This document shows, piece by piece, positions 1 to 64,000 of a stretch of 64,000 nt of DNA. The stretch's first letter is position 1. Each line of letters begins with the position of its first letter. A program made the translations under genes and the position numbers. Source of the stretch: Lentzea fradiae (GTDB lineage Bacteria > Actinomycetota > Actinomycetes > Mycobacteriales > Pseudonocardiaceae); the NCBI RefSeq assembly GCF_900100955.1, contig NZ_FNCC01000012.1, positions 62,001 through 126,000 of the forward strand, given 5' to 3'. The notes under the pieces were generated by a model. The model saw only the letters and a list, made by a program, of their open reading frames with translations. It did no database searches and had not been told where the DNA came from.

Positions 1-1061
1 TCCTCCGGGGCGTTCTGCAGGACGAGCATGGTCTGGAACAGCGGGTGCCGCGACCTCGAGCGCTCCGGGTTGAGCTCCTCCACGAGTCGTTCGAAGGGCA
101 GGTCCTGGTGCGCGTAGGCGGCGAGGTCCGTCGCGCGGACCCGTTCGACGAGGTCGCGGAACGTCGGGTCACCGGTGAGGTCGGTGCGCAGGACGAGGGT
201 GTTCACGAAGAACCCGACCAGGTCGTCCAGCGCCTCGTCGGTCCGGCCGGCGACGGCCGTGCCCAGCGGGACGTCCGTGCCCGCGCCGAGCCGCGAGAGC
301 AGCCCGGTCAGACCGGCCTGCAGCACCATGAACAGGGTCGAGCCGGTCCGCGCGGCCAGGTCCGAGAGCCGCGCGCTCACCTCGGCGTCCAGCACGACCT
401 CGACGGCCGCGCCGCGGTGGGTCGCCGCCGCCGGGCGGGGGTGGTCGGTCGGCAGGGTGATCTGCTCGGGGAGACCGGCCAGGGCGTCGCGCCAGAAGGC
501 GAGCTGGCCCGCGAGCTCGCTGTCCGGGTCGTCGGCCGAGCCGAGCACCTCCTGCTGCCACACCGTGTAGTCGGCGTACTGGACGGGCAGCGGCTCCCAG
601 TCCGGCTCCCGTCCTTCGACGCGCGCGGAGTAGGCGGCGGCGAGGTCACGGGTGAGCGGTCCCCACGACCAGCCGTCCGTGGCGATGTGGTGCATCACGA
701 AGAGCAGCACGTGGTCCTGGCCGGAGACCCGGAACAGGCTGGGGCGCCACGGATGTCCGGCGGCGAGGTCGAACTCCCAGGCGGACGCCTCGGCCATCGC
801 CTCCCGCACGTCCGCCGCGGAAACCTTGTGCAGCACCGGAACCGTGTCGAGCACGAGCTGGTGCGGCTCGCCGTCGACGTCCGGGAAGACGGTGCGCAGC
901 GTCTCGTGCCGCCACGCCACGTCGGTCAGGGCGGCCTCCAGCGCGTCCACGTCGAGCGGGCCGCGCAGGCGCAGCGTGTACGTGGCGTTGTAGAGCGCGC
1001 CCGACGGGTCGAGGCGGTGCAGCAGCCACAGCCGGCGCTGGGCGAAGGACAGGGGGCTCAC
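1..1061 (-). CDS. NRPS, N-terminal condensation domain (partial, runs off left edge)
   Basis: Peptide synthetase gene of which only the first 353 codons lie in the window; the frame is open to base 1. The GTG start overlaps the stop of the upstream NRPS as GTGA, so the two are translationally coupled. The translation begins [18 protein letters not shown], carries the condensation motif HHIATDGWS at about residues 125-133, and reaches [16 protein letters not shown] at the edge, i.e. one nearly complete C domain. Its opening ([10 protein letters not shown]) is of the LCL type, which joins two L-configured partners. That fits it accepting from the preceding NRPS, which ends in a carrier domain without epimerase. 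What follows the C domain (A, T, possibly thioesterase) is outside the window. Frame and domain are seen directly; the partner assignment is inference. Confidence 0.9.
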
Positions 1062-4000
1062 AACGTCTCCTTTTGCCGGGCCCGCGCCCGCAGAGCGGGT
1101 CTGGCCTTCTTCGCGAGGACGAGTCGGTCGGCCAGGTCGGCCACGGTCGGTGCGTCGAACACGGTCGCGACGGACAGTTCGGCGTGCAGCTCCCGGCGAA
1201 TCCGGCCGAGCAGCCGCATCACCAGCAGCGAGTGGCCGCCCAGCCGGAAGAAGTCGTCGTCGACGGACACCGACGGCACGCCCAGCACTTCGGCGAACAG
1301 CGAGCACAGCGCCCGTTCGTCCGCGGTGCGCGGGGTACGGCCCTCCACGACGACGGTCTCGGGGGCGGGGAGCGCGCGGCGGTCGAGCTTGCCGGTGTCG
1401 GTGCGGGGCAACGCGTCCAGCACCACGAAGGCCGACGGCACGAGGTGCTGGGGAAGCCGTGCCCGAGCGTGGTCCCGCAAACCGTCGGCTCTGCCGACCA
1501 CGTACGCGACGAGCCGCTTGTCGCCGGGCCGGTCCTCCCGGACCACGACCTCGACCTGCCGGACGTCCGGGTGATCCGCGAGCACCGCCCGCACCTCACC
1601 CGGCTCGACCCGGAAGCCGCGGATCTTCACCTGGTCGTCCGCGCGGCCGAGGAACTCGACGACCCCGTCCGCGCCCTGGCGCACCAGGTCGCCCGTGCGG
1701 TACATCCGCCCGCCGCCGAACGGGTTCGCGACAAACCGCAGAGCCGTCGCGCCGCCCTGCCCGAGGTAGCCGTGCGCCAGCCCGTCGCCCGCCATGTAGA
1801 GCTCGCCGGGCGTGCCCGGTGGCACCGGGCGCAGCCACCGGTCCAGCACGTGCACCCGCTTGCCCGCCAGCACCCGGCCCACCGGGACGCTGCGCAGCCC
1901 GGTGTCGGACAGGGCGATCCGGTGGCAGAGCGTGAAGATCGTGTTCTCGACCGGCGAGTAGCCGTTGACCAGGCGCAGGTCCGGGTGGCGGGTCAACGCC
2001 TTCCGCACGTGTGCCGGGGAGGCCGCCTCGCCGCCGGTCATCACCTGCCGCACGCCGGTGAACGCGTCCGGGTGCTCGTCGAGCAGGTAGTTCAGCAGGC
2101 TCGCCGACACGTGCACGGTCGTGATGCCGTGTGCGGCGATCAGCTCCGCGATCCGTTCGGGCTCCGGTGACTGGCCGGGTTGCAGCACGCAGGTCGCACC
2201 GGACAGCAGGGCGCCGAACAGTTCCAGCGCGAACGCGTCCCACGACACGGGCGAGCACTGCAACCAGATCTCGTCCGCATCGAACGAGACGTAGTCCTGC
2301 CCGGTCAGGGTGCCGGTCACCGCGCCGTGCGGGGTCAGCACGCCCTTGGGCCTGCCGGTCGAGCCCGACGTGAACATCACGCACGCCGAGTCCGCCGGTG
2401 TCACCGTCACCTCGGGCGGGGCGTCGGCCGATCCGACCGGCACCGTCGTGACGACCGTGCGGACGCCGGCGAGCGCGGTCACGGCCTCCAGCCGGGCGGC
2501 GGGGAACGCGATGTCGAGGACCGTGTAGGCGGCCCCTGCCTTGAGCACCGCCAGGACCGCCACGACGAGCGGGATGCCGCGTTCGAGGCGGACACCGACC
2601 ACGTCACCGCGCCGGACGCCCTCCGCGACCAGCTCGTGAGCGACGTGGTTGGCCCACCGGTCGAGCCCCGCGTAGTCCAGTGTGGACTCTCCGCAGACGA
2701 GCGCGGTGGCGTGCGGCGCACGTGCGGCGTTCTGGGCGATGACGTCGTGCAGGGTCGCCGCCGCACGCGGATGCGGAGTGGGTACGGCCGCGCCCTCACC
2801 GGGCAGCAGCAGGTCGATCTCCGCCACGGGTGTGTCCGGGGCGACCGCGACCGCCTCCAGGAGACGGACCATCCGGCCTGCCAGTGCACGGGCCGTGGCG
2901 TCGTCGAACAGGTCCTTGGCGTACTTGAGGGTGCCGCGCAGCCCGTCGTCCTCGGTGAAGTCGAACACCAGGTCCGCTTTGGCCGCACCGACCTGCACCG
3001 GAACGTCCTCACAGGACAGTCCGGGGAAGTCCGGCACGACCGAGGGCGGCTGGAGCACGAGCAACGTCTGGCACAGCGGGTGCAGTCCCTGAGCCCTCAC
3101 CGGCTGCACCTCTTCCACCAGCCGGTCGAACGGCAGCTCGCCGTGCAGGTGCACTCGGCCGTCCTGTTCCCGCACCCTGGCCAGCAGCTCCCGGAACGTG
3201 GGCTCGCCCGACACGTCGGTCCGCAGCACCAGGGTGTTCACGAAGCACCCGACCAGGTCCGCCAGCGACTCGTGCCCGCGTCCGGCGACGATCCCGCCGA
3301 CCGGCACGTCCTCGCCCGCCCCGAGCCGCGACAGCAGCCCGGCGAGCGCGGCGCGCAGCACCATGAACACCGTCGCCCTCGACTCGCGGGCCAGTGCCGT
3401 CAGCGCACCGTGCGCCGCCGGGTCCACGCGGAAGTCGATCGCGCCCGCCTCGCGGACACCCGCCGACCGCACGGACCGGTCCGCGGGCAGCACGATCTCC
3501 TCGGGCATGCCCGCGAGCTCGGCCTTCCAGAACGCCGTCAGGTCGTCGTGGCGGGCCAGCAGGTCCTGGTGCCAGGCCGCGAAGTCGAGGTACCGCACGG
3601 GCGACGAGGCCCACCGCGGCGCACGGCCGGAGACCCGCGCGGCGTAGGCGTGGGCCAGGTCGCGCCACAGCGGCGTGATCGACCATCCGTCCATCGCGAT
3701 GTGGTGCACGACCAGAACAAGTAGGTGCTCGTTCTCACCCTCGGCAACCAGCCCCGCCCGGACGGGGATCTCGGTCTCCAGGTCGAACGGCCGCATGACG
3801 TCCGGTGTGGACAGTCTCACCTCGGCCGCGTCCAGAACGCGTTGGTACGGCTCGTCATCGATAACCGGGAAGATCGTGCGCAACGGCTCGTGCCGCGCGA
3901 CGACGTCGTTCAGTGCCGCCGTCAACGCACGGACGTCCAGCGGGCCACGCAGACGCAGGGCCATCGGCACGTTGTAGGCGGGACCGCGGTCGGACTGCTG

Positions 4001-5791
4001 CACGAACCACATCCGCCGCTGTGCCGCCGAGAGCGCGGGACGTGCGGGATGCGGCACCGGAAGCGGACCGGGTCGCGCGCCACCGGCCGTCGCCGCGACA
4101 GCCGCGAGCGCGGATGGCGTGGACGCCTCGAACACCATCGCCGCGGGCACCTCGACCCCCGCGACCGCCCGCAGCCTGCCGACCAGCCGTGCCGCCGCGA
4201 GGGAGTGCCCGCCCAGCGCGAAGAAGTCGTCGTCCACGCCGATCGGCGAGACCCCGAGCACCTCGGCGAACAACGCGCAGACGCTCTCCTCCACCGGATC
4301 TCGCGGTGGCCCGCCCAGCGGCACGCGTTCGCGCACTGGCACCGGCAACGCTCGTTGATCCAGCTTCCCGTTGGGGGTCAACGGCAACGCTTCGAGGAAC
4401 ACGACGTCCGACGGCACCATGTAGGCGGGCAGGATCGACGCGCAGTGCTCGCGCACCTCGGCCTCCGCCGGCGCCGGACCGTCCGCCACCGCGTACGCCA
4501 CCAGCGTCTTCTCGCCCGCCGGGGTGGTCAGGACGGTCACCGCCGTCTGCCCGACCCGCGGGTGCGCCGCGACGGCGCCCGCCACCTCGGCGGGTTCGAT
4601 CCGGAAGCCGCGGATCTTCACCTGGTCGTCGGTGCGCCCGGCGAAGTCCAGGTCCCCGTCCGGTCGCACGCGGCCCAGGTCGCCGGTGCGGTACATGCGC
4701 TCGCCCGGTGCCCCGAAGGGGTCGGCGACGAACCGCGCCGCCGTCTCCCCCGGCCGTCCGAGGTAGCCGCGGGCGAGCTGGACGCCGGTCAGGTACAGCT
4801 CACCGACCTCTCCGTCCGGCACCGGCCGCAACCGCGCGTCCAGCACCCGGATGCCCGCACCGGCGGTGGGACGGCCGATCGGCACGAGCCCACCGCCCCC
4901 GACCTCCCGGCACGGCAGGCACGTGACGCCGACGGAGACCTCGGTCGGCCCGTACTCGTTGTAGAGCACCACGTCGAGGCTCTCCCGGAAGCGGTCCGCG
5001 ACCGCGATCGGCAGTCCCTCGCCCTCCGACGCCACGAGCCGCAACGGCCCGCCGCTGCCGTCGCGCAGGTACTCGTCCAGGAACAGCGGGATCATCGACG
5101 CGACGAACCGGATCATCGTGATCCGCTCGGCGCGCACGGTCCTCGCGAGGTACGCGGGGTCCCGGTGGCCACCGGGGCGGGCCATGACGAGCGTCGCCCC
5201 GGCGGCCAGGGTCAGGAAGACCTCGATGACGGACGGGTCGAACCCCGACGGCGTCTTCTGCAGCACGCGGTCACCCGGCGCCAGGCGGTAGTGGGCCTGG
5301 ACGTCGGTCATCCGCCGCAGGATGCCGCGGTGGGTGATCACCACGCCCTTGGGCTTGCCGGTGGTGCCCGAGGTGAACATGACGTAGGCGGGGTGGTCGG
5401 GCAGCGGAGGCGTGAGCACCGCCTCCGCACAGCCTTCCGCCGACCACCGCGTCACCTCGCCGGGTCCGAGCGTCAGCGACGGCCGCGCCACCTCCAGCAC
5501 GTGCGCGGTCCGCTCGGCCGGGTGGTCGGGGTCGAGCGGCAGGTACGCCGCCCCCGCCCGGACGATCGCGAGCAGCGCGACGACCAGTTCGGCCGAGCGC
5601 GGCACCGCGACCGCCACCACGTCCTCCGGCCCGACGCCCCTGCCGGTCAGGGCGGCGGCCAGGCGGCCGGCCCTGGCGTCGAGCTCGGCGTAGGTCAGCA
5701 CCGCGCCGTCGCACTCGACGGCGGGAGCGTCCGGTGCCGAGCGCACGGCCCGGTCTACCACGGACGGCAGGGTCTGCAGATCGTCGAGCAC
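1058..5791 (-). CDS. NRPS, A-T-C-A-T (two modules, no N-terminal C domain)
   Basis: A 1577-residue synthetase. Domains in order: A1 (about 10-480, core [14 protein letters not shown]), T1 (about 500-570, [12 protein letters not shown]), C (about 585-1010, HHIAMDGWS), A2 (about 1030-1490, [13 protein letters not shown]), T2 (about 1500-1570, [12 protein letters not shown]). Starting with A-T and no C, it looks like an initiation module plus one elongation step. By hand alignment to the GrsA pocket I read A1 as D-P-I-R-V-S-E-V-G and A2 as D-A-L-H-M-G-G-I-F. I match neither to a substrate. A2 has GYSPVEN where most A domains have GYGPTE. It lies 31 bases after mbtH and overlaps the next NRPS by 4 bases. 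3-Methylaspartate or its amide from the upstream genes is a candidate substrate, by context only. Confidence 0.95.
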
Positions 5792-5822
5792 GGTGGCACC
5801 CCCTGGGAAGGTCGGAGAGAGG

Positions 5823-6032
5823 TCAGGACAGCGAGGCGATGAGGCTGGCCGGACGCAGGTCCGTCCAGTGCTCCTCCACGTACGCGAGGCAGGCGTCGCG
5901 GCCGTCCGGGCCGAAGGTCTGCGTCCAGCCCTCGGGCACGGGGATGCGCTGCGGCCACAGGGAGTGCTGGTTCTCCTCGTTGACCAGCACCAGGTACACG
6001 CCGTCGGCGTCCTCGAACGGGTTGGTGGACAT
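5823..6032 (-). CDS. mbtH: MbtH-like NRPS chaperone
   Basis: A 69-residue MbtH-family protein, the normal family length. These small proteins bind adenylation domains and are often required for their folding or activity. The conserved tryptophans and signature are present: [29 protein letters not shown] and HWTDLRP. A purine-rich RBS (aggagaag in gene sense) precedes the ATG. It sits 31 bases upstream of the A-T-C-A-T synthetase in the same operon, so its partners are probably those A domains. A second MbtH lies at 58693-58899, one for each NRPS set. Confidence 0.95.
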
Positions 6033-6053
6033 GGCTCTTCTCCTCTGATGGGT

Positions 6054-7250
6054 TCAGGCGTCGTGCAGGTGCGCGACGCGGTGCAGGGCGGCGAGCAGGC
6101 TCGCCGAACCGGAAGGGCTGTCGCGGTCCACGACGGACCGCGGGATCGGCATGGCGCCGACGGACGACCAGCGCAGGCGGCCGGTGTCGTCGATGTGGCA
6201 GCGGGCGTGGCCCGCGTTGTCGGGGTGCAGGCAGTACGGCACGTCGAGCAGGCCCCGCCGGAACGCGGCGAGCAAGGCCGCGCCAGGGTCGCCCGGCAGG
6301 TCGAGCACCGCCTCGACGAGGGCCGTGGCCTCGGCGAGCACCCCGGTGTCCTCTGTGGACTCCTCGAACCCGGCCGCCTCCGCCGCCGCGGCGGCGCTCT
6401 CCAGTGCGTCCACGTTCTCGGCGACGGTCGGGATGCGGTGCGCCTCGGCCACGGTCTTGACGATCAGCCGCTCGGCACCCGCGCGGACGGCAAGCCGCGC
6501 AGCGTTGTCGTTCAGCAACCGCGCACCGGACGGTGTCCGCGGGTACACGCCCATGTAGGCGTAGACCACGACGTGCCAGTCCACATCGGACAGGAACCGG
6601 CCGGCGAGCGCGCGCAGGGCGCGGATCGCCTCGGCGTCCTGGCCGGGGCTGGTCTGCTGGGCGTAGCTCAGCGAGACGCTCCGCACACCGCAGTGGCGGA
6701 AGAACACCGCCTCCAGCACGCTGAGCGCCACCAGCAGGCTCGGCGGGCACAGCTGGCCCATCATGCAGCCGCCGAACGTCTCCAGGTGGCCGGAGAACCC
6801 CTCGCAGGCTTCGGTCCAGTGCCCGACCGAGTCCCGCAGCGGCTTGCGGCTGTACGGCAGGCAGTACGACACCGGGCCGCCCTCGGTCGCGTCCAGCCCC
6901 GCCGCGGCCAGCGCGCCGAAGATGGCGCGCGGGTCCGCCGAGCCGTGCCGCACCTGCACGGGCAGCCCCGCGAGCCCGTCCAGCACGGCCCGCGTGGTGT
7001 CCGGGTGGTGCGAGACGATCGGGTAGCCGTTGAGCCGGGCGCCGTCGCGCAACGCGGTCAGCGCCGCCCGGTGGTCGCCGACCCTGGTGTAGCTGTCGAC
7101 GGTGAGGGTGCCCGCCGCGGTGGCGCGGGCGCCGAGCACCGCGAGCAGCCCGGCCCGCATCTGCCCCGGTGACGCCATCCCCATCCGGGGCTGCACCACC
7201 AGCCTGCCTTCCGCGGCGGCCCGCCCGACGAAGGCCGCGAACCCGGTCAT
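6054..7250 (-). CDS. mutE: glutamate mutase epsilon (large) subunit-like
   Basis: A 398-residue protein resembling the catalytic E subunit of adenosylcobalamin-dependent glutamate mutase (methylaspartate mutase), which interconverts L-glutamate and (2S,3S)-3-methylaspartate together with the small B12-binding subunit. Visible features are [11 protein letters not shown] near the N-terminus, [18 protein letters not shown], a cysteine-rich patch [15 protein letters not shown] and [16 protein letters not shown]. It is shorter than the clostridial enzyme (about 480 residues, from general knowledge). The ATG overlaps the stop of mutS as ATGA, which fixes the start; earlier in-frame codons lie inside mutS. 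In actinomycete clusters this enzyme supplies 3-methylaspartate to peptides or polyketide starters. That role here is inferred from its place in an NRPS operon. Confidence 0.88.
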
Positions 7251-7675
7251 GACGCTGTTCCCGCTGTGCGGCACAAAGCGTGGGAGGCGATGAACTCGCG
7301 GAACCGCGTGATGGCCGTGTCGTCGTCGAAGACCTCGGCGAACCCCGCTGCCCGCAGGGCGTCGGCCCGGTCGGGCTCGGGGCCACCGATGCCGAGCTTG
7401 CCGCCGATCACGACCGGCACGGCGGCGAGGCCCGGCCGGCTCCGCAGCTCCACGAGTGCGCGCGGCCCGTCCTGGTAGCCGTGGCCGTTGACCGTGCTGA
7501 GGACGACGAGGGCGGGCTGTTCGGCCTCGCACTCGTCGGCGAGCAGCGCGGGCGGCACGCACGCCCCGAGGTTGACCACCCGGTACCCGGTCTCCTCCAG
7601 CAGCAGCTGCAGGTAGACGAGGTTCCAGGTGTGCGAGTCCGACGCGGTGCCGGACAGCAGGACGAGGTTGTTCAT
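7247..7675 (-). CDS. mutS: glutamate mutase sigma (B12-binding) subunit-like
   Basis: A 142-residue cobalamin-binding subunit, the usual size for GlmS/MutS. B12-binding signature: D13-S-H15-T-W-N18, H15 being the expected axial cobalt ligand. The canonical motif is DxHxxG, so the final Gly is Asn here. The second and third motif regions are recognisable (LSTVNGHG around residue 60, VIGGKLGIGG around residue 90). It overlaps the large subunit by 4 bases, as expected for a two-subunit complex, and lies 6 bases after the FMN protein. It should shuttle the adenosyl radical cofactor for the carbon-skeleton rearrangement. Confidence 0.9.
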   Translation of the reverse strand: MNNLVLLSGTASDSHTWNLVYLQLLLEETGYRVVNLGACVPPALLADECEAEQPALVVLSTVNGHGYQDGPRALVELRSRPGLAAVPVVIGGKLGIGGPEPDRADALRAAGFAEVFDDDTAITRFREFIASHALCRTAGTAS

Positions 7676-7681
7676 GGCGGG

Positions 7682-8941
7682 TCAGGCTTTCTCGAAGACG
7701 GGAGCCGCGTCGGCGGCGCCGGGGAACCAGACGTCCTCGCCGCTCAGCGCGGCGGGCGTGTACTTGCCCAGTGCGCTCGTGAGCAGCTGGACCTCGAAGG
7801 CGAGGCACTCGACGAGCCGGCGCAGGCCGTGCTCGGGATCGGCGTCCACGGCGGTGAGCGCGGCGCGCCCGAGCCCGACGGCGGTGGCGCCGAGCGCGAG
7901 TGCCTTGACCGCGCGCACGCCCTCCCAGACGCGTCCCGTGGCGAGCAGGCAGCCCGCCGGAGAACCGATGCGCCGCAGGCACTCCGCGAGCGGCAGGCCG
8001 ACGTGGTCGAGGAACGCGCGTGGCGCCCACCCGGTGCCGCCCTCGGCGCCGTCCACGGTCACCGCGTCCGCGCCCGCCTCCCAGGCGCAGGCCGCCGCCC
8101 GCGCCACGTCGCGGCCGGGGTGCAGCTTCACCCAGATCCGCGCCCGCGGGAAGTTGTTGCGCATGAACCGGATCTGCTGGCGCAGGATCTCGTCGGTGAA
8201 CGTGCCGGGACTGCCGGAGCGCAGCACTCCCGGCCCCCGCGACCACAGGTCGTCGAGGGCGAACTGCTCGGACACCCGTGCCGCCGTCGCGCGGTCCAGC
8301 ACGGTCAGGCCGCCCAGCCCGGGTTTCGCGCCCTGGCCCACCTTGAGCTCGAACCCGAGCCTTCCGCCCGCCAGCAGCGGTTCCGCGGCCGGGTCGCTGT
8401 AGACGAGGTTCCACACCTCGGCGTCGGCGTCCTCGGTGCTCTGCTGCACCACGACGCCACCCAGCGACGGGTCCGCCGCGTCGAGGTAGGCGCGGAGGCG
8501 AGCCAGCATGCCGGTGGTGGCGGACGGGTCGCGCCGGTACCCGGTGACGGGCACGACGTTCTCGCCGATCACCATCGGGATGCCCAGCGCGCCCGCCTGC
8601 CTGCTCGCCGCGACCGACACCTCGGAGCTGCCGATCCGGGTGGACCCGAACGCGGACAGGAACACCGGCAGCGCCGAGGAGAACCCGCCGACCGCGGTCC
8701 TCAGGTCCACATCGGACTGCAACGGCTCGCGGCCGAGGTCGATGAGCTTCTCCAGCCGCAGCGGCATGAACACCGGCGGCACCAGCCTGGCCGCGTCGAG
8801 CTCGTCTCGCGGTGGGTGCGGGCCGGAGACGTCCTGGCCGAACACCTCGTGGCCGTAGGTCTCCACGGGCGGGAACGCCTCCGCGGCACCGCCCAGCGCC
8901 CTCGCGCGCACCTGCTCCTCGGGGAAGCCGCCCGCTCTCAC
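7682..8941 (-). CDS. FMN-binding glutamate-synthase-like domain protein
   Basis: A 419-residue protein equivalent to the FMN/synthase domain of glutamate synthase and to the stand-alone GlxD/MgsC-type subunit of N-methylglutamate synthase. It lacks the glutaminase and GXGXG domains. Barrel motifs include PVFLSAFGSTRIGS, ELKVGQGAKPGLGG, WVKLHPGRD, AVTVDGAEGGTGWAP and GATAVGLGRAAL. Immediately after the last motif, where glutamate synthases carry the cysteines of the 3Fe-4S cluster, I see only TAVDADPEHGLRRLVEC, so the cluster appears to be missing. GTG start overlaps the preceding gene as GTGA. It probably acts with the adjacent amide synthetase or on a modified glutamate/aspartate. The reaction is not deducible from sequence. 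Confidence 0.8.
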   Translation of the reverse strand: MRAGGFPEEQVRARALGGAAEAFPPVETYGHEVFGQDVSGPHPPRDELDAARLVPPVFMPLRLEKLIDLGREPLQSDVDLRTAVGGFSSALPVFLSAFGSTRIGSSEVSVAASRQAGALGIPMVIGENVVPVTGYRRDPSATTGMLARLRAYLDAADPSLGGVVVQQSTEDADAEVWNLVYSDPAAEPLLAGGRLGFELKVGQGAKPGLGGLTVLDRATAARVSEQFALDDLWSRGPGVLRSGSPGTFTDEILRQQIRFMRNNFPRARIWVKLHPGRDVARAAACAWEAGADAVTVDGAEGGTGWAPRAFLDHVGLPLAECLRRIGSPAGCLLATGRVWEGVRAVKALALGATAVGLGRAALTAVDADPEHGLRRLVECLAFEVQLLTSALGKYTPAALSGEDVWFPGAADAAPVFEKA

Positions 8942-9954
8942 GGCGCCACCTCGCCGGGCACCTTCGGGTAGGCGTTGACCTGCCACACCGCGTCCAGGCC
9001 GGTGAGGAAGCGGGTGAGCCGCTCCAGGCCCATGCCGAACCCGGCGCTGCGCGGCACGCCCTGGCGCATGACGTCGAGGTACCAGCGGTACTTCGCGGGG
9101 TTCTCCCCCGTCTCGCGCATCCGCGTCACGATCGTGGCGTAGTCGGACTCGCGCTCGCTGCCGCTCACCAGCTCGCCGTAGCCCTCGGGCGCGAGCAGGT
9201 CGAAGTTGCGCAGCCGGCCCGGTTCGGTGGTGCTCTCCCGGTCGTAGAACCCGCGCGAGCCTTTCGGGTAGTCGGTGACGAAGAACGGGCGGTCCTTCTT
9301 GGAGGACAGCAGTTCCTCGCCCGTCCACTCGATCTCCGCGTCCGGGCTCTGCGCGTAGCCGAGGCCGTGCAGCGCCTCGACCGCCTCGCGGTGGGTCAGC
9401 ACGTCGAACGGGCCGGACAGCAGCCAGGCGAACGCCAGCGGGTCCCTGGCGAGGAGCTCGAACTGCTCGGGCACCGCCGCCAGCGCGTGCCGCACGACGT
9501 GGGTCAGCAGCCGTTCCGCCACTCCCATCGCGTCGGCGCGGGTGCCGTGCGCGATCTCCACGTCGATCTGGTGGAACTCCGCGAGGTGGCGGCGGGTGTT
9601 GCAGGTCTCGACCGGTTCGGCGCGCACGTTCGGCGCGATGTAGAAGATCTTGTCGAACGCCAGCAGCGACGCCTGCTTGTAGAGGATGCCGCTCGTCATG
9701 ACCTTGTACCTGTGGCCGTAGTAGTCGACGTCGAGCTGCTTGGACCCCCGTGCGCCGGGGTCGGTCACCGGGCCGATCACGGGCGGCAGCAGCTCGACGA
9801 AACCCTCGCCGCGCAGGAAGTCCCGCGCGGCGCCGAGCACCTCCTGCTGGATGCGCATCGCGGCCCTGGTGGTGTCCGAGCCCAGGTGCTCGGACAGCGG
9901 GGGCGGCGTCCTGCGGGCGGCCTGCTCGGTCACGACGCTCGTTGCGTGTTCCAT
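8938..9954 (-). CDS. class II asparaginyl/aspartyl-tRNA synthetase-like enzyme without anticodon domain
   Basis: A 338-residue catalytic core of the Asp/Asn-tRNA synthetase fold. Motif 2 region is IAPNVRAEP...NTRRHLAEFHQIDVE; motif 3 is GFGMGLERL near the C-terminus. The protein starts almost directly with the core and has no room for the OB-fold anticodon-binding domain, so it is unlikely to charge tRNA. Archaeal-type asparagine synthetase A (AspRS-derived) has the same architecture and amidates aspartate with ammonia and ATP. With glutamate mutase three genes downstream, amidation of 3-methylaspartate to 3-methylasparagine is an attractive but unproven role; direct activation of the acid is the alternative. 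ATG with a GGGAAAGAGA leader gives the start, and the 3' end overlaps the FMN protein by 4 bases. Confidence 0.82.
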   Translation of the reverse strand: MEHATSVVTEQAARRTPPPLSEHLGSDTTRAAMRIQQEVLGAARDFLRGEGFVELLPPVIGPVTDPGARGSKQLDVDYYGHRYKVMTSGILYKQASLLAFDKIFYIAPNVRAEPVETCNTRRHLAEFHQIDVEIAHGTRADAMGVAERLLTHVVRHALAAVPEQFELLARDPLAFAWLLSGPFDVLTHREAVEALHGLGYAQSPDAEIEWTGEELLSSKKDRPFFVTDYPKGSRGFYDRESTTEPGRLRNFDLLAPEGYGELVSGSERESDYATIVTRMRETGENPAKYRWYLDVMRQGVPRSAGFGMGLERLTRFLTGLDAVWQVNAYPKVPGEVAP

Positions 9955-9989
9955 GTTCTCTTTCCCACCCTCGGTCTTCGGTCGGACGG

Positions 9990-11063
9990 TCAGCTGCCGG
10001 ACGCGGGGACGACCACGCGTCGCCAGCCACCGGGGTCGGGCAGGACGCCGCGCTGGGTGTCGACCAGCGCCTGGCGCAGCTCGCGGGTGACCGGTCCGGC
10101 GGTGCCGTCGCCGACCACCCAGTCGCCGTCGCGGTCCTTCACGGTGCCGACGGGTGTGACCACGGCCGCCGTGCCGCAGGCGAAGACCTCGGTGATGAGC
10201 CCCGCCGCGCACTCCTCACGCCACTGGTCGACGGAGATCCGCTCCTCGCGGACCGTGTGACCGAGGCGGTCCGCCAGCACGAGCAGCGACTCGCGGGTGA
10301 CGCCGGGCAGCAGCGTCCCGGTCAGTCCCGGCGTGACGACCTCGGTGCCGGAAGCCGTGCGGCGCACGAAGAACAGGTTCATGCCGCCCATCTCCTCGAC
10401 CCAGCGGTGCTCGGCGGCGTCGAGCCACACGACCTGCTGGCACCCGGCCTGGCGGGCGAGGTTCTGCGCGACGAACGACGGCCCGTAGTTCGCGGCGCAC
10501 TTGACGTCGCCGGTGCCGCCGAGCACCGCGCGGCTGTGCTCACGGCTGACCAGCACCGACACCGGCGTCAGCTCCTGGTCGCCGAAGAAGCCGCCCGCCA
10601 CGAACGCCATCAGCAGGAACCGGTACTCGTCGGACGGGCGCAACATCAGGTTCGGGTCCGTCGCGAACATCAACGGCCGCAGGTAGAGGCTGATCGACGG
10701 GTCGTCCGGCAGCCCGGCGCCGTCGATCAGCACCAGGTCGTCGACCGCGGACAGGAAGTCCTCGACCGGCAGCTCCGGCATCGCGAGCCTGCGGGCGGAG
10801 CTCTGGAACCGCAGGGCGTTGCGGTCGGGACGGAACACCGACACCGAGCCGTCGGGACCGCGGTGGGCCTTGAGGCCCTCGAAGATGACCTGGGCGTAGT
10901 GCAGGCCGATCGTCGCGGGGTGCAGCGGCAACGGCTCCAGCGGGCCGACGCGGCGGTCGTGCCAGCCGTCGACGGCGTTCCAGGAGAGGCTGACCATGTG
11001 GTCGGTGAAAGCGTCGCCGTGGCCGGGGTTGCCGGTGACGGGCGAGCTCAGCTGCGTGGTCAT
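9990..11063 (-). CDS. ilvE: branched-chain amino acid aminotransferase (fold-type IV PLP)
   Basis: A 357-residue BCAT, close to the usual length. Recognisable landmarks are HYAQVIFEGLKAHRG, the PLP-lysine region GGTGDVKCAANYGPS, EMGGMNLFFV, TGTLLPGVTRESLL and the phosphate-binding FACGTAAVVTPVG. It transfers the amino group between branched 2-oxo acids and glutamate. Inside this operon it may aminate a branched or methylated 2-oxo acid precursor for the NRPS, or interconvert a product of the glutamate mutase branch. A duplicated housekeeping enzyme kept for precursor supply is equally possible. Its ATG overlaps the MFS stop (TGATG). Confidence 0.92.
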   Translation of the reverse strand: MTTQLSSPVTGNPGHGDAFTDHMVSLSWNAVDGWHDRRVGPLEPLPLHPATIGLHYAQVIFEGLKAHRGPDGSVSVFRPDRNALRFQSSARRLAMPELPVEDFLSAVDDLVLIDGAGLPDDPSISLYLRPLMFATDPNLMLRPSDEYRFLLMAFVAGGFFGDQELTPVSVLVSREHSRAVLGGTGDVKCAANYGPSFVAQNLARQAGCQQVVWLDAAEHRWVEEMGGMNLFFVRRTASGTEVVTPGLTGTLLPGVTRESLLVLADRLGHTVREERISVDQWREECAAGLITEVFACGTAAVVTPVGTVKDRDGDWVVGDGTAGPVTRELRQALVDTQRGVLPDPGGWRRVVVPASGS

Positions 11064-12313
11064 CAGGAGTTCCTTTCGTCCGGGATCCGCAGGTCCCGCA
11101 CGTGTGGGCGGGAAAAGGCGTAGAGCAGCAGGGCCAGGAAGCCGCCGGCGAAGAGCAGGGCGGCGATGCCGAGGCCGAGAACCTGGGCCAGGAAGCCGAA
11201 ACCGACCATCGTCGCCGGTGTCAGCGCGTCGTCGGTGAGTGTGAGCACGGAGCCGACCCGGCCGATGTACTCCTCGTCGACCACGGCCTGGAAAGCGCCG
11301 GAGAGCATCGGCGACGCCAGGCCCGCGACGACGCCGACCGCGACCATCCCGCCGAGCGTCGCCGCGTAGCCCGCGTTCCCGACGAGAGCGAGCGACGCGG
11401 CCTGGACGAACAGCAGCAGCACGGCGGCGCGCAGCGGCCGTCCCGGGCGCCACTTCAACGCGATGAGGGTGCCCACCGCGGCACCACCGCCCATCGCGGC
11501 GGTCAGCCAGCCGAGCCCCACCCCGCCCCAGCCCCGCTGCACGGCGTGCAGGGCGAGCCCGACCGCGACCACCGGACTGACGAAGACGTTGAGACCCGAC
11601 AACGTGATCACGAGGTCCCGCACCTTCGGCGTGCGCCGCAGGTACGCCAGCCCGTCGCCGATGTCGGCGCGCACCGTGCCGCCGGTCGAGCGCGCCAGCG
11701 CCCACCTCGGCCGGACCGCGACCAGCACCACGAGCACCACCGCGAACGACACGAGGTCGAGCAGCATCGCGCCGCCCAGTCCCCACGCCACCAGCACGAG
11801 GCCGCCCAGCGGCGCGCCGAGCACCCCCGCGAGCCGGTCGAGCAGCTGCCGCAACGCCGACAGCCGCACCAGCTCGGTCCTGCGCACCAGCTGCCGGGGG
11901 AACGCCCCCGCCGCCGGCCCGTAGAACGCGTCCGCCACCCCGAACAGCAGCCCCACGACCATCAGCAGGCCCGCGGAGACGCCGGTCGCGGCGAGCGCGG
12001 TCAACGCTCCGGCCAGCACGACGATCCTGGCCACGTCGGCGCCGATCATCATGCGGCGCGCGTCGAAGCGGTCGGTGAGCGCGCCACCGACGATCGTCAG
12101 CAGGGCCCGCGGGATGGTGGCGCAGGCGAGGACCAGTCCGGCCAGCCCGGCGTTGCCGAGCTGCGCGGCGGTGAACGCGAGGGCGACGTACCAGATCTCG
12201 TCGCCGACCGACGAGACACCGGTGGCGAACGCCCAGCCCAGCGCGCGGCGGTCGCGCCACAGCGTCTTCGGGGCCTCGGCCGGCGCGGTGTCCACCGGGG
12301 GAACCGCGGTCAC
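11063..12313 (-). CDS. MFS transporter (probable exporter of the left NRPS set)
   Basis: A 416-residue major facilitator protein with about 12 hydrophobic segments, the loop 2-3 motif GGALTDRFDARR, and an N-terminal opening RALGWAFATGVSSVGDEIWY typical of the MFS group annotated as drug/peptide exporters. It is the first gene of the minus-strand operon ending in the NRPS genes, and therefore a candidate for product export or self-resistance. I place the start at GTG 12313 (VTAVPPVDTAP), just before the first membrane segment. An upstream in-frame extension to 12445 is possible but has poor, Arg-rich composition and no clear RBS. Confidence 0.85.
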   Translation of the reverse strand: MTAVPPVDTAPAEAPKTLWRDRRALGWAFATGVSSVGDEIWYVALAFTAAQLGNAGLAGLVLACATIPRALLTIVGGALTDRFDARRMMIGADVARIVVLAGALTALAATGVSAGLLMVVGLLFGVADAFYGPAAGAFPRQLVRRTELVRLSALRQLLDRLAGVLGAPLGGLVLVAWGLGGAMLLDLVSFAVVLVVLVAVRPRWALARSTGGTVRADIGDGLAYLRRTPKVRDLVITLSGLNVFVSPVVAVGLALHAVQRGWGGVGLGWLTAAMGGGAAVGTLIALKWRPGRPLRAAVLLLFVQAASLALVGNAGYAATLGGMVAVGVVAGLASPMLSGAFQAVVDEEYIGRVGSVLTLTDDALTPATMVGFGFLAQVLGLGIAALLFAGGFLALLLYAFSRPHVRDLRIPDERNS

Positions 12314-12416
12314 CGGAGGGTCCCGGCGGGCACGGGCGGTCGACAACTGGTGGCGGACATCATTCCTCCGAGGCGTTTCCGGCTGTCGCTGGCGGGACGA
12401 CACCAATCTCGGACAG

Positions 12417-12590
12417 GCCGCTATCTCGGCGGCATCCCGGAGCAATCCACTCGGGACAACGCACCGGAAACACGCTCGGCCATCCCGATCCGACCGCCAT
12501 GAGCTGCGGTTATCTCGTCCGCTATCGCGGCGGGAGTGGAACCGGCACCCGAGATAGCGGCGGGATTGTCAGCGAGATAGGGACGGGATT
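12417..12590. promoter_or_regulatory. repeated GAGATAG/CGGGAT elements in the MFS-SNPWN divergent promoter
   Basis: The roughly 350-base region between the MFS operon (leftward) and the SNPWN peptide gene (rightward) holds recurrent related elements. CGAGATAGCGGCGGGATT begins at 12550, and a second copy, CGAGATAGGGACGGGATT, begins at 12573, exactly 23 bases on. On the other strand CCGAGATAGCGGC occupies 12417-12429 and CGAGATAACC 12509-12518. Repeats one or two helical turns apart are usual operators of SARP-type activators, and a SARP gene lies next door, so these are probable regulator binding sites. No -10/-35 pair is confidently visible. Confidence 0.5.
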
Positions 12591-12667
12591 ACCGCGGTCA
12601 ATAACGTTTTTCACATCAGCCGGAAACAGCCGCTGAAATCCCCGCCCCGAAACGCAAGGAGATCGTC

Positions 12668-12886
12668 ATGACGCACGCCGCCTTCACCCGGATCGCCACC
12701 TTCGCCGCCGGCACCGCCCTCGTGCTGGGGCTGGGCGCGGCGGTCGCACAGGCCGCTCCGGCGTACATCGCCGCGGACAGCAACCCGTGGAACTCGGTGC
12801 AGGACGACAGCAACCCGTGGAACGGCGGCCAGGACGACAGCAACCCGTGGAACGGTGTTCCCGCCTCCAGCAACCCCTGGAACTGA
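12668..12886 (+). CDS. small secreted protein with four SNPWN repeats
   Basis: A 72-residue protein I do not recognise. Residues 1 to about 29 form a Sec signal peptide (MTHAAFTRIAT, hydrophobic stretch ALVLGLGAAV, cleavage after AQA). The mature part of some 43 residues is almost entirely a 10-residue repeat starting at D37: DSNPWNSVQD, DSNPWNGGQD, DSNPWNGVPA, then SSNPWN as the last six residues. It contains Trp, Pro, Asn and acidic residues, and no Cys or Lys after the signal. A strong RBS (aaggag at 12656-12661) precedes the ATG by 6 bases. It is divergent from the MFS/NRPS operon and convergent with the SARP gene (18 bases between stops). It could be a ribosomal peptide precursor, a small wall or surface protein, or a signalling peptide. 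No modifying enzyme is obvious next to it. Confidence 0.8.
   Translation: MTHAAFTRIATFAAGTALVLGLGAAVAQAAPAYIAADSNPWNSVQDDSNPWNGGQDDSNPWNGVPASSNPWN
12776..12883 (+). repeat. 30-base tandem coding repeat (SNPWN units)
   Basis: Three full 30-base units beginning at 12776, 12806 and 12836, followed by a truncated fourth (12866-12883). The core gacagcaacccgtggaac is identical in the first three copies; the fourth differs by tcc for gac and by ccctgg for ccgtgg. The near-identity at synonymous positions suggests recent duplication or gene-conversion-like homogenisation. Confidence 0.9.
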
Positions 12887-12904
12887 GGGCGAGCCCGCGT
12901 GGGG

Positions 12905-15880
12905 TCACAGCAGCGTGCGCTGATGCCCCGCCCCGAGACAGGTCAGCGTCTCCTCCGCCGCCACCCGCTCCCGCTCCATCCCGCGGTCGCCGAAGATCCG
13001 CGCCGCGTGCGACACGAGCTCCGACGCCCGGCTCGACTCGCCGAGACGGGCGAGCACCGGCGCCAGGTCCACCCGGATCGCCGCAGCGCCGACGTGGTCC
13101 ATGATCCGTTCCCGTGCCGCCAGCGCCTGCTCGAAGTACGCCCGCGCATCGCCGTCGTGGCCCAGCAGGGCGCTCACCTCGCCGAGGTTGCGCAGCAGGT
13201 GCCCCTCCCCGATCACGTCGCGGCTCTCCCGCACCATGCCCAGCACCCGCGTGAACGTGGTCAGCGCGTCGTCGTGCCGTCCCGCCCGCACCTGGACCTG
13301 ACCGATCCGGCGCAACGCGTGCGGCATGCCGTTGCGGTAGCCGACCCCCTCGAAGATCATGATCGCTTCGTGCAGCTGCGCCGTGGCCTCGTCGACGAGG
13401 CCGCGCCGGCACAGCACCTCGGTCCGGTGGGTCAGCACGATGCCCCTGCCGACGATGTCCTTGGCCCGGTCGAGGTCGTGCATCGCGGCTGCGTAGAGGG
13501 CGAGCGCCCCGTCGTCGTCGCCCGCCCAGCGCGCGAGCAGGCCGAGGTCGCGGCGGCAGAGCGCGAGGCCGCGCGGGTCGTCCAGCTCCTCGAACGTCGC
13601 CAGCGCCGCCGTCAGCGCCTCGCGCGCGCGGCCGGTCTGGCCCCGGTTGATGTGCAACGTGCCCAGTGAGCTCAGCAGCGCCGCCGTGCCGCGGACGTTC
13701 CCGGCGGCTTTGGTGGCCTGCAACGCCTTCTCGTGCGTCTTCTCCCAGTCGTCCAGGTAGCCGTGCGACTCGAACAGCGTCACGGCCGTGACGGCCAGGT
13801 CCCAGCACGCCTCGTCGAACCCGGCCTCGGCGGCCTGGCTGATGGCCTCGCACAGGTTGGCCTGCTCGCCGTCGAACCACTCCAGCGGGTCGGCCGTCAC
13901 CTGCTCGACGTACGTCGACGGCGGCAGCCAGCGCAGCGCGGTGCCGTGCAGCACGGCGTAGTCACCGCCGTACACCGAGCGGTGGGCCTGCTCCGCGAGC
14001 GCCAGCCACCCGCCGAGGACGCGTTCCACGGCACGCCGCCGCATGTCCGGCGGCACCTCGGCGTTCAGCTTCTCCAGCGCGAAGAGCCGGACCATGTCCT
14101 GGTAGCGGTAGCGGAACTCGCCGCTGCGCTCGACCGTGGTCACGTCGAGCATCTGCACGTCCACCAACGGTTCCAGCAGATCCGACGGATAACGGGAGTC
14201 GTCGTCGAGCACCGCGCCCGCGACCCAGCCCGGCAGGTCGGGGCCCTCGGCGAGACCGAGCAGGCCGAAGAGGGTGCGCGAGCGCTGGTCCATTCCGTTG
14301 TGGGTCAGCGACAGGCTCGCGCGGATGGTCATCTCGCCGTGCGCGAGCTCGTCGAGCCGGTGCCGTTCGCTCGCGAGGCGGTGCACCATCGAGGCGAGCG
14401 ACCAGTGCGGCCGCGCGGCGAGCCTGGCCGCGATGATGCGCAGCGCCAGCGGCAGCCCGCCGACCGTGCGCACGAGCGCGACGGCCGCCTCGAGCTCGCG
14501 CGACACCCGTTCCGCGCCGATGATCCGGCCCAGCAGGTCCAGTGACTGGCTCTGGTCGAACACCTCGACCTCGACCTGGCGCGCGCCCGGCACGCCCGTG
14601 AGCCGCGACCGGCTCGTCACCAGCACGGCGCACGTGTTGCTGCCCGGCAGCAGCGGGAGCACCTGGCTCTCGGTGGACGCGTCGTCGAGCACCACGAGCG
14701 TGTGCCGTTCGGCCATGAGCGTCCGGTACATCTCGACACGTTCGTCCAGGCCCACCGGGATGACCGGGCCGGGGATGCCCAGCGCGAGCAGGAACCGCCC
14801 CAGCACGTCGGCCGCGGCGGCCGGTTCCTCGCGCGTGCCGCGCAGGTCGCAGTAGAGCTGGCCGTCGGGGAACCGGTCGGCCACGCGGTGGCCGATGTGG
14901 GCGGCGACGGTGGTCTTGCCGCTGCCCGGTCTGCCGATCATCACCACGACGCCCACGGCCGTCCGGTCGCCGCCTGCCAGCACCGCCTCGGCGGTGCGGA
15001 TGAGGGTCTCGTTGCCGATGAAGTCGGCGGTGTCGGCGGGCAGCTGGCGCGGGCGTTCGAAGGCCGGCGCGGGCGTGGCGGCCGACCGGCTCGGTTCGGG
15101 CTGGGCCAGCGCGGCGTCGCCGGAGAGGATCGCCGACTCCAGCAGCCGCAACCGTTCCCCCGGTTCGAGACCGAGCTCCTCGACCAGCAGGTGCCGTCCC
15201 GTCCGGTACGCCTCCAGCGCCTCCGCCTGCCTGCCCGCGCGGTGCAGCGCGAGCATCAGCACCGCGCGCAGCCGTTCGCGCATCGAGTGTTCGTGGACGA
15301 GACGGGTGACCTCGCCGATGATCTGGTGGTGGCGGCCGAGCTCGAGCTCCAGCTCGAGGTAGTCCTCGGTGGCGGTCAGCAGGTCCTCGTCCAGCCGTGC
15401 CGCCCGGCTGCGCAACGCGGGGTTCGACAGCCCGCTCAGGCAGGGACCGCGCCACAACGCGACGGCGGACCGCAGCATCGTCACCGCGTCGGCCGCGCGG
15501 CCCTCCCTGACGAGCACCCTGGCCTCGGCGAGCTTGCCGGAGAAGACGTGCATGTCGAGCGTGTTCTCGCCCAGCAACAGCTGGTAGCCCGGCATTCGCG
15601 TGACGATCGGCAGGTCCACGCCCGCGTCGGCCAGTTTCTTGCGCAGCCGGGACACGCAGATCTGCACCTGGGTGCGCGCGGTTTCCGGCGGAAGCTGGTC
15701 CCACAGCGTGTCGACGATCTGGTCCGTGCTGACGACCTGGTTGGCCTCCATCAGCAGCAGGGCGAGCACCACCTGCTGACGACCCGGGGTCACCCACACC
15801 GGCCCCGACGGCCCCTCGATCTCGATGGGCCCGAGAATCCGGAACACCGAATCACCGGGCCTGCGCAGCACGGCACTCAC
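12905..15880 (-). CDS. AfsR/SARP-family transcriptional regulator with NB-ARC and TPR domains
   Basis: A 991-residue large SARP. Order: winged-helix DNA-binding domain (about 12-105: VFRILGPIEIEGPSG...QVQICVSRLRKKL), bacterial transcriptional activation domain (about 110-255), NB-ARC ATPase (P-loop GRPGSGKTT near residue 315, TLVVLDDAST as Walker B-like strand), and C-terminal tetratricopeptide repeats (about 690-970). Such proteins activate antibiotic clusters by binding direct repeats near -35. The gene ends 18 bases from the convergent SNPWN peptide and diverges from the SnoaL-like gene. The 210-base upstream region contains three CCGGGA repeats with 11-base period (15997-16024), a probable operator. 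Likely the pathway activator for the left NRPS set; control of the right set is also possible. Confidence 0.93.
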   Translation of the reverse strand: MSAVLRRPGDSVFRILGPIEIEGPSGPVWVTPGRQQVVLALLLMEANQVVSTDQIVDTLWDQLPPETARTQVQICVSRLRKKLADAGVDLPIVTRMPGYQLLLGENTLDMHVFSGKLAEARVLVREGRAADAVTMLRSAVALWRGPCLSGLSNPALRSRAARLDEDLLTATEDYLELELELGRHHQIIGEVTRLVHEHSMRERLRAVLMLALHRAGRQAEALEAYRTGRHLLVEELGLEPGERLRLLESAILSGDAALAQPEPSRSAATPAPAFERPRQLPADTADFIGNETLIRTAEAVLAGGDRTAVGVVVMIGRPGSGKTTVAAHIGHRVADRFPDGQLYCDLRGTREEPAAAADVLGRFLLALGIPGPVIPVGLDERVEMYRTLMAERHTLVVLDDASTESQVLPLLPGSNTCAVLVTSRSRLTGVPGARQVEVEVFDQSQSLDLLGRIIGAERVSRELEAAVALVRTVGGLPLALRIIAARLAARPHWSLASMVHRLASERHRLDELAHGEMTIRASLSLTHNGMDQRSRTLFGLLGLAEGPDLPGWVAGAVLDDDSRYPSDLLEPLVDVQMLDVTTVERSGEFRYRYQDMVRLFALEKLNAEVPPDMRRRAVERVLGGWLALAEQAHRSVYGGDYAVLHGTALRWLPPSTYVEQVTADPLEWFDGEQANLCEAISQAAEAGFDEACWDLAVTAVTLFESHGYLDDWEKTHEKALQATKAAGNVRGTAALLSSLGTLHINRGQTGRAREALTAALATFEELDDPRGLALCRRDLGLLARWAGDDDGALALYAAAMHDLDRAKDIVGRGIVLTHRTEVLCRRGLVDEATAQLHEAIMIFEGVGYRNGMPHALRRIGQVQVRAGRHDDALTTFTRVLGMVRESRDVIGEGHLLRNLGEVSALLGHDGDARAYFEQALAARERIMDHVGAAAIRVDLAPVLARLGESSRASELVSHAARIFGDRGMERERVAAEETLTCLGAGHQRTLL

Positions 15881-15996
15881 ATCCGTCGCCCTCCCACAAG
15901 CATCCCCCAGCGACCGACATCTTCACTATGCACGGCTGCATGTACTTGTACATCCGGCGGATGCTCGATCATTCCGGCGTTTGGAAGCACCACCGG

Positions 15997-16024
15997 CCGG
16001 GACAGCGCCGGGAAAGCGCCGGGA
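15997..16024. promoter_or_regulatory. three CCGGGA direct repeats at exact 11-base spacing (probable SARP operator)
   Basis: CCGGGA occurs at 15997-16002, 16008-16013 and 16019-16024, with the longer unit AGCGCCGGGA at 16004 and 16015. An 11-base period (one helical turn) is the known geometry of SARP binding sites. The array lies 117 bases upstream of the SARP start and 67 bases upstream of the SnoaL-like start, so it could serve autoregulation, the divergent gene, or both. Confidence 0.6.
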
Positions 16025-16090
16025 TAGGCAGAGGTTATCGGCAGCTGAAAGCCTGGGTATCGCATTCTGAGCACTCAGAAGGAGTTCGCC

Positions 16091-16498
16091 ATGACCGGAG
16101 ACGGCCGGCGCACGCCCCCCAGCGCGGCGGCAGTGGCCGCCGGCGTGGACCACGTCCGCCTGTCCTACGCGTACCTGGACGAGGGCGACCTGGACGCCTA
16201 CGCATCCCTGCTGCACGAGGACATGCAGGTCCGCACCCCGGGCGGGCCACCGGGCCGCGGCAGGGACGACGCGCTGCGCCTGGCGGTCACGACCAGGGGC
16301 ACGCACGAACTGTTCAAGGTGATCGGCGACGGCCACTGCGTGGTGGCGGTGGGCCGCTACACCGCACCCCGCCACGAACCGGGCAGGTTCGACTTCGCCG
16401 ACTTCTTCACCCTCTCCGACGACTCGCTGCTGCTGAGCCGGCGGCGGTTCTACTACCTGCCGCCACCGGATTCCGGCGCGGACATCGCGGGCCCGTGA
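16091..16498 (+). CDS. SnoaL-like / NTF2-fold protein
   Basis: A 135-residue single-domain protein of the nuclear-transport-factor-2/SnoaL-like superfamily (cone-shaped alpha+beta fold). It shows the typical opening DHVRLSYAYLDEGDLDAYASLLHEDMQV, a central GRGRDDALRLAV, and late strands ending in the RRRFYYLP segment. Members act as cyclases, isomerases, dehydratases or binding proteins in secondary metabolism; sequence alone does not decide. The RBS agaaggag lies 6-8 bases before the ATG. It is divergent from the SARP gene and shares the 11-base repeat region with it, so co-regulation is likely. Confidence 0.8.
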   Translation: MTGDGRRTPPSAAAVAAGVDHVRLSYAYLDEGDLDAYASLLHEDMQVRTPGGPPGRGRDDALRLAVTTRGTHELFKVIGDGHCVVAVGRYTAPRHEPGRFDFADFFTLSDDSLLLSRRRFYYLPPPDSGADIAGP

Positions 16499-16533
16499 TC
16501 GCGTCCGGCCTTCCGTTCGCGTGGGCGGACGAC

Positions 16534-16551
16534 GAGACCGCTACCGGTCTC
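16534..16551 (+). terminator. short GC hairpin after the SnoaL-like gene
   Basis: GAGACCG-ctac-CGGTCTC, a perfect 7-bp stem 35 bases after the stop, enclosed by a weaker GCGTCCG/CGGACGC pair (16501-16507 with 16553-16559). There is no U-tract, as often in actinobacteria, so termination is inferred. Confidence 0.4.
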
Positions 16552-16688
16552 ACGGACGCGAACCTCAGCAGGGCCACACCCCGCCGAGGACGGCGGCCTG
16601 GCCAGGGGTGTGCGTGGCGTCCGGCGCGATCCGTAGGATCCCGTGCCCGGAACAGTCGGCCCGGCGATCAGAACTGGCCGCCCACTGA

Positions 16689-16782
16689 CAGTTCACCGAC
16701 AGCAGCCACTTCACCAGAGAGTCCGAGAAGGACTTCGGCCGCACACCCACCGACTATGCCCGCTCGATCGGCCCTGACCCGG
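16689..16782 (+). pseudogene. AraC-family regulator C-terminal remnant
   Basis: In one frame, directly after an in-frame stop, the translation QFTDSSHFTRESEKDFG then RTPTDYARSIG matches the second helix-turn-helix of AraC/XylS regulators (usual form: GF-DSSHFSRAFKR-FG-TPS-YR). About 31 residues remain. Upstream sequence has stops and no recognisable rest of the protein. The interval 16552-16853 otherwise holds nothing I can support. Confidence 0.5.
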
Positions 16783-16853
16783 CAGTGCCTTGCCCACTTA
16801 GGACTGCCGGGTTGGTCAGGCTGTACGCGCGAGAGGCGAGGCGATGACTACGT

Positions 16854-17402
16854 TCACCAACGGATTTTGAGGAAGCCCGGATAGTCGGGGAAGAGCCGCT
16901 TCATGGCGTCCGAGACGCACCGCATCACGATGTTGTCGCTGTTCCCTGTGGTATCGACGAAGTTCTTGACGTTCCGCTCCTCCCCGCCGAGGTCGGCTCC
17001 GCGTTCCGCGAGGCATTGTGCGGTGGCGTCCCGGAGGGACGGTTCCATCACCTGCGTTCTGGCCTCCACGTAGACCGGTTCGATCTGCGAGACGAAAGAC
17101 GAGTCGCACCCGTCGAGGTTCTTGTTCCAGGTGTCGGGGTCCCCCGTGGGATGCAGGTCGTACAGGAGCGTGAGGCCGTCGATCGGGCTGAGCACCGGGT
17201 CGGTCACGTCGTAGTCGAACTTCCGCATGCAGGACACGAAGCCGTCTATGGCTGTGCGGTACTCGGTCTCGGTGACCACGCCGTCGTCGAGGGCCCAGGA
17301 CTGTGCGGCCGGATAGGCGGGTTCGGCTGGCTGCTCCACAGCGGGTGTGGAGCAGCCTGCCGCGAGCGCTGATACGAGCACGCACGCGACTGTGTTGCGC
17401 AT
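16854..17402 (-). CDS. putative secreted lipoprotein
   Basis: A 182-residue protein with a lipoprotein signal: MRNTVACVLVSALAAGCSTP, where LAAGC is the lipobox and Cys17 the expected lipidated residue. The mature part is acidic, with scattered cysteines (VSCMRKFDYD, LDGCDSSF, AQCLAERG, VMRCVSDAMK), and has no domain I recognise. The ATG is 2 bases after the stop of the secreted protein gene upstream, so the two form an operon; they may act together at the cell surface. Location outside the membrane is supported by the signal; function is unknown. Confidence 0.78.
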   Translation of the reverse strand: MRNTVACVLVSALAAGCSTPAVEQPAEPAYPAAQSWALDDGVVTETEYRTAIDGFVSCMRKFDYDVTDPVLSPIDGLTLLYDLHPTGDPDTWNKNLDGCDSSFVSQIEPVYVEARTQVMEPSLRDATAQCLAERGADLGGEERNVKNFVDTTGNSDNIVMRCVSDAMKRLFPDYPGFLKIRW

Positions 17403-17404
17403 CG

Positions 17405-17779
17405 TCAGCTGTAGGTCACGTTGCAGTCGAGGCAACCCCAGTGCATGCCGGAGCCGAAGCCGGCGGAGTCGGTGCGCTGGGTGTACGCGCTGTCCCTGTT
17501 GCCGTTCACCCTCGGCCAGGTGTAGCCGTCGCTGGCACGCAGACCTGCGCCCAGCGTGCCGGAGCAGTTGCCGCTCACACGCGTGGTCTGCGCCCAAGCA
17601 CTCGTGTTGCTGTACCGGCCGCTGGCCACGTGGTTCACCCCGCAACTGCGGGAGACGTCCCGGTTGTTCCCGATGGCTTGCGCGGACTGCACCGGCACCA
17701 ACGCGAACGCGCTGAACAACGCGGTCGTCGCGACGGCGAGGCGGAGCACAGGACGCGGCTGCGTCCGTCTGGCTACCAT
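17405..17779 (-). CDS. small secreted protein with four cysteines
   Basis: A 124-residue protein with an N-terminal export signal (basic MVARRTQPRP, hydrophobic LAVATTALFSAFALVPV, cleavage after AQA). The mature part, about 87 residues, is rich in Gly, Ser, Asn and Thr. It has four cysteines (SRSCGVNH, SGNCSG, HWGCLDCNV near the C-terminus), probably two disulfides. GGAGG lies 6 bases before the ATG; a TTG at 17794 is a less likely start. It is followed 2 bases later by the lipoprotein gene. It could be a small bacteriocin-like, enzyme-inhibitor or wall protein; I recognise no family. Confidence 0.72.
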   Translation of the reverse strand: MVARRTQPRPVLRLAVATTALFSAFALVPVQSAQAIGNNRDVSRSCGVNHVASGRYSNTSAWAQTTRVSGNCSGTLGAGLRASDGYTWPRVNGNRDSAYTQRTDSAGFGSGMHWGCLDCNVTYS

Positions 17780-18180
17780 GGCATTCCTCCCCAATGTGTG
17801 CGGTCCGAAGACACTTCGTCACCGGCCCCTACCGCACGGACGAAGTCTCATCTCCGGTGTGAGACCCCGCAATGCTTTTGCCCCGAGCGAAAACAGGCCA
17901 ACTAGGACTGCAGGGTCCGACGTCCTCGTGATCGAGTTCGCCACAGCCCGGCGAGCCACCTTTCCGCACTGAAGTCCGATTTGGACAGACAAGTGGCCTC
18001 GACGGGAAGCAGGTTGTTGCGTTCCCTAGAGACCAATACCGACGAGTAGGACAACGCGATGTGCGAGGAGGTTGAGCAGGGCCTGCGCCTGGAGCAAGAA
18101 AGAATGCCTTGGAGTTTTGCCAACAAAATTCTTATCGGAACGCTCACGCAGCTTCGCTCTGAAGTACTACAGTTCCACCT
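17780..18180. other. intergenic, no gene supported
   Basis: About 400 bases between the secreted-protein operon and the integrase remnant. It is less GC-rich than its surroundings and contains only short open frames without family features or a good RBS. Presumably it carries the promoter of the leftward secreted-protein operon near its left end. Confidence 0.5.
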
Positions 18181-18585
18181 CTATCTGCCCAGCAGCGGAA
18201 CGATCCGCCGCTCCGCTTCACCCCGCAGGACCTCATGGACGACTTCCGGAACATCGTCCATGGACGACCTCGTCACACCGATCGCCTGCAGCCCCTTGTG
18301 CTTGTTCAGCGCCGTGGCACCCGATCCGGTCTCGATCATCCACACCTGGAAGAACTCGATGTGCGCTCGCGTCACCCCGCACGGGTCGTCAGCGGCGTCG
18401 TCGGCGTCCGGGTCGGGCGAGTACTCGGCGAGGTACCGAGCGAACTGGGCGGCGGCGAGTAGATAGTTGTAGCGAGTGGTCTCCGGATGGCTGGCCGAGC
18501 GCAGAGTGCGGTCCCAGTCGCGGAGATATCCGGCCCACGTCTTCGAGAGACCGAAAGTGATCTTGTCGAGGTCGAGAAGGGGCAT
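18181..18585 (-). pseudogene. truncated tyrosine-recombinase (phage/ICE integrase)
   Basis: From ATG 18583-18585 the product MPLLDLDKITFGLSKTW has the SAM-like core-binding domain of tyrosine integrases (LRSASHPETTRYNYLLAAAQ, FARYLAEY, THIEFFQ-type helix AHIEFFQVWM, TALNKHKGLQ). Only 134 residues remain and the catalytic domain with its R-H-R-Y residues is missing. The last 30 residues (MDDVPEVVHEVLRGEAERR) look partly out of frame. The gene starts about 115 bases from a tRNA 3'-end-like sequence on the same strand, the usual attachment-site and integrase arrangement of actinobacterial integrative elements. I read it as a relic of one. Confidence 0.65.
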
Positions 18586-18657
18586 TTGAAAGCCCTCCGA
18601 GTAAAGGGGTCGATGAGCGGCGTGCTCGACCTGGCAGAACTCGGAAAGATCACAGAA

Positions 18658-18696
18658 AGAGGGCCTTCGCAGTATCCGAACTGCGAGAACCCTCTT
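18658..18696 (-). terminator. strong hairpin next to the tRNA-like sequence
   Basis: On the minus strand AAGAGGG...CCCTCTTTCT encloses a second perfect stem (CGCAGT/ACTGCG), followed by a short T-rich tail. It lies immediately downstream of the tRNA 3' fragment and so resembles the terminator of the original tRNA gene. Confidence 0.6.
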
Positions 18697-18700
18697 GGCC

Positions 18701-18742
18701 GTCGGGACGACAGGATTCGAAGCTGCGACCCCTTGACTCCAG
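18701..18742 (-). other. tRNA 3'-end-like sequence (probable att remnant, tRNA-Pro-like)
   Basis: Reading the minus strand, a T-arm-like block TTCGAATCC followed by TGTCGTCCCGA resembles the T-loop, T-stem and acceptor 3' strand of a bacterial tRNA. Upstream, TGGAGTCAAGG could be the 3' half of a proline-type (UGG) anticodon arm. The 5' half is absent and the T-stem has a C-C mismatch, so this is not a functional tRNA gene. Its position before the truncated integrase suggests the attachment site of a lost integrative element. Confidence 0.45.
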
Positions 18743-19153
18743 GGTAGGCCGAAACAAAAATTGCCCTGCAAATATTTCGAACCGGCAGTTCACGACGGCG
18801 CAGTTGGACGCACTTGAGCGCAGCTCGATCCTGTTGCCACGCCTTGACTTCTCCCAATTTCCTCCACGGCAGATACGTGTCAATTGCTGCATGCATCGAA
18901 CGCCTACGCGTGAACCAAGTGACCAAAATCGTCCCCGCGCAACACGGCCGCAGCACTCGACACGCCGCGTCAGCAGGTCGGGCCGACGCATGTCGGAGCG
19001 GACCACTCCGGAAGGTCTCCATCACCGACCGCGGTCGACATTGGCCTGCGCGCAGCGGGTTATGCACCGAGACAGCGGGTACCTGCCGGTTTGGCGAGTG
19101 GCCCGCCGTTGCATCGGTCGGTGCCCACCGAAGTGACGGTCGAAGGAGACGCC

Positions 19154-20302
19154 GTGCGTGCGATGGTCTACCGAGGTCCCTACAAGGTCCGTGTGGAGGA
19201 GAAGGCCCCGCCGGTCGTCGAACACCCGAACGACGCGATCGTGCGGGTCACGATGGCTGCGATCTGCGGCTCCGACCTGCACCTCTACCACGGCATGATG
19301 CCTGACACCCGCGTGGGCATGACGTTCGGGCACGAGTTCATCGGCGTGGTCGAGGAGGTCGGGCCCGCGGTGCGCAACCTCGTTCCCGGCGACCGCGTGA
19401 TGATGCCGTTCAACATCTTCTGCGGAACGTGCTGGTTCTGCGCACGTGGCCTGTACGCCAACTGCCACAACGTCAATCCCAACGCCACGGCCGTCGGCGG
19501 GATCTACGGCTACTCCCACACCTGCGGCGGCTACGACGGCGGCCAGGCCGAGTACGTCCGGGTGCCGTTCGCCGACGTGGGGCCAACCGTCATCCCGGAG
19601 TGGATGGACGACGAGGACGCCGTCCTGCTCACCGACGCGCTGGCCACCGGTTACTTCGGAGCGCAGCTCGGCGACATCGTCGAGGGTGACGTGGTGGTGG
19701 TCTTCGGCGCCGGGCCGGTCGGCCTGTTCGCGGCGAAGTCGGCCTGGCTGATGGGCGCCGGCCGCGTCGTCGTCGTCGACCACCTCGAGTACCGCCTGGC
19801 CAAGGCCCGCACGTTCGCCCACGCCGAGACCGTGAACTTCACCGAGTGCGACGACATCGTGGTGCACATGAAGAAGATCACCGACCATCTCGGCGCGGAC
19901 GTCGCGATCGACGCCGTGGGCGCGGAGGCGGACGGCAACTTCACCCAGCACGTCACCGCGGCCAAGCTGAAGCTCCAGGGCGGCTCCCCGGTAGCGCTCA
20001 ACTGGGCCATCGACTCGGTCCGCAAGGGCGGCACGATCTCGGTGATGGGCGCCTACGGCCCCATGTTCAGCGCGGTGAAGTTCGGCGACGCCATGAACAA
20101 GGGCTTGACGCTGCGGATGAACCAGTGCCACGTCAAGCGGCAGTGGCCGCGACTGTTCGAGCACATCCGCAACGGCTACCTCAAGCCCAGCGACATCGTC
20201 ACCCACCGCATCCCGCTGGAGCACATCGCCGAGGGCTACCACATGTTCTCGGCCAAGCTGGACGGCTGCATCAAGCCGCTGATCGTGCCCAACGCCGTCT
20301 GA
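19154..20302 (+). CDS. zinc-dependent alcohol/formaldehyde-type dehydrogenase (MDR family)
   Basis: A 382-residue medium-chain dehydrogenase close to glutathione-independent formaldehyde dehydrogenase-like proteins. It has catalytic zinc ligands in ICGSDLHLYHG and GHEFIGVVEEVG, and a structural zinc loop with four cysteines (FCGTCWFCARGLYANC). The NAD-binding motif is FGAGPVGLFAAKSA, followed by VVVDHLEYRLAKA. It should oxidise an alcohol or aldehyde with NAD(P). I start at GTG 19154, preceded by AAGGAG at 19143-19148; the frame is open farther upstream but without family similarity. It is followed 14 bases later by a small conserved-type protein, forming a two-gene operon with no link to the NRPS genes. 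Confidence 0.9.
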   Translation: MRAMVYRGPYKVRVEEKAPPVVEHPNDAIVRVTMAAICGSDLHLYHGMMPDTRVGMTFGHEFIGVVEEVGPAVRNLVPGDRVMMPFNIFCGTCWFCARGLYANCHNVNPNATAVGGIYGYSHTCGGYDGGQAEYVRVPFADVGPTVIPEWMDDEDAVLLTDALATGYFGAQLGDIVEGDVVVVFGAGPVGLFAAKSAWLMGAGRVVVVDHLEYRLAKARTFAHAETVNFTECDDIVVHMKKITDHLGADVAIDAVGAEADGNFTQHVTAAKLKLQGGSPVALNWAIDSVRKGGTISVMGAYGPMFSAVKFGDAMNKGLTLRMNQCHVKRQWPRLFEHIRNGYLKPSDIVTHRIPLEHIAEGYHMFSAKLDGCIKPLIVPNAV

Positions 20303-20316
20303 AGGAGACGACCGCC

Positions 20317-20886
20317 ATGACCTACACGTCGGACAAGCCGGCGCTGCCCGAGTCCGCCGACCAGCTGCGGGCCCGGATACCGGGCTGGGGCGCGGACCTG
20401 GATCCGAAGGACCGCCCGTCGGTGCCGAAGCTGCAGTGGCAGGAGGACCGGACCGGCGCGCACTGGGACTTCCCGGACCGCCAACCGGAGAAGTGGCCAC
20501 GGGAACGCTCGATCGAGCACAAGTTCCTCACCCCCGTCTTCGGCACCTCCTGCCCGCCCAAAGGGGCGTCCGGAATGATCCGCCGACTCGCCTACCGGAA
20601 GTTCAGCGAGGGACGGGCCGCGCACTGGCTGCTGCTGCTGGCAGCCGACCGGGTGGACGCGTGGGAGAGCCACCTGAGCTCCTTCCTGACGGCCCGGCCG
20701 GACAACCCGGTCACCGAGACGGGAGTGCTGAGCGAGTTCTCCCGACACGGCATCTCCTCCCGCGTCGGCCAGAAGCGGTCCGACGTCAAGCACCAGGTCC
20801 TGGACCCGGTCATCGTGGCCGGCCCGTGGGTGCTGGCCGTCGCGGTCGCGGTCACCGCGGTGCGGAAACTGCTCCGCCGCTCGTAG
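20317..20886 (+). CDS. hypothetical protein with C-terminal membrane segment
   Basis: A 189-residue protein I cannot name. It is soluble and charged over residues 1 to about 160, with motifs LTPVFGTSCPPKG and RAAHWLLLLAADRVDAWESH. A single membrane segment PWVLAVAVAVTAV lies near the end, followed by a basic tail (RKLLRRS), so it is probably anchored with the bulk in the cytoplasm. It starts at ATG 20317 after GAAGGAGA and directly follows the dehydrogenase, with which it is presumably co-transcribed. Confidence 0.75.
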   Translation: MTYTSDKPALPESADQLRARIPGWGADLDPKDRPSVPKLQWQEDRTGAHWDFPDRQPEKWPRERSIEHKFLTPVFGTSCPPKGASGMIRRLAYRKFSEGRAAHWLLLLAADRVDAWESHLSSFLTARPDNPVTETGVLSEFSRHGISSRVGQKRSDVKHQVLDPVIVAGPWVLAVAVAVTAVRKLLRRS

Positions 20887-21063
20887 ACGAGCACGTCCTC
20901 GGTGTCGGCCCGAGCGAAGTGGTTCGGGGCCGCGATGGCGCCTGTCACCGGCGCGGCCCCAGGTTTCTTGAACGGCTTCCATCGGGGACCCTGGGGTAGC
21001 GATCACCGCGGCGGAGGGCGCCGGGCGGTCTCGTGTGCGAGCGCACGCGGCAGGCGTCCGTGT

Positions 21064-21270
21064 GTTCTCCCCGCGCATGCGGGGATGGTCCCAACTGGGA
21101 GCGCATCGCGCTCGTGTTGCCGAGGTTCTCCCCGCCGCACGCAAGGATCCCTCCACCAGCTCACCCGACGCATACTTTGCGGCGTTCTCCTCGCGCACGC
21201 GGAAGGCCCCCAGCCAAGCCGAACGCGGACAGGATGCCCTCGTTCTCCCATGGAGCGGGAGTGGCTCGTC
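21064..21270. CRISPR. degenerate orphan CRISPR array (type I-E-like repeat)
   Basis: One well-preserved 29-base repeat at 21064-21092 with a perfect palindromic core CCCCGCGCATGCGGGG and the end ATGGTCCC typical of actinobacterial I-E repeats, then a 32-base spacer-sized interval. Three decayed copies follow, beginning GTTCTC at 21125, 21184 and 21242 (spacings 61, 59 and 58). The copies keep the 5' GTTCTC and parts of the stem, but the palindrome is progressively lost. No cas gene lies in the window. The rest of 20887-21387 shows nothing else. Confidence 0.65.
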
Positions 21271-21387
21271 CGTGTCACCGCGGAGAAGTCCGATCGCGTG
21301 CGGAGCGTGGCAGGACCGCCTCGACGACGTATCCCAACAGATCGTTGGCGCTGCGGACCTGCGGTGATCGTCGGTTATCCTGCTCCC

Positions 21388-22215
21388 GTGCTCACCCATA
21401 CCGATCCAGAGCGCCTGTCGGCGGTCCGCCGCTACCACATCCTGGACGCGCCCGCCGACGGCAGTTTCGACAACGTCGCCCGCGTGGCCGCAGGGGTCTT
21501 CGGCACGCCGATCGCAACCGTGACGATCGTGGACGTCGACCGGGTGTGGTTCGCGGCCTGCCACGGTCTGTCGGGCGTCAGCCAGATCGGTACCGACCCT
21601 GGCCTGTGCGCCTCGGCCGTGTTGCAGGACGAGGCGTACGTGGTGAACGACGCCGCGATCGACCCCCGCACCCTCGACCACCCGCTGGTGCGCGGCGAGC
21701 TGGGCCTGCGCTTCTACGCCGCCGCCCCGATCATCACCGGCGACGGGCACCGACTGGGCACGGTCAACGTGATCGACCGCGAACCCCGCGACATCACCGA
21801 CTCCCAAATGGCAACGCTCACCGCGCTGGCCGGGATCGTCGCCGACCAGCTGGAGCTGCGCCTGGCCGCCATCCAAGCGGTGCGCGCGGAACGCGGCCTG
21901 GACCAGATTCCCGGCCAGCGCTCCACCGCGTCGGCGAAGCTGGCGGGCCAACTGCGGCACCTCGCGGCCGGCCACCTCGACGGCGAGCATCCTCTGGTGT
22001 GCGAACTCGGCTTGTCGGGCCCGTGCGACAAGCCCGTGGAGGTCAAGGTCGCCGACCCGTGGGGCGACTCGGCGTGGGCGTGCATCCACCACGCGGAGAA
22101 CGTCATCATCACCGAGCGGTCCACGTTCATCGCCGACCAGAACCTCAACGGGCTGGCGCGCTACCTGCGGTCCGCCCAGCGCAGCACCGACAATCCGGCG
22201 GACACGCCCCAATAG
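21388..22215 (+). CDS. GAF domain protein
   Basis: A 275-residue protein whose residues about 10-165 form a GAF sensor domain of the type found in bacterial signalling proteins: RLSAVRRYHILDAPADGSFDNVARVA, then VDVDRVWFAACHGL, GLCASAVLQDEAYVVNDA, FYAAAPIITGDGHRLGTVNVID. The rest (LICELGLSGPCD-like region LVCELGLSGPCDKPVEVKV and CIHHAENVIITERS) resembles no domain I know and contains three Cys and two His. No kinase, cyclase or output domain is present, so it may be a ligand- or redox-sensing partner. The GTG start lacks a strong RBS; GTG 21364 is an alternative. Confidence 0.75.
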   Translation: MLTHTDPERLSAVRRYHILDAPADGSFDNVARVAAGVFGTPIATVTIVDVDRVWFAACHGLSGVSQIGTDPGLCASAVLQDEAYVVNDAAIDPRTLDHPLVRGELGLRFYAAAPIITGDGHRLGTVNVIDREPRDITDSQMATLTALAGIVADQLELRLAAIQAVRAERGLDQIPGQRSTASAKLAGQLRHLAAGHLDGEHPLVCELGLSGPCDKPVEVKVADPWGDSAWACIHHAENVIITERSTFIADQNLNGLARYLRSAQRSTDNPADTPQ

Positions 22216-22917
22216 GGCCTTGAGGATGTCGGCACTCGCACTTTCACCGGTCAGCGTGCACTGAGCCCGGACGGGCAGGTGATCTCGTGTAAGCCGATGG
22301 GACTGCCACAGTGCGTCCCCTCGGCGTCGCCAAATCGCCCGACTCGAGCGGCACCCGGCCTGCGACTGAAACATGTGCCCAATCACCTGGGATCAGTGGC
22401 GCAACGATCGGCCGAGCAACACCCCGCGCGGTCCGTTCGAGTCCACAACCACCACCCAGCTGAGATCACGTTTATGAGCTTCCGAAGTGAATTCAAGGTC
22501 ATCGACTGGCGCCAGGCCGGATTTCTGCGGACCGAAACCCCTCCGACGTGGCCCCGATCCGCGTATTGTGGCGACAACACAAGCAAGTCGTGGTTTCGAA
22601 ATTAATATGTGTCCATTGTGTTTCATCCACCCAGGCTTCAGATTGGGAGACATTGGTTGGTGAGGTGCAGTTCGATGCTCAGCATCGGCAAGCAGCCTGG
22701 GGAAACGAATTTCCCGTCCGAGATGCCGAGGAAATGCTTGTCGGGTGTCCCGGCACGGTTGAGGACGAGGAAGTTCGGTGTCGGTCGACAGGGTGATGAG
22801 ACCAGTTCCGTGTTGAAGTCGCCGGGGCGGATACCGGTGCCGGTGCGTTCCCACATGATCTGATTTGAAGAGTCCAATGGGCAGGTGGTGGTGTGGACAC
22901 CGGTACGTGCCCTCACC
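22216..22917. other. about 700 bases without a supported gene
   Basis: Short open frames occur on both strands, but none shows a family, RBS or consistent codon bias. A minus-strand stretch around 22640-22860 gives a fairly protein-like translation (MWERTGTGIRPGDFNTELV) that may be the tail of a decayed gene. I could not identify it. Confidence 0.4.
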
Positions 22918-22990
22918 CGGCAACGTGGCACGAACGAAAACACCAACGGCCTACTGCGAGAGTACTTTCCCAAAGAACCGATCTCTTCCG
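22918..22990 (+). pseudogene. IS30-family transposase C-terminal fragment
   Basis: Translation RQRGTNENTNGLLREYFPK is the highly conserved end of IS30-family transposases, including the catalytic Glu in GTNEN. Only some 24 residues are left, and the match stops abruptly at about 22990 where unrelated sequence begins. Confidence 0.7.
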
Positions 22991-23077
22991 CTAGAACGCC
23001 GACGACCTCGCCGCGGTTGCCACGGTCAGGTCGAAGTCTCTCGCGACCTGTGCGATCGAGCGGTCACCACGCCGGCA
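22991..23077 (-). pseudogene. IS3-family orfA N-terminal-like fragment
   Basis: The last 28 residues of this frame, RRGDRSIAQVARDFDLTV, resemble the helix-turn-helix start of IS3-group orfA products. They are fused without a stop to the end of the HINT-like segment and terminate shortly after, so this is a chimeric frame made by rearrangement. Confidence 0.45.
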
Positions 23078-23293
23078 CTGCCCTCCTGTCGCGATGATCT
23101 TGCCACCGTCGGTCTCGATCTCGACGAGGTGCTTGACGCCCTCGCGGATGATCGTGGCGACGACCTCCCGTGGCCCCGACTCGCCGGTTCCAGGGTCTGC
23201 GGCGAGCACGAGGTCACCGACCTCGACCTCATCAATCCGCTTGATCGAGCGGTCCGCCATCGACACCTGTGTCTCGCCGGCGAAGCTGTTGCC
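23078..23293 (-). pseudogene. HINT (pretoxin/intein-like) domain fragment
   Basis: Minus-strand translation NSFAGETQVSMADRSIKRI, then DEVEVGDLVLAADPGTGE, REVVATIIREGVKHLVEIE and TDGGKIIAT is the first half of a HINT autoprocessing domain, as found before toxin tips in Rhs-type polymorphic toxins. The expected TxxHPFW block is missing: after IATGGQ the frame passes into IS3-like sequence. No Rhs repeats are nearby, so it is a fragment. Confidence 0.6.
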
Positions 23294-23647
23294 GCCACAG
23301 GCCGCTCGAATCCGAGTTGCAGCCTAGTCACACCGCCTGCAGCCACGCCGAGGATTTCCCCGCCTAATCCTCCCAGCGCTGCGAATTCGCACAACCCCTC
23401 CAGTTGTCCCGGCAGAAGCGCCGCCGATACCGGCGGGATCCTTGGCGAAATGAATCCGCGCCATCTGGCAGACCTTACGCCCGAAACACGCATACTCGCC
23501 GTCGCCCATGCCGTTGTCCCAGAACTGCCAGCCGTACATGGCGGACATGTAGCGCGTGGACCAAACGCCGATCAAACGATCCGCATTGATGGGCTCGACC
23601 CTGAAGCAGCCGTGAAGCTGCTGCACGAGCTTCACGACCGTCGCCGG

Positions 23648-23756
23648 TCGGGTCGAGTTCCGAGGCGAAAAAAGCGCACACGGCTTTGAGGACCTCGTTG
23701 GCGCACTTGAGTTTCGCGTTCTCCCGCCGCAGGCGGCGCAGCTCCTCCGACTCACT
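23648..23756 (-). pseudogene. IS3-family orfA C-terminal fragment
   Basis: Translation ESEELRRLRRENAKLKCANE followed by VLKAVCAFFASELDP is the leucine-zipper and C-terminal signature of IS3-family orfA (usual: ENAELRRANEILKAASAFFAAELD). It lies upstream, in gene sense, of the HINT fragment. Between them (23294-23647) is protein-like but unrecognised sequence including MSAMYGWQFWDNGMGDGEYA. Confidence 0.6.
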
Positions 23757-23813
23757 GGCTGCTGTCCGTGTGCGGTCTGCCCGCAGTTCACATCCACCGC
23801 ACGCAGGCCGGGC

Positions 23814-23846
23814 GGCGGTGCGCCGGAGGGAGGCCGGCGCACCGCC
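23814..23846 (-). terminator. hairpin terminator after the ABC operon
   Basis: A perfect 13-bp inverted repeat, GGCGGTGCGCCGG and CCGGCGCACCGCC, with a 7-base loop. It is 5 bases beyond the permease stop, so it is the likely end of the two-component/ABC transcription unit. Confidence 0.75.
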
Positions 23847-23850
23847 ACGA

Positions 23851-26412
23851 TCATTCGGCGGGCCGGGCCGCCGACGTTACCCGCAGCGCGCGCAACGTCG
23901 GCACCATCCCGCCGGCCAGGGCGATTGCCACACACGCCACCACCACGACCATGAGCTGCAGGAAGGGCACGCCGATGACAGCTTCGGCGCCGGTCGACGC
24001 CAGCCCTCGCCACACGCCGACGATGGTGATGGCGGCGACGAGCAGGCCCAGCACCACGCCGACCAGGACGACGGCCATGATCTCGCCCAGCATCACGCCG
24101 GTGATCTGCCTGCCCGTGGCGCCGACGCGGCGCATCAGCCTGATTTCCTCCGTCCGCTCGCCCATCGACATGGCGAGGGTGTTCGCGATGGAGATCCCCG
24201 TGTAGAGGATGGCCATGCCGAACAGGAGCGCGATCGCGATCAGGTTGTCCTGCTGCGCGTTCTGGGACTGGCTCGACAGCCACTCCTCCGCCGTCACCAC
24301 GGTCACGCCCGCGAGTCCGGCCAACGCGTCGCGCACGTCGCCCGCGTCGGCGCCCTGCGCCAGGGTCACGTAGACCTCGCTGATCAACGGGTCGTGCACG
24401 TGGCCGCGGGCGATGTCCGGTGACAGCACGATGTCCGGCAGGCCCGCGTCGGCGGCCAGGACCGCGGCCACGGTGACCTCGGCCGCGGTGCCGTCGCCCA
24501 GGTACACCGTCGCGCGCTGGCCCGCGGTCCAGTCGAGCAGGCCCGACGCCTCGCGGGTCAGGACGACGGAGGCTCCGGTGAACTGCTCCAGCGAACCCGA
24601 CGCCGGTGCCACCTTGAACACCGTGCCGAGCGTCCTGGGGTCGGCGACGCCCATGGTCACCTGGTCCGGTTCACCGAGGTTCGGTGCCCAGCCGTTCGTC
24701 TTCACCACACCCGCCACGCCCTCGACACCGGACACGGACCGCATCTTGTCGACGGTGTCCTGCGGCAGGCCCGCCCCGCTCTCCGCCGTCACGACGAACT
24801 GCGCGGACAGGTGAGCACGTGCGTCCGCCGCCGCCGTCGCGCTGGTCGTGGCGATCACGCCGAGCATCGACGAGCCGATCGCCACGGTGATGAGGATCGG
24901 GGCGGCCAGCGCGGCGACCCGGCGCGGGGCCGAACGGCTGTTGGCGCCCGCGAGCAGGCCCGTCACGTCCGTCCACGCCGACAGCGGCCTGGCCAGCAGC
25001 CACACCAGCGGCGGCACGAAGAGCGGTGCCAGCGCGGCGAGTGCGATGACCAGCACCTCGGTCAGGACGATCGCGAACACCACCGATGCCTCGCCGCCGA
25101 CGCGTGCCATCAGCAGCATCATCAGCAGCGCGAGGCCGAAGAACCCGAGGCCGATCAGCCACCGGCCGCGGGTCATCACGCCCTGCTCGACATCGGCCTC
25201 CCGCAACGCTTCCACAGGCGCGACCCTGCCCGCCTGACGGGACGCGGCGAACACGCCGAGCACCGACACACCCACTCCCACGAGGAAGGCGATCATCAAC
25301 GCCAGTGGCGCGACCGGTGCGCTGAAGCCGGGCGGCGCGATGCCGAAGCTCACGGTGAGCCCGGCCAGCACCTGCCCGCCGATGGCACCGAGGACGCATC
25401 CGGCCAGCGACGCCACCACGCCGACGATGGCCGACTCGCCGATCATCATCCGCTGCACCTGCTTCGGCGTGGCGCCGACCGTGCGCAGCAACGCGAGCTC
25501 GCGCCTGCGTTGCGCCACGACGAACGCGAACGTGCTCGCGACAACGAAGACGGACACGAACGCCGAGATGAGCGCGGTGATCGCCAGGAAGGAACCAGAG
25601 TCGGTGACGGCGCGGGTGTAGTCGCCGACCGTCGCGGGATCGAGCCTGTCCACGCCCGTCACGACCACCAGGGACGGATCCGCGACGGCCTGGCGCACCT
25701 GCTCGGCCAGCACCTCGGGCGCGGTGCCCGCCTCGCCGAACACGCCGAGCGCGTCCACCTGGTCGCCCGCACCAGAGAGCTCAGCCGCCGTCTGGTCGGT
25801 GAAGAACACCGCGGTGTCGGTGAACCGCCCGTCCCCACCAGGTCCCTTCGCGACGCCGGCGACCTTCACCTCGCGGACGCCGCCGAGTGTGATGACCTCG
25901 GTGCGGTCACCGGGTTCGAGGCCCTGCGCCTGCGCGGTGCCCTCGTCCAGCACCACCTCGTCGCGCGCACGGGGTTCGGTGCCGGCGGTCAGCCGGTACG
26001 GCGCGAGCGCGGCGCTCGACCACCCGTGCCCCGCCCGCGTGCCGTCCGCTCCCCCGACCAGAGTCGCCGAGAAGGTGCGGTCCGCCAGGACGGAACCGAC
26101 ACCCGGCACAGCGTCCACCTTGGACGCGATGCCGGCGGGAATCCGGCGCGGCTCCAGCAGGAGCGGCGCGTAGTCGTACGTGGTGTCGCCGTCGTCGGTC
26201 GGGATGTGCGCGCGCTGCTGGGCGCGCACGACGACCGACGTCGCCTCGAACCGCCCCGCGCCGATCTGGTCGCGCACGAGCGATGCGTCCCTGGTGGCGA
26301 GCAACATCTGACCGGTCGCCGCCAGCATCGTCACGCCGAGCACGACCACGACGATCAGGCCGGTGAACAGCTTCCAGCGTGTTCGCACCGACAACACGGA
26401 GATCCAGAACAC
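23851..26412 (-). CDS. ABC transporter permease, FtsX/MacB type
   Basis: An 853-residue permease. A first membrane helix near the N-terminus (LFTGLIVVVVLGVTMLA) is followed by a large extracytoplasmic domain, then FtsX domain 1 (LAITALISAFVSVFVV, ELALLRTVGATPKQVQRMM), further helices, a second periplasmic domain, and FtsX domain 2 (EEIRLMRRVGATGRQITGVM). This duplicated layout is typical of actinobacterial export or peptide-sensing ABC systems. GTG start at 26412 is one base after the ATPase stop (TGAgGTG), indicating coupling; the longer frame to 26517 only repeats ATPase coding sequence. It may act in resistance to, or export of, antimicrobial peptides. Confidence 0.92.
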   Translation of the reverse strand: MFWISVLSVRTRWKLFTGLIVVVVLGVTMLAATGQMLLATRDASLVRDQIGAGRFEATSVVVRAQQRAHIPTDDGDTTYDYAPLLLEPRRIPAGIASKVDAVPGVGSVLADRTFSATLVGGADGTRAGHGWSSAALAPYRLTAGTEPRARDEVVLDEGTAQAQGLEPGDRTEVITLGGVREVKVAGVAKGPGGDGRFTDTAVFFTDQTAAELSGAGDQVDALGVFGEAGTAPEVLAEQVRQAVADPSLVVVTGVDRLDPATVGDYTRAVTDSGSFLAITALISAFVSVFVVASTFAFVVAQRRRELALLRTVGATPKQVQRMMIGESAIVGVVASLAGCVLGAIGGQVLAGLTVSFGIAPPGFSAPVAPLALMIAFLVGVGVSVLGVFAASRQAGRVAPVEALREADVEQGVMTRGRWLIGLGFFGLALLMMLLMARVGGEASVVFAIVLTEVLVIALAALAPLFVPPLVWLLARPLSAWTDVTGLLAGANSRSAPRRVAALAAPILITVAIGSSMLGVIATTSATAAADARAHLSAQFVVTAESGAGLPQDTVDKMRSVSGVEGVAGVVKTNGWAPNLGEPDQVTMGVADPRTLGTVFKVAPASGSLEQFTGASVVLTREASGLLDWTAGQRATVYLGDGTAAEVTVAAVLAADAGLPDIVLSPDIARGHVHDPLISEVYVTLAQGADAGDVRDALAGLAGVTVVTAEEWLSSQSQNAQQDNLIAIALLFGMAILYTGISIANTLAMSMGERTEEIRLMRRVGATGRQITGVMLGEIMAVVLVGVVLGLLVAAITIVGVWRGLASTGAEAVIGVPFLQLMVVVVACVAIALAGGMVPTLRALRVTSAARPAE

Positions 26413-26413
26413 C

Positions 26414-27154
26414 TCAGCCCCCCAGCGCGGCGAGCTTGGCGGCAACGGACTCGGGCGTGGGCCGCCGCTGTTCGGCGACCACGACACCGTCGCTGAGGAA
26501 CACGACCCGGTCCGCACACGCAGCTGCCATCGGGTCGTGGGTCGCCATCACGACCGTCTGTCTCCGCACGTCGACGAGGTGCCGCAACGCACCCAGCACC
26601 TCGCGTCCGTTGTGGACGTCCAACGCGCCGGTCGGTTCGTCGGCGAAGAGCACTTCCGGGTTGGTGATGAGCGCACGAGCGATGGCGACGCGTTGCTGCT
26701 GACCACCGGAGAGCTGGGCCGGGCGGTGCTTGGCGCGATCGGCGAGCCCGACCTGGCGCAACGCCTCGATCACCTGGGCCGGGCCCGGCCGCTGGCCCGC
26801 GAGACGCAGCGGCAGCATCACGTTCTGCTCGGCGGTCAGAGCGGGCAACAGGTTGTATGCCTGGAACACCATGCTGATGCGGCTGCGGCGCAACCGTGCG
26901 AGCGAGTCCTCGTCGAGTCTGCTGATGTCGGTCTCCCCGATGAACACCTGTCCGGCACTCGGCCTGATCAACCCTGCCGCGCAGTGCAGCAGCGTGGTCT
27001 TGCCGGAACCGGACGGGCCCATCACCGCTGTCATCGAGCCGCGGCCGAACCCCAGCGCCACTTGGCGGACGGCGTGCACCACGGCGTACTTCGTGCCGTA
27101 GTTCATCGTGACGTCCACGAGCGTGACAGCGTCGCCGATCGACCTGCCGACCAT
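26414..27154 (-). CDS. ABC transporter ATPase, LolD/MacB type
   Basis: A 246-residue ATPase with Walker A GPSGSGKTTLL, Q-loop MVFQAYNLLP, signature LSGGQQQR, Walker B VLFADEPTGALD and H-loop ATHDPMAAACAD. It energises the FtsX-type permease encoded next. I place the start at ATG 27154 (MVGRSIGDAV), preceded by GGGGAGA; an upstream ATG at 27184 is possible. It follows the response regulator by 115 bases and is probably its regulatory target. Confidence 0.93.
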   Translation of the reverse strand: MVGRSIGDAVTLVDVTMNYGTKYAVVHAVRQVALGFGRGSMTAVMGPSGSGKTTLLHCAAGLIRPSAGQVFIGETDISRLDEDSLARLRRSRISMVFQAYNLLPALTAEQNVMLPLRLAGQRPGPAQVIEALRQVGLADRAKHRPAQLSGGQQQRVAIARALITNPEVLFADEPTGALDVHNGREVLGALRHLVDVRRQTVVMATHDPMAAACADRVVFLSDGVVVAEQRRPTPESVAAKLAALGG

Positions 27155-27269
27155 TGCGGTCGTGTCTCCCCTTGTGCCGAACATGCCTCAAGTCAACGCG
27201 GTCGGCGGCCTCGTGACATCGGGGTCCGCTGCGATCTCGGAGGTGCAGCTGGCCACACCCCCGATCGGG

Positions 27270-27920
27270 TTACTCGCGTTCGCTGTCGAGGTACGCGAGC
27301 ACCGCCAGCACCCGCCGGTTGCCGCTGTCGGTCGGTTGCAGGCCGAGCTTCGTGAAGATGGCGCCGATGTGCTTCTGCACCGAGGACTCGGTGATGTGCA
27401 GACGGTTCCTGATGGTCGTGTTGTCCTGCCCCTGCGCCATCAGCCCCAGCACCTCGCGTTCGCGCGGGGACAGGGTGTCGACCGGGTCGCTGGCGCGGCG
27501 GGTCAGCAGCTGCCGCACCACCTCGGGGTCCATCACCGTGCCGCCGCCCGCGACCCGGACGAGCGCGTCGACGAACTCCTCCACCCGCGAAACCCGGTCT
27601 TTGAGCAGGTACCCGACGCCGCCGGCCGAGCCGGCCATCAGTTCGGAGGCGTAGCTGGTCTCGACGTACTGCGAGAGCACCAGCACCGGCAGGCCCGGTA
27701 CGCGCCGCCGCGCCTCCAGGGCGGCTCGGATGCCCTCGTCGCGGAAGGTCGGCGGCATCCGCACGTCGACGATCGCCACCTCGGGGCGGTGCTCGACCGC
27801 GGCCTCGACGAAGCTCTCGCCGTCGACGACTCTCGCCACCACCTCGAACCCTGCCCGCGACAGCAGCAGCGCGAGCCCTTCGGCGAGCAGGACGTTGTCC
27901 TCCGCGATCACCGCCCGCAC
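27270..27920 (-). CDS. NarL/LuxR-family response regulator
   Basis: A 216-residue regulator. The receiver domain has E7/D8 acidic residues (VIAEDN), phospho-acceptor Asp52 in AIVDVRMPP, and the conserved Lys in GYLLKDRV. A C-terminal LuxR helix-turn-helix starts TLSPREREVLGLMAQG. The GTG start overlaps the kinase 3' end by 13 bases, so the pair is translated together. It presumably controls the neighbouring ABC transporter genes. Confidence 0.93.
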   Translation of the reverse strand: MRAVIAEDNVLLAEGLALLLSRAGFEVVARVVDGESFVEAAVEHRPEVAIVDVRMPPTFRDEGIRAALEARRRVPGLPVLVLSQYVETSYASELMAGSAGGVGYLLKDRVSRVEEFVDALVRVAGGGTVMDPEVVRQLLTRRASDPVDTLSPREREVLGLMAQGQDNTTIRNRLHITESSVQKHIGAIFTKLGLQPTDSGNRRVLAVLAYLDSERE

Positions 27921-29149
27921 GGCAGCTCCACCACGATCCTGCTCGGTCCGCCCACCGGGCTGTCCACAGCCACCACTCCGTCCAGCGCGGCGACGCGGCG
28001 CCGGATGCCGACCACACCGCTGCCTCCCGCCTCGTCGATGCCACCCCTGCCGTCGTCGGTCACCTCGACGACCAGCCGTTCCCCCACCGTGCGCAGCCGC
28101 ACGTCCACCGACTTCGCGCCGCTGTGCTTGGCCACGTTGGTCAGCGCCTCCGCCAGCGTGAAGTAGGCCGCCGTCTCCACCGCCGCCGGCAGCGCGCCGG
28201 TCTCGTCCAGGTCGAGGTGCGCGGGCACCGGGCAGTCGGCCACGAGTGACCGCACCGCGCCGGCGAGGCCCCGGTCGGAGAGGATCGGCGGGTGGATCCC
28301 GCGCACGATGGTGCGCAGTTCCGCCATCGCCGCCTCGACGCCCTCGGTCGCCTCCGCGAGCAGCGTGCTCGCCACCTCGGGCTCGGTGTCCATCGTCTGG
28401 CGCGCGATACCAAGCCGCAGCGCGATCGACACGAGCCGGGCCTGGATGCCGTCGTGCAGGTCGCGTTCGATGCGGCGCAGTTCGGCGCCGTGCGCGGCGA
28501 GCGCTCCCGCCCGTGACTCGGTGAGCACCTCGACGCGTTCCTCGAGCTGCTCGGCGTCCGAGCGGTCCAGCACCGCGAGCGTGAGCGCCGCCCACCAACG
28601 AGCGAGGCTCGGCAGCACGAACACCAGCGCCGCGCCCGAGACCAGCAGCACCGGCACGCCGCTGAGCACCGCTGTGCCCCAGTCGGCGATCGTCACGCCC
28701 GGCAGCAGCTGCACGGGGTCGGAGTCGGGCAGCGCCCACCAGAACAACGTGCCCGCGAACGACGCGAGCACGAGTCCCAGCGACAGCACCGTCAGCAGGC
28801 CGAGCGGCAGTCCGATCGCGACCTGCACCGGCAGCCAGGCGAGGTCGCGCCACGTCGTCCGGTCGCCGAACACCCCGCGCCACCAGCTGAGGACCCCGCC
28901 CCGCAACGGCCGGAACCGCCTGCGCACCGGCCTGCCGAGCAGACGGCCCGCCAGCATCCGGTGCGCGTCGGTCCAGAGCCGCAGCACCACCAGCACCAGC
29001 GGCAGGAAGACGAGACCCACCCCGCCCGCGACGATCGTCAGCGCGGCCAGGAACAGGGCGAGGGGGAACAGCACCGTCACGACCGACGAGGGCGCCATGA
29101 GCACCATGGCCGGCACGGTGCGCCGCACCGCTCCCCAGATCGCCTTCAC
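27908..29149 (-). CDS. sensor histidine kinase (HisKA_3 type)
   Basis: A 413-residue membrane kinase. Several N-terminal hydrophobic segments (VVTVLFPLALFLAALTIVAG, VLSGVPVLLVSGAALVFVLP) precede the dimerisation/phosphoacceptor helix RIERDLHDGIQARLVSIALR with the autophosphorylated His. The ATPase part follows with the N box EALTNVAKHS and G box DDGRGG. GTG start at 29149 has GGGGAGGTGG just upstream and lies 22 bases after the acetoacetate-decarboxylase-like gene, so it may be co-transcribed with the enduracididine genes. Its stimulus is unknown; with a MacB-like ABC partner, cell-envelope or peptide sensing is plausible. Confidence 0.92.
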   Translation of the reverse strand: MKAIWGAVRRTVPAMVLMAPSSVVTVLFPLALFLAALTIVAGGVGLVFLPLVLVVLRLWTDAHRMLAGRLLGRPVRRRFRPLRGGVLSWWRGVFGDRTTWRDLAWLPVQVAIGLPLGLLTVLSLGLVLASFAGTLFWWALPDSDPVQLLPGVTIADWGTAVLSGVPVLLVSGAALVFVLPSLARWWAALTLAVLDRSDAEQLEERVEVLTESRAGALAAHGAELRRIERDLHDGIQARLVSIALRLGIARQTMDTEPEVASTLLAEATEGVEAAMAELRTIVRGIHPPILSDRGLAGAVRSLVADCPVPAHLDLDETGALPAAVETAAYFTLAEALTNVAKHSGAKSVDVRLRTVGERLVVEVTDDGRGGIDEAGGSGVVGIRRRVAALDGVVAVDSPVGGPSRIVVELPCGR

Positions 29150-29171
29150 CCCGGTGCCACCTCCCCGGTGA

Positions 29172-29990
29172 CTATCTTCCCGGATCTGCCGCCGGGGCGA
29201 GCAGGCGCCCACCGCGCAGCGTCTCGGCGTAGGAGAACACGTACCCCGCGCCGATCTCGACCGGTGCCAGCGCCGCGAAGTCCCCGTCGAGCACGTCGAA
29301 CAGGCGCAGGTCGGCCTCGCCCCGCCACACCGGCGTGAACTCGACGCCGGTGACCTCCGACGTCACGAGGTCGCTCACCGGCTCGTCGTCGGGCGTCCAC
29401 GCCGGGAAGTGCCGCGTGTGCACCAACGGCACGGTGTGCAGGAACGGCGGTTCGTCCGCGAGTCCCGTCAGCTCGACGCCGGCCTCGGCCACCCGCCTGC
29501 CCGACACCGAGAGCGACCCGTGCAGGCGTTCCCCCGGTGCGGGCCGCTGTCCGGCGATTCCCACGGGCTTGGGCCGGGTCTGGTGGATCGCGCCGAACTG
29601 CTTCGGCATGCCCTGGATCCAGCCGCGCACCATGGGCACCGGCTGGTCGACCCACGCGTACGGGCAGCGGGCCATGGGCCTGCCGTCGTGGCTACAGCCG
29701 ATCAGCAGCAGGAACTCGGAGAACTGGCAGGTCGCCGGATCGGCGAGCTCGGCGCCGGACTCGGAACACCACTGCCACTCGGCGAACACCGCTGCGGCCG
29801 CGCCCGGATCGGGACCGAGGTCCAGTCCCGGTGGCAGGAACCGGGCGGCGGCCTCCGGGTCCACCCGGTAGTCGACCATGATCACGTCACCGGAGAAGTG
29901 CCACGGCGGCGGCGTGATCATCGCCGACGTGCCGCTCGGCGACAGCGGCAGGCTGTAGCCGGTGGGTGCGGGCAGACTCGTTGCGGTCAT
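29172..29990 (-). CDS. mppR: acetoacetate decarboxylase-like aldolase-dehydratase, MppR/EndR-like
   Basis: A 272-residue member of the acetoacetate decarboxylase superfamily. The region GMPKQFGAIHQTRPK contains the expected Schiff-base lysine. With MppP and MppQ homologues immediately upstream it matches the three-gene set making L-enduracididine in mannopeptimycin and enduracidin producers. There the ADC-like protein (MppR) was found to act on 2-oxo acids and is thought to help form the cyclic guanidine of the 2-oxo precursor. Its ATG overlaps the aminotransferase stop as ATGA. Family is seen directly; the pathway role rests on the gene set. Confidence 0.87.
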   Translation of the reverse strand: MTATSLPAPTGYSLPLSPSGTSAMITPPPWHFSGDVIMVDYRVDPEAAARFLPPGLDLGPDPGAAAAVFAEWQWCSESGAELADPATCQFSEFLLLIGCSHDGRPMARCPYAWVDQPVPMVRGWIQGMPKQFGAIHQTRPKPVGIAGQRPAPGERLHGSLSVSGRRVAEAGVELTGLADEPPFLHTVPLVHTRHFPAWTPDDEPVSDLVTSEVTGVEFTPVWRGEADLRLFDVLDGDFAALAPVEIGAGYVFSYAETLRGGRLLAPAADPGR

Positions 29991-31135
29991 GAGGAAACCC
30001 GTTCGTGTAGTAGCCCGGAGCGCGCCCAGGCCGTGTGGATCGCATGGCCTGCGGAGGCCAGTTCCGCAGGGCGGTTGAGGCTGTAGGAGAGCCGGATGCG
30101 CGGGGCCTGGCCCGCACCGAACCGGGAACCGGCGGCGACCCGGACCCCGCCGGCGGCTGCGGCGGCCACCAACTCTTCCTCCCTCTGCTCCGGACCGAAC
30201 CGAAGCCAGAGGAAGAACCCGCCGTGCGGCGTCGTGACGTCGAGGTCGCCGAGCGCGCCGAGCAACGCGTCACGACGGACGCGCAGCTCGTCGCGCACCC
30301 GGTCCAGGTGGCGGTCGTACTCGCCGTCGGTGATCATCGTGGCCACCGCCAGCGACGCCAGGTGGTTGAGCGAACCGCCGCTGTGGAACAACCCGTGGCT
30401 CAGCAAGCGGGTCACCACGGCCGGTCCGGCGGTCAGCCAGCCCAGCCGCAGGCCGGGACCGATGGTCTTCGAGAAGGTGCCCAGGCGGATCACTCCGTCG
30501 GGATCCAGCTCGGCCAGCGGCGGCGGGAACGCGGCCGCGGACAGGCCCAGCTCCGCGTACGCGTCGTCCTCCACCACGAGCACCCCGCGCCGGGTCGTCA
30601 CCTCCAGGATCTCCCGGCGCCTGCGTTCGGGCACCACCTGCCCGGTCGGGTTGTGGAACGTCGGGTTGAGGTAGACGAACGCCGTGTCCCGCGCGGCCAG
30701 CGCGTCGTCCAGGGCGCCGGGGTCCATGCCGTCGGCGTCCGCGGGAACGTGCGCGAGCCGCAGCCCGCAACTGGTGAGGATCGCCCGCCCGTAGTCGTAG
30801 CCGAGGCGGTCGGTCACGACCGTCCGCCCCGGTGCCGCCAGCGTGGTGCCGAGCAAGTGCAACGCCTGCGAGGTGCCGGCCGTCAGCACCACCCGGCCGG
30901 CATCGGGCAGGTGCGCCCGCCGGGCGAGCGCCTCCCGCAACGGGAGCGCTCCCGCGTTGTCCCCGTAGGCGAGGGCGGCGGATCCGAACTCCTCCAGCGC
31001 CCTCGCGTACGCGTGCCGCACCAGTCCGACCGGTTGCAGGTCCGGACCGGGATAGCCCGGCCCGAGGTCGAGCACGCCGGGCGGGGCCACCTCCTGCACG
31101 ACGCCGAGGCGCCAGGCGGGCGGGAAGAACGTCAC
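29987..31135 (-). CDS. mppQ: PLP aminotransferase, MppQ/EndQ-like
   Basis: A 382-residue fold-type I aminotransferase (class I/II). It has YLNPTFHNPTGQVV (Asn that contacts PLP), VVEDDAYAEL (Asp), the internal-aldimine lysine in LGTFSKTIGPGLRLGWL, and a C-terminal RIRLSY arginine for the substrate carboxylate. In the enduracididine pathway this step would transaminate 2-keto-enduracididine to L-enduracididine. The GTG start overlaps the mppP-like stop (GTGA), and the 3' end overlaps the ADC-like gene (ATGA). Confidence 0.88.
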   Translation of the reverse strand: MTFFPPAWRLGVVQEVAPPGVLDLGPGYPGPDLQPVGLVRHAYARALEEFGSAALAYGDNAGALPLREALARRAHLPDAGRVVLTAGTSQALHLLGTTLAAPGRTVVTDRLGYDYGRAILTSCGLRLAHVPADADGMDPGALDDALAARDTAFVYLNPTFHNPTGQVVPERRRREILEVTTRRGVLVVEDDAYAELGLSAAAFPPPLAELDPDGVIRLGTFSKTIGPGLRLGWLTAGPAVVTRLLSHGLFHSGGSLNHLASLAVATMITDGEYDRHLDRVRDELRVRRDALLGALGDLDVTTPHGGFFLWLRFGPEQREEELVAAAAAGGVRVAAGSRFGAGQAPRIRLSYSLNRPAELASAGHAIHTAWARSGLLHERVSS

Positions 31136-32280
31136 GGGGCCACCAGGACCGACCGCAGCAGCCGGGTGGCCGCCTCCACCGCGGTCGCCGACCGGGACAG
31201 CGCGATCCGCAGGCAGTTCCCGCCCTCCTCCGGACGGGCCCAGTGGAACGGCCCGCACGGCAGCGCGAACAGGTTGTGCTGCCGCAGTTCCTGCCACACG
31301 GCGAGACCCGAGCGGGAGCCCAGGTGCACCCGCTCGACGCTCGCGCGGCTCAGCGGGTCGGGGAAGGTCACCCCCGGCACGCCCGCGAGCCCGTCGCGCA
31401 CGATCGCGCGGTTGGTCGCGATGAACCGGTGCAGGTCGGCGAGACCGCCGTCGGCCGCGTCCTCGGCGAGCCGCTTGATCATCAGCAGCACCAGCGGGGA
31501 GACGCCGAGCAGGATGTCGGAGTAGACCTTGCCGAGCGGCAGCCCGTTGTGCTCGGAGGAGACCAGCCAGCCGACCTTGAGCTCCAGCGTCGGCCAGAGC
31601 TTGCCGGTGTCCTCGATGACCACCCAGCGGCAGCCGCTGTCCCGCAGCACCTCGTAGTGGTCGTAGTGCGCGGCCGGGTCGAACCCCCGGAACGACGTGT
31701 CGAGCGTCAGCACGACATCGTGCCGGGCGCACTGCTCGGCGAGCCGCGCCAGCCGTTCGCGGGAGACGACCTTTCCGGTGGGGTTGTTGGGCGTGGTGAC
31801 GAACAGGCACCCCACCGAGTCGAGGAGCGCCGCGTCGAGGTCGCCGCCGTGCAGCTGCTCCTCCTCGACGGCGACGAGCTCCAGCCCGACACCGCGCAGG
31901 ATGTCCGGGATGTTGTCGAAGGTGGGGTGCACCAACGCGATCCGGTCCGTCACGGTCGCGAGCGACCGGGCGAAGATCTCCATCGCGACCGACGACGAGT
32001 AGCAGCTGAGGACGCGCCCCTCCGCTGCCGGGTACGAGCGCTGGCCGAGGACCTCGAAGTAGGTGCCGATGGCCTCGCGCTCGATCTCGTCGACCGGCTG
32101 CTTCACCGCCTGGGCCCAGAGCTGCGGCAGGTCGTCGACCACCCGCTGCTGGCCGAGGGTCAGGTCCTGGCGGGCGTGGCCGTCCGCGAGGTTCAGGGAA
32201 CTGCTGAGGGCCAGGAACTCGAACTGGGTGAGGTTGCCCAGCTCGTCGTCGGTGACCACTGGTGGCCGAGTGTCCTGCAT
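31132..32280 (-). CDS. mppP: PLP-dependent L-arginine oxidase, MppP/EndP-like
   Basis: A 382-residue protein very similar, from memory of the family, to MppP of Streptomyces wadayamensis, a PLP enzyme that hydroxylates and deaminates L-arginine to 4-hydroxy-2-ketoarginine using O2. Shared stretches include TQFEFLALSSSLNLADGHAR, RVLSCYSSSVAMEIFARSL, ALVHPTFDNIPDILRG, FVTTPNNPTGKVV, LTLDTSFRGFDPAAHYDHYE and the PLP-lysine segment VIEDTGKLWPTLELKVGW. Length agrees with MppP (about 376). It is the first of three overlapping genes and so the entry step of enduracididine formation. I rate this as one of the most diagnostic genes in the window. Confidence 0.92.
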   Translation of the reverse strand: MQDTRPPVVTDDELGNLTQFEFLALSSSLNLADGHARQDLTLGQQRVVDDLPQLWAQAVKQPVDEIEREAIGTYFEVLGQRSYPAAEGRVLSCYSSSVAMEIFARSLATVTDRIALVHPTFDNIPDILRGVGLELVAVEEEQLHGGDLDAALLDSVGCLFVTTPNNPTGKVVSRERLARLAEQCARHDVVLTLDTSFRGFDPAAHYDHYEVLRDSGCRWVVIEDTGKLWPTLELKVGWLVSSEHNGLPLGKVYSDILLGVSPLVLLMIKRLAEDAADGGLADLHRFIATNRAIVRDGLAGVPGVTFPDPLSRASVERVHLGSRSGLAVWQELRQHNLFALPCGPFHWARPEEGGNCLRIALSRSATAVEAATRLLRSVLVAP

Positions 32281-32316
32281 GTGCTCACGAACTCCTTAAC
32301 GGGTGGTGGAAGCAGG

Positions 32317-33564
32317 TCAAGACGCTTGCCTGCCGGGCGCCGGGAAACGGCGCAGGGTGGGGCTGAGGGTGGCTCCGACGGCGATCACCGCGGCCGTTGC
32401 CGCGCACGCCATCAGGCCGGTCGTGCCGTCGCCCGTGCCGGCGAGCGCGCCGCCGGCGATCGGGCCGAGCGCACCCGCGGCACCGGTGAAGAGACCGACC
32501 ATGCCGCTGAGCCGCCCGCGCAGCTCGTCGACCGTGACGGACATCTGGTAGGTCATCACCGTCGTGACGGTGACGGGCATGAACATCGCGACCACGCCGA
32601 GCACCACCCCCAGCAGCACGCCGCTGGGGGTGAAGGCCATGACGAGGATCAGCACGGCGGCGAGCCAGGAGAAGCCGATGATGATCACCGACGCGGGCAG
32701 CACGGCGTGCAGCCGGGCGGCGATCGCGGCGCCGATCAGACCACCGGCACCGAAGCAGGCCATCATCAGGCCGATCTCGCCGGGACCGACCTGGTCCTCA
32801 CCGGAGACGGCCAGCACGATGACGACCAGCGCGCTGAACACCAGCTGCACCAGGGCGACCCACACCAGTGTCGTCCTGATAGGACGGTGCCGCCACACCC
32901 AGCGCAACCCGACCGGAGCGCCGTCGCCGTCTTCGTCCTCCGCCACCGGGGCCGCACCCTTCGGCAGGCGGAGCGTCAGCAACGCGATGCAGGACACCAG
33001 GAGCAGGGCCGCGTTCAGCGCGAACGGCAGCATGTGGTCGATGGTGAACAGCACGCCGCTGAGCAACGGGCCCGCGAGATTCGCGATGTACGGGCGCGCG
33101 GTGTTGCGCGCCACGGCCTGGGAAAGCTGTTCCGGCGCGACGACGCTCGGCAGCGCGGCGTCCTCCGCGGGACCGAACACCGACACGAGCAGTCCGTCGA
33201 TCGCCGCCACCACGAGGATGTGCGGCAACGAGTAGGCGTCGAAGTACAGCGCCACGGCGACGCTGCCCATCGCGACCGCCCGCAGGATCTCGCACACGAC
33301 CATCACGGTCTTGCGGTCGTAGCGGTCCGCGAGGAACCCCGCGGGCACCGAGCCGATCAGCAGCGCCACCGCCATGGTGGTCGCGACCAGGCCGATCTCC
33401 ACCGCCGACCGCGTCGTGGCGAGGATCAGCAGCGGAAAACCGATCAGCGCGAGCTCGCTGCCCAGTTCGGAGACGAGCCTGCTCATCCACAGGACGTTGT
33501 AGTCGCGGTTGCGGGACAACGGGACCACGGGCCGTACCGCGTTTCCCGCCTCGGTCGCCGTCAC
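32317..33564 (-). CDS. MFS transporter (probable exporter of the right NRPS set)
   Basis: A 415-residue major facilitator protein with about 12 membrane segments, the 2-3 loop motif PAGFLADRYDRKTVM, and an N-terminus (PLSRNRDYNVLWMSRLVSELG) typical of the MFS drug/peptide efflux group. The GTG start overlaps the stop of the serine hydrolase (GTGA), and mppP follows after 36 bases, so it is embedded in the biosynthetic operon. A role in exporting the peptide is inferred from position. Confidence 0.9.
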   Translation of the reverse strand: MTATEAGNAVRPVVPLSRNRDYNVLWMSRLVSELGSELALIGFPLLILATTRSAVEIGLVATTMAVALLIGSVPAGFLADRYDRKTVMVVCEILRAVAMGSVAVALYFDAYSLPHILVVAAIDGLLVSVFGPAEDAALPSVVAPEQLSQAVARNTARPYIANLAGPLLSGVLFTIDHMLPFALNAALLLVSCIALLTLRLPKGAAPVAEDEDGDGAPVGLRWVWRHRPIRTTLVWVALVQLVFSALVVIVLAVSGEDQVGPGEIGLMMACFGAGGLIGAAIAARLHAVLPASVIIIGFSWLAAVLILVMAFTPSGVLLGVVLGVVAMFMPVTVTTVMTYQMSVTVDELRGRLSGMVGLFTGAAGALGPIAGGALAGTGDGTTGLMACAATAAVIAVGATLSPTLRRFPAPGRQAS

Positions 33565-34741
33565 TGTGCTGTTCCCCCGTCTGGTGGTGGTACTGGCCGG
33601 GCGGTCCGGCCACCGAGCTGGAGCAGGCGTCCCGGCAGGAAGCGCCCAGGTGTGGCGGGACTTCCGGGCACGGTGAAGGTCAGGTCGCGGTGGCAGGTCA
33701 CGGTGACGCCGGGCCCGCCGTCGATCACGAGGCCGAGCCGTCCGCCGCCGTGGTGGGTGACGTCGACGAGCGCGTCACCGTTGGCGTACCGGCCGGTCAG
33801 CTCCGCGGCCTGGGCCGCGAAGGCTTCCGGTCCGTCCGGCACCGGCCGGTGGTCGGCCACGGCGATCCCGTCCGCGCGCAGGTCGTCGACGAGGTCCTGC
33901 CACAGCGCCGAACCGGTGGCAGCGTTGGTGGTCAGCGCGACCACCGTCCCGGAGTGCGGTTCGAACCGCAGGTGGCACGACGTGCCGTCGCCGGTGCCGT
34001 CGTGGCCGAACCAGGTCCGGCCCTCGGCGCGGTACACCGCCCAGCCGAGACCCCAGCCGTCGGCGAGGCCGTACGGGCCTGCCGGGTGTCCGGCCAGGTG
34101 GTCGCGGCGCATCGCGGCGTTGTGCTGCGACGCGAACCGGGCCAGGTCGGCCGCGCTCAGTGCGAGCCCGCCCGCCGGTGCCTCCAGTTCCGGCAACGCC
34201 TGCTCGGCGATGACCCTCGCGCCGCTGTGCCCCGGCACCGGCTTGCGCACGGTGGGGCCGGTCACGAAGGACGGCGTGATTCCCAGCGGCCACAACAGGA
34301 TCGACTCGACCGCGTCCCACCAGTTGACGCCGGTGACGTCCTCGGCGAGGTGCCCGGCGAGGACGTAGCCCGCATTCGAGTAGGAGAACAGCTCGCCCGG
34401 CCGGTGCACGAGGTCGTCCGGCCTGCAACGGGCGGCCCAGCGCCGCCGCGAGATCTTCTCCGGCTGCTCGACGTTCGCCGCGAGGCCCGCGGTGTGGGTG
34501 AGCAGCCGGCGCGGTGTCACCGGTAGCTTGGGCAGTTCCTCGTCCAGGCCGAGGTCTCCATCGTCGGCGAGCGTCAGCACGAGTGCCGCGGTGAACGGTT
34601 TCGTCAGCGATCCCAGCGGGAACGCGGACTCCTTCGTGACACCGTGGCATGCCTCGGCGACCTCGCCACCCTGCTGGATCACCAGCTGGGCACCCGGCAC
34701 ATCGTGCTTGCGCGCCAACCGTTCCAGCAACTCGGAGGGGT

Positions 34742-34745
<4 letters not shown>
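33561..34745 (-). CDS. serine hydrolase, penicillin-binding-protein-type thioesterase (SurE/MppK-like)
   Basis: A 394-residue class C beta-lactamase-fold serine hydrolase. Nucleophile motif S46-L-T-K49 ([10 protein letters not shown]), Tyr122 in SYSN, and a third motif H248-D-G. A C-terminal beta-rich extension (about 300-390) resembles the lipocalin-like tail of PBP-type thioesterases. No signal peptide, so it is cytoplasmic, unlike true beta-lactamases. It directly follows an NRPS that ends in an epimerase without a thioesterase, and its GTG overlaps that stop (GTGA). Known enzymes in this setting (SurE, MppK in mannopeptimycin) take the D-terminated linear peptide from the last carrier domain and cyclise it head to tail. 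That role is strongly suggested here. Confidence 0.85.
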
Positions 34746-46933
<12,188 letters not shown>

Positions 46934-46946
46934 TTCGTCCCCCACG

Positions 46947-49900
46947 TCAGTTCCGGCCGCTCGCGCCGAGCGCGAGGTCGTTCTCGAGCTTCGCGAGCAC
47001 CAGGTCGACGACCCGTTCCGCGAGCCCCGCCACGGTCGGCGCGTCGAACAGGTCGCGCGGCGTCACCTCGACGCCGAACGTCCGCCGCACCCGCGACATC
47101 AGACGCAGGCTGCTGATCGAGTCGCCGCCGAGCGCGAAGAAGTCGTCGTCCGCCCCCACCTCGTCGCGGCCGAGCACCTCGGCCCACTGCCGGCACAGCG
47201 CCTCCTCGGTCGGGGTGACGGGAGCCCGGTAGGCGGCGGTGAGCACGTCGGCGCGCGACGGCCGGGGCAGCGCCCGGCGATCGACCTTGCCGTTCGGGGT
47301 GAGCGGCAGCCTGGGCAGCCGCACGAACGCCGACGGCACCAGGTAGTCCGGCAGCGACTTCGCCAGGTGCCTGCGCAGGGTGTCGCCGACGGGTTCGACG
47401 GCGTCCGGCGCCGAAACCACGTACGCGACCAGTTGCCTGGTCCCGGACTCGGTCCTGGGCGCGGTGACCACCGCCTCGGCGACCAGCGGGTGTCTGACGA
47501 GCGTGTTCTCGATCTCACCCGGTTCCACCCGGAACCCGCGGATCTTGACCTGGTCGTCGACGCGCGCGACGAACTCCAGCAGCCCGTCCGGCCGCCACCG
47601 CACCAGGTCGCCCGTCCGGTAGAGGCGTTCACCGGGAGCGCCGATCGGGTCGGCGACGAACCGTTCCGCCGTCAGGTCGGGCCGGCCCGCGTACCCGCGC
47701 GCCAGGCCGGCGCCGCCGATGTAGAGCTCCCCGGTCACACCGGCCGGCACCGGAGAGAGCGTGGTGTCGAGCACGTGCAGCCGCACACCGGGAATCGGTT
47801 CGCCCAGTGGCACGCTGCGCTGTCCCGCACCTGTCCTCGCGGGGAACAGCGTCACCGCGAGAGTGGACTCCGTCGGGCCGTAGATGTTGACGAACGTGCG
47901 GCCCGGCGCCCATGCCTCGACGAGCTCGACCGGGCAGACGTCACCACCGGTGCCGACGCACTTCAGCCCGTCGAGCTCGGCCGGGTCCAGCGCGGCCAGC
48001 ACGGCCGGCGGCAGCGAGGCGACCGTGATGCCGTCCGCGCGCAGCTGCCTCGCCAGTGCCGCCGGGTCGTGCAGCGCGTCCGGGCCGGAGAGCACGAGCG
48101 TGGCTCCCGCGACCAGGGTGGAGAAGATGTCCTGCACACCACCGTCGAAGCTCATCGAGCAGACCTGCAGGACGCTGCTGTTCTCGGCCAGGCCGTACGT
48201 CTCGTTGATCGCCCGCACGACGTTGAAGAGCGACCGGTGCTCCACCATGACACCCTTCGGCGTGCCTGTGGAACCTGACGTGAACATCACGTACACCAGG
48301 TCTCGATCGTCACCCTCGACGTCCGGTGCGGTCGCCGGAAGTGCCGCGACAACCTCACGTTCACGGTCGAGCAGCACCACGTCCGCATCGGACTCGGTGA
48401 ACCGGTCCGCTTGGTCCTGCAACGTCAGCAGCACACGGGGCCGGGTCTCGGCGAGCATCGTGGCCAGGCGGTCGGCCGGGTAGTCGGGATCCAGCGGCAC
48501 GTACGCGCCACCAGCCTTGAGCACCGCGAGCACGGCGACGACCAGGTCAGTGCCGCGCGGCACCGACACCCCGGCGAGCACGTCCCTGCCCACGCCCAGC
48601 GCGGACAGGTGGTGCGCGAGCCGGTTCGCCGCGGCGTCCAGTTCGCCATAGGTCGTGGCGACACCGTCGTGCACCACGGCGACGGCGTCCGGCGCGGTCG
48701 CGGCACGGGCGCTGATCACCTCGTGCAGACGGCCGCCGGTCCGGGCAGGCCCCGTGCTCGCCCAGCCGGTCAGCCGGGTCCGCTCGGCCTCGGTGAGCAC
48801 GGGCAGCTCGCCGACCCGTCCGCCACCGGACGCGATCGCCTCGAACAACGTCCGCAGGTGCCCGGCCATCCGCCGCACGGTGGCCGGGTCGAACAACGCC
48901 GGGTCGTAGTGCAACAACAACGACAGCGCGTCCTCGGGATAGACGACCACGTTGAGCGGGTAGTTGGTGCCGCTCGTCGAGCTTATGTCCACAATGGAGG
49001 GGACGTCGCCGGCGGCGGGTTCGACCGGGTAGTTCTCGAACACCACGATGCTGTCGAAGAGGTCCCGGCCGCGCGGCAGGTCGCACCACTCCACGATCTC
49101 CGTCAGCGAGACGTGGTCGTACTGCCGGGCCGCCGCCTGCGCCGCCTGCTGCTCGCGCAGCCACGTGACGACGTCGGCGTCCGGGTCGACGTCCACCCGC
49201 ACCGGGAGGGTGTTGATGAACATGCCCGCCATCTGGTCGACGCCGGCGAGCCCGGCCGGACGCCCGGCCGTGGTCGCGCCGAAGCACACGTCGGCCTCAC
49301 CGCTGTAGCGCGACAACAGCAGCGCCCACACGCCCTGGACGACCGTGTTGATCGTCACCTGCGCCCGCTTCGCCATCCCGTACACGCGGGTGGTGAGCTC
49401 CTCTGGCAGCTTGACCACCAGCCGTGCCGACGACACGGTGCGGTGCAGGCCGGACTTGGGCCGGTCGAACGGAAGCGGCGTGGCCGCCTCGAAGTCACCG
49501 ATCTCACGACGCCAGTGCTCACGCGCGGCGGTGAAGTCCTGGTTCGCCAGCCATTCCACGTAATCGCGGTACGGGCGCCTGGGAACGGGAACGGGCTCGT
49601 CCGCACACTCCCCGAGCACCTCGGCGAGCACCTGCATCCCGCTCCAGCCGTCGAGCAGGGCGTGGTGGAACGTCCACACCAGACGAACCCTGGTGTCGGT
49701 CAGGCGGATGATCGCGACCCGCACCAGCGGCGCCTCGCCGAGATCGAGCCCTGCCTTCCGGTCCTGGTCCAGGTAGTGCGCCACGGCGGCGTCCAGCTCG
49801 GCTCCGCCCAAGTCTCGCCAGTCCAGCTCGGACACCGGGATCCGGGCATGCTCGTACACGGCTTGGTACGGCCTCGGCAGGTCCTCCCAGACGAAGGCGG

Positions 49901-52900
49901 TGCGCAGCACCGGGATCCGGTCGGCCACCCGCTGCCACGCGCCCGCCAACGCCACCGGGTCGCGCACGCCGTCCAGGACCGCGGAGATCTGCTCGAAGTA
50001 CGCGGTGCCGCTGTTGTCCATCAGGCTGTGGAACAGCATGCCGTTCTGCGTGGGCGTCAACGGGTAGACGTCCTCTACGTCCCGGCGCACGCCGACGATC
50101 TCGTCCACGGTGGACTGGTCGAGCTCCGCCAGCGGGAAGTCGGAGGGCGTGCGCCCGCCGTTGCCCGGCGTGAGGCAGTGCACCACGGCGGCGGCGAGCT
50201 CGGCCACGAAGTCGTCGGCGAGCCTGGTGATCGTCCGCTCGTCGTGCACGTTCTCCGAGTAGTACCAGCGGAACTCCAGGCTTCCGCCGAGCACCGTGCC
50301 GACGACGTCGACGAGGTGCGGCCTGATGTCGCCGGGGTGCTGGTGCAGCCCGATCTCCGAGACGGTGTCGTCGAACTGGCCGAGGTAGTTCAGCACCACC
50401 GGCGGGTCCAGTTCGGGCACCCGGCCCGCGTCGCGCAGCACGCCGTAACCCAGTCCGCGCCGGGGAACCGCGCGCAGCCGTTCCTTCACGGACTTCAGCG
50501 CGGAACCCCAGTCACCGCCCGCCTCGACCACGACCGGGAACCGCGTCGTGAACCAGCCGACGGTGCGCGTGACGTCCAGGTCGTCGAACAGCTCCTCGCG
50601 GCCGTGTCCCTCCATGCCCAGCGGCACGCGCTGCTGGCCGGTCCACGCCGACAGCACACGCGCGAGTGCCGTCACAAGCACGTCGGCGACCTCGGTCCGG
50701 TACGCCGCGGGCACCTCGCGCAGCAGCTTCCCGGTGGTGTCCGCGTCGAGCCCGGCACGGACGATCCTGGTGCTCTCCACCGTGTTCGACCCGGTTCCGT
50801 CCACGGGCAGGGTCACGTCGGCGCCGCTCAGCCCGGACCAGTGCGCCAGTTCGTCGTCGAAGCCACCCGCCGCCGCGTGACCGGTGAGCCTGCTCGCCCA
50901 CGCCGCCGGTGAGTCGGTGGCGGTGCCGAGCACGATCCGTTCGTCGCGCCGCGCCTGCTCGATCGCGCTGCGCAGGTCCTCGATCAGCACGCGCCACGAC
51001 ACGCCGTCCACGGCCAGGTGGTGCACCGCGAGCGTCAAGTTCCCCTGTGCCAGCACAGCTCCCAGCAGCCTGCCCTCGGTGATGTCGGTCGAGGCCGAGG
51101 CGATGGCGACGGCTCGGTCCGGGTCCGTCTCCTCGACGAACTCGACGCTCGCGGTGGTCTCCTCCTGCCACCACACGCCGTTCTCCGCACCGAACCGCGT
51201 GCGCAACGCACCGTGGTGTGCCACCAGAGCCTCGACCGCTACGCGGACGACGGCGGGCGCGACGTCCGGCAGTGCCAGCGTCACGTGCTGGTGGAAGGGC
51301 GCGGACGGGGTGAAGGTGTCGAAGAAGAACCGCTGGATCGGTGTCAGCGGGGCGCGGCCCTCGACCCGGACGGACCGCGTGGCGACCGGTTCCCCGGTGG
51401 CCACGAGTTCCAGCGAGGAGATCGTCGGCCGCTGGAACAGGTCCCGCGCGCTCAGCCGCAGCCCGACATCGCGTGCCTTCGCCACGACCCGCATGGCGAC
51501 GATCGAGTCGCCGCCCAGGGTGAAGAAGTTGTCCTCGACGCCGACCCGCGGCACGCCGATCGCGTCGGCCCAGATCCCGGCGAGCACCCGCTGCACCTCC
51601 GTGCGCGGCTCGACGTGCCGGTCGGCGGCGGCCTCGGGTTCGGGCAGCGCGGCGTGGTCCACCTTCTCCCGCGACGTGAGCGGGAACTCCGGCAGCACGA
51701 CGACCGTGGCCGGGACCATGTACTCCGGCAGCACACCGCGCACGTGGTCGAGCAGCGCGGAGACCTCCGGGTCCGCCCCGACCGGCACGACGTACCCGAT
51801 GAGGCGCACGCGTCCCCGCGCGTCCTCCCGCGTCACGACGACGGCCGCCGCGACCTCGGGGTGCTCGACGAGCACGACCTCGACCTCACCGGGTTCCACG
51901 CGGTAGCCGCGGATCTTCACCTGGTTGTCGACGCGGCCGAGAAAGTCCAGTTCACCATCGGGCAACCGGCGCACGAGGTCACCGGTCCGGTACAGCCGTG
52001 CGTCCGGATCGGCGGAGAAGCGGTCGGGCACGAACCGGGTCGCGGTCAGCTCGGGCCGGTTGACGTAACCGCGGGCGACGCAGACACCGCCGATGTGCAG
52101 TTCTCCGGGCACGCCGACCGGCAGCTGGTTGCCGTGCGGGTCGAGCACGTGCACCGTCGTGTTCGCGATCGGCACGCCGATGGTCGGCAGCACACCGGGT
52201 TCGACTGCGCCCTCCGGCTCGACCTCCTTCCCGGTCGCGAGAACCGTCGCCTCGGTCGGGCCGTAGTGGTTCACCATCAGGAACCCGAACCCCGCGCTCG
52301 GTCGGCGGCGCAGTACGTCACCGCCCGCGATCACCACCCGCAGGCTCGTGCCGACGTGGCCGAGCTGGTCGAACACTGCGTCAACGCGCGGCGTGATGAT
52401 CACCGACAGCGTGACGTCCCGCTCCGCGATCCAGCGGACCAGCACGGCGGGGTCGTCCAGCACGTCCTGCGTCGCCACCGCGACCGAGGCGCCGGCGGTC
52501 AGGGCCGGCCAGAGCTCCAGCGCGACGGGGTCGAACCCCTGCGCAACGAGGTGCGACGACCGGTCGCGCGGCGTGACGTCGTAGAACTCGTGGTACCAAC
52601 GGCAGAGGTTGGTCAGCGAGCGGTGCTCGACCATCACGCCCTTGGGCCTGCCGGTTGATCCCGAGGTGTAGACGACGTACGCGACGTCGGTCGACGTGAC
52701 ACAGGTTTCCGGTGTCGTGGAGGGGTTCTGCGCGATCGTGGCCCAGTCCTCGTCCAGCCGGACGACCTCGACGTCCACTTCGGACATGCGTGCGGCGACG
52801 GAGCGCTGGGTCAGCACCACACGCGCGCCGGTGTCCGCGACGACGAACGCGAGCCGGGCCGCCGGGCTGTCCGGGTCGAGCGGCACGTACGCGCCACCGG

Positions 52901-55900
52901 CCTTGAGCACGCCCAGCAGCGCCACCACGAAGTCGGCACCGCGGTCCAGGAACACCGGCACGGGTACGTCCGGGCCGACGCCGAGGGAGACGAGGTGGTG
53001 CGCGATGCGGTTGGCCCGTTCGTCGAGCTCCCGGAAGGTCAGCACCCTGTCCCCGCAGACCACCGCCACGGCGCCGGGGTCGCGTTGCGCCTGCAGGGCC
53101 ACGAGTTCGTGCACGGGTACAGCGAGATCGTGGCTCGCGGCGGTGTCGTTCCACTCCGCGAGCTGCCTGCGTTCGCCCGCTGTCAGCACGGACAGCTCCC
53201 CGACCGGCAGGTCCGGCGTGGTGGTGAGCTGGTCCAGCAGCACGTGCAGGTGGCCCGCCATGCGTTCGATCCGCGCGGCGTCGAAGAGGTCGGTGTTGTA
53301 CTCGACCATCACGTCCATGCCCTCGTCGTGCTCGGTGAACTCGACGGTCAGCTCGAAGATGGACGACACGTGCGGCAACACCCGCGGCTCGACCCGCGCA
53401 CCCGCGAACCGCAGCGGCTCGGCCGGGGTGTTCTGCAGCACCACCAGCGCTTGCACCAGCGGCGTGCGGCTCGGGTCGTGCTCGGGGCGCACCTCCGCGA
53501 CGACGCGCTCGAACGACACGTCCTGGTGAGCGAACGCCTCCAGCACGGTCGTACGCACGTGCCCCAGGAACTCCGTGAACGGCAGCGCGGCATCCACTGT
53601 GGACCGAAGCGCGACCGTGTTGATGAAGCAGCCGATGAGCTGTTCGAACTCGGCCCGGCCGCGACCGGCCACAGCCGTGCCGACCACCACGTCGCGCTGA
53701 CCGCTGTAGCGGGCGAACAGCACCTGGCAGGCGGCCACGAGGACGGTGAACACCGTCGTCCCGTGCGCCTCCGCGAGCCACCCGAGCCGTGCGGTGAGGC
53801 CGGCGGGCAGCTGGAACCGGTGTTCGGCGCCCGCGGAAGTGCGCAGCGCGGGCCGCGGCCGGTCCGTCGGGAGCTGCAGCGGTGCCGCGGCCTCCAGCGT
53901 CCGGCGCCAGTAATCCAGTTGTCCCGCGGTCTGCGCGGATCGCTGCCACAGCGCGAAGTCCGCGTAGCGCGCCGGCAGTTCCCGAACGCGGACCGTGCGC
54001 CCCTCGATCGCGGCGGCGTACCGCTCCCCCAGTTCGCCCGCGAGCACACCCATCGACCAGCCGTCGATCGCGATGTGGTGCACGCTCAGCACGAGAACGT
54101 GCTCCTCGTCGGCGATCCTGATCAGGCGGACCCGCCAGACCGGCCCGGTGCCGAGGTCGAACGGGGTGGAGACCTCCTGGTGCAGCAGGCGGTCCAGCTC
54201 GGCGGCGTCCTGGCCGCGCAGATCGGTCACCGTGATGGCGGCCTCGTTGCGGTGGATCACCTGGCGCGAGCCGCTGTCCACCCTGGTGCGCAACGGTTCG
54301 TGCGCCTCGACGACCTCGCGCCACGCCTGGTCGAGCGCGGCGGCGTCGAACGGGCCGGTGACGCTGTAGGCGAAGTGCACGTTGCTGTCGACGGCGTCTC
54401 GGTCGAGCTCGTGGGCGAGCCACAGGCGTTCCTGTGGGAACGACAACGGGAACACCGAACCGGGCGTGTGGTGCGGTGTCTCGGCGACAGGAGTCGCGGG
54501 ACGTGCGGCGATCTTCGCCGCGAAATCCGCGAGCGTCGGCGCGTCGAAAAGGTCGGCGACGGTGAGTTCGACGCCGAACCGCGCGAGGATCCGGGCCAGC
54601 ACGCGCACGGCCAGCAGTGAGTCGCCACCGAGCGCGGGGAACGCGTCCCCGGTGCCCACCCGGTCGACCGGCAGCACCTCGGCCCAGATCTCGGCCAGCA
54701 CGGCCTCGGTCTCGTTCTCGGGCGCCTGGTGGCCCGACTCTGCCCCGCGGCGCGGCTGCGGTAGTGCGGCCCGGTCCACCTTTCCGTTGGGGGTCAGGGG
54801 GAAGCGGTCCAGCAGCACGAACTCCGATGGCACGAACGGATCCGGCAGCACTCCGGCCAGCCGGTCCCGCAGCAGCGCCTGCGTGAGGACCGCACCGCTG
54901 TCGGGGACGACGTAGGCGACCAGGCGGGCGCCCTCCACGTCGTCGCGGCGCACCACGACGACCGCGTCCGCGACGCCTGGACAACGCCGCAGCCGCGTCT
55001 GCGTCTCGCCGGGCTCGACGCGGAAACCGCGGATCTTGACCTGGTCGTCGGTCCGGCCCAGGAACTCGATCACGTCGGCGTCGTCCACCCGCACCAGGTC
55101 ACCGGTGCGGTACAGCCGCTCGCCCGACGGTGCGGCGACGAACCGGGCGGCGGTGAGATCGGGACGGTTGAGGTAGCCGCGCGCCACACCATCGCCACCG
55201 ACGTAGAGCTCGCCCTCGGACGCCGGTCGCAGCTGCTCGTCGAGCACCCGCACGGTGGTGCCGGCCAGCGGCGTGCCGATCGGCACCGGCCCGGTCACCT
55301 CGGTGATCCGGTGGCAGGCGGTGAAGGTCGTGCCCTCGGTCGGCCCGTAGCCGTTGACGAGCGCCAGGTCCGGGAACCGTTCCAGCACCCGCGCGCAGTG
55401 GCCGGGTGAAAGCACGTCGCCGCCCGCGAGCAGCAGGCGCAGGCCACCGAACACGGTCACGTCGGCGTCCACGACCTCGTGGAACAGGCCCGCCGTCAGC
55501 CAGAGCACGCTGACCTCGAAACCGGACAGGAACCGGCCGAGCTCGGCCACCGACACCGCTCCGGGCGGTCCCACGGCGAGCCGCGCGCCGTTCGTCAGCG
55601 CACCCCACACCTCGAACGTCGACGCGTCGAACGACACGGACGCCAGGTGCGCCACCACGTCGTCAGCGGTCAGTCCGGCGTATGCCTGTCCCTGGACAAG
55701 CCGCACGATCCCGCGGTGCTCGACCAGCACGCCCTTCGGCCGCCCGGTGGAGCCGGAGGTGTACATGACGTACGCGAGGTCGTGGCCCTCGACGTCGGTC
55801 TCGAGAACCTCGGCCGGGTGCTCCGCGATCAGGTCAGCGTCGGTGTCGAGGCAGACGATCTCGGTGGCACCGTGTGGAATCCGGTCGCGCAGCCGTTGTT

Positions 55901-56321
55901 CGCTCAGCACGAGCGGCGCGGCGGTGTCGGCGAGCATGAACGCCAGCCGTTCCGCCGGGTAACCCGGATCGAGCGGGAGGTAGGCACCGCCGGCCTTGAG
56001 CACGGCCAGTTCGGCGACGACCAGGTCGGTGCCGCGGTCGAGGCACAGGCCGGTGACCACGCCAGGTCCGACGCCGCGGCCGGCCAGGAACCGCGCCAGC
56101 CGCGAGGCCCGCTCGTCCAGTTCGGCGTAGGTCAGGCTCTGGCTGGTTGAGGACACCGCGATCGCCCCGGGCGTGCGCCGAGCCCACTGCTCGAACAACT
56201 CGTGCACGACCGTGGGTATGACGGTATCCACGCTGCCGCTCCGTTCTGCCGGATTCCCCGAGAAGAATGTGCGGGCGCCACGACCCCTGCGGGACCCGCT
56301 CACCGAAGTCTTGTTCGGCAT
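46947..56321 (-). CDS. NRPS, A-T-C-A-T-E-C-A-T (loading plus two modules)
   Basis: A 3124-residue synthetase. Domains, approximate: A1 40-520 ([14 protein letters not shown]), T1 545-615 ([11 protein letters not shown]), C2 635-1060 (HHIAIDGWS), A2 1085-1570, T2 1590-1660 ([10 protein letters not shown]), E 1680-2100 ([11 protein letters not shown]), C3 2140-2560 ([28 protein letters not shown] type), A3 2590-3030, T3 3045-3110 ([12 protein letters not shown]), then a short acidic/Leu-rich tail ([14 protein letters not shown]) that may dock to the next synthetase. Codes read by hand: A1 D-A-F-W-L-G-G-T-F (valine), A2 D-P-L-I-I-G-H-V-L, A3 D-G-Q-S-G-G-I-L-A (least certain). Starting without a C domain, it initiates the chain; position 2 becomes D. 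ATG 56321 follows GAGGTG; GTG 56327 is possible. The downstream NRPS begins 13 bases after its stop. Confidence 0.95.
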
Positions 56322-56623
56322 CGACACCTCGGCAACGTGTTTAAGCTGAGGCTGAAAACAACTCCTGAGAGCGACTGTGCGAGCTGGGAGTTTCGGCAGT
56401 GGCTAAAGGAGGTGGAATCCTGGGCCGTCCTGCGCAAGGCTGGCACAGCCGGGCAATGGCGCCGTTCGAAGTCCTGCACGCGGCAACGCCCCAGATCGAC
56501 CGGACACGTGTTCCGGCATCGCGGGCGAACATTTGGCAAACGCCGAGCGAGTTCTCGACGCCCGCCGGTTCCACCGTTTCCGAAATCGGAGTCGCGGCGC
56601 CGCCGCGCGACAGGAGGCTGTCC
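56322..56623. promoter_or_regulatory. divergent promoter region, NRPS operon / methyltransferase operon
   Basis: About 300 bases between the two oppositely transcribed halves of the right-hand set. It must hold both promoters. I see no clear -10/-35 pair or repeat comparable to those near the SARP gene. Confidence 0.5.
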
Positions 56624-57613
56624 ATGACCAGCACGACCACGCGGGCGACCGCGCAGATCTTCAATTCGGCGGTGGCCGCGTCCGCCATCGCCGCGGCATG
56701 GGAACTGGGGGCACTCGACGAACTGCGGGAGGCGGGCACGCTGAACGTGCCGGAGTTCGCCGCGGCAAACGACCTGCACGAGCAGTCCACACAGGGCCTG
56801 TTCGTCGCGCTGGCGAGCGTCGGGGTGGTGCGGCGGGACGGGTCGACCGTGACCGCCGGCGAACAGTTCGACGCCGTCTACCAGGCAAAATCGCTGTTCC
56901 ACTGGCTCATGAGAGGATCGGCGCCGCTGTTCGCCGAGATCCCGTCGGTGCTGCGCAACGGCAACCGCGAGGGCGCCTACTACCGGCGTGACGCGAAGGC
57001 CATCAGCACCGCGTGCCGGGAGGCGAACACGCAGTTCTACGACCCGGTCTTCTGGCCGGTCTTCGAAGGTCTCGATTTCACCCCGGCCGCGGTCGCCGAC
57101 CTCGGTTCGGGAAGTGGTGAGCGACTTCTGCAAATGCTCAAGCGCCACCCCCGTGCACGTGGTATCGGAATCGACATCGCGAGTCCCGCGATCGACATGG
57201 CACGACTGGAAGCGAACCAGTCCGGCATGGGTGACCGGCTCACGTTCATCGAGGCCGACGTGCGGCAGCTCGAACCGTCACCGGAATTCTCCGACGTCGA
57301 TCTGCTGACCTGTTTCATGATGGGTCACGACTTCTGGCCGAGGGAACGCTGCATCCCCTCGCTGCAGCAGTTGCGCAAAGCATTCCCGTCCGCCCGCAGG
57401 CTGCTGCTGGGCGACAACGTGCGCACCACCGACGTGCCGGACGACGAAATCCCGGTGTTCACCCTCGCGTTCGAATTCGGCCACGCGATGATGGACGTGT
57501 ACCTGCCCACGCTGGACGAATGGCTGGATGTTTTCGACGAGGCCGGCTGGAAGTGCGTCGAGGCGCACCTCGTCGACAGCCTCGCCGGGGCTGTCGTGTT
57601 CGAGCTGAGCTGA
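56624..57613 (+). CDS. mppJ: SAM-dependent 2-oxoacid C-methyltransferase, MppJ-like
   Basis: A 329-residue class I methyltransferase that closely resembles MppJ, the mannopeptimycin enzyme that methylates the beta carbon of phenylpyruvate. Shared stretches include SAIAAAWELGALDELRE, DLHEQSTQGLFVALASVG, KSLFHWLMRGS, the SAM motif VADLGSGSGERLLQM, DLLTCFMMGHDFWPRERC and FEFGHAMMDVYLPTLDEW. In MppJ, His/Asp residues in these last two blocks bind a non-haem iron that positions the 2-oxo acid; the GHD and FGH residues are kept here. Product would be 3-methylphenylpyruvate or a close analogue. An N-terminal dimerisation helix domain (about 1-100) precedes the SAM domain. ATG follows CAGGAGG. Confidence 0.9.
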   Translation: MTSTTTRATAQIFNSAVAASAIAAAWELGALDELREAGTLNVPEFAAANDLHEQSTQGLFVALASVGVVRRDGSTVTAGEQFDAVYQAKSLFHWLMRGSAPLFAEIPSVLRNGNREGAYYRRDAKAISTACREANTQFYDPVFWPVFEGLDFTPAAVADLGSGSGERLLQMLKRHPRARGIGIDIASPAIDMARLEANQSGMGDRLTFIEADVRQLEPSPEFSDVDLLTCFMMGHDFWPRERCIPSLQQLRKAFPSARRLLLGDNVRTTDVPDDEIPVFTLAFEFGHAMMDVYLPTLDEWLDVFDEAGWKCVEAHLVDSLAGAVVFELS

Positions 57614-57620
57614 GGCACCG

Positions 57621-58676
57621 ATGACCGTCCTGCTCCGCCCCGACCTCGGCGCGCTCCCCCTCTACCAGCAGCTGCCCTCCACCGCGCGGGTCCAGCTGTC
57701 GAACAACGAGACCGCCTTCCCGCCGTTGCCGCGGGTGGCCGCCGCGCTCACGGAAGGGCTCGCGCACATCAACCGGTACCCACCGGTGAGCCCGCACGCG
57801 GTGGCCACGCACCTGGCCGGGCACCTCCGCGTTCCCGCCGGGTCCGTCGCCGTGGGCGCCGGATCCGCCACCTTGCTGCTACAGCTGATGCAGGCGGTGG
57901 TGCACGGCCCGAGCAGCATCGTGTACGCCTGGCGTTCGTTCGAGGCATACCCGATCCTCGTGCGCGTGGCGGGAGCGGAACCGCGACCCGTGCCGCTGAC
58001 CGGCGACCTGGTGCACGACCTCGACGCCATGCTGGCAGCGGTGACGCCGACGACGCGCATGATCATCGTCTGCAACCCCAACAACCCCACCGGGACCGCG
58101 CTGCACCGCGACGCCTTCGCGAAGTTCCTCGCCGCCGTGCCCGAACACGTCGTCGTGGTGCTGGACGAGGCATACCACGAGTTCGTCACCGACCCGGACG
58201 TCCCGGACGGGCTGGAACTCGTGCGCGAGGCGGCCGGGCGCGGCAACCTCGTGAGCCTCCGGACGTTCTCCAAGGCATACGGCCTGGCGGGCCTGCGCAT
58301 CGGGTACTGCGCGGGCCCGATCGACCTGATCCAGGCGGTCACGAAGGTCGGCGTCCCGTTCAGCGTCAGCACCCTGGCCGAGACCGCGGCCCTGATAAGC
58401 CTCGACTCCGCGGAAGAACTGGCCGAGCGCTGCCGTCTGGTGCGCACCGAGCGCGACCGGGTCGGAGCGGCGCTGCACGCGCTCGGCCACGCGTTCGTGC
58501 CGTCGCAGGGCAACTTCCTGTGGCTACCGCTGGCGGACCGCGCGGCGGAGTTCGCCGCCCACAGCATGTCCGACGGCGTGATGGTGCGCCCGTTCGCCGG
58601 CGAGGGCGTCCGGGTCACCATCGGCAGCCCCGCGGACAACGACGCCTTCCTCGCGGTCGCCCGCACCTTCGTCTGA
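57621..58676 (+). CDS. histidinol-phosphate/aromatic aminotransferase family (HisC-like)
   Basis: A 351-residue PLP aminotransferase of the HisC branch. It has [36 protein letters not shown], the PLP lysine in [17 protein letters not shown], and a C-terminal VRVTIG arginine. Actinobacterial HisC paralogues often transaminate aromatic 2-oxo acids. Lying 7 bases after the MppJ-like methyltransferase, it most likely converts the beta-methylated arylpyruvate to the beta-methyl amino acid used by the NRPS. A housekeeping histidine role is unlikely, since no his genes are near. Confidence 0.88.
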
Positions 58677-58692
58677 GCCAAAGGAGATTCCG

Positions 58693-58899
58693 ATGACCGG
58701 TAACCCCTTCGACGACCCCGACGGCACCTTTCTCGTCCTGGTGAACTCGGCGGGCCAGCACTCGCTGTGGCCGCGGGCGATCCCGGTACCCGGCGGGTGG
58801 ACCGAGGTCCACGGGCCAGGCACCAGGCAGGAGTGCCTCGACTACGTGTCGGGCCACTGGACCGACCTTCGTCCGCGTGAGGCCGCCGCACGGGCGTGA
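58693..58899 (+). CDS. MbtH-like NRPS chaperone (second copy)
   Basis: A 68-residue MbtH protein with the full signature: [33 protein letters not shown] and GHWTDLRP. It is the last gene of the methyltransferase-aminotransferase operon, 16 bases after the aminotransferase and preceded by AAAGGAGA. Likely partner of the adenylation domains of the two right-hand NRPSs. The stop is 3 bases from the stop of the convergent ArsR-like gene. Confidence 0.95.
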
Positions 58900-58902
58900 C
58901 GC

Positions 58903-59838
58903 TCACTCACCGGCCGCCGCTTCCATGAACTGGTACGCCGTGTACTCCAGCAGCGCGGTGCCGAGCGGCGTCACGCTGTGCAGCACCGTGTTCCGGTTGC
59001 GGCGGCTGGTGATCAGGCCGGCCTCCCGCAACACCGACGTGTGCTGGCTGATGCTGGCCGACGAGATGTTCAACCGTTCGGCCAGCTCACCGGTGGTACA
59101 ACTCTCCACCAACTCCTGCAGCACCGCCGCCCGGGTCTTCCCGACCAGCGCCGCCAGCGCCTGCTCACCGCGTTCGGTGACGTCCCAGAAAGCCGCGGCG
59201 GCGTTCGTGGCCGCGGTGACGGGCGGCGCGGCGAACACGAGAATCGGACTGGACTCGGCCCACTCCGCACCGATCAGCACGGCGGCAGCGTTGTCGTACA
59301 GGAACAATGAGGGCGCCAGCAACAACCCGCGTCCACCGAGATGAACGTCGACATCCCGCTCGTGCGGCACCTCAAGCACCGAAGAACGCCATCGCACCTT
59401 GGGATGCAACGTCCCCAGCAGGCGCTCAACACCTCCGGTCATGGCCAACCGCCCCCGGACGTCGCGCACGGTCTCCAGGTACCCGCGCACCTGCCGCCAG
59501 TAGGGCGACACGGCCACCCGCCCGAACCCCTGGGCAGCCTCCATCACTTCCTCACGACTGAGCCCGACCCTGCCCAGCGCTCTCTCGTCGGCCTTGAACC
59601 CTCCGTCCACCAACCACAGCAGGTCAGGAACCGGCCGTAGCACCTGCAACATCCGTTCGACGCGAACGGCACGTCGACCAAGACGCTCACCGACGCGGTC
59701 GCGCCAGATCCCGAAGAACCCACCGCCGCGCGTTCGTCCGAGCGACTCCATGGCGAACACCGTCTCAGCACCCATGCCCAGCGTCGCCGAGACTCTCACC
59801 CTCGCGAGATCCTCGCTGGTGAAATGAATCCTCTGCAA
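58903..59838 (-). CDS. ArsR-family winged-helix regulator with N-terminal extension
   Basis: A 311-residue regulator. The C-terminal part (about 225-300) is an ArsR-type winged helix: RAAVLQELVESCTTGELAERL, NISSASISQHTSVLREAGLI, SRRNRNTVLHSVTPLG. The longer N-terminal part is of a type common in actinobacterial ArsR-like proteins whose ligand is unknown; no metal-binding cysteine motif is evident. It is convergent with mbtH and ends the right-hand set, so it may regulate it or be an unrelated neighbour. Confidence 0.85.
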   Translation of the reverse strand: MQRIHFTSEDLARVRVSATLGMGAETVFAMESLGRTRGGGFFGIWRDRVGERLGRRAVRVERMLQVLRPVPDLLWLVDGGFKADERALGRVGLSREEVMEAAQGFGRVAVSPYWRQVRGYLETVRDVRGRLAMTGGVERLLGTLHPKVRWRSSVLEVPHERDVDVHLGGRGLLLAPSLFLYDNAAAVLIGAEWAESSPILVFAAPPVTAATNAAAAFWDVTERGEQALAALVGKTRAAVLQELVESCTTGELAERLNISSASISQHTSVLREAGLITSRRNRNTVLHSVTPLGTALLEYTAYQFMEAAAGE

Positions 59839-60529
59839 CCTTCCCCCCAGTTGTTGACCCGCCCGGCCGCAGCATCGATCGCGAGCACGGCCGCATCAGG
59901 ACCATTCCAACGTGGACTGAACGGAGCACCTGCAGTTCGAACTCCCCAGTCCGCCTTTCGCATGCACCGACCACCCGAGCGCGGGCATACACTTCCCCAG
60001 GACCGCGCATCAGGTGCGCCCCTCACACTACAGACCGAAGACGGAAACCGCCGCAGATCATCGAAGCGTTCAAGAGCTTCTCATTGCGAAGCAGTTCCGC
60101 CCTATTTAAGCCAGGACTGAAGGATCACCGCGACTCATCGTTCATCGATAATTCTGACCAAGATCCAGACCTTTCCCACCTGCGGCGCCATCACTCCCAC
60201 CACGCCGGTCCGTCCACTCGGGAGACTTTGCGCGTAGACGCAAAGAGTCGCCACCACGCTCCCAAGCGGTTCCAGCGCCTGCGTCAGAACCTACTCAGAA
60301 CGAAGCAAACTGTTCAACAGTTCCGGCAACCCCACATCGGAACGAACACCTCGCCACTTCTCGTAACCGCACGATCACAGAGCGGGAGATCTGGGCGCGC
60401 ATTGCGTTTTAGCAGTTTCCACGTAGCACGTCCGATAAATCGCACCTCAGAAGCGCCGACCACCTCCCGATAGTCCACACGGGACGAATAGCGAGAACGT
60501 TTTCACCACTCTCCGCATATCACTCGGCG
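59839..60529. other. about 690 bases without a supported gene
   Basis: This stretch is less GC-rich than the biosynthetic genes, with only short frames of uneven composition (for example a His/Ser/Arg-rich 129-codon frame at 60084-60473). I see no RBS-gene pair, repeat or RNA gene. It presumably includes the ArsR gene's promoter near its left end. Confidence 0.5.
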
Positions 60530-60690
60530 ACGAGTTCCGCAATCGGATCCGGGTGTTCGCGAAGGCCCACGCCAGCGGCTTCTGCCGCACGGCGAGGAAG
60601 TTCACCACGTACGCGCGTGACTCCTGCACGATCGCACGCAGCCGGGAGTCCACGTGCAGGCTGAGGTTCCCCCGGTAGCTCGGAGACTTT
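60530..60690 (-). pseudogene. flavin-reductase-like remnant
   Basis: Translation RLRAIVQESRAYVVNFLAV then RQKPLAWAFANT resembles the conserved block of flavin-reductase-like (HpaC/ActVB type) proteins in which a strand YVVNFL is followed by QxxLAxxFA. About 50 residues survive; the gene is broken just before the left end of the IS3 element, which may have cut it. Confidence 0.35.
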
Positions 60691-60763
60691 GATCCTCCCC
60701 TGGTTGTTCGGAGTCGGGTTACTGGATGATCACTCGTTTCAGTAGCCCGGAGGACAACCCACG

Positions 60764-61066
60764 ATTCCCAAGAGATACCCGCCCGAGTTTCGGCGCAAGG
60801 TGCTCGACCTGATCGCGTCCGGTCGCCGTGTCGCCCAGGTCGCGGCTGATCTCGACATCAGCGACCAGACGATCTACACCTGGCGCCGCCAGGAGCTCAT
60901 CGACACCGGACAGATGCCAGGGACGACCAGCGCTGACAACGCCGAACTGGTCGCCGCGCGTCGACGGATCGCCGAACTCGAGGCCGAGGTCGCTGTCCAC
61001 CGCCGTGCTGCCGAACTGCTCAAGGAGAGCAGTAGCCCAAAAGGCGATATGAGGCGGTCACGGTGA
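60764..61066 (+). CDS. IS3-family transposase orfA
   Basis: The helix-turn-helix protein of the element, about 100 residues: YPPEFRRKVLDLIASG, DLDISDQTIYTWRRQE, then a coiled region ending AAELLKESS. No ATG or GTG precedes the conserved start. The best candidate is ATT at 60764, with GGAGG at 60749-60753, a rare start known in some IS3 relatives; GTG 60800 would remove conserved residues. Its end overlaps orfB by four bases in the -1 frame, near a CCCAAAAGG run at 61037-61045 that is a candidate slippage site for an OrfAB fusion transposase. Confidence 0.75.
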   Translation: MPKRYPPEFRRKVLDLIASGRRVAQVAADLDISDQTIYTWRRQELIDTGQMPGTTSADNAELVAARRRIAELEAEVAVHRRAAELLKESSSPKGDMRRSR

Positions 61067-61914
61067 TCGTCTCCGAAGAGCGGTCGATCCAGCTCGCCTG
61101 CCGCGTGCTTGGGGTGTCCGAGTCCGGCTTCTACGACTGGCGAGGCCGCGCTCCTTCGCCGCGGGCGATCCGTCAAGCCTGGCTCGTCGACCTGATCCGC
61201 GAGATCCACGTCGAGTCGTTCCAGGTCTACGGCGCTCCACGGGTACACGCCGAACTTACCCTGGGCCGCGGGATCACCGTCGGACACAACACCATCGCGC
61301 TTCTCATGCGCCGCAACGGAATCAAGGGCCTGCCCAACCGGCGCCGGCCGCGACCGAAGCACGACACGCCCACTGCGGTGGACCTGGTCGACCGCGACTT
61401 CGCCCGCGCCGCGCCGAACCAACTGTGGGTCACCGACATCACCGAACATCCCACCCGGGAAGGCAAGGTGTACTGCGCGGTCGTACTCGACGTGCACTCC
61501 CGGCGCGTCGTCGGCTGGTCGATCGACTCCAGTCAGACCGCAGCCCTGGCCACCAACGCGCTCGGCATGGCCATCTCGAACCGGGCCCCGCTGTCGGACA
61601 CGGTGATCCACTCCGACCACGGAGTCCAATTCACGTCATGGACTTTCACCAAACGTGCCAAGGAATCCGGGCTTCTGCCGTCGATGGGGTCGATCGGCGA
61701 CTGCTACGACAATGCCATGATCGAATCGTTCTGGGGACGCGTGCAGACCGAGCTGCTCGACCGCCGACGATGGCGCACCCGCCTCGAGTTGGCCAACGCC
61801 CTGTTCGAGTACCCCGAGATGTTCCACAACCGCCGCCGACGCCACACCGCACTCGGAATGCTCACACCGATTGAGTACGAACTCCGACACGCCAGGATCA
61901 CTCCCGTAGCCTGA
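61063..61914 (+). CDS. IS3-family transposase orfB (DDE integrase domain)
   Basis: A 283-residue catalytic part. After an HTH_21-like N-terminus (RSIQLACRVLGVSESGFYDW) come the DDE residues: Asp in WVTDITEHPT, Asp in VIHSDHGVQFTS, and Glu 35 residues later in NAMIESFWGRVQTEL. It ends with YIEYPEMFHN-type residues (FEYPEMFHNRRRRHTALG). All catalytic residues are present and there is no internal stop, so the element may still be mobile. It is probably translated as an OrfAB fusion by -1 frameshifting. Confidence 0.93.
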   Translation: MIVSEERSIQLACRVLGVSESGFYDWRGRAPSPRAIRQAWLVDLIREIHVESFQVYGAPRVHAELTLGRGITVGHNTIALLMRRNGIKGLPNRRRPRPKHDTPTAVDLVDRDFARAAPNQLWVTDITEHPTREGKVYCAVVLDVHSRRVVGWSIDSSQTAALATNALGMAISNRAPLSDTVIHSDHGVQFTSWTFTKRAKESGLLPSMGSIGDCYDNAMIESFWGRVQTELLDRRRWRTRLELANALFEYPEMFHNRRRRHTALGMLTPIEYELRHARITPVA

Positions 61915-62135
61915 GCTCCAGCAACCCGACTCCGCCGAACGGGGTGAGGATCAGTGATGACGCGGCGCACGCGGTGTCAGGCTGTCAGCTCAGGCGAAAC
62001 GCCACTGCTGGTTGCCGCCGCCGTGGCAGACACGGGGATGCCGTCCCAGTTGCTGCCGTACCCGGCGATTCTTCGGTCGCCCTCAGGCAGGACGCGCTCC
62101 GGTCGCGGAACGCGTCCATCGTCCGGGAATACCGA

Positions 62136-62783
62136 TCAAGCTTTGACGAACGACTCGGCGAAGATCGGCAGCACCGAGCTCAGCTGGGCTTCGGCCGCCA
62201 CCTTGGTCTGGCCGGACGCCACCACGACGGTGATGAGCGTGCCGCGACCCATCATCGCGTGACACGACCACGGAACCAGTTCCGGATCCCGATTCGCCTC
62301 GCAGTGCGCGAAAAAATCGTCCACACCGTCCGGCTTGGCTACAGCCTTCGCCTGCTCGACGCGGTCTTTGGCACAGCTGTTGAGCCGGGTCTGCACAGCC
62401 CCCACCAGCGTGGCCGCCGTACGGTCGGACATGGCATGGACCCGCTGAAACAAACTCACCTGGCCCGTCCAGACGCGGGTCCGGGCGACCGAGGTACCGT
62501 CGACACGCATCTCGCTGCTCCCACAGAGCGTGGTGACGATCTCGCCGTCCGCGCCGGGCTCGTTGTCGCTGGCCGGCGTGCTCTGACTCAACTGGCCGCC
62601 GAGCGCATCGAACGCGCCGGGTGGGGCGATCGCCGCCTTCGCTCGCTGGTCCAGTTCCGCCGGAGTCGATGGCACAGTGGTCGTCGTGGTGGTCGCGGCC
62701 GGCGGCGCGGCCACCGGCTCACCACCGCAGGCCGTGGTCAGGACGGCTACCACCGCGACGGCAGCACAAATACGCGCGTTCAC
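62136..62783 (-). CDS. putative lipoprotein (sensor/PknH-like domain)
   Basis: A 215-residue secreted lipoprotein: MNARICAAVAVVAVLTTACG with lipobox LTTAC (Cys19). A low-complexity Thr/Pro/Ala linker (AAPPAATTTTTTVPST) follows, then a globular domain with cysteines (TTLCGSSEMRVDG, NSCAKDRVEQ, AHCEANRD, WSCHAMMGRG) resembling the extracellular domain family of mycobacterial PknH/LpqQ-like lipoproteins. GTG start follows a GGGGGG stretch. It is unrelated to the NRPS genes by position. The 195 bases between IS3 and this gene show no other feature. Confidence 0.8.
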   Translation of the reverse strand: MNARICAAVAVVAVLTTACGGEPVAAPPAATTTTTTVPSTPAELDQRAKAAIAPPGAFDALGGQLSQSTPASDNEPGADGEIVTTLCGSSEMRVDGTSVARTRVWTGQVSLFQRVHAMSDRTAATLVGAVQTRLNSCAKDRVEQAKAVAKPDGVDDFFAHCEANRDPELVPWSCHAMMGRGTLITVVVASGQTKVAAEAQLSSVLPIFAESFVKA

Positions 62784-62841
62784 GTTTGTTCCCCCCAGGT
62801 TTCGCGTGTTCGGAGGCAGCCTAGTGGTGCTGCCCAGATGG

Positions 62842-64000
62842 TTGACCAGGTAATTGATCTTCCGTGCTGATCGGGTCAGGCTGGTCCCGCGTGTCGAGTG
62901 CGGGAGGTGTCATGGCTCGTCGTCCGGGCGTGTTCGTCCGCGGGTTATCGATGGAAGAGGGACGCAAGCTGCAGCGGGTCACCAGGACCGCGAAGGACCC
63001 GGTGAAGCTGCGGCGGGCGATCGTGGTGCTGATGTCCGGCCAAGGCCAGGCCGTCCGCGATATCACCTCGTTGATGCAGGTCAGCGAGGACTACGTGCGT
63101 GATGTGATCCACGCGTTCAACGAACGGGGGTTCGCGGCACTGGACCCAAAATGGAGCGGGGGACGCCCGAAGACGATCGGTGACAAGATCCGCGAGCGGA
63201 TCTGCCTGATCGCCCGGACGTCCCCCGCAGACTGGGGCATCACCGCGTTCTCCACCTGGTCCTTGTCGAAGCTGCGCGATCACCTGCTCGCCCGTGGCAC
63301 CGTCGCGACGATCAGCCGGGAGACCTTGCGCCGCATCCTGCACGCGGGCGGTGTCTCCTGGCAGAGCACCACCACGTGGAAGGCGTCGACCGACCCGGAC
63401 TTCATCGCCAAGATGCACCGAGTTCTGGACCTCTACGACCATCCGCCCGGCGACGGGCGGGTGATCTGCGTAGACGAGTTCGGCCCACTGAACCTCATGC
63501 CCCGCAAGGGCAAGGCGTGGCGTCTGCGGACCAGGCCGCAACGGCTGCGGGCCACCTACAACCGCAACGACGGCGTGATGCACATGCTCGCCGCACTCGA
63601 CCTCGCCACCGGCCACATCTCCTACCGGATCCGACCCCGTAAACGCCGACAGGAGTTCCTGTCCTTCCTCAAGACCCTGCGGACACGCTGGCCCGGAGAG
63701 AAGCTCTACATCATCTGCGACAACTTCTCCCCGCACCGCCACACCGACGTCCGCACCTGGTGCGCCGGCAACCAGGTCGAGTTGGTGTTCGTCCCCACCT
63801 ACTCGTCGTGGCTGAACTGGATCGAGTCCGAGTTCGCCGCCCTGCGCTACTTCGCCCTGAACGGCACCGACCACCGCAGCCACACCGAACAGAACACCGC
63901 GATCGGCTCCTACATCCGCTGGCACAACGCCCGAGCCGAGCCCAAAACCGGGTTCGCCACCGACTCACCCATCCGAACCTGGACCTATTACCTGGCCAAG
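62842..64000 (+). mobile_element. IS630-family insertion sequence (right end at window edge)
   Basis: Left-end sequence TTGACCAGGTAAT at 62842-62854 is complementary, with one mismatch, to ATTACCTGGCCAA at 63987-63999, inside the end of the transposase frame. These are probably the inner parts of the terminal inverted repeats, so nearly the whole element is in the window. The true left tip may begin near the TA at 62822-62823 (IS630 elements target TA). Confidence 0.65.
62912..64000 (+). CDS. IS630-family transposase (3' end beyond window)
   Basis: The frame is open from ATG 62912 (RBS CGGGAGGTG) to the edge, 363 codons. The N-terminal helix-turn-helix has AVRDITSLMQVSEDYVRDVI, then DPKWSGGRPKTI and a linker. 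DDE residues are in VICVDEFGPLNL, IICDNFSPHRH and NWIESEFAALRYFAL. The first Asp is followed by EFGP rather than the more common E/QxP form. The stop must lie just beyond base 64000, because the right inverted repeat has begun. Catalytic residues are intact. Confidence 0.93.
   Translation, partial: MARRPGVFVRGLSMEEGRKLQRVTRTAKDPVKLRRAIVVLMSGQGQAVRDITSLMQVSEDYVRDVIHAFNERGFAALDPKWSGGRPKTIGDKIRERICLIARTSPADWGITAFSTWSLSKLRDHLLARGTVATISRETLRRILHAGGVSWQSTTTWKASTDPDFIAKMHRVLDLYDHPPGDGRVICVDEFGPLNLMPRKGKAWRLRTRPQRLRATYNRNDGVMHMLAALDLATGHISYRIRPRKRRQEFLSFLKTLRTRWPGEKLYIICDNFSPHRHTDVRTWCAGNQVELVFVPTYSSWLNWIESEFAALRYFALNGTDHRSHTEQNTAIGSYIRWHNARAEPKTGFATDSPIRTWTYYLAK

What the first reader, a model, noticed from the sequence alone, without database searches (positions are those of the whole stretch)
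29172..58899. Right-hand set predicts an enduracididine-containing, beta-methyl-amino-acid cyclic hexapeptide
Six modules on two synthetases: A(Val)-T, C-A-T-E, C-A-T, C-A-T-E, C-A(Thr)-T, C-A-T-E. Each C domain after an E is DCL-type and the others LCL-type, so the order is internally consistent. MppP/Q/R homologues provide L-enduracididine, and an MppJ homologue plus aminotransferase a beta-methyl aromatic residue. Predicted product: cyclo(Val, D-X, X, D-X, Thr, D-X). It shares enzymes with mannopeptimycin but differs in residues and lacks visible hydroxylase and glycosyltransferase genes. I know no compound with this pattern.
Basis: partly seen in the sequence, partly recalled or inferred. 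Interest (0 to 1): 0.85.

Follow-up and report, generated by a model that had tools for sequence, protein, structure and literature searches.

The report
Uncharacterised mannopeptimycin-like cyclic hexapeptide gene cluster
A bacterium of the genus Lentzea carries an intact-looking set of genes predicted to build a small ring-shaped peptide of six amino acids, two of them a rare cyclic form of arginine and one a methylated aromatic; it resembles the assembly line of the antibiotic mannopeptimycin but should make a different, undecorated peptide.

Summary
Two NRPS genes encode A-T, C-A-T-E, C-A-T | C-A-T-E, C-A-T, C-A-T-E, with MppP/Q/R, an MppJ-like methyltransferase, an aromatic-type aminotransferase and MbtH. 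C-domain types fit the order. The conserved unit is 23851-59838 and occurs whole in Lentzea atacamensis and Lentzea sp. NBRC 102530.

Calibrated on three Streptomyces mannopeptimycin-type clusters, modules 4 and 6 fall in an enduracididine clade (26 of 26, support 1.0) and module 3 with beta-methylphenylalanine modules. Prediction: cyclo(L-Val, D-X, L-beta-methyl-aromatic, D-End, L-Thr, D-End), undecorated; X is not assignable. Module 3 has Gln for Trp239, so beta-methyltyrosine is possible.

It works like mannopeptimycin but is not that cluster: 45-48% NRPS identity, other residues, no hydroxylase, mannosyl- or acyltransferase. A 2022 survey lists "mannopeptimycin" clusters in Lentzea among lower-similarity hits. 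New variant of a known kind; product unproven.

The parts
23851..26517 (-). FtsX-type ABC transporter permease
   Evidence: Pfam FtsX; 87% identical in both Lentzea relatives
26414..27184 (-). ABC transporter ATPase
   Evidence: Pfam ABC_tran; 94-96% in relatives
27270..27920 (-). LuxR-type response regulator
   Evidence: Response_reg and GerE in ORF 27270-28883; 94% in relatives; start read
27908..29212 (-). sensor histidine kinase
   Evidence: Pfam Sensor, HisKA_3, HATPase_c; 85-90% in relatives
29172..29990 (-). MppR, enduracididine cyclase
   Evidence: TIGR04460 over cut-off; crystallised MppR
29987..31135 (-). MppQ, aminotransferase
   Evidence: TIGR04461 best family, below cut-off; start
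31132..32280 (-). MppP, PLP-dependent arginine hydroxylase
   Evidence: crystallised MppP, 551 bits
32317..33564 (-). MFS exporter (MppL-like position)
   Evidence: Pfam MFS_1/MFS_3
33561..34745 (-). standalone PBP-type thioesterase / cyclase, start overlapping the NRPS 2 stop
   Evidence: Pfam Beta-lactamase; closest PDB chains PBP cyclase Ulm16 and 6ksu; SLTK, YSN, HDG motifs
34742..46945 (-). NRPS 2: C-A-T-E (D-End), C-A-T (L-Thr), C-A-T-E (D-End)
46947..56327 (-). NRPS 1: A-T (L-Val), C-A-T-E (D-X), C-A-T (L-beta-methyl aromatic)
56624..57613 (+). MppJ-type SAM methyltransferase (ORF from 56399; likely start 56624)
   Evidence: MppJ 440 bits; alignment
57621..58676 (+). aromatic-type aminotransferase
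   Evidence: PRK03321 over cut-off; putative phenylalanine aminotransferase 4r2n 317.7 bits, next 128.6
58693..58899 (+). MbtH-like protein
   Evidence: Pfam MbtH
58903..59838 (-). ArsR-like regulator
   Evidence: Pfam HTH_20/HTH_5; 91-92% in relatives

Best explanation
An intact-looking Lentzea gene cluster for a cationic head-to-tail cyclic hexapeptide, built like mannopeptimycin but with other residues and no decoration. MppP, MppR and MppQ turn L-arginine into L-enduracididine (End). The MppJ-type enzyme methylates the benzylic carbon of an aromatic 2-oxo acid, and the neighbouring aminotransferase makes the beta-methyl aromatic amino acid. NRPS 1 starts with Val (no C or E, so L) and adds D-X2 and the L-beta-methyl aromatic 3; NRPS 2 adds D-End 4, L-Thr 5 and D-End 6. 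The PBP-type cyclase, whose gene overlaps the NRPS 2 stop, takes the hexapeptide from the last carrier domain and joins D-End 6 to L-Val 1. The MFS pump exports it; the histidine kinase, response regulator and ABC transporter probably sense or relieve envelope stress. Shown: domain order, gene content, active-site motifs, conservation. Inferred: substrates (from homologous modules), stereochemistry, cyclisation, export and activity.
For: Domain order and gene identities. Every gene from 23851 to 59838 is conserved at 79-96% in two other Lentzea genomes, while 8 flanking ORFs tested have no hit above 28% in the 75-kb stretches compared. The six A codes agree in the three genomes but for one V/I in module 5. 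Modules 4 and 6 lie in a clade that holds all 26 DLxxxGxVD-type A domains of the tree and no other, support 1.0, among them the module 5 of the mannopeptimycin-type lines. Module 3 is closest to module 3 of those lines (56-58% identity). One of the lines has a methyltransferase with 302 of 328 residues identical to crystallised MppJ (my count on the alignment), another has TauD, PMT, GT2 and two acyltransferase genes. A beta-methyl-aromatic code is present in 9 of 9 MppR clusters with the methyltransferase and 0 of 10 without. C-domain types fit the E positions. PBP-type cyclases join N-terminal L to C-terminal D residues (PMC7459860 section 14; PMC11735501 passages), as the modules here demand.
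Against: No product is known. X2 cannot be read: nearest module 2 relatives differ widely (DALVIGHVLK, DPEMSGQVVK, DVGYLIAVAK). Module 3 differs from the calibrated code at 4 of 10 positions. G026 has the methyltransferase but only the other type of code (DAFVVGVSVK), so the link holds only if both types count. Outside MppR clusters the link is loose: of 19 Streptomyces neighbourhoods of MppJ-like genes read, 6 carry either code and 13 do not. The module 3 clade also holds two domains of clusters without the methyltransferase (G209, G385). MppQ is below its cut-off. Position 278 is ambiguous in modules 2, 4 and 6 (first reading by eye). The tree is a quick FastTree run. The order of residues in mannopeptimycin is recalled.
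Confidence: 0.8

Rival explanations
1. The same line, but residue 3 is beta-methyltyrosine (or another enlarged beta-methyl aromatic): the methyltransferase acts on 4-hydroxyphenylpyruvate and the module 3 pocket is opened by Gln239.
For: Module 3 reads DGQSGGILAK in all three Lentzea lines against DGW in the 6 other DG-type domains; the three Lentzea methyltransferases share GDNVR where the 8 others shown have DATR; Phe and Tyr codes differ at position 239 (recalled); a dedicated aromatic-type aminotransferase is present only in this Lentzea group among the clusters read (a weak 35% and a weak 31% partial hit elsewhere).
Against: Gln at 239 is not Ser as in Tyr codes; no methyltransferase structure was compared at the pocket; plain beta-MePhe is the calibrated product of the clade.
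Confidence: 0.35
2. Modules 4 and 6, or one of them, load arginine or another guanidine residue rather than enduracididine, so that the product holds fewer than two End.
For: Assignment is by homology only; module 4 is the more distant of the two (nearest outside match 51-52% against 55-57% for module 6).
Against: Both lie in the clade that holds the End modules of MppR clusters, support 1.0; MppP/Q/R are in the cluster.
Confidence: 0.15
3. It is an ordinary mannopeptimycin cluster that lost its decoration genes and makes a mannopeptimycin aglycone.
For: Shared genes and architecture; survey label 'mannopeptimycin' for L. atacamensis (PMC9120177).
Against: Different codes at positions 1, 2, 4, 5 and 6, an extra E in module 2 and an A domain in module 6; 45-48% NRPS identity.
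Confidence: 0.03
4. The cluster is cryptic or makes mainly a linear hexapeptide.
For: No expression or product data are at hand.
Against: Conservation in three species and intact cyclase motifs.
Confidence: 0.1

Closest known systems
   Same: MppP/Q/R, MppJ-type methyltransferase, PBP-type cyclase, MFS pump, ArsR-like regulator, MbtH, two NRPSs of three modules each, beta-methyl aromatic at position 3, enduracididine towards the C-terminus
   Different: Val, D-X, betaMeAr, D-End, Thr, D-End instead of Ser, Gly, betaMePhe, D-Tyr, End, D-End; E in module 2; own A domain in module 6; extra aromatic-type aminotransferase; no hydroxylase, mannosyltransferase or acyltransferase in the cluster; NRPS identity 45-48%
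Lentzea pudingi cluster (G015), uncharacterised
   Same: Same domain architecture, MppP/Q/R, methyltransferase, PBP-type cyclase
   Different: Codes DVWHFSLIHK, DALVIGHVLK, DGWTGGILAK, DASTVAAVCK, DLSIMGCVDT, DAWQFGEIGK; no such aminotransferase hit in the 80 kb; NRPS identity 45-48%
Desotamide-type peptides with SurE/Ulm16 cyclases
   Same: Standalone PBP-type cyclase, no TE domain, L first and D last residue (PMC7459860 section 14)
   Different: Other residues; no enduracididine pathway in those families (recalled)
Cyclofaulknamycin (flk) cluster
   Same: Cyclic-guanidine residue, trimodular NRPSs, MppK homologue FlkO; FlkS has the same domain order as NRPS 2 here (PMC8399532, passages)
   Different: Capreomycidine through a VioC-type hydroxylase; methyl- and mannosyltransferase genes
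Jomthonic acid cluster
   Same: MppJ homologue needed for a beta-methylphenylalanine product (PMC6117699, passages)
   Different: PKS-NRPS with one NRPS module; its likely relatives here carry the other code, DAFVVGVIWK

Membership tests
Mannopeptimycin cluster | MppP, MppQ and MppR | tested here: met
   MppQ is best family but below its cut-off
Mannopeptimycin cluster | MppJ-type methyltransferase and beta-methyl-aromatic module at position 3 | tested here: met
   by homology
Mannopeptimycin cluster | PBP-type cyclase (MppK-like) | tested here: met
Mannopeptimycin cluster | TauD-type hydroxylase (MppO-like) | tested here: not met
   0 of 6 TauD matches in the genome lie on contig C32; G950 has one beside mppP
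Mannopeptimycin cluster | Mannosyl- and acyltransferase genes | tested here: not met
   each of the 15 genes from 23851 to 59838 has another assignment; G950 has PMT, GT2 and two acyltransferases
Mannopeptimycin cluster | Line A-T-C-A-T-C-A-T | C-A-T-E-C-A-T-C-T-E with its five A codes | tested here: not met
PBP-type-thioesterase (SurE-type) cyclic peptides | Standalone serine enzyme with SxxK, YxN and HxG motifs beside the NRPS | tested here: met
PBP-type-thioesterase (SurE-type) cyclic peptides | No TE domain; L first, D last residue | tested here: met
   (no E in module 1, E in module 6); configuration inferred
PBP-type-thioesterase (SurE-type) cyclic peptides | Head-to-tail cyclisation by the enzyme | not testable with these tools
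   needs enzyme and substrate
Enduracididine-containing peptides | Modules that load enduracididine | tested here: met
   modules 4 and 6 in the 26-member clade, support 1.0; by homology only
Enduracididine-containing peptides | Enduracididine in an isolated product | not testable with these tools
   no product known

The most novel reading that the evidence does not exclude
The cluster makes an undecorated cyclic hexapeptide with two D-enduracididines and beta-methyltyrosine (or another enlarged beta-methyl aromatic) at position 3, methyltransferase and module 3 pocket having changed together: a naked mannopeptimycin-like scaffold from Lentzea.
Probability: 0.35. Interest if true: 0.65.

Novelty: new variant of a known kind. 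Interest (0 to 1): 0.55.

Why it matters
Few enduracididine natural products are known: a 2016 review lists the enduracidins, minosaminomycin, an ascidian indole metabolite, the mannopeptimycins and teixobactin, and reports cell-wall targets for enduracidin, mannopeptimycin and teixobactin (PMC5238550 section 6). This cluster gives a concrete structure to look for. The comparison shows a wider, mostly unread family: 10 of the 18 Pseudonocardiaceae genomes with an MppR over the cut-off carry this exact six-module architecture. It also gives A-domain rules to test (End: DLxxxGxVD[K/T]; beta-methyl aromatic: DG[W/Q]-type or DAFVVGV-type), and hints that mannopeptimycin lost the epimerase of module 2, since its C3 domain sits among D-type C domains.

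Tried and rejected
Signature codes as text in the paper library: 0 papers for six code strings. Paper searches for a Lentzea or enduracididine hexapeptide showed none in the listings that I saw (one search listed 40 of 53); most subscription papers are not held, and Magarvey 2006 is not held, so the residue order of mannopeptimycin is recalled and the calibration rests on three homologous clusters. CONKAT-seq paper PMC6710260 (passages): targets MppR but its named product, omnipeptin, is an unrelated 11-residue depsipeptide. Assigning X2: rejected, no calibrated relative. Using the DG-type code alone as the beta-methyl marker: rejected because of G026 and three C-A-T genes beside methyltransferases (G1140, G846, G840) with the DAFVVGV type; beside the one in G1140 lies a PKS with KS, two AT, KR and two carrier domains, as described for JomP1. 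The named loci were not used for the code count, since only 20 kb of each was held. Structure prediction was not used: it would not have given pocket geometry.
Full report
Where it is. The window is 64 kb of contig C32 of an 8.5-Mb genome. The species was not identified.

Check of the observation. Both NRPS genes read open over their whole length with the stated domains. On the minus strand the order is A-T, C-A-T-E, C-A-T in the first gene (56327-46947) and C-A-T-E, C-A-T, C-A-T-E in the second (46945-34742). MppP, MppQ and MppR lie at 31132-32280, 29987-31135 and 29172-29990. MppR passes its NCBIfam cut-off; MppQ is the best family for its ORF but does not. The methyltransferase is closest to crystallised MppJ, the aminotransferase to a putative phenylalanine aminotransferase, 317.7 bits against 128.6 for the next chain. 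In a tree of C and E domains from 11 clusters, the 30 E domains form one clade with support 1.0; C3 and C5 of the window lie with the D-type C domains, C2, C4 and C6 with the L-type. Exceptions in that tree: G095 C6 follows an E but lies with the L-type; the C3 domains of G950, G1085 and G209 do not follow an E but lie with the D-type.

What was missed. Next to the second NRPS, with a GTG overlapping its stop codon, lies a PBP-type thioesterase gene (33561-34745) with SLTK, YSN and HDG motifs (first motif check). Its closest PDB chains are PBP cyclase Ulm16 and 6ksu, which I recall to be SurE. Such enzymes join a C-terminal D residue to an N-terminal L residue (PMC7459860 section 14; PMC11735501 passages), as the module order here demands. 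In G006 and G018 every gene from the FtsX-type permease (23851) to the ArsR-like regulator (59838) is conserved at 79-96%; of 8 flanking ORFs tested (12905-23689 and 61063-64000) none has a hit above 28% in the 75-kb stretches compared, and the left-hand NRPS matches only as an NRPS (38-39%). The unit is therefore about 36 kb and includes a histidine kinase, response regulator and ABC transporter.

Which residues. Codes read by alignment (shown in context): M1 DAFWLGGTFK, M2 DPLVIGHVLK, M3 DGQSGGILAK, M4 DLGAAGAVDK, M5 DFWNVGMVHK, M6 DLSVAGAVDK. M1 and M5 are textbook Val and Thr codes (recalled). Position 278 of M2, M4 and M6 is uncertain. For the rest I used clusters of near-known product. 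Of 392 Streptomyces genomes 28 hold an MppJ-like gene at E <= 1e-60 (the genus is named by the contig length of G950). I read the neighbourhoods of 19 of these. Three (G950, G1085, G913) hold A-T-C-A-T-C-A-T and C-A-T-E-C-A-T-C-T-E with codes fitting Ser, Gly, DGWTGAILSK, Tyr and DLSVMGAVDT, plus MppP/Q/R and the cyclase. The methyltransferase of G913 has 302 of 328 residues identical to crystallised MppJ (counted on the alignment), and G950 has TauD, PMT, GT2 and two acyltransferase genes. This is the mannopeptimycin line (its residue order is recalled), so DGWTGAILSK marks beta-methylphenylalanine and DLSVMGAVDT enduracididine. In the A-domain tree M3 groups with those modules; the clade holds the 9 DG-type domains and two domains of clusters without the methyltransferase, G209 DGLTAAVVAK and G385 DAFTGAVVAK. 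M4 and M6 lie in a clade of the 26 DLxxxGxVD-type domains and nothing else, support 1.0.

Co-occurrence. Of 19 MppR clusters with readable A codes, 9 have the methyltransferase and all 9 carry a beta-methyl-aromatic code (8 the DG type, G026 only the DAFVVGV type, G166 both); 10 lack it and none carries either. Three of the 9 were found through the methyltransferase; the 16 chosen by MppR alone give 6 of 6 and 0 of 10. Fisher's exact p for 9/9 against 0/10 is 1.1e-5, but the 9 form about five lineages, so it overstates the case. Only about 40-80 kb was read per cluster. Against a general rule: of the 19 Streptomyces neighbourhoods of MppJ-like genes, 6 carry either code and 13 do not. The DAFVVGV type is supported by three C-A-T genes near MppJ-like genes (G1140, G846, G840), the first beside a PKS with two AT domains, the pattern described for jomthonic acid (PMC6117699 passages). 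Of the 18 Pseudonocardiaceae MppR genomes, G106 and G099 have no such NRPS in the 80 kb read.

Position 3. Trp239 is Gln and Thr278 is Ser in all three Lentzea lines, and their methyltransferases share GDNVR where the 8 others shown have DATR. Phe and Tyr codes differ at position 239 (recalled), so beta-methyltyrosine is a fair alternative. The two histidines that I recall as iron ligands of MppJ are kept.

Placement. It works like mannopeptimycin biosynthesis but fails three tested features of that cluster: hydroxylase, mannosyl- and acyltransferase genes, and line architecture with its residues. By the features that could be tested it belongs to the PBP-type-thioesterase cyclic peptides. Ten of 18 Pseudonocardiaceae genomes with an over-cut-off MppR share the exact architecture, and 20 of 36 named MppR loci have a relative of the cyclase within the DNA held, so the kind is common. 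End-type codes at positions 4 and 6 were seen among the clusters read only in the three Lentzea lines and in the Saccharothrix cluster G095, which has an extra C domain. A 2022 survey lists 'mannopeptimycin' in L. atacamensis, L. pudingi, L. waywayandensis and L. deserti among its lower-similarity clusters (PMC9120177 passages). So the locus type is on record; I found no description of its product.

Noticed in passing
window 1-12445, minus strand: A separate NRPS set (A-T-C-A-T, codes DPIRAEEVGK and DALHMGGIFK) with a methylaspartate mutase E chain, a glutamate-synthase/FMN-type protein, a class II tRNA-synthetase-like protein, a class IV aminotransferase and an MFS pump. MutE suggests a beta-methylaspartate-type precursor; the synthetase-like gene is unusual in such a set.
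   Followed up: no
window 12905-15880, minus strand: Large BTAD/NB-ARC/TPR regulator between the two sets; no hit beside the hexapeptide cluster in the two Lentzea relatives.
   Followed up: partly
window 60700-64000: An IS3-type transposase at 61063-61914 and, by reading only, a second transposase-like ORF from about 62915 to the window end; neither has a hit in the stretches of the two relatives.
   Followed up: partly
G950, G1085 and G209, NRPS 1: Mannopeptimycin-type C3 domains sit among D-type C domains although module 2 has no E domain, as if an ancestral E had been lost when module 2 turned to Gly.
   Followed up: partly
G166 (L090-L093): An MppR cluster with ten A domains, three of them End-type, two DG-type and one DAFVVGV-type beta-methyl codes, and an MppJ-like gene: probably a larger enduracididine peptide.
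   Followed up: no
G040, G225, G377, G187, G178, G146: A second recurrent six-module MppR group without the methyltransferase: Asn-like first module, End code at position 5, and the unusual codes DGWNVCGVCK and DT-DMGFVDK at positions 4 and 6.
   Followed up: no
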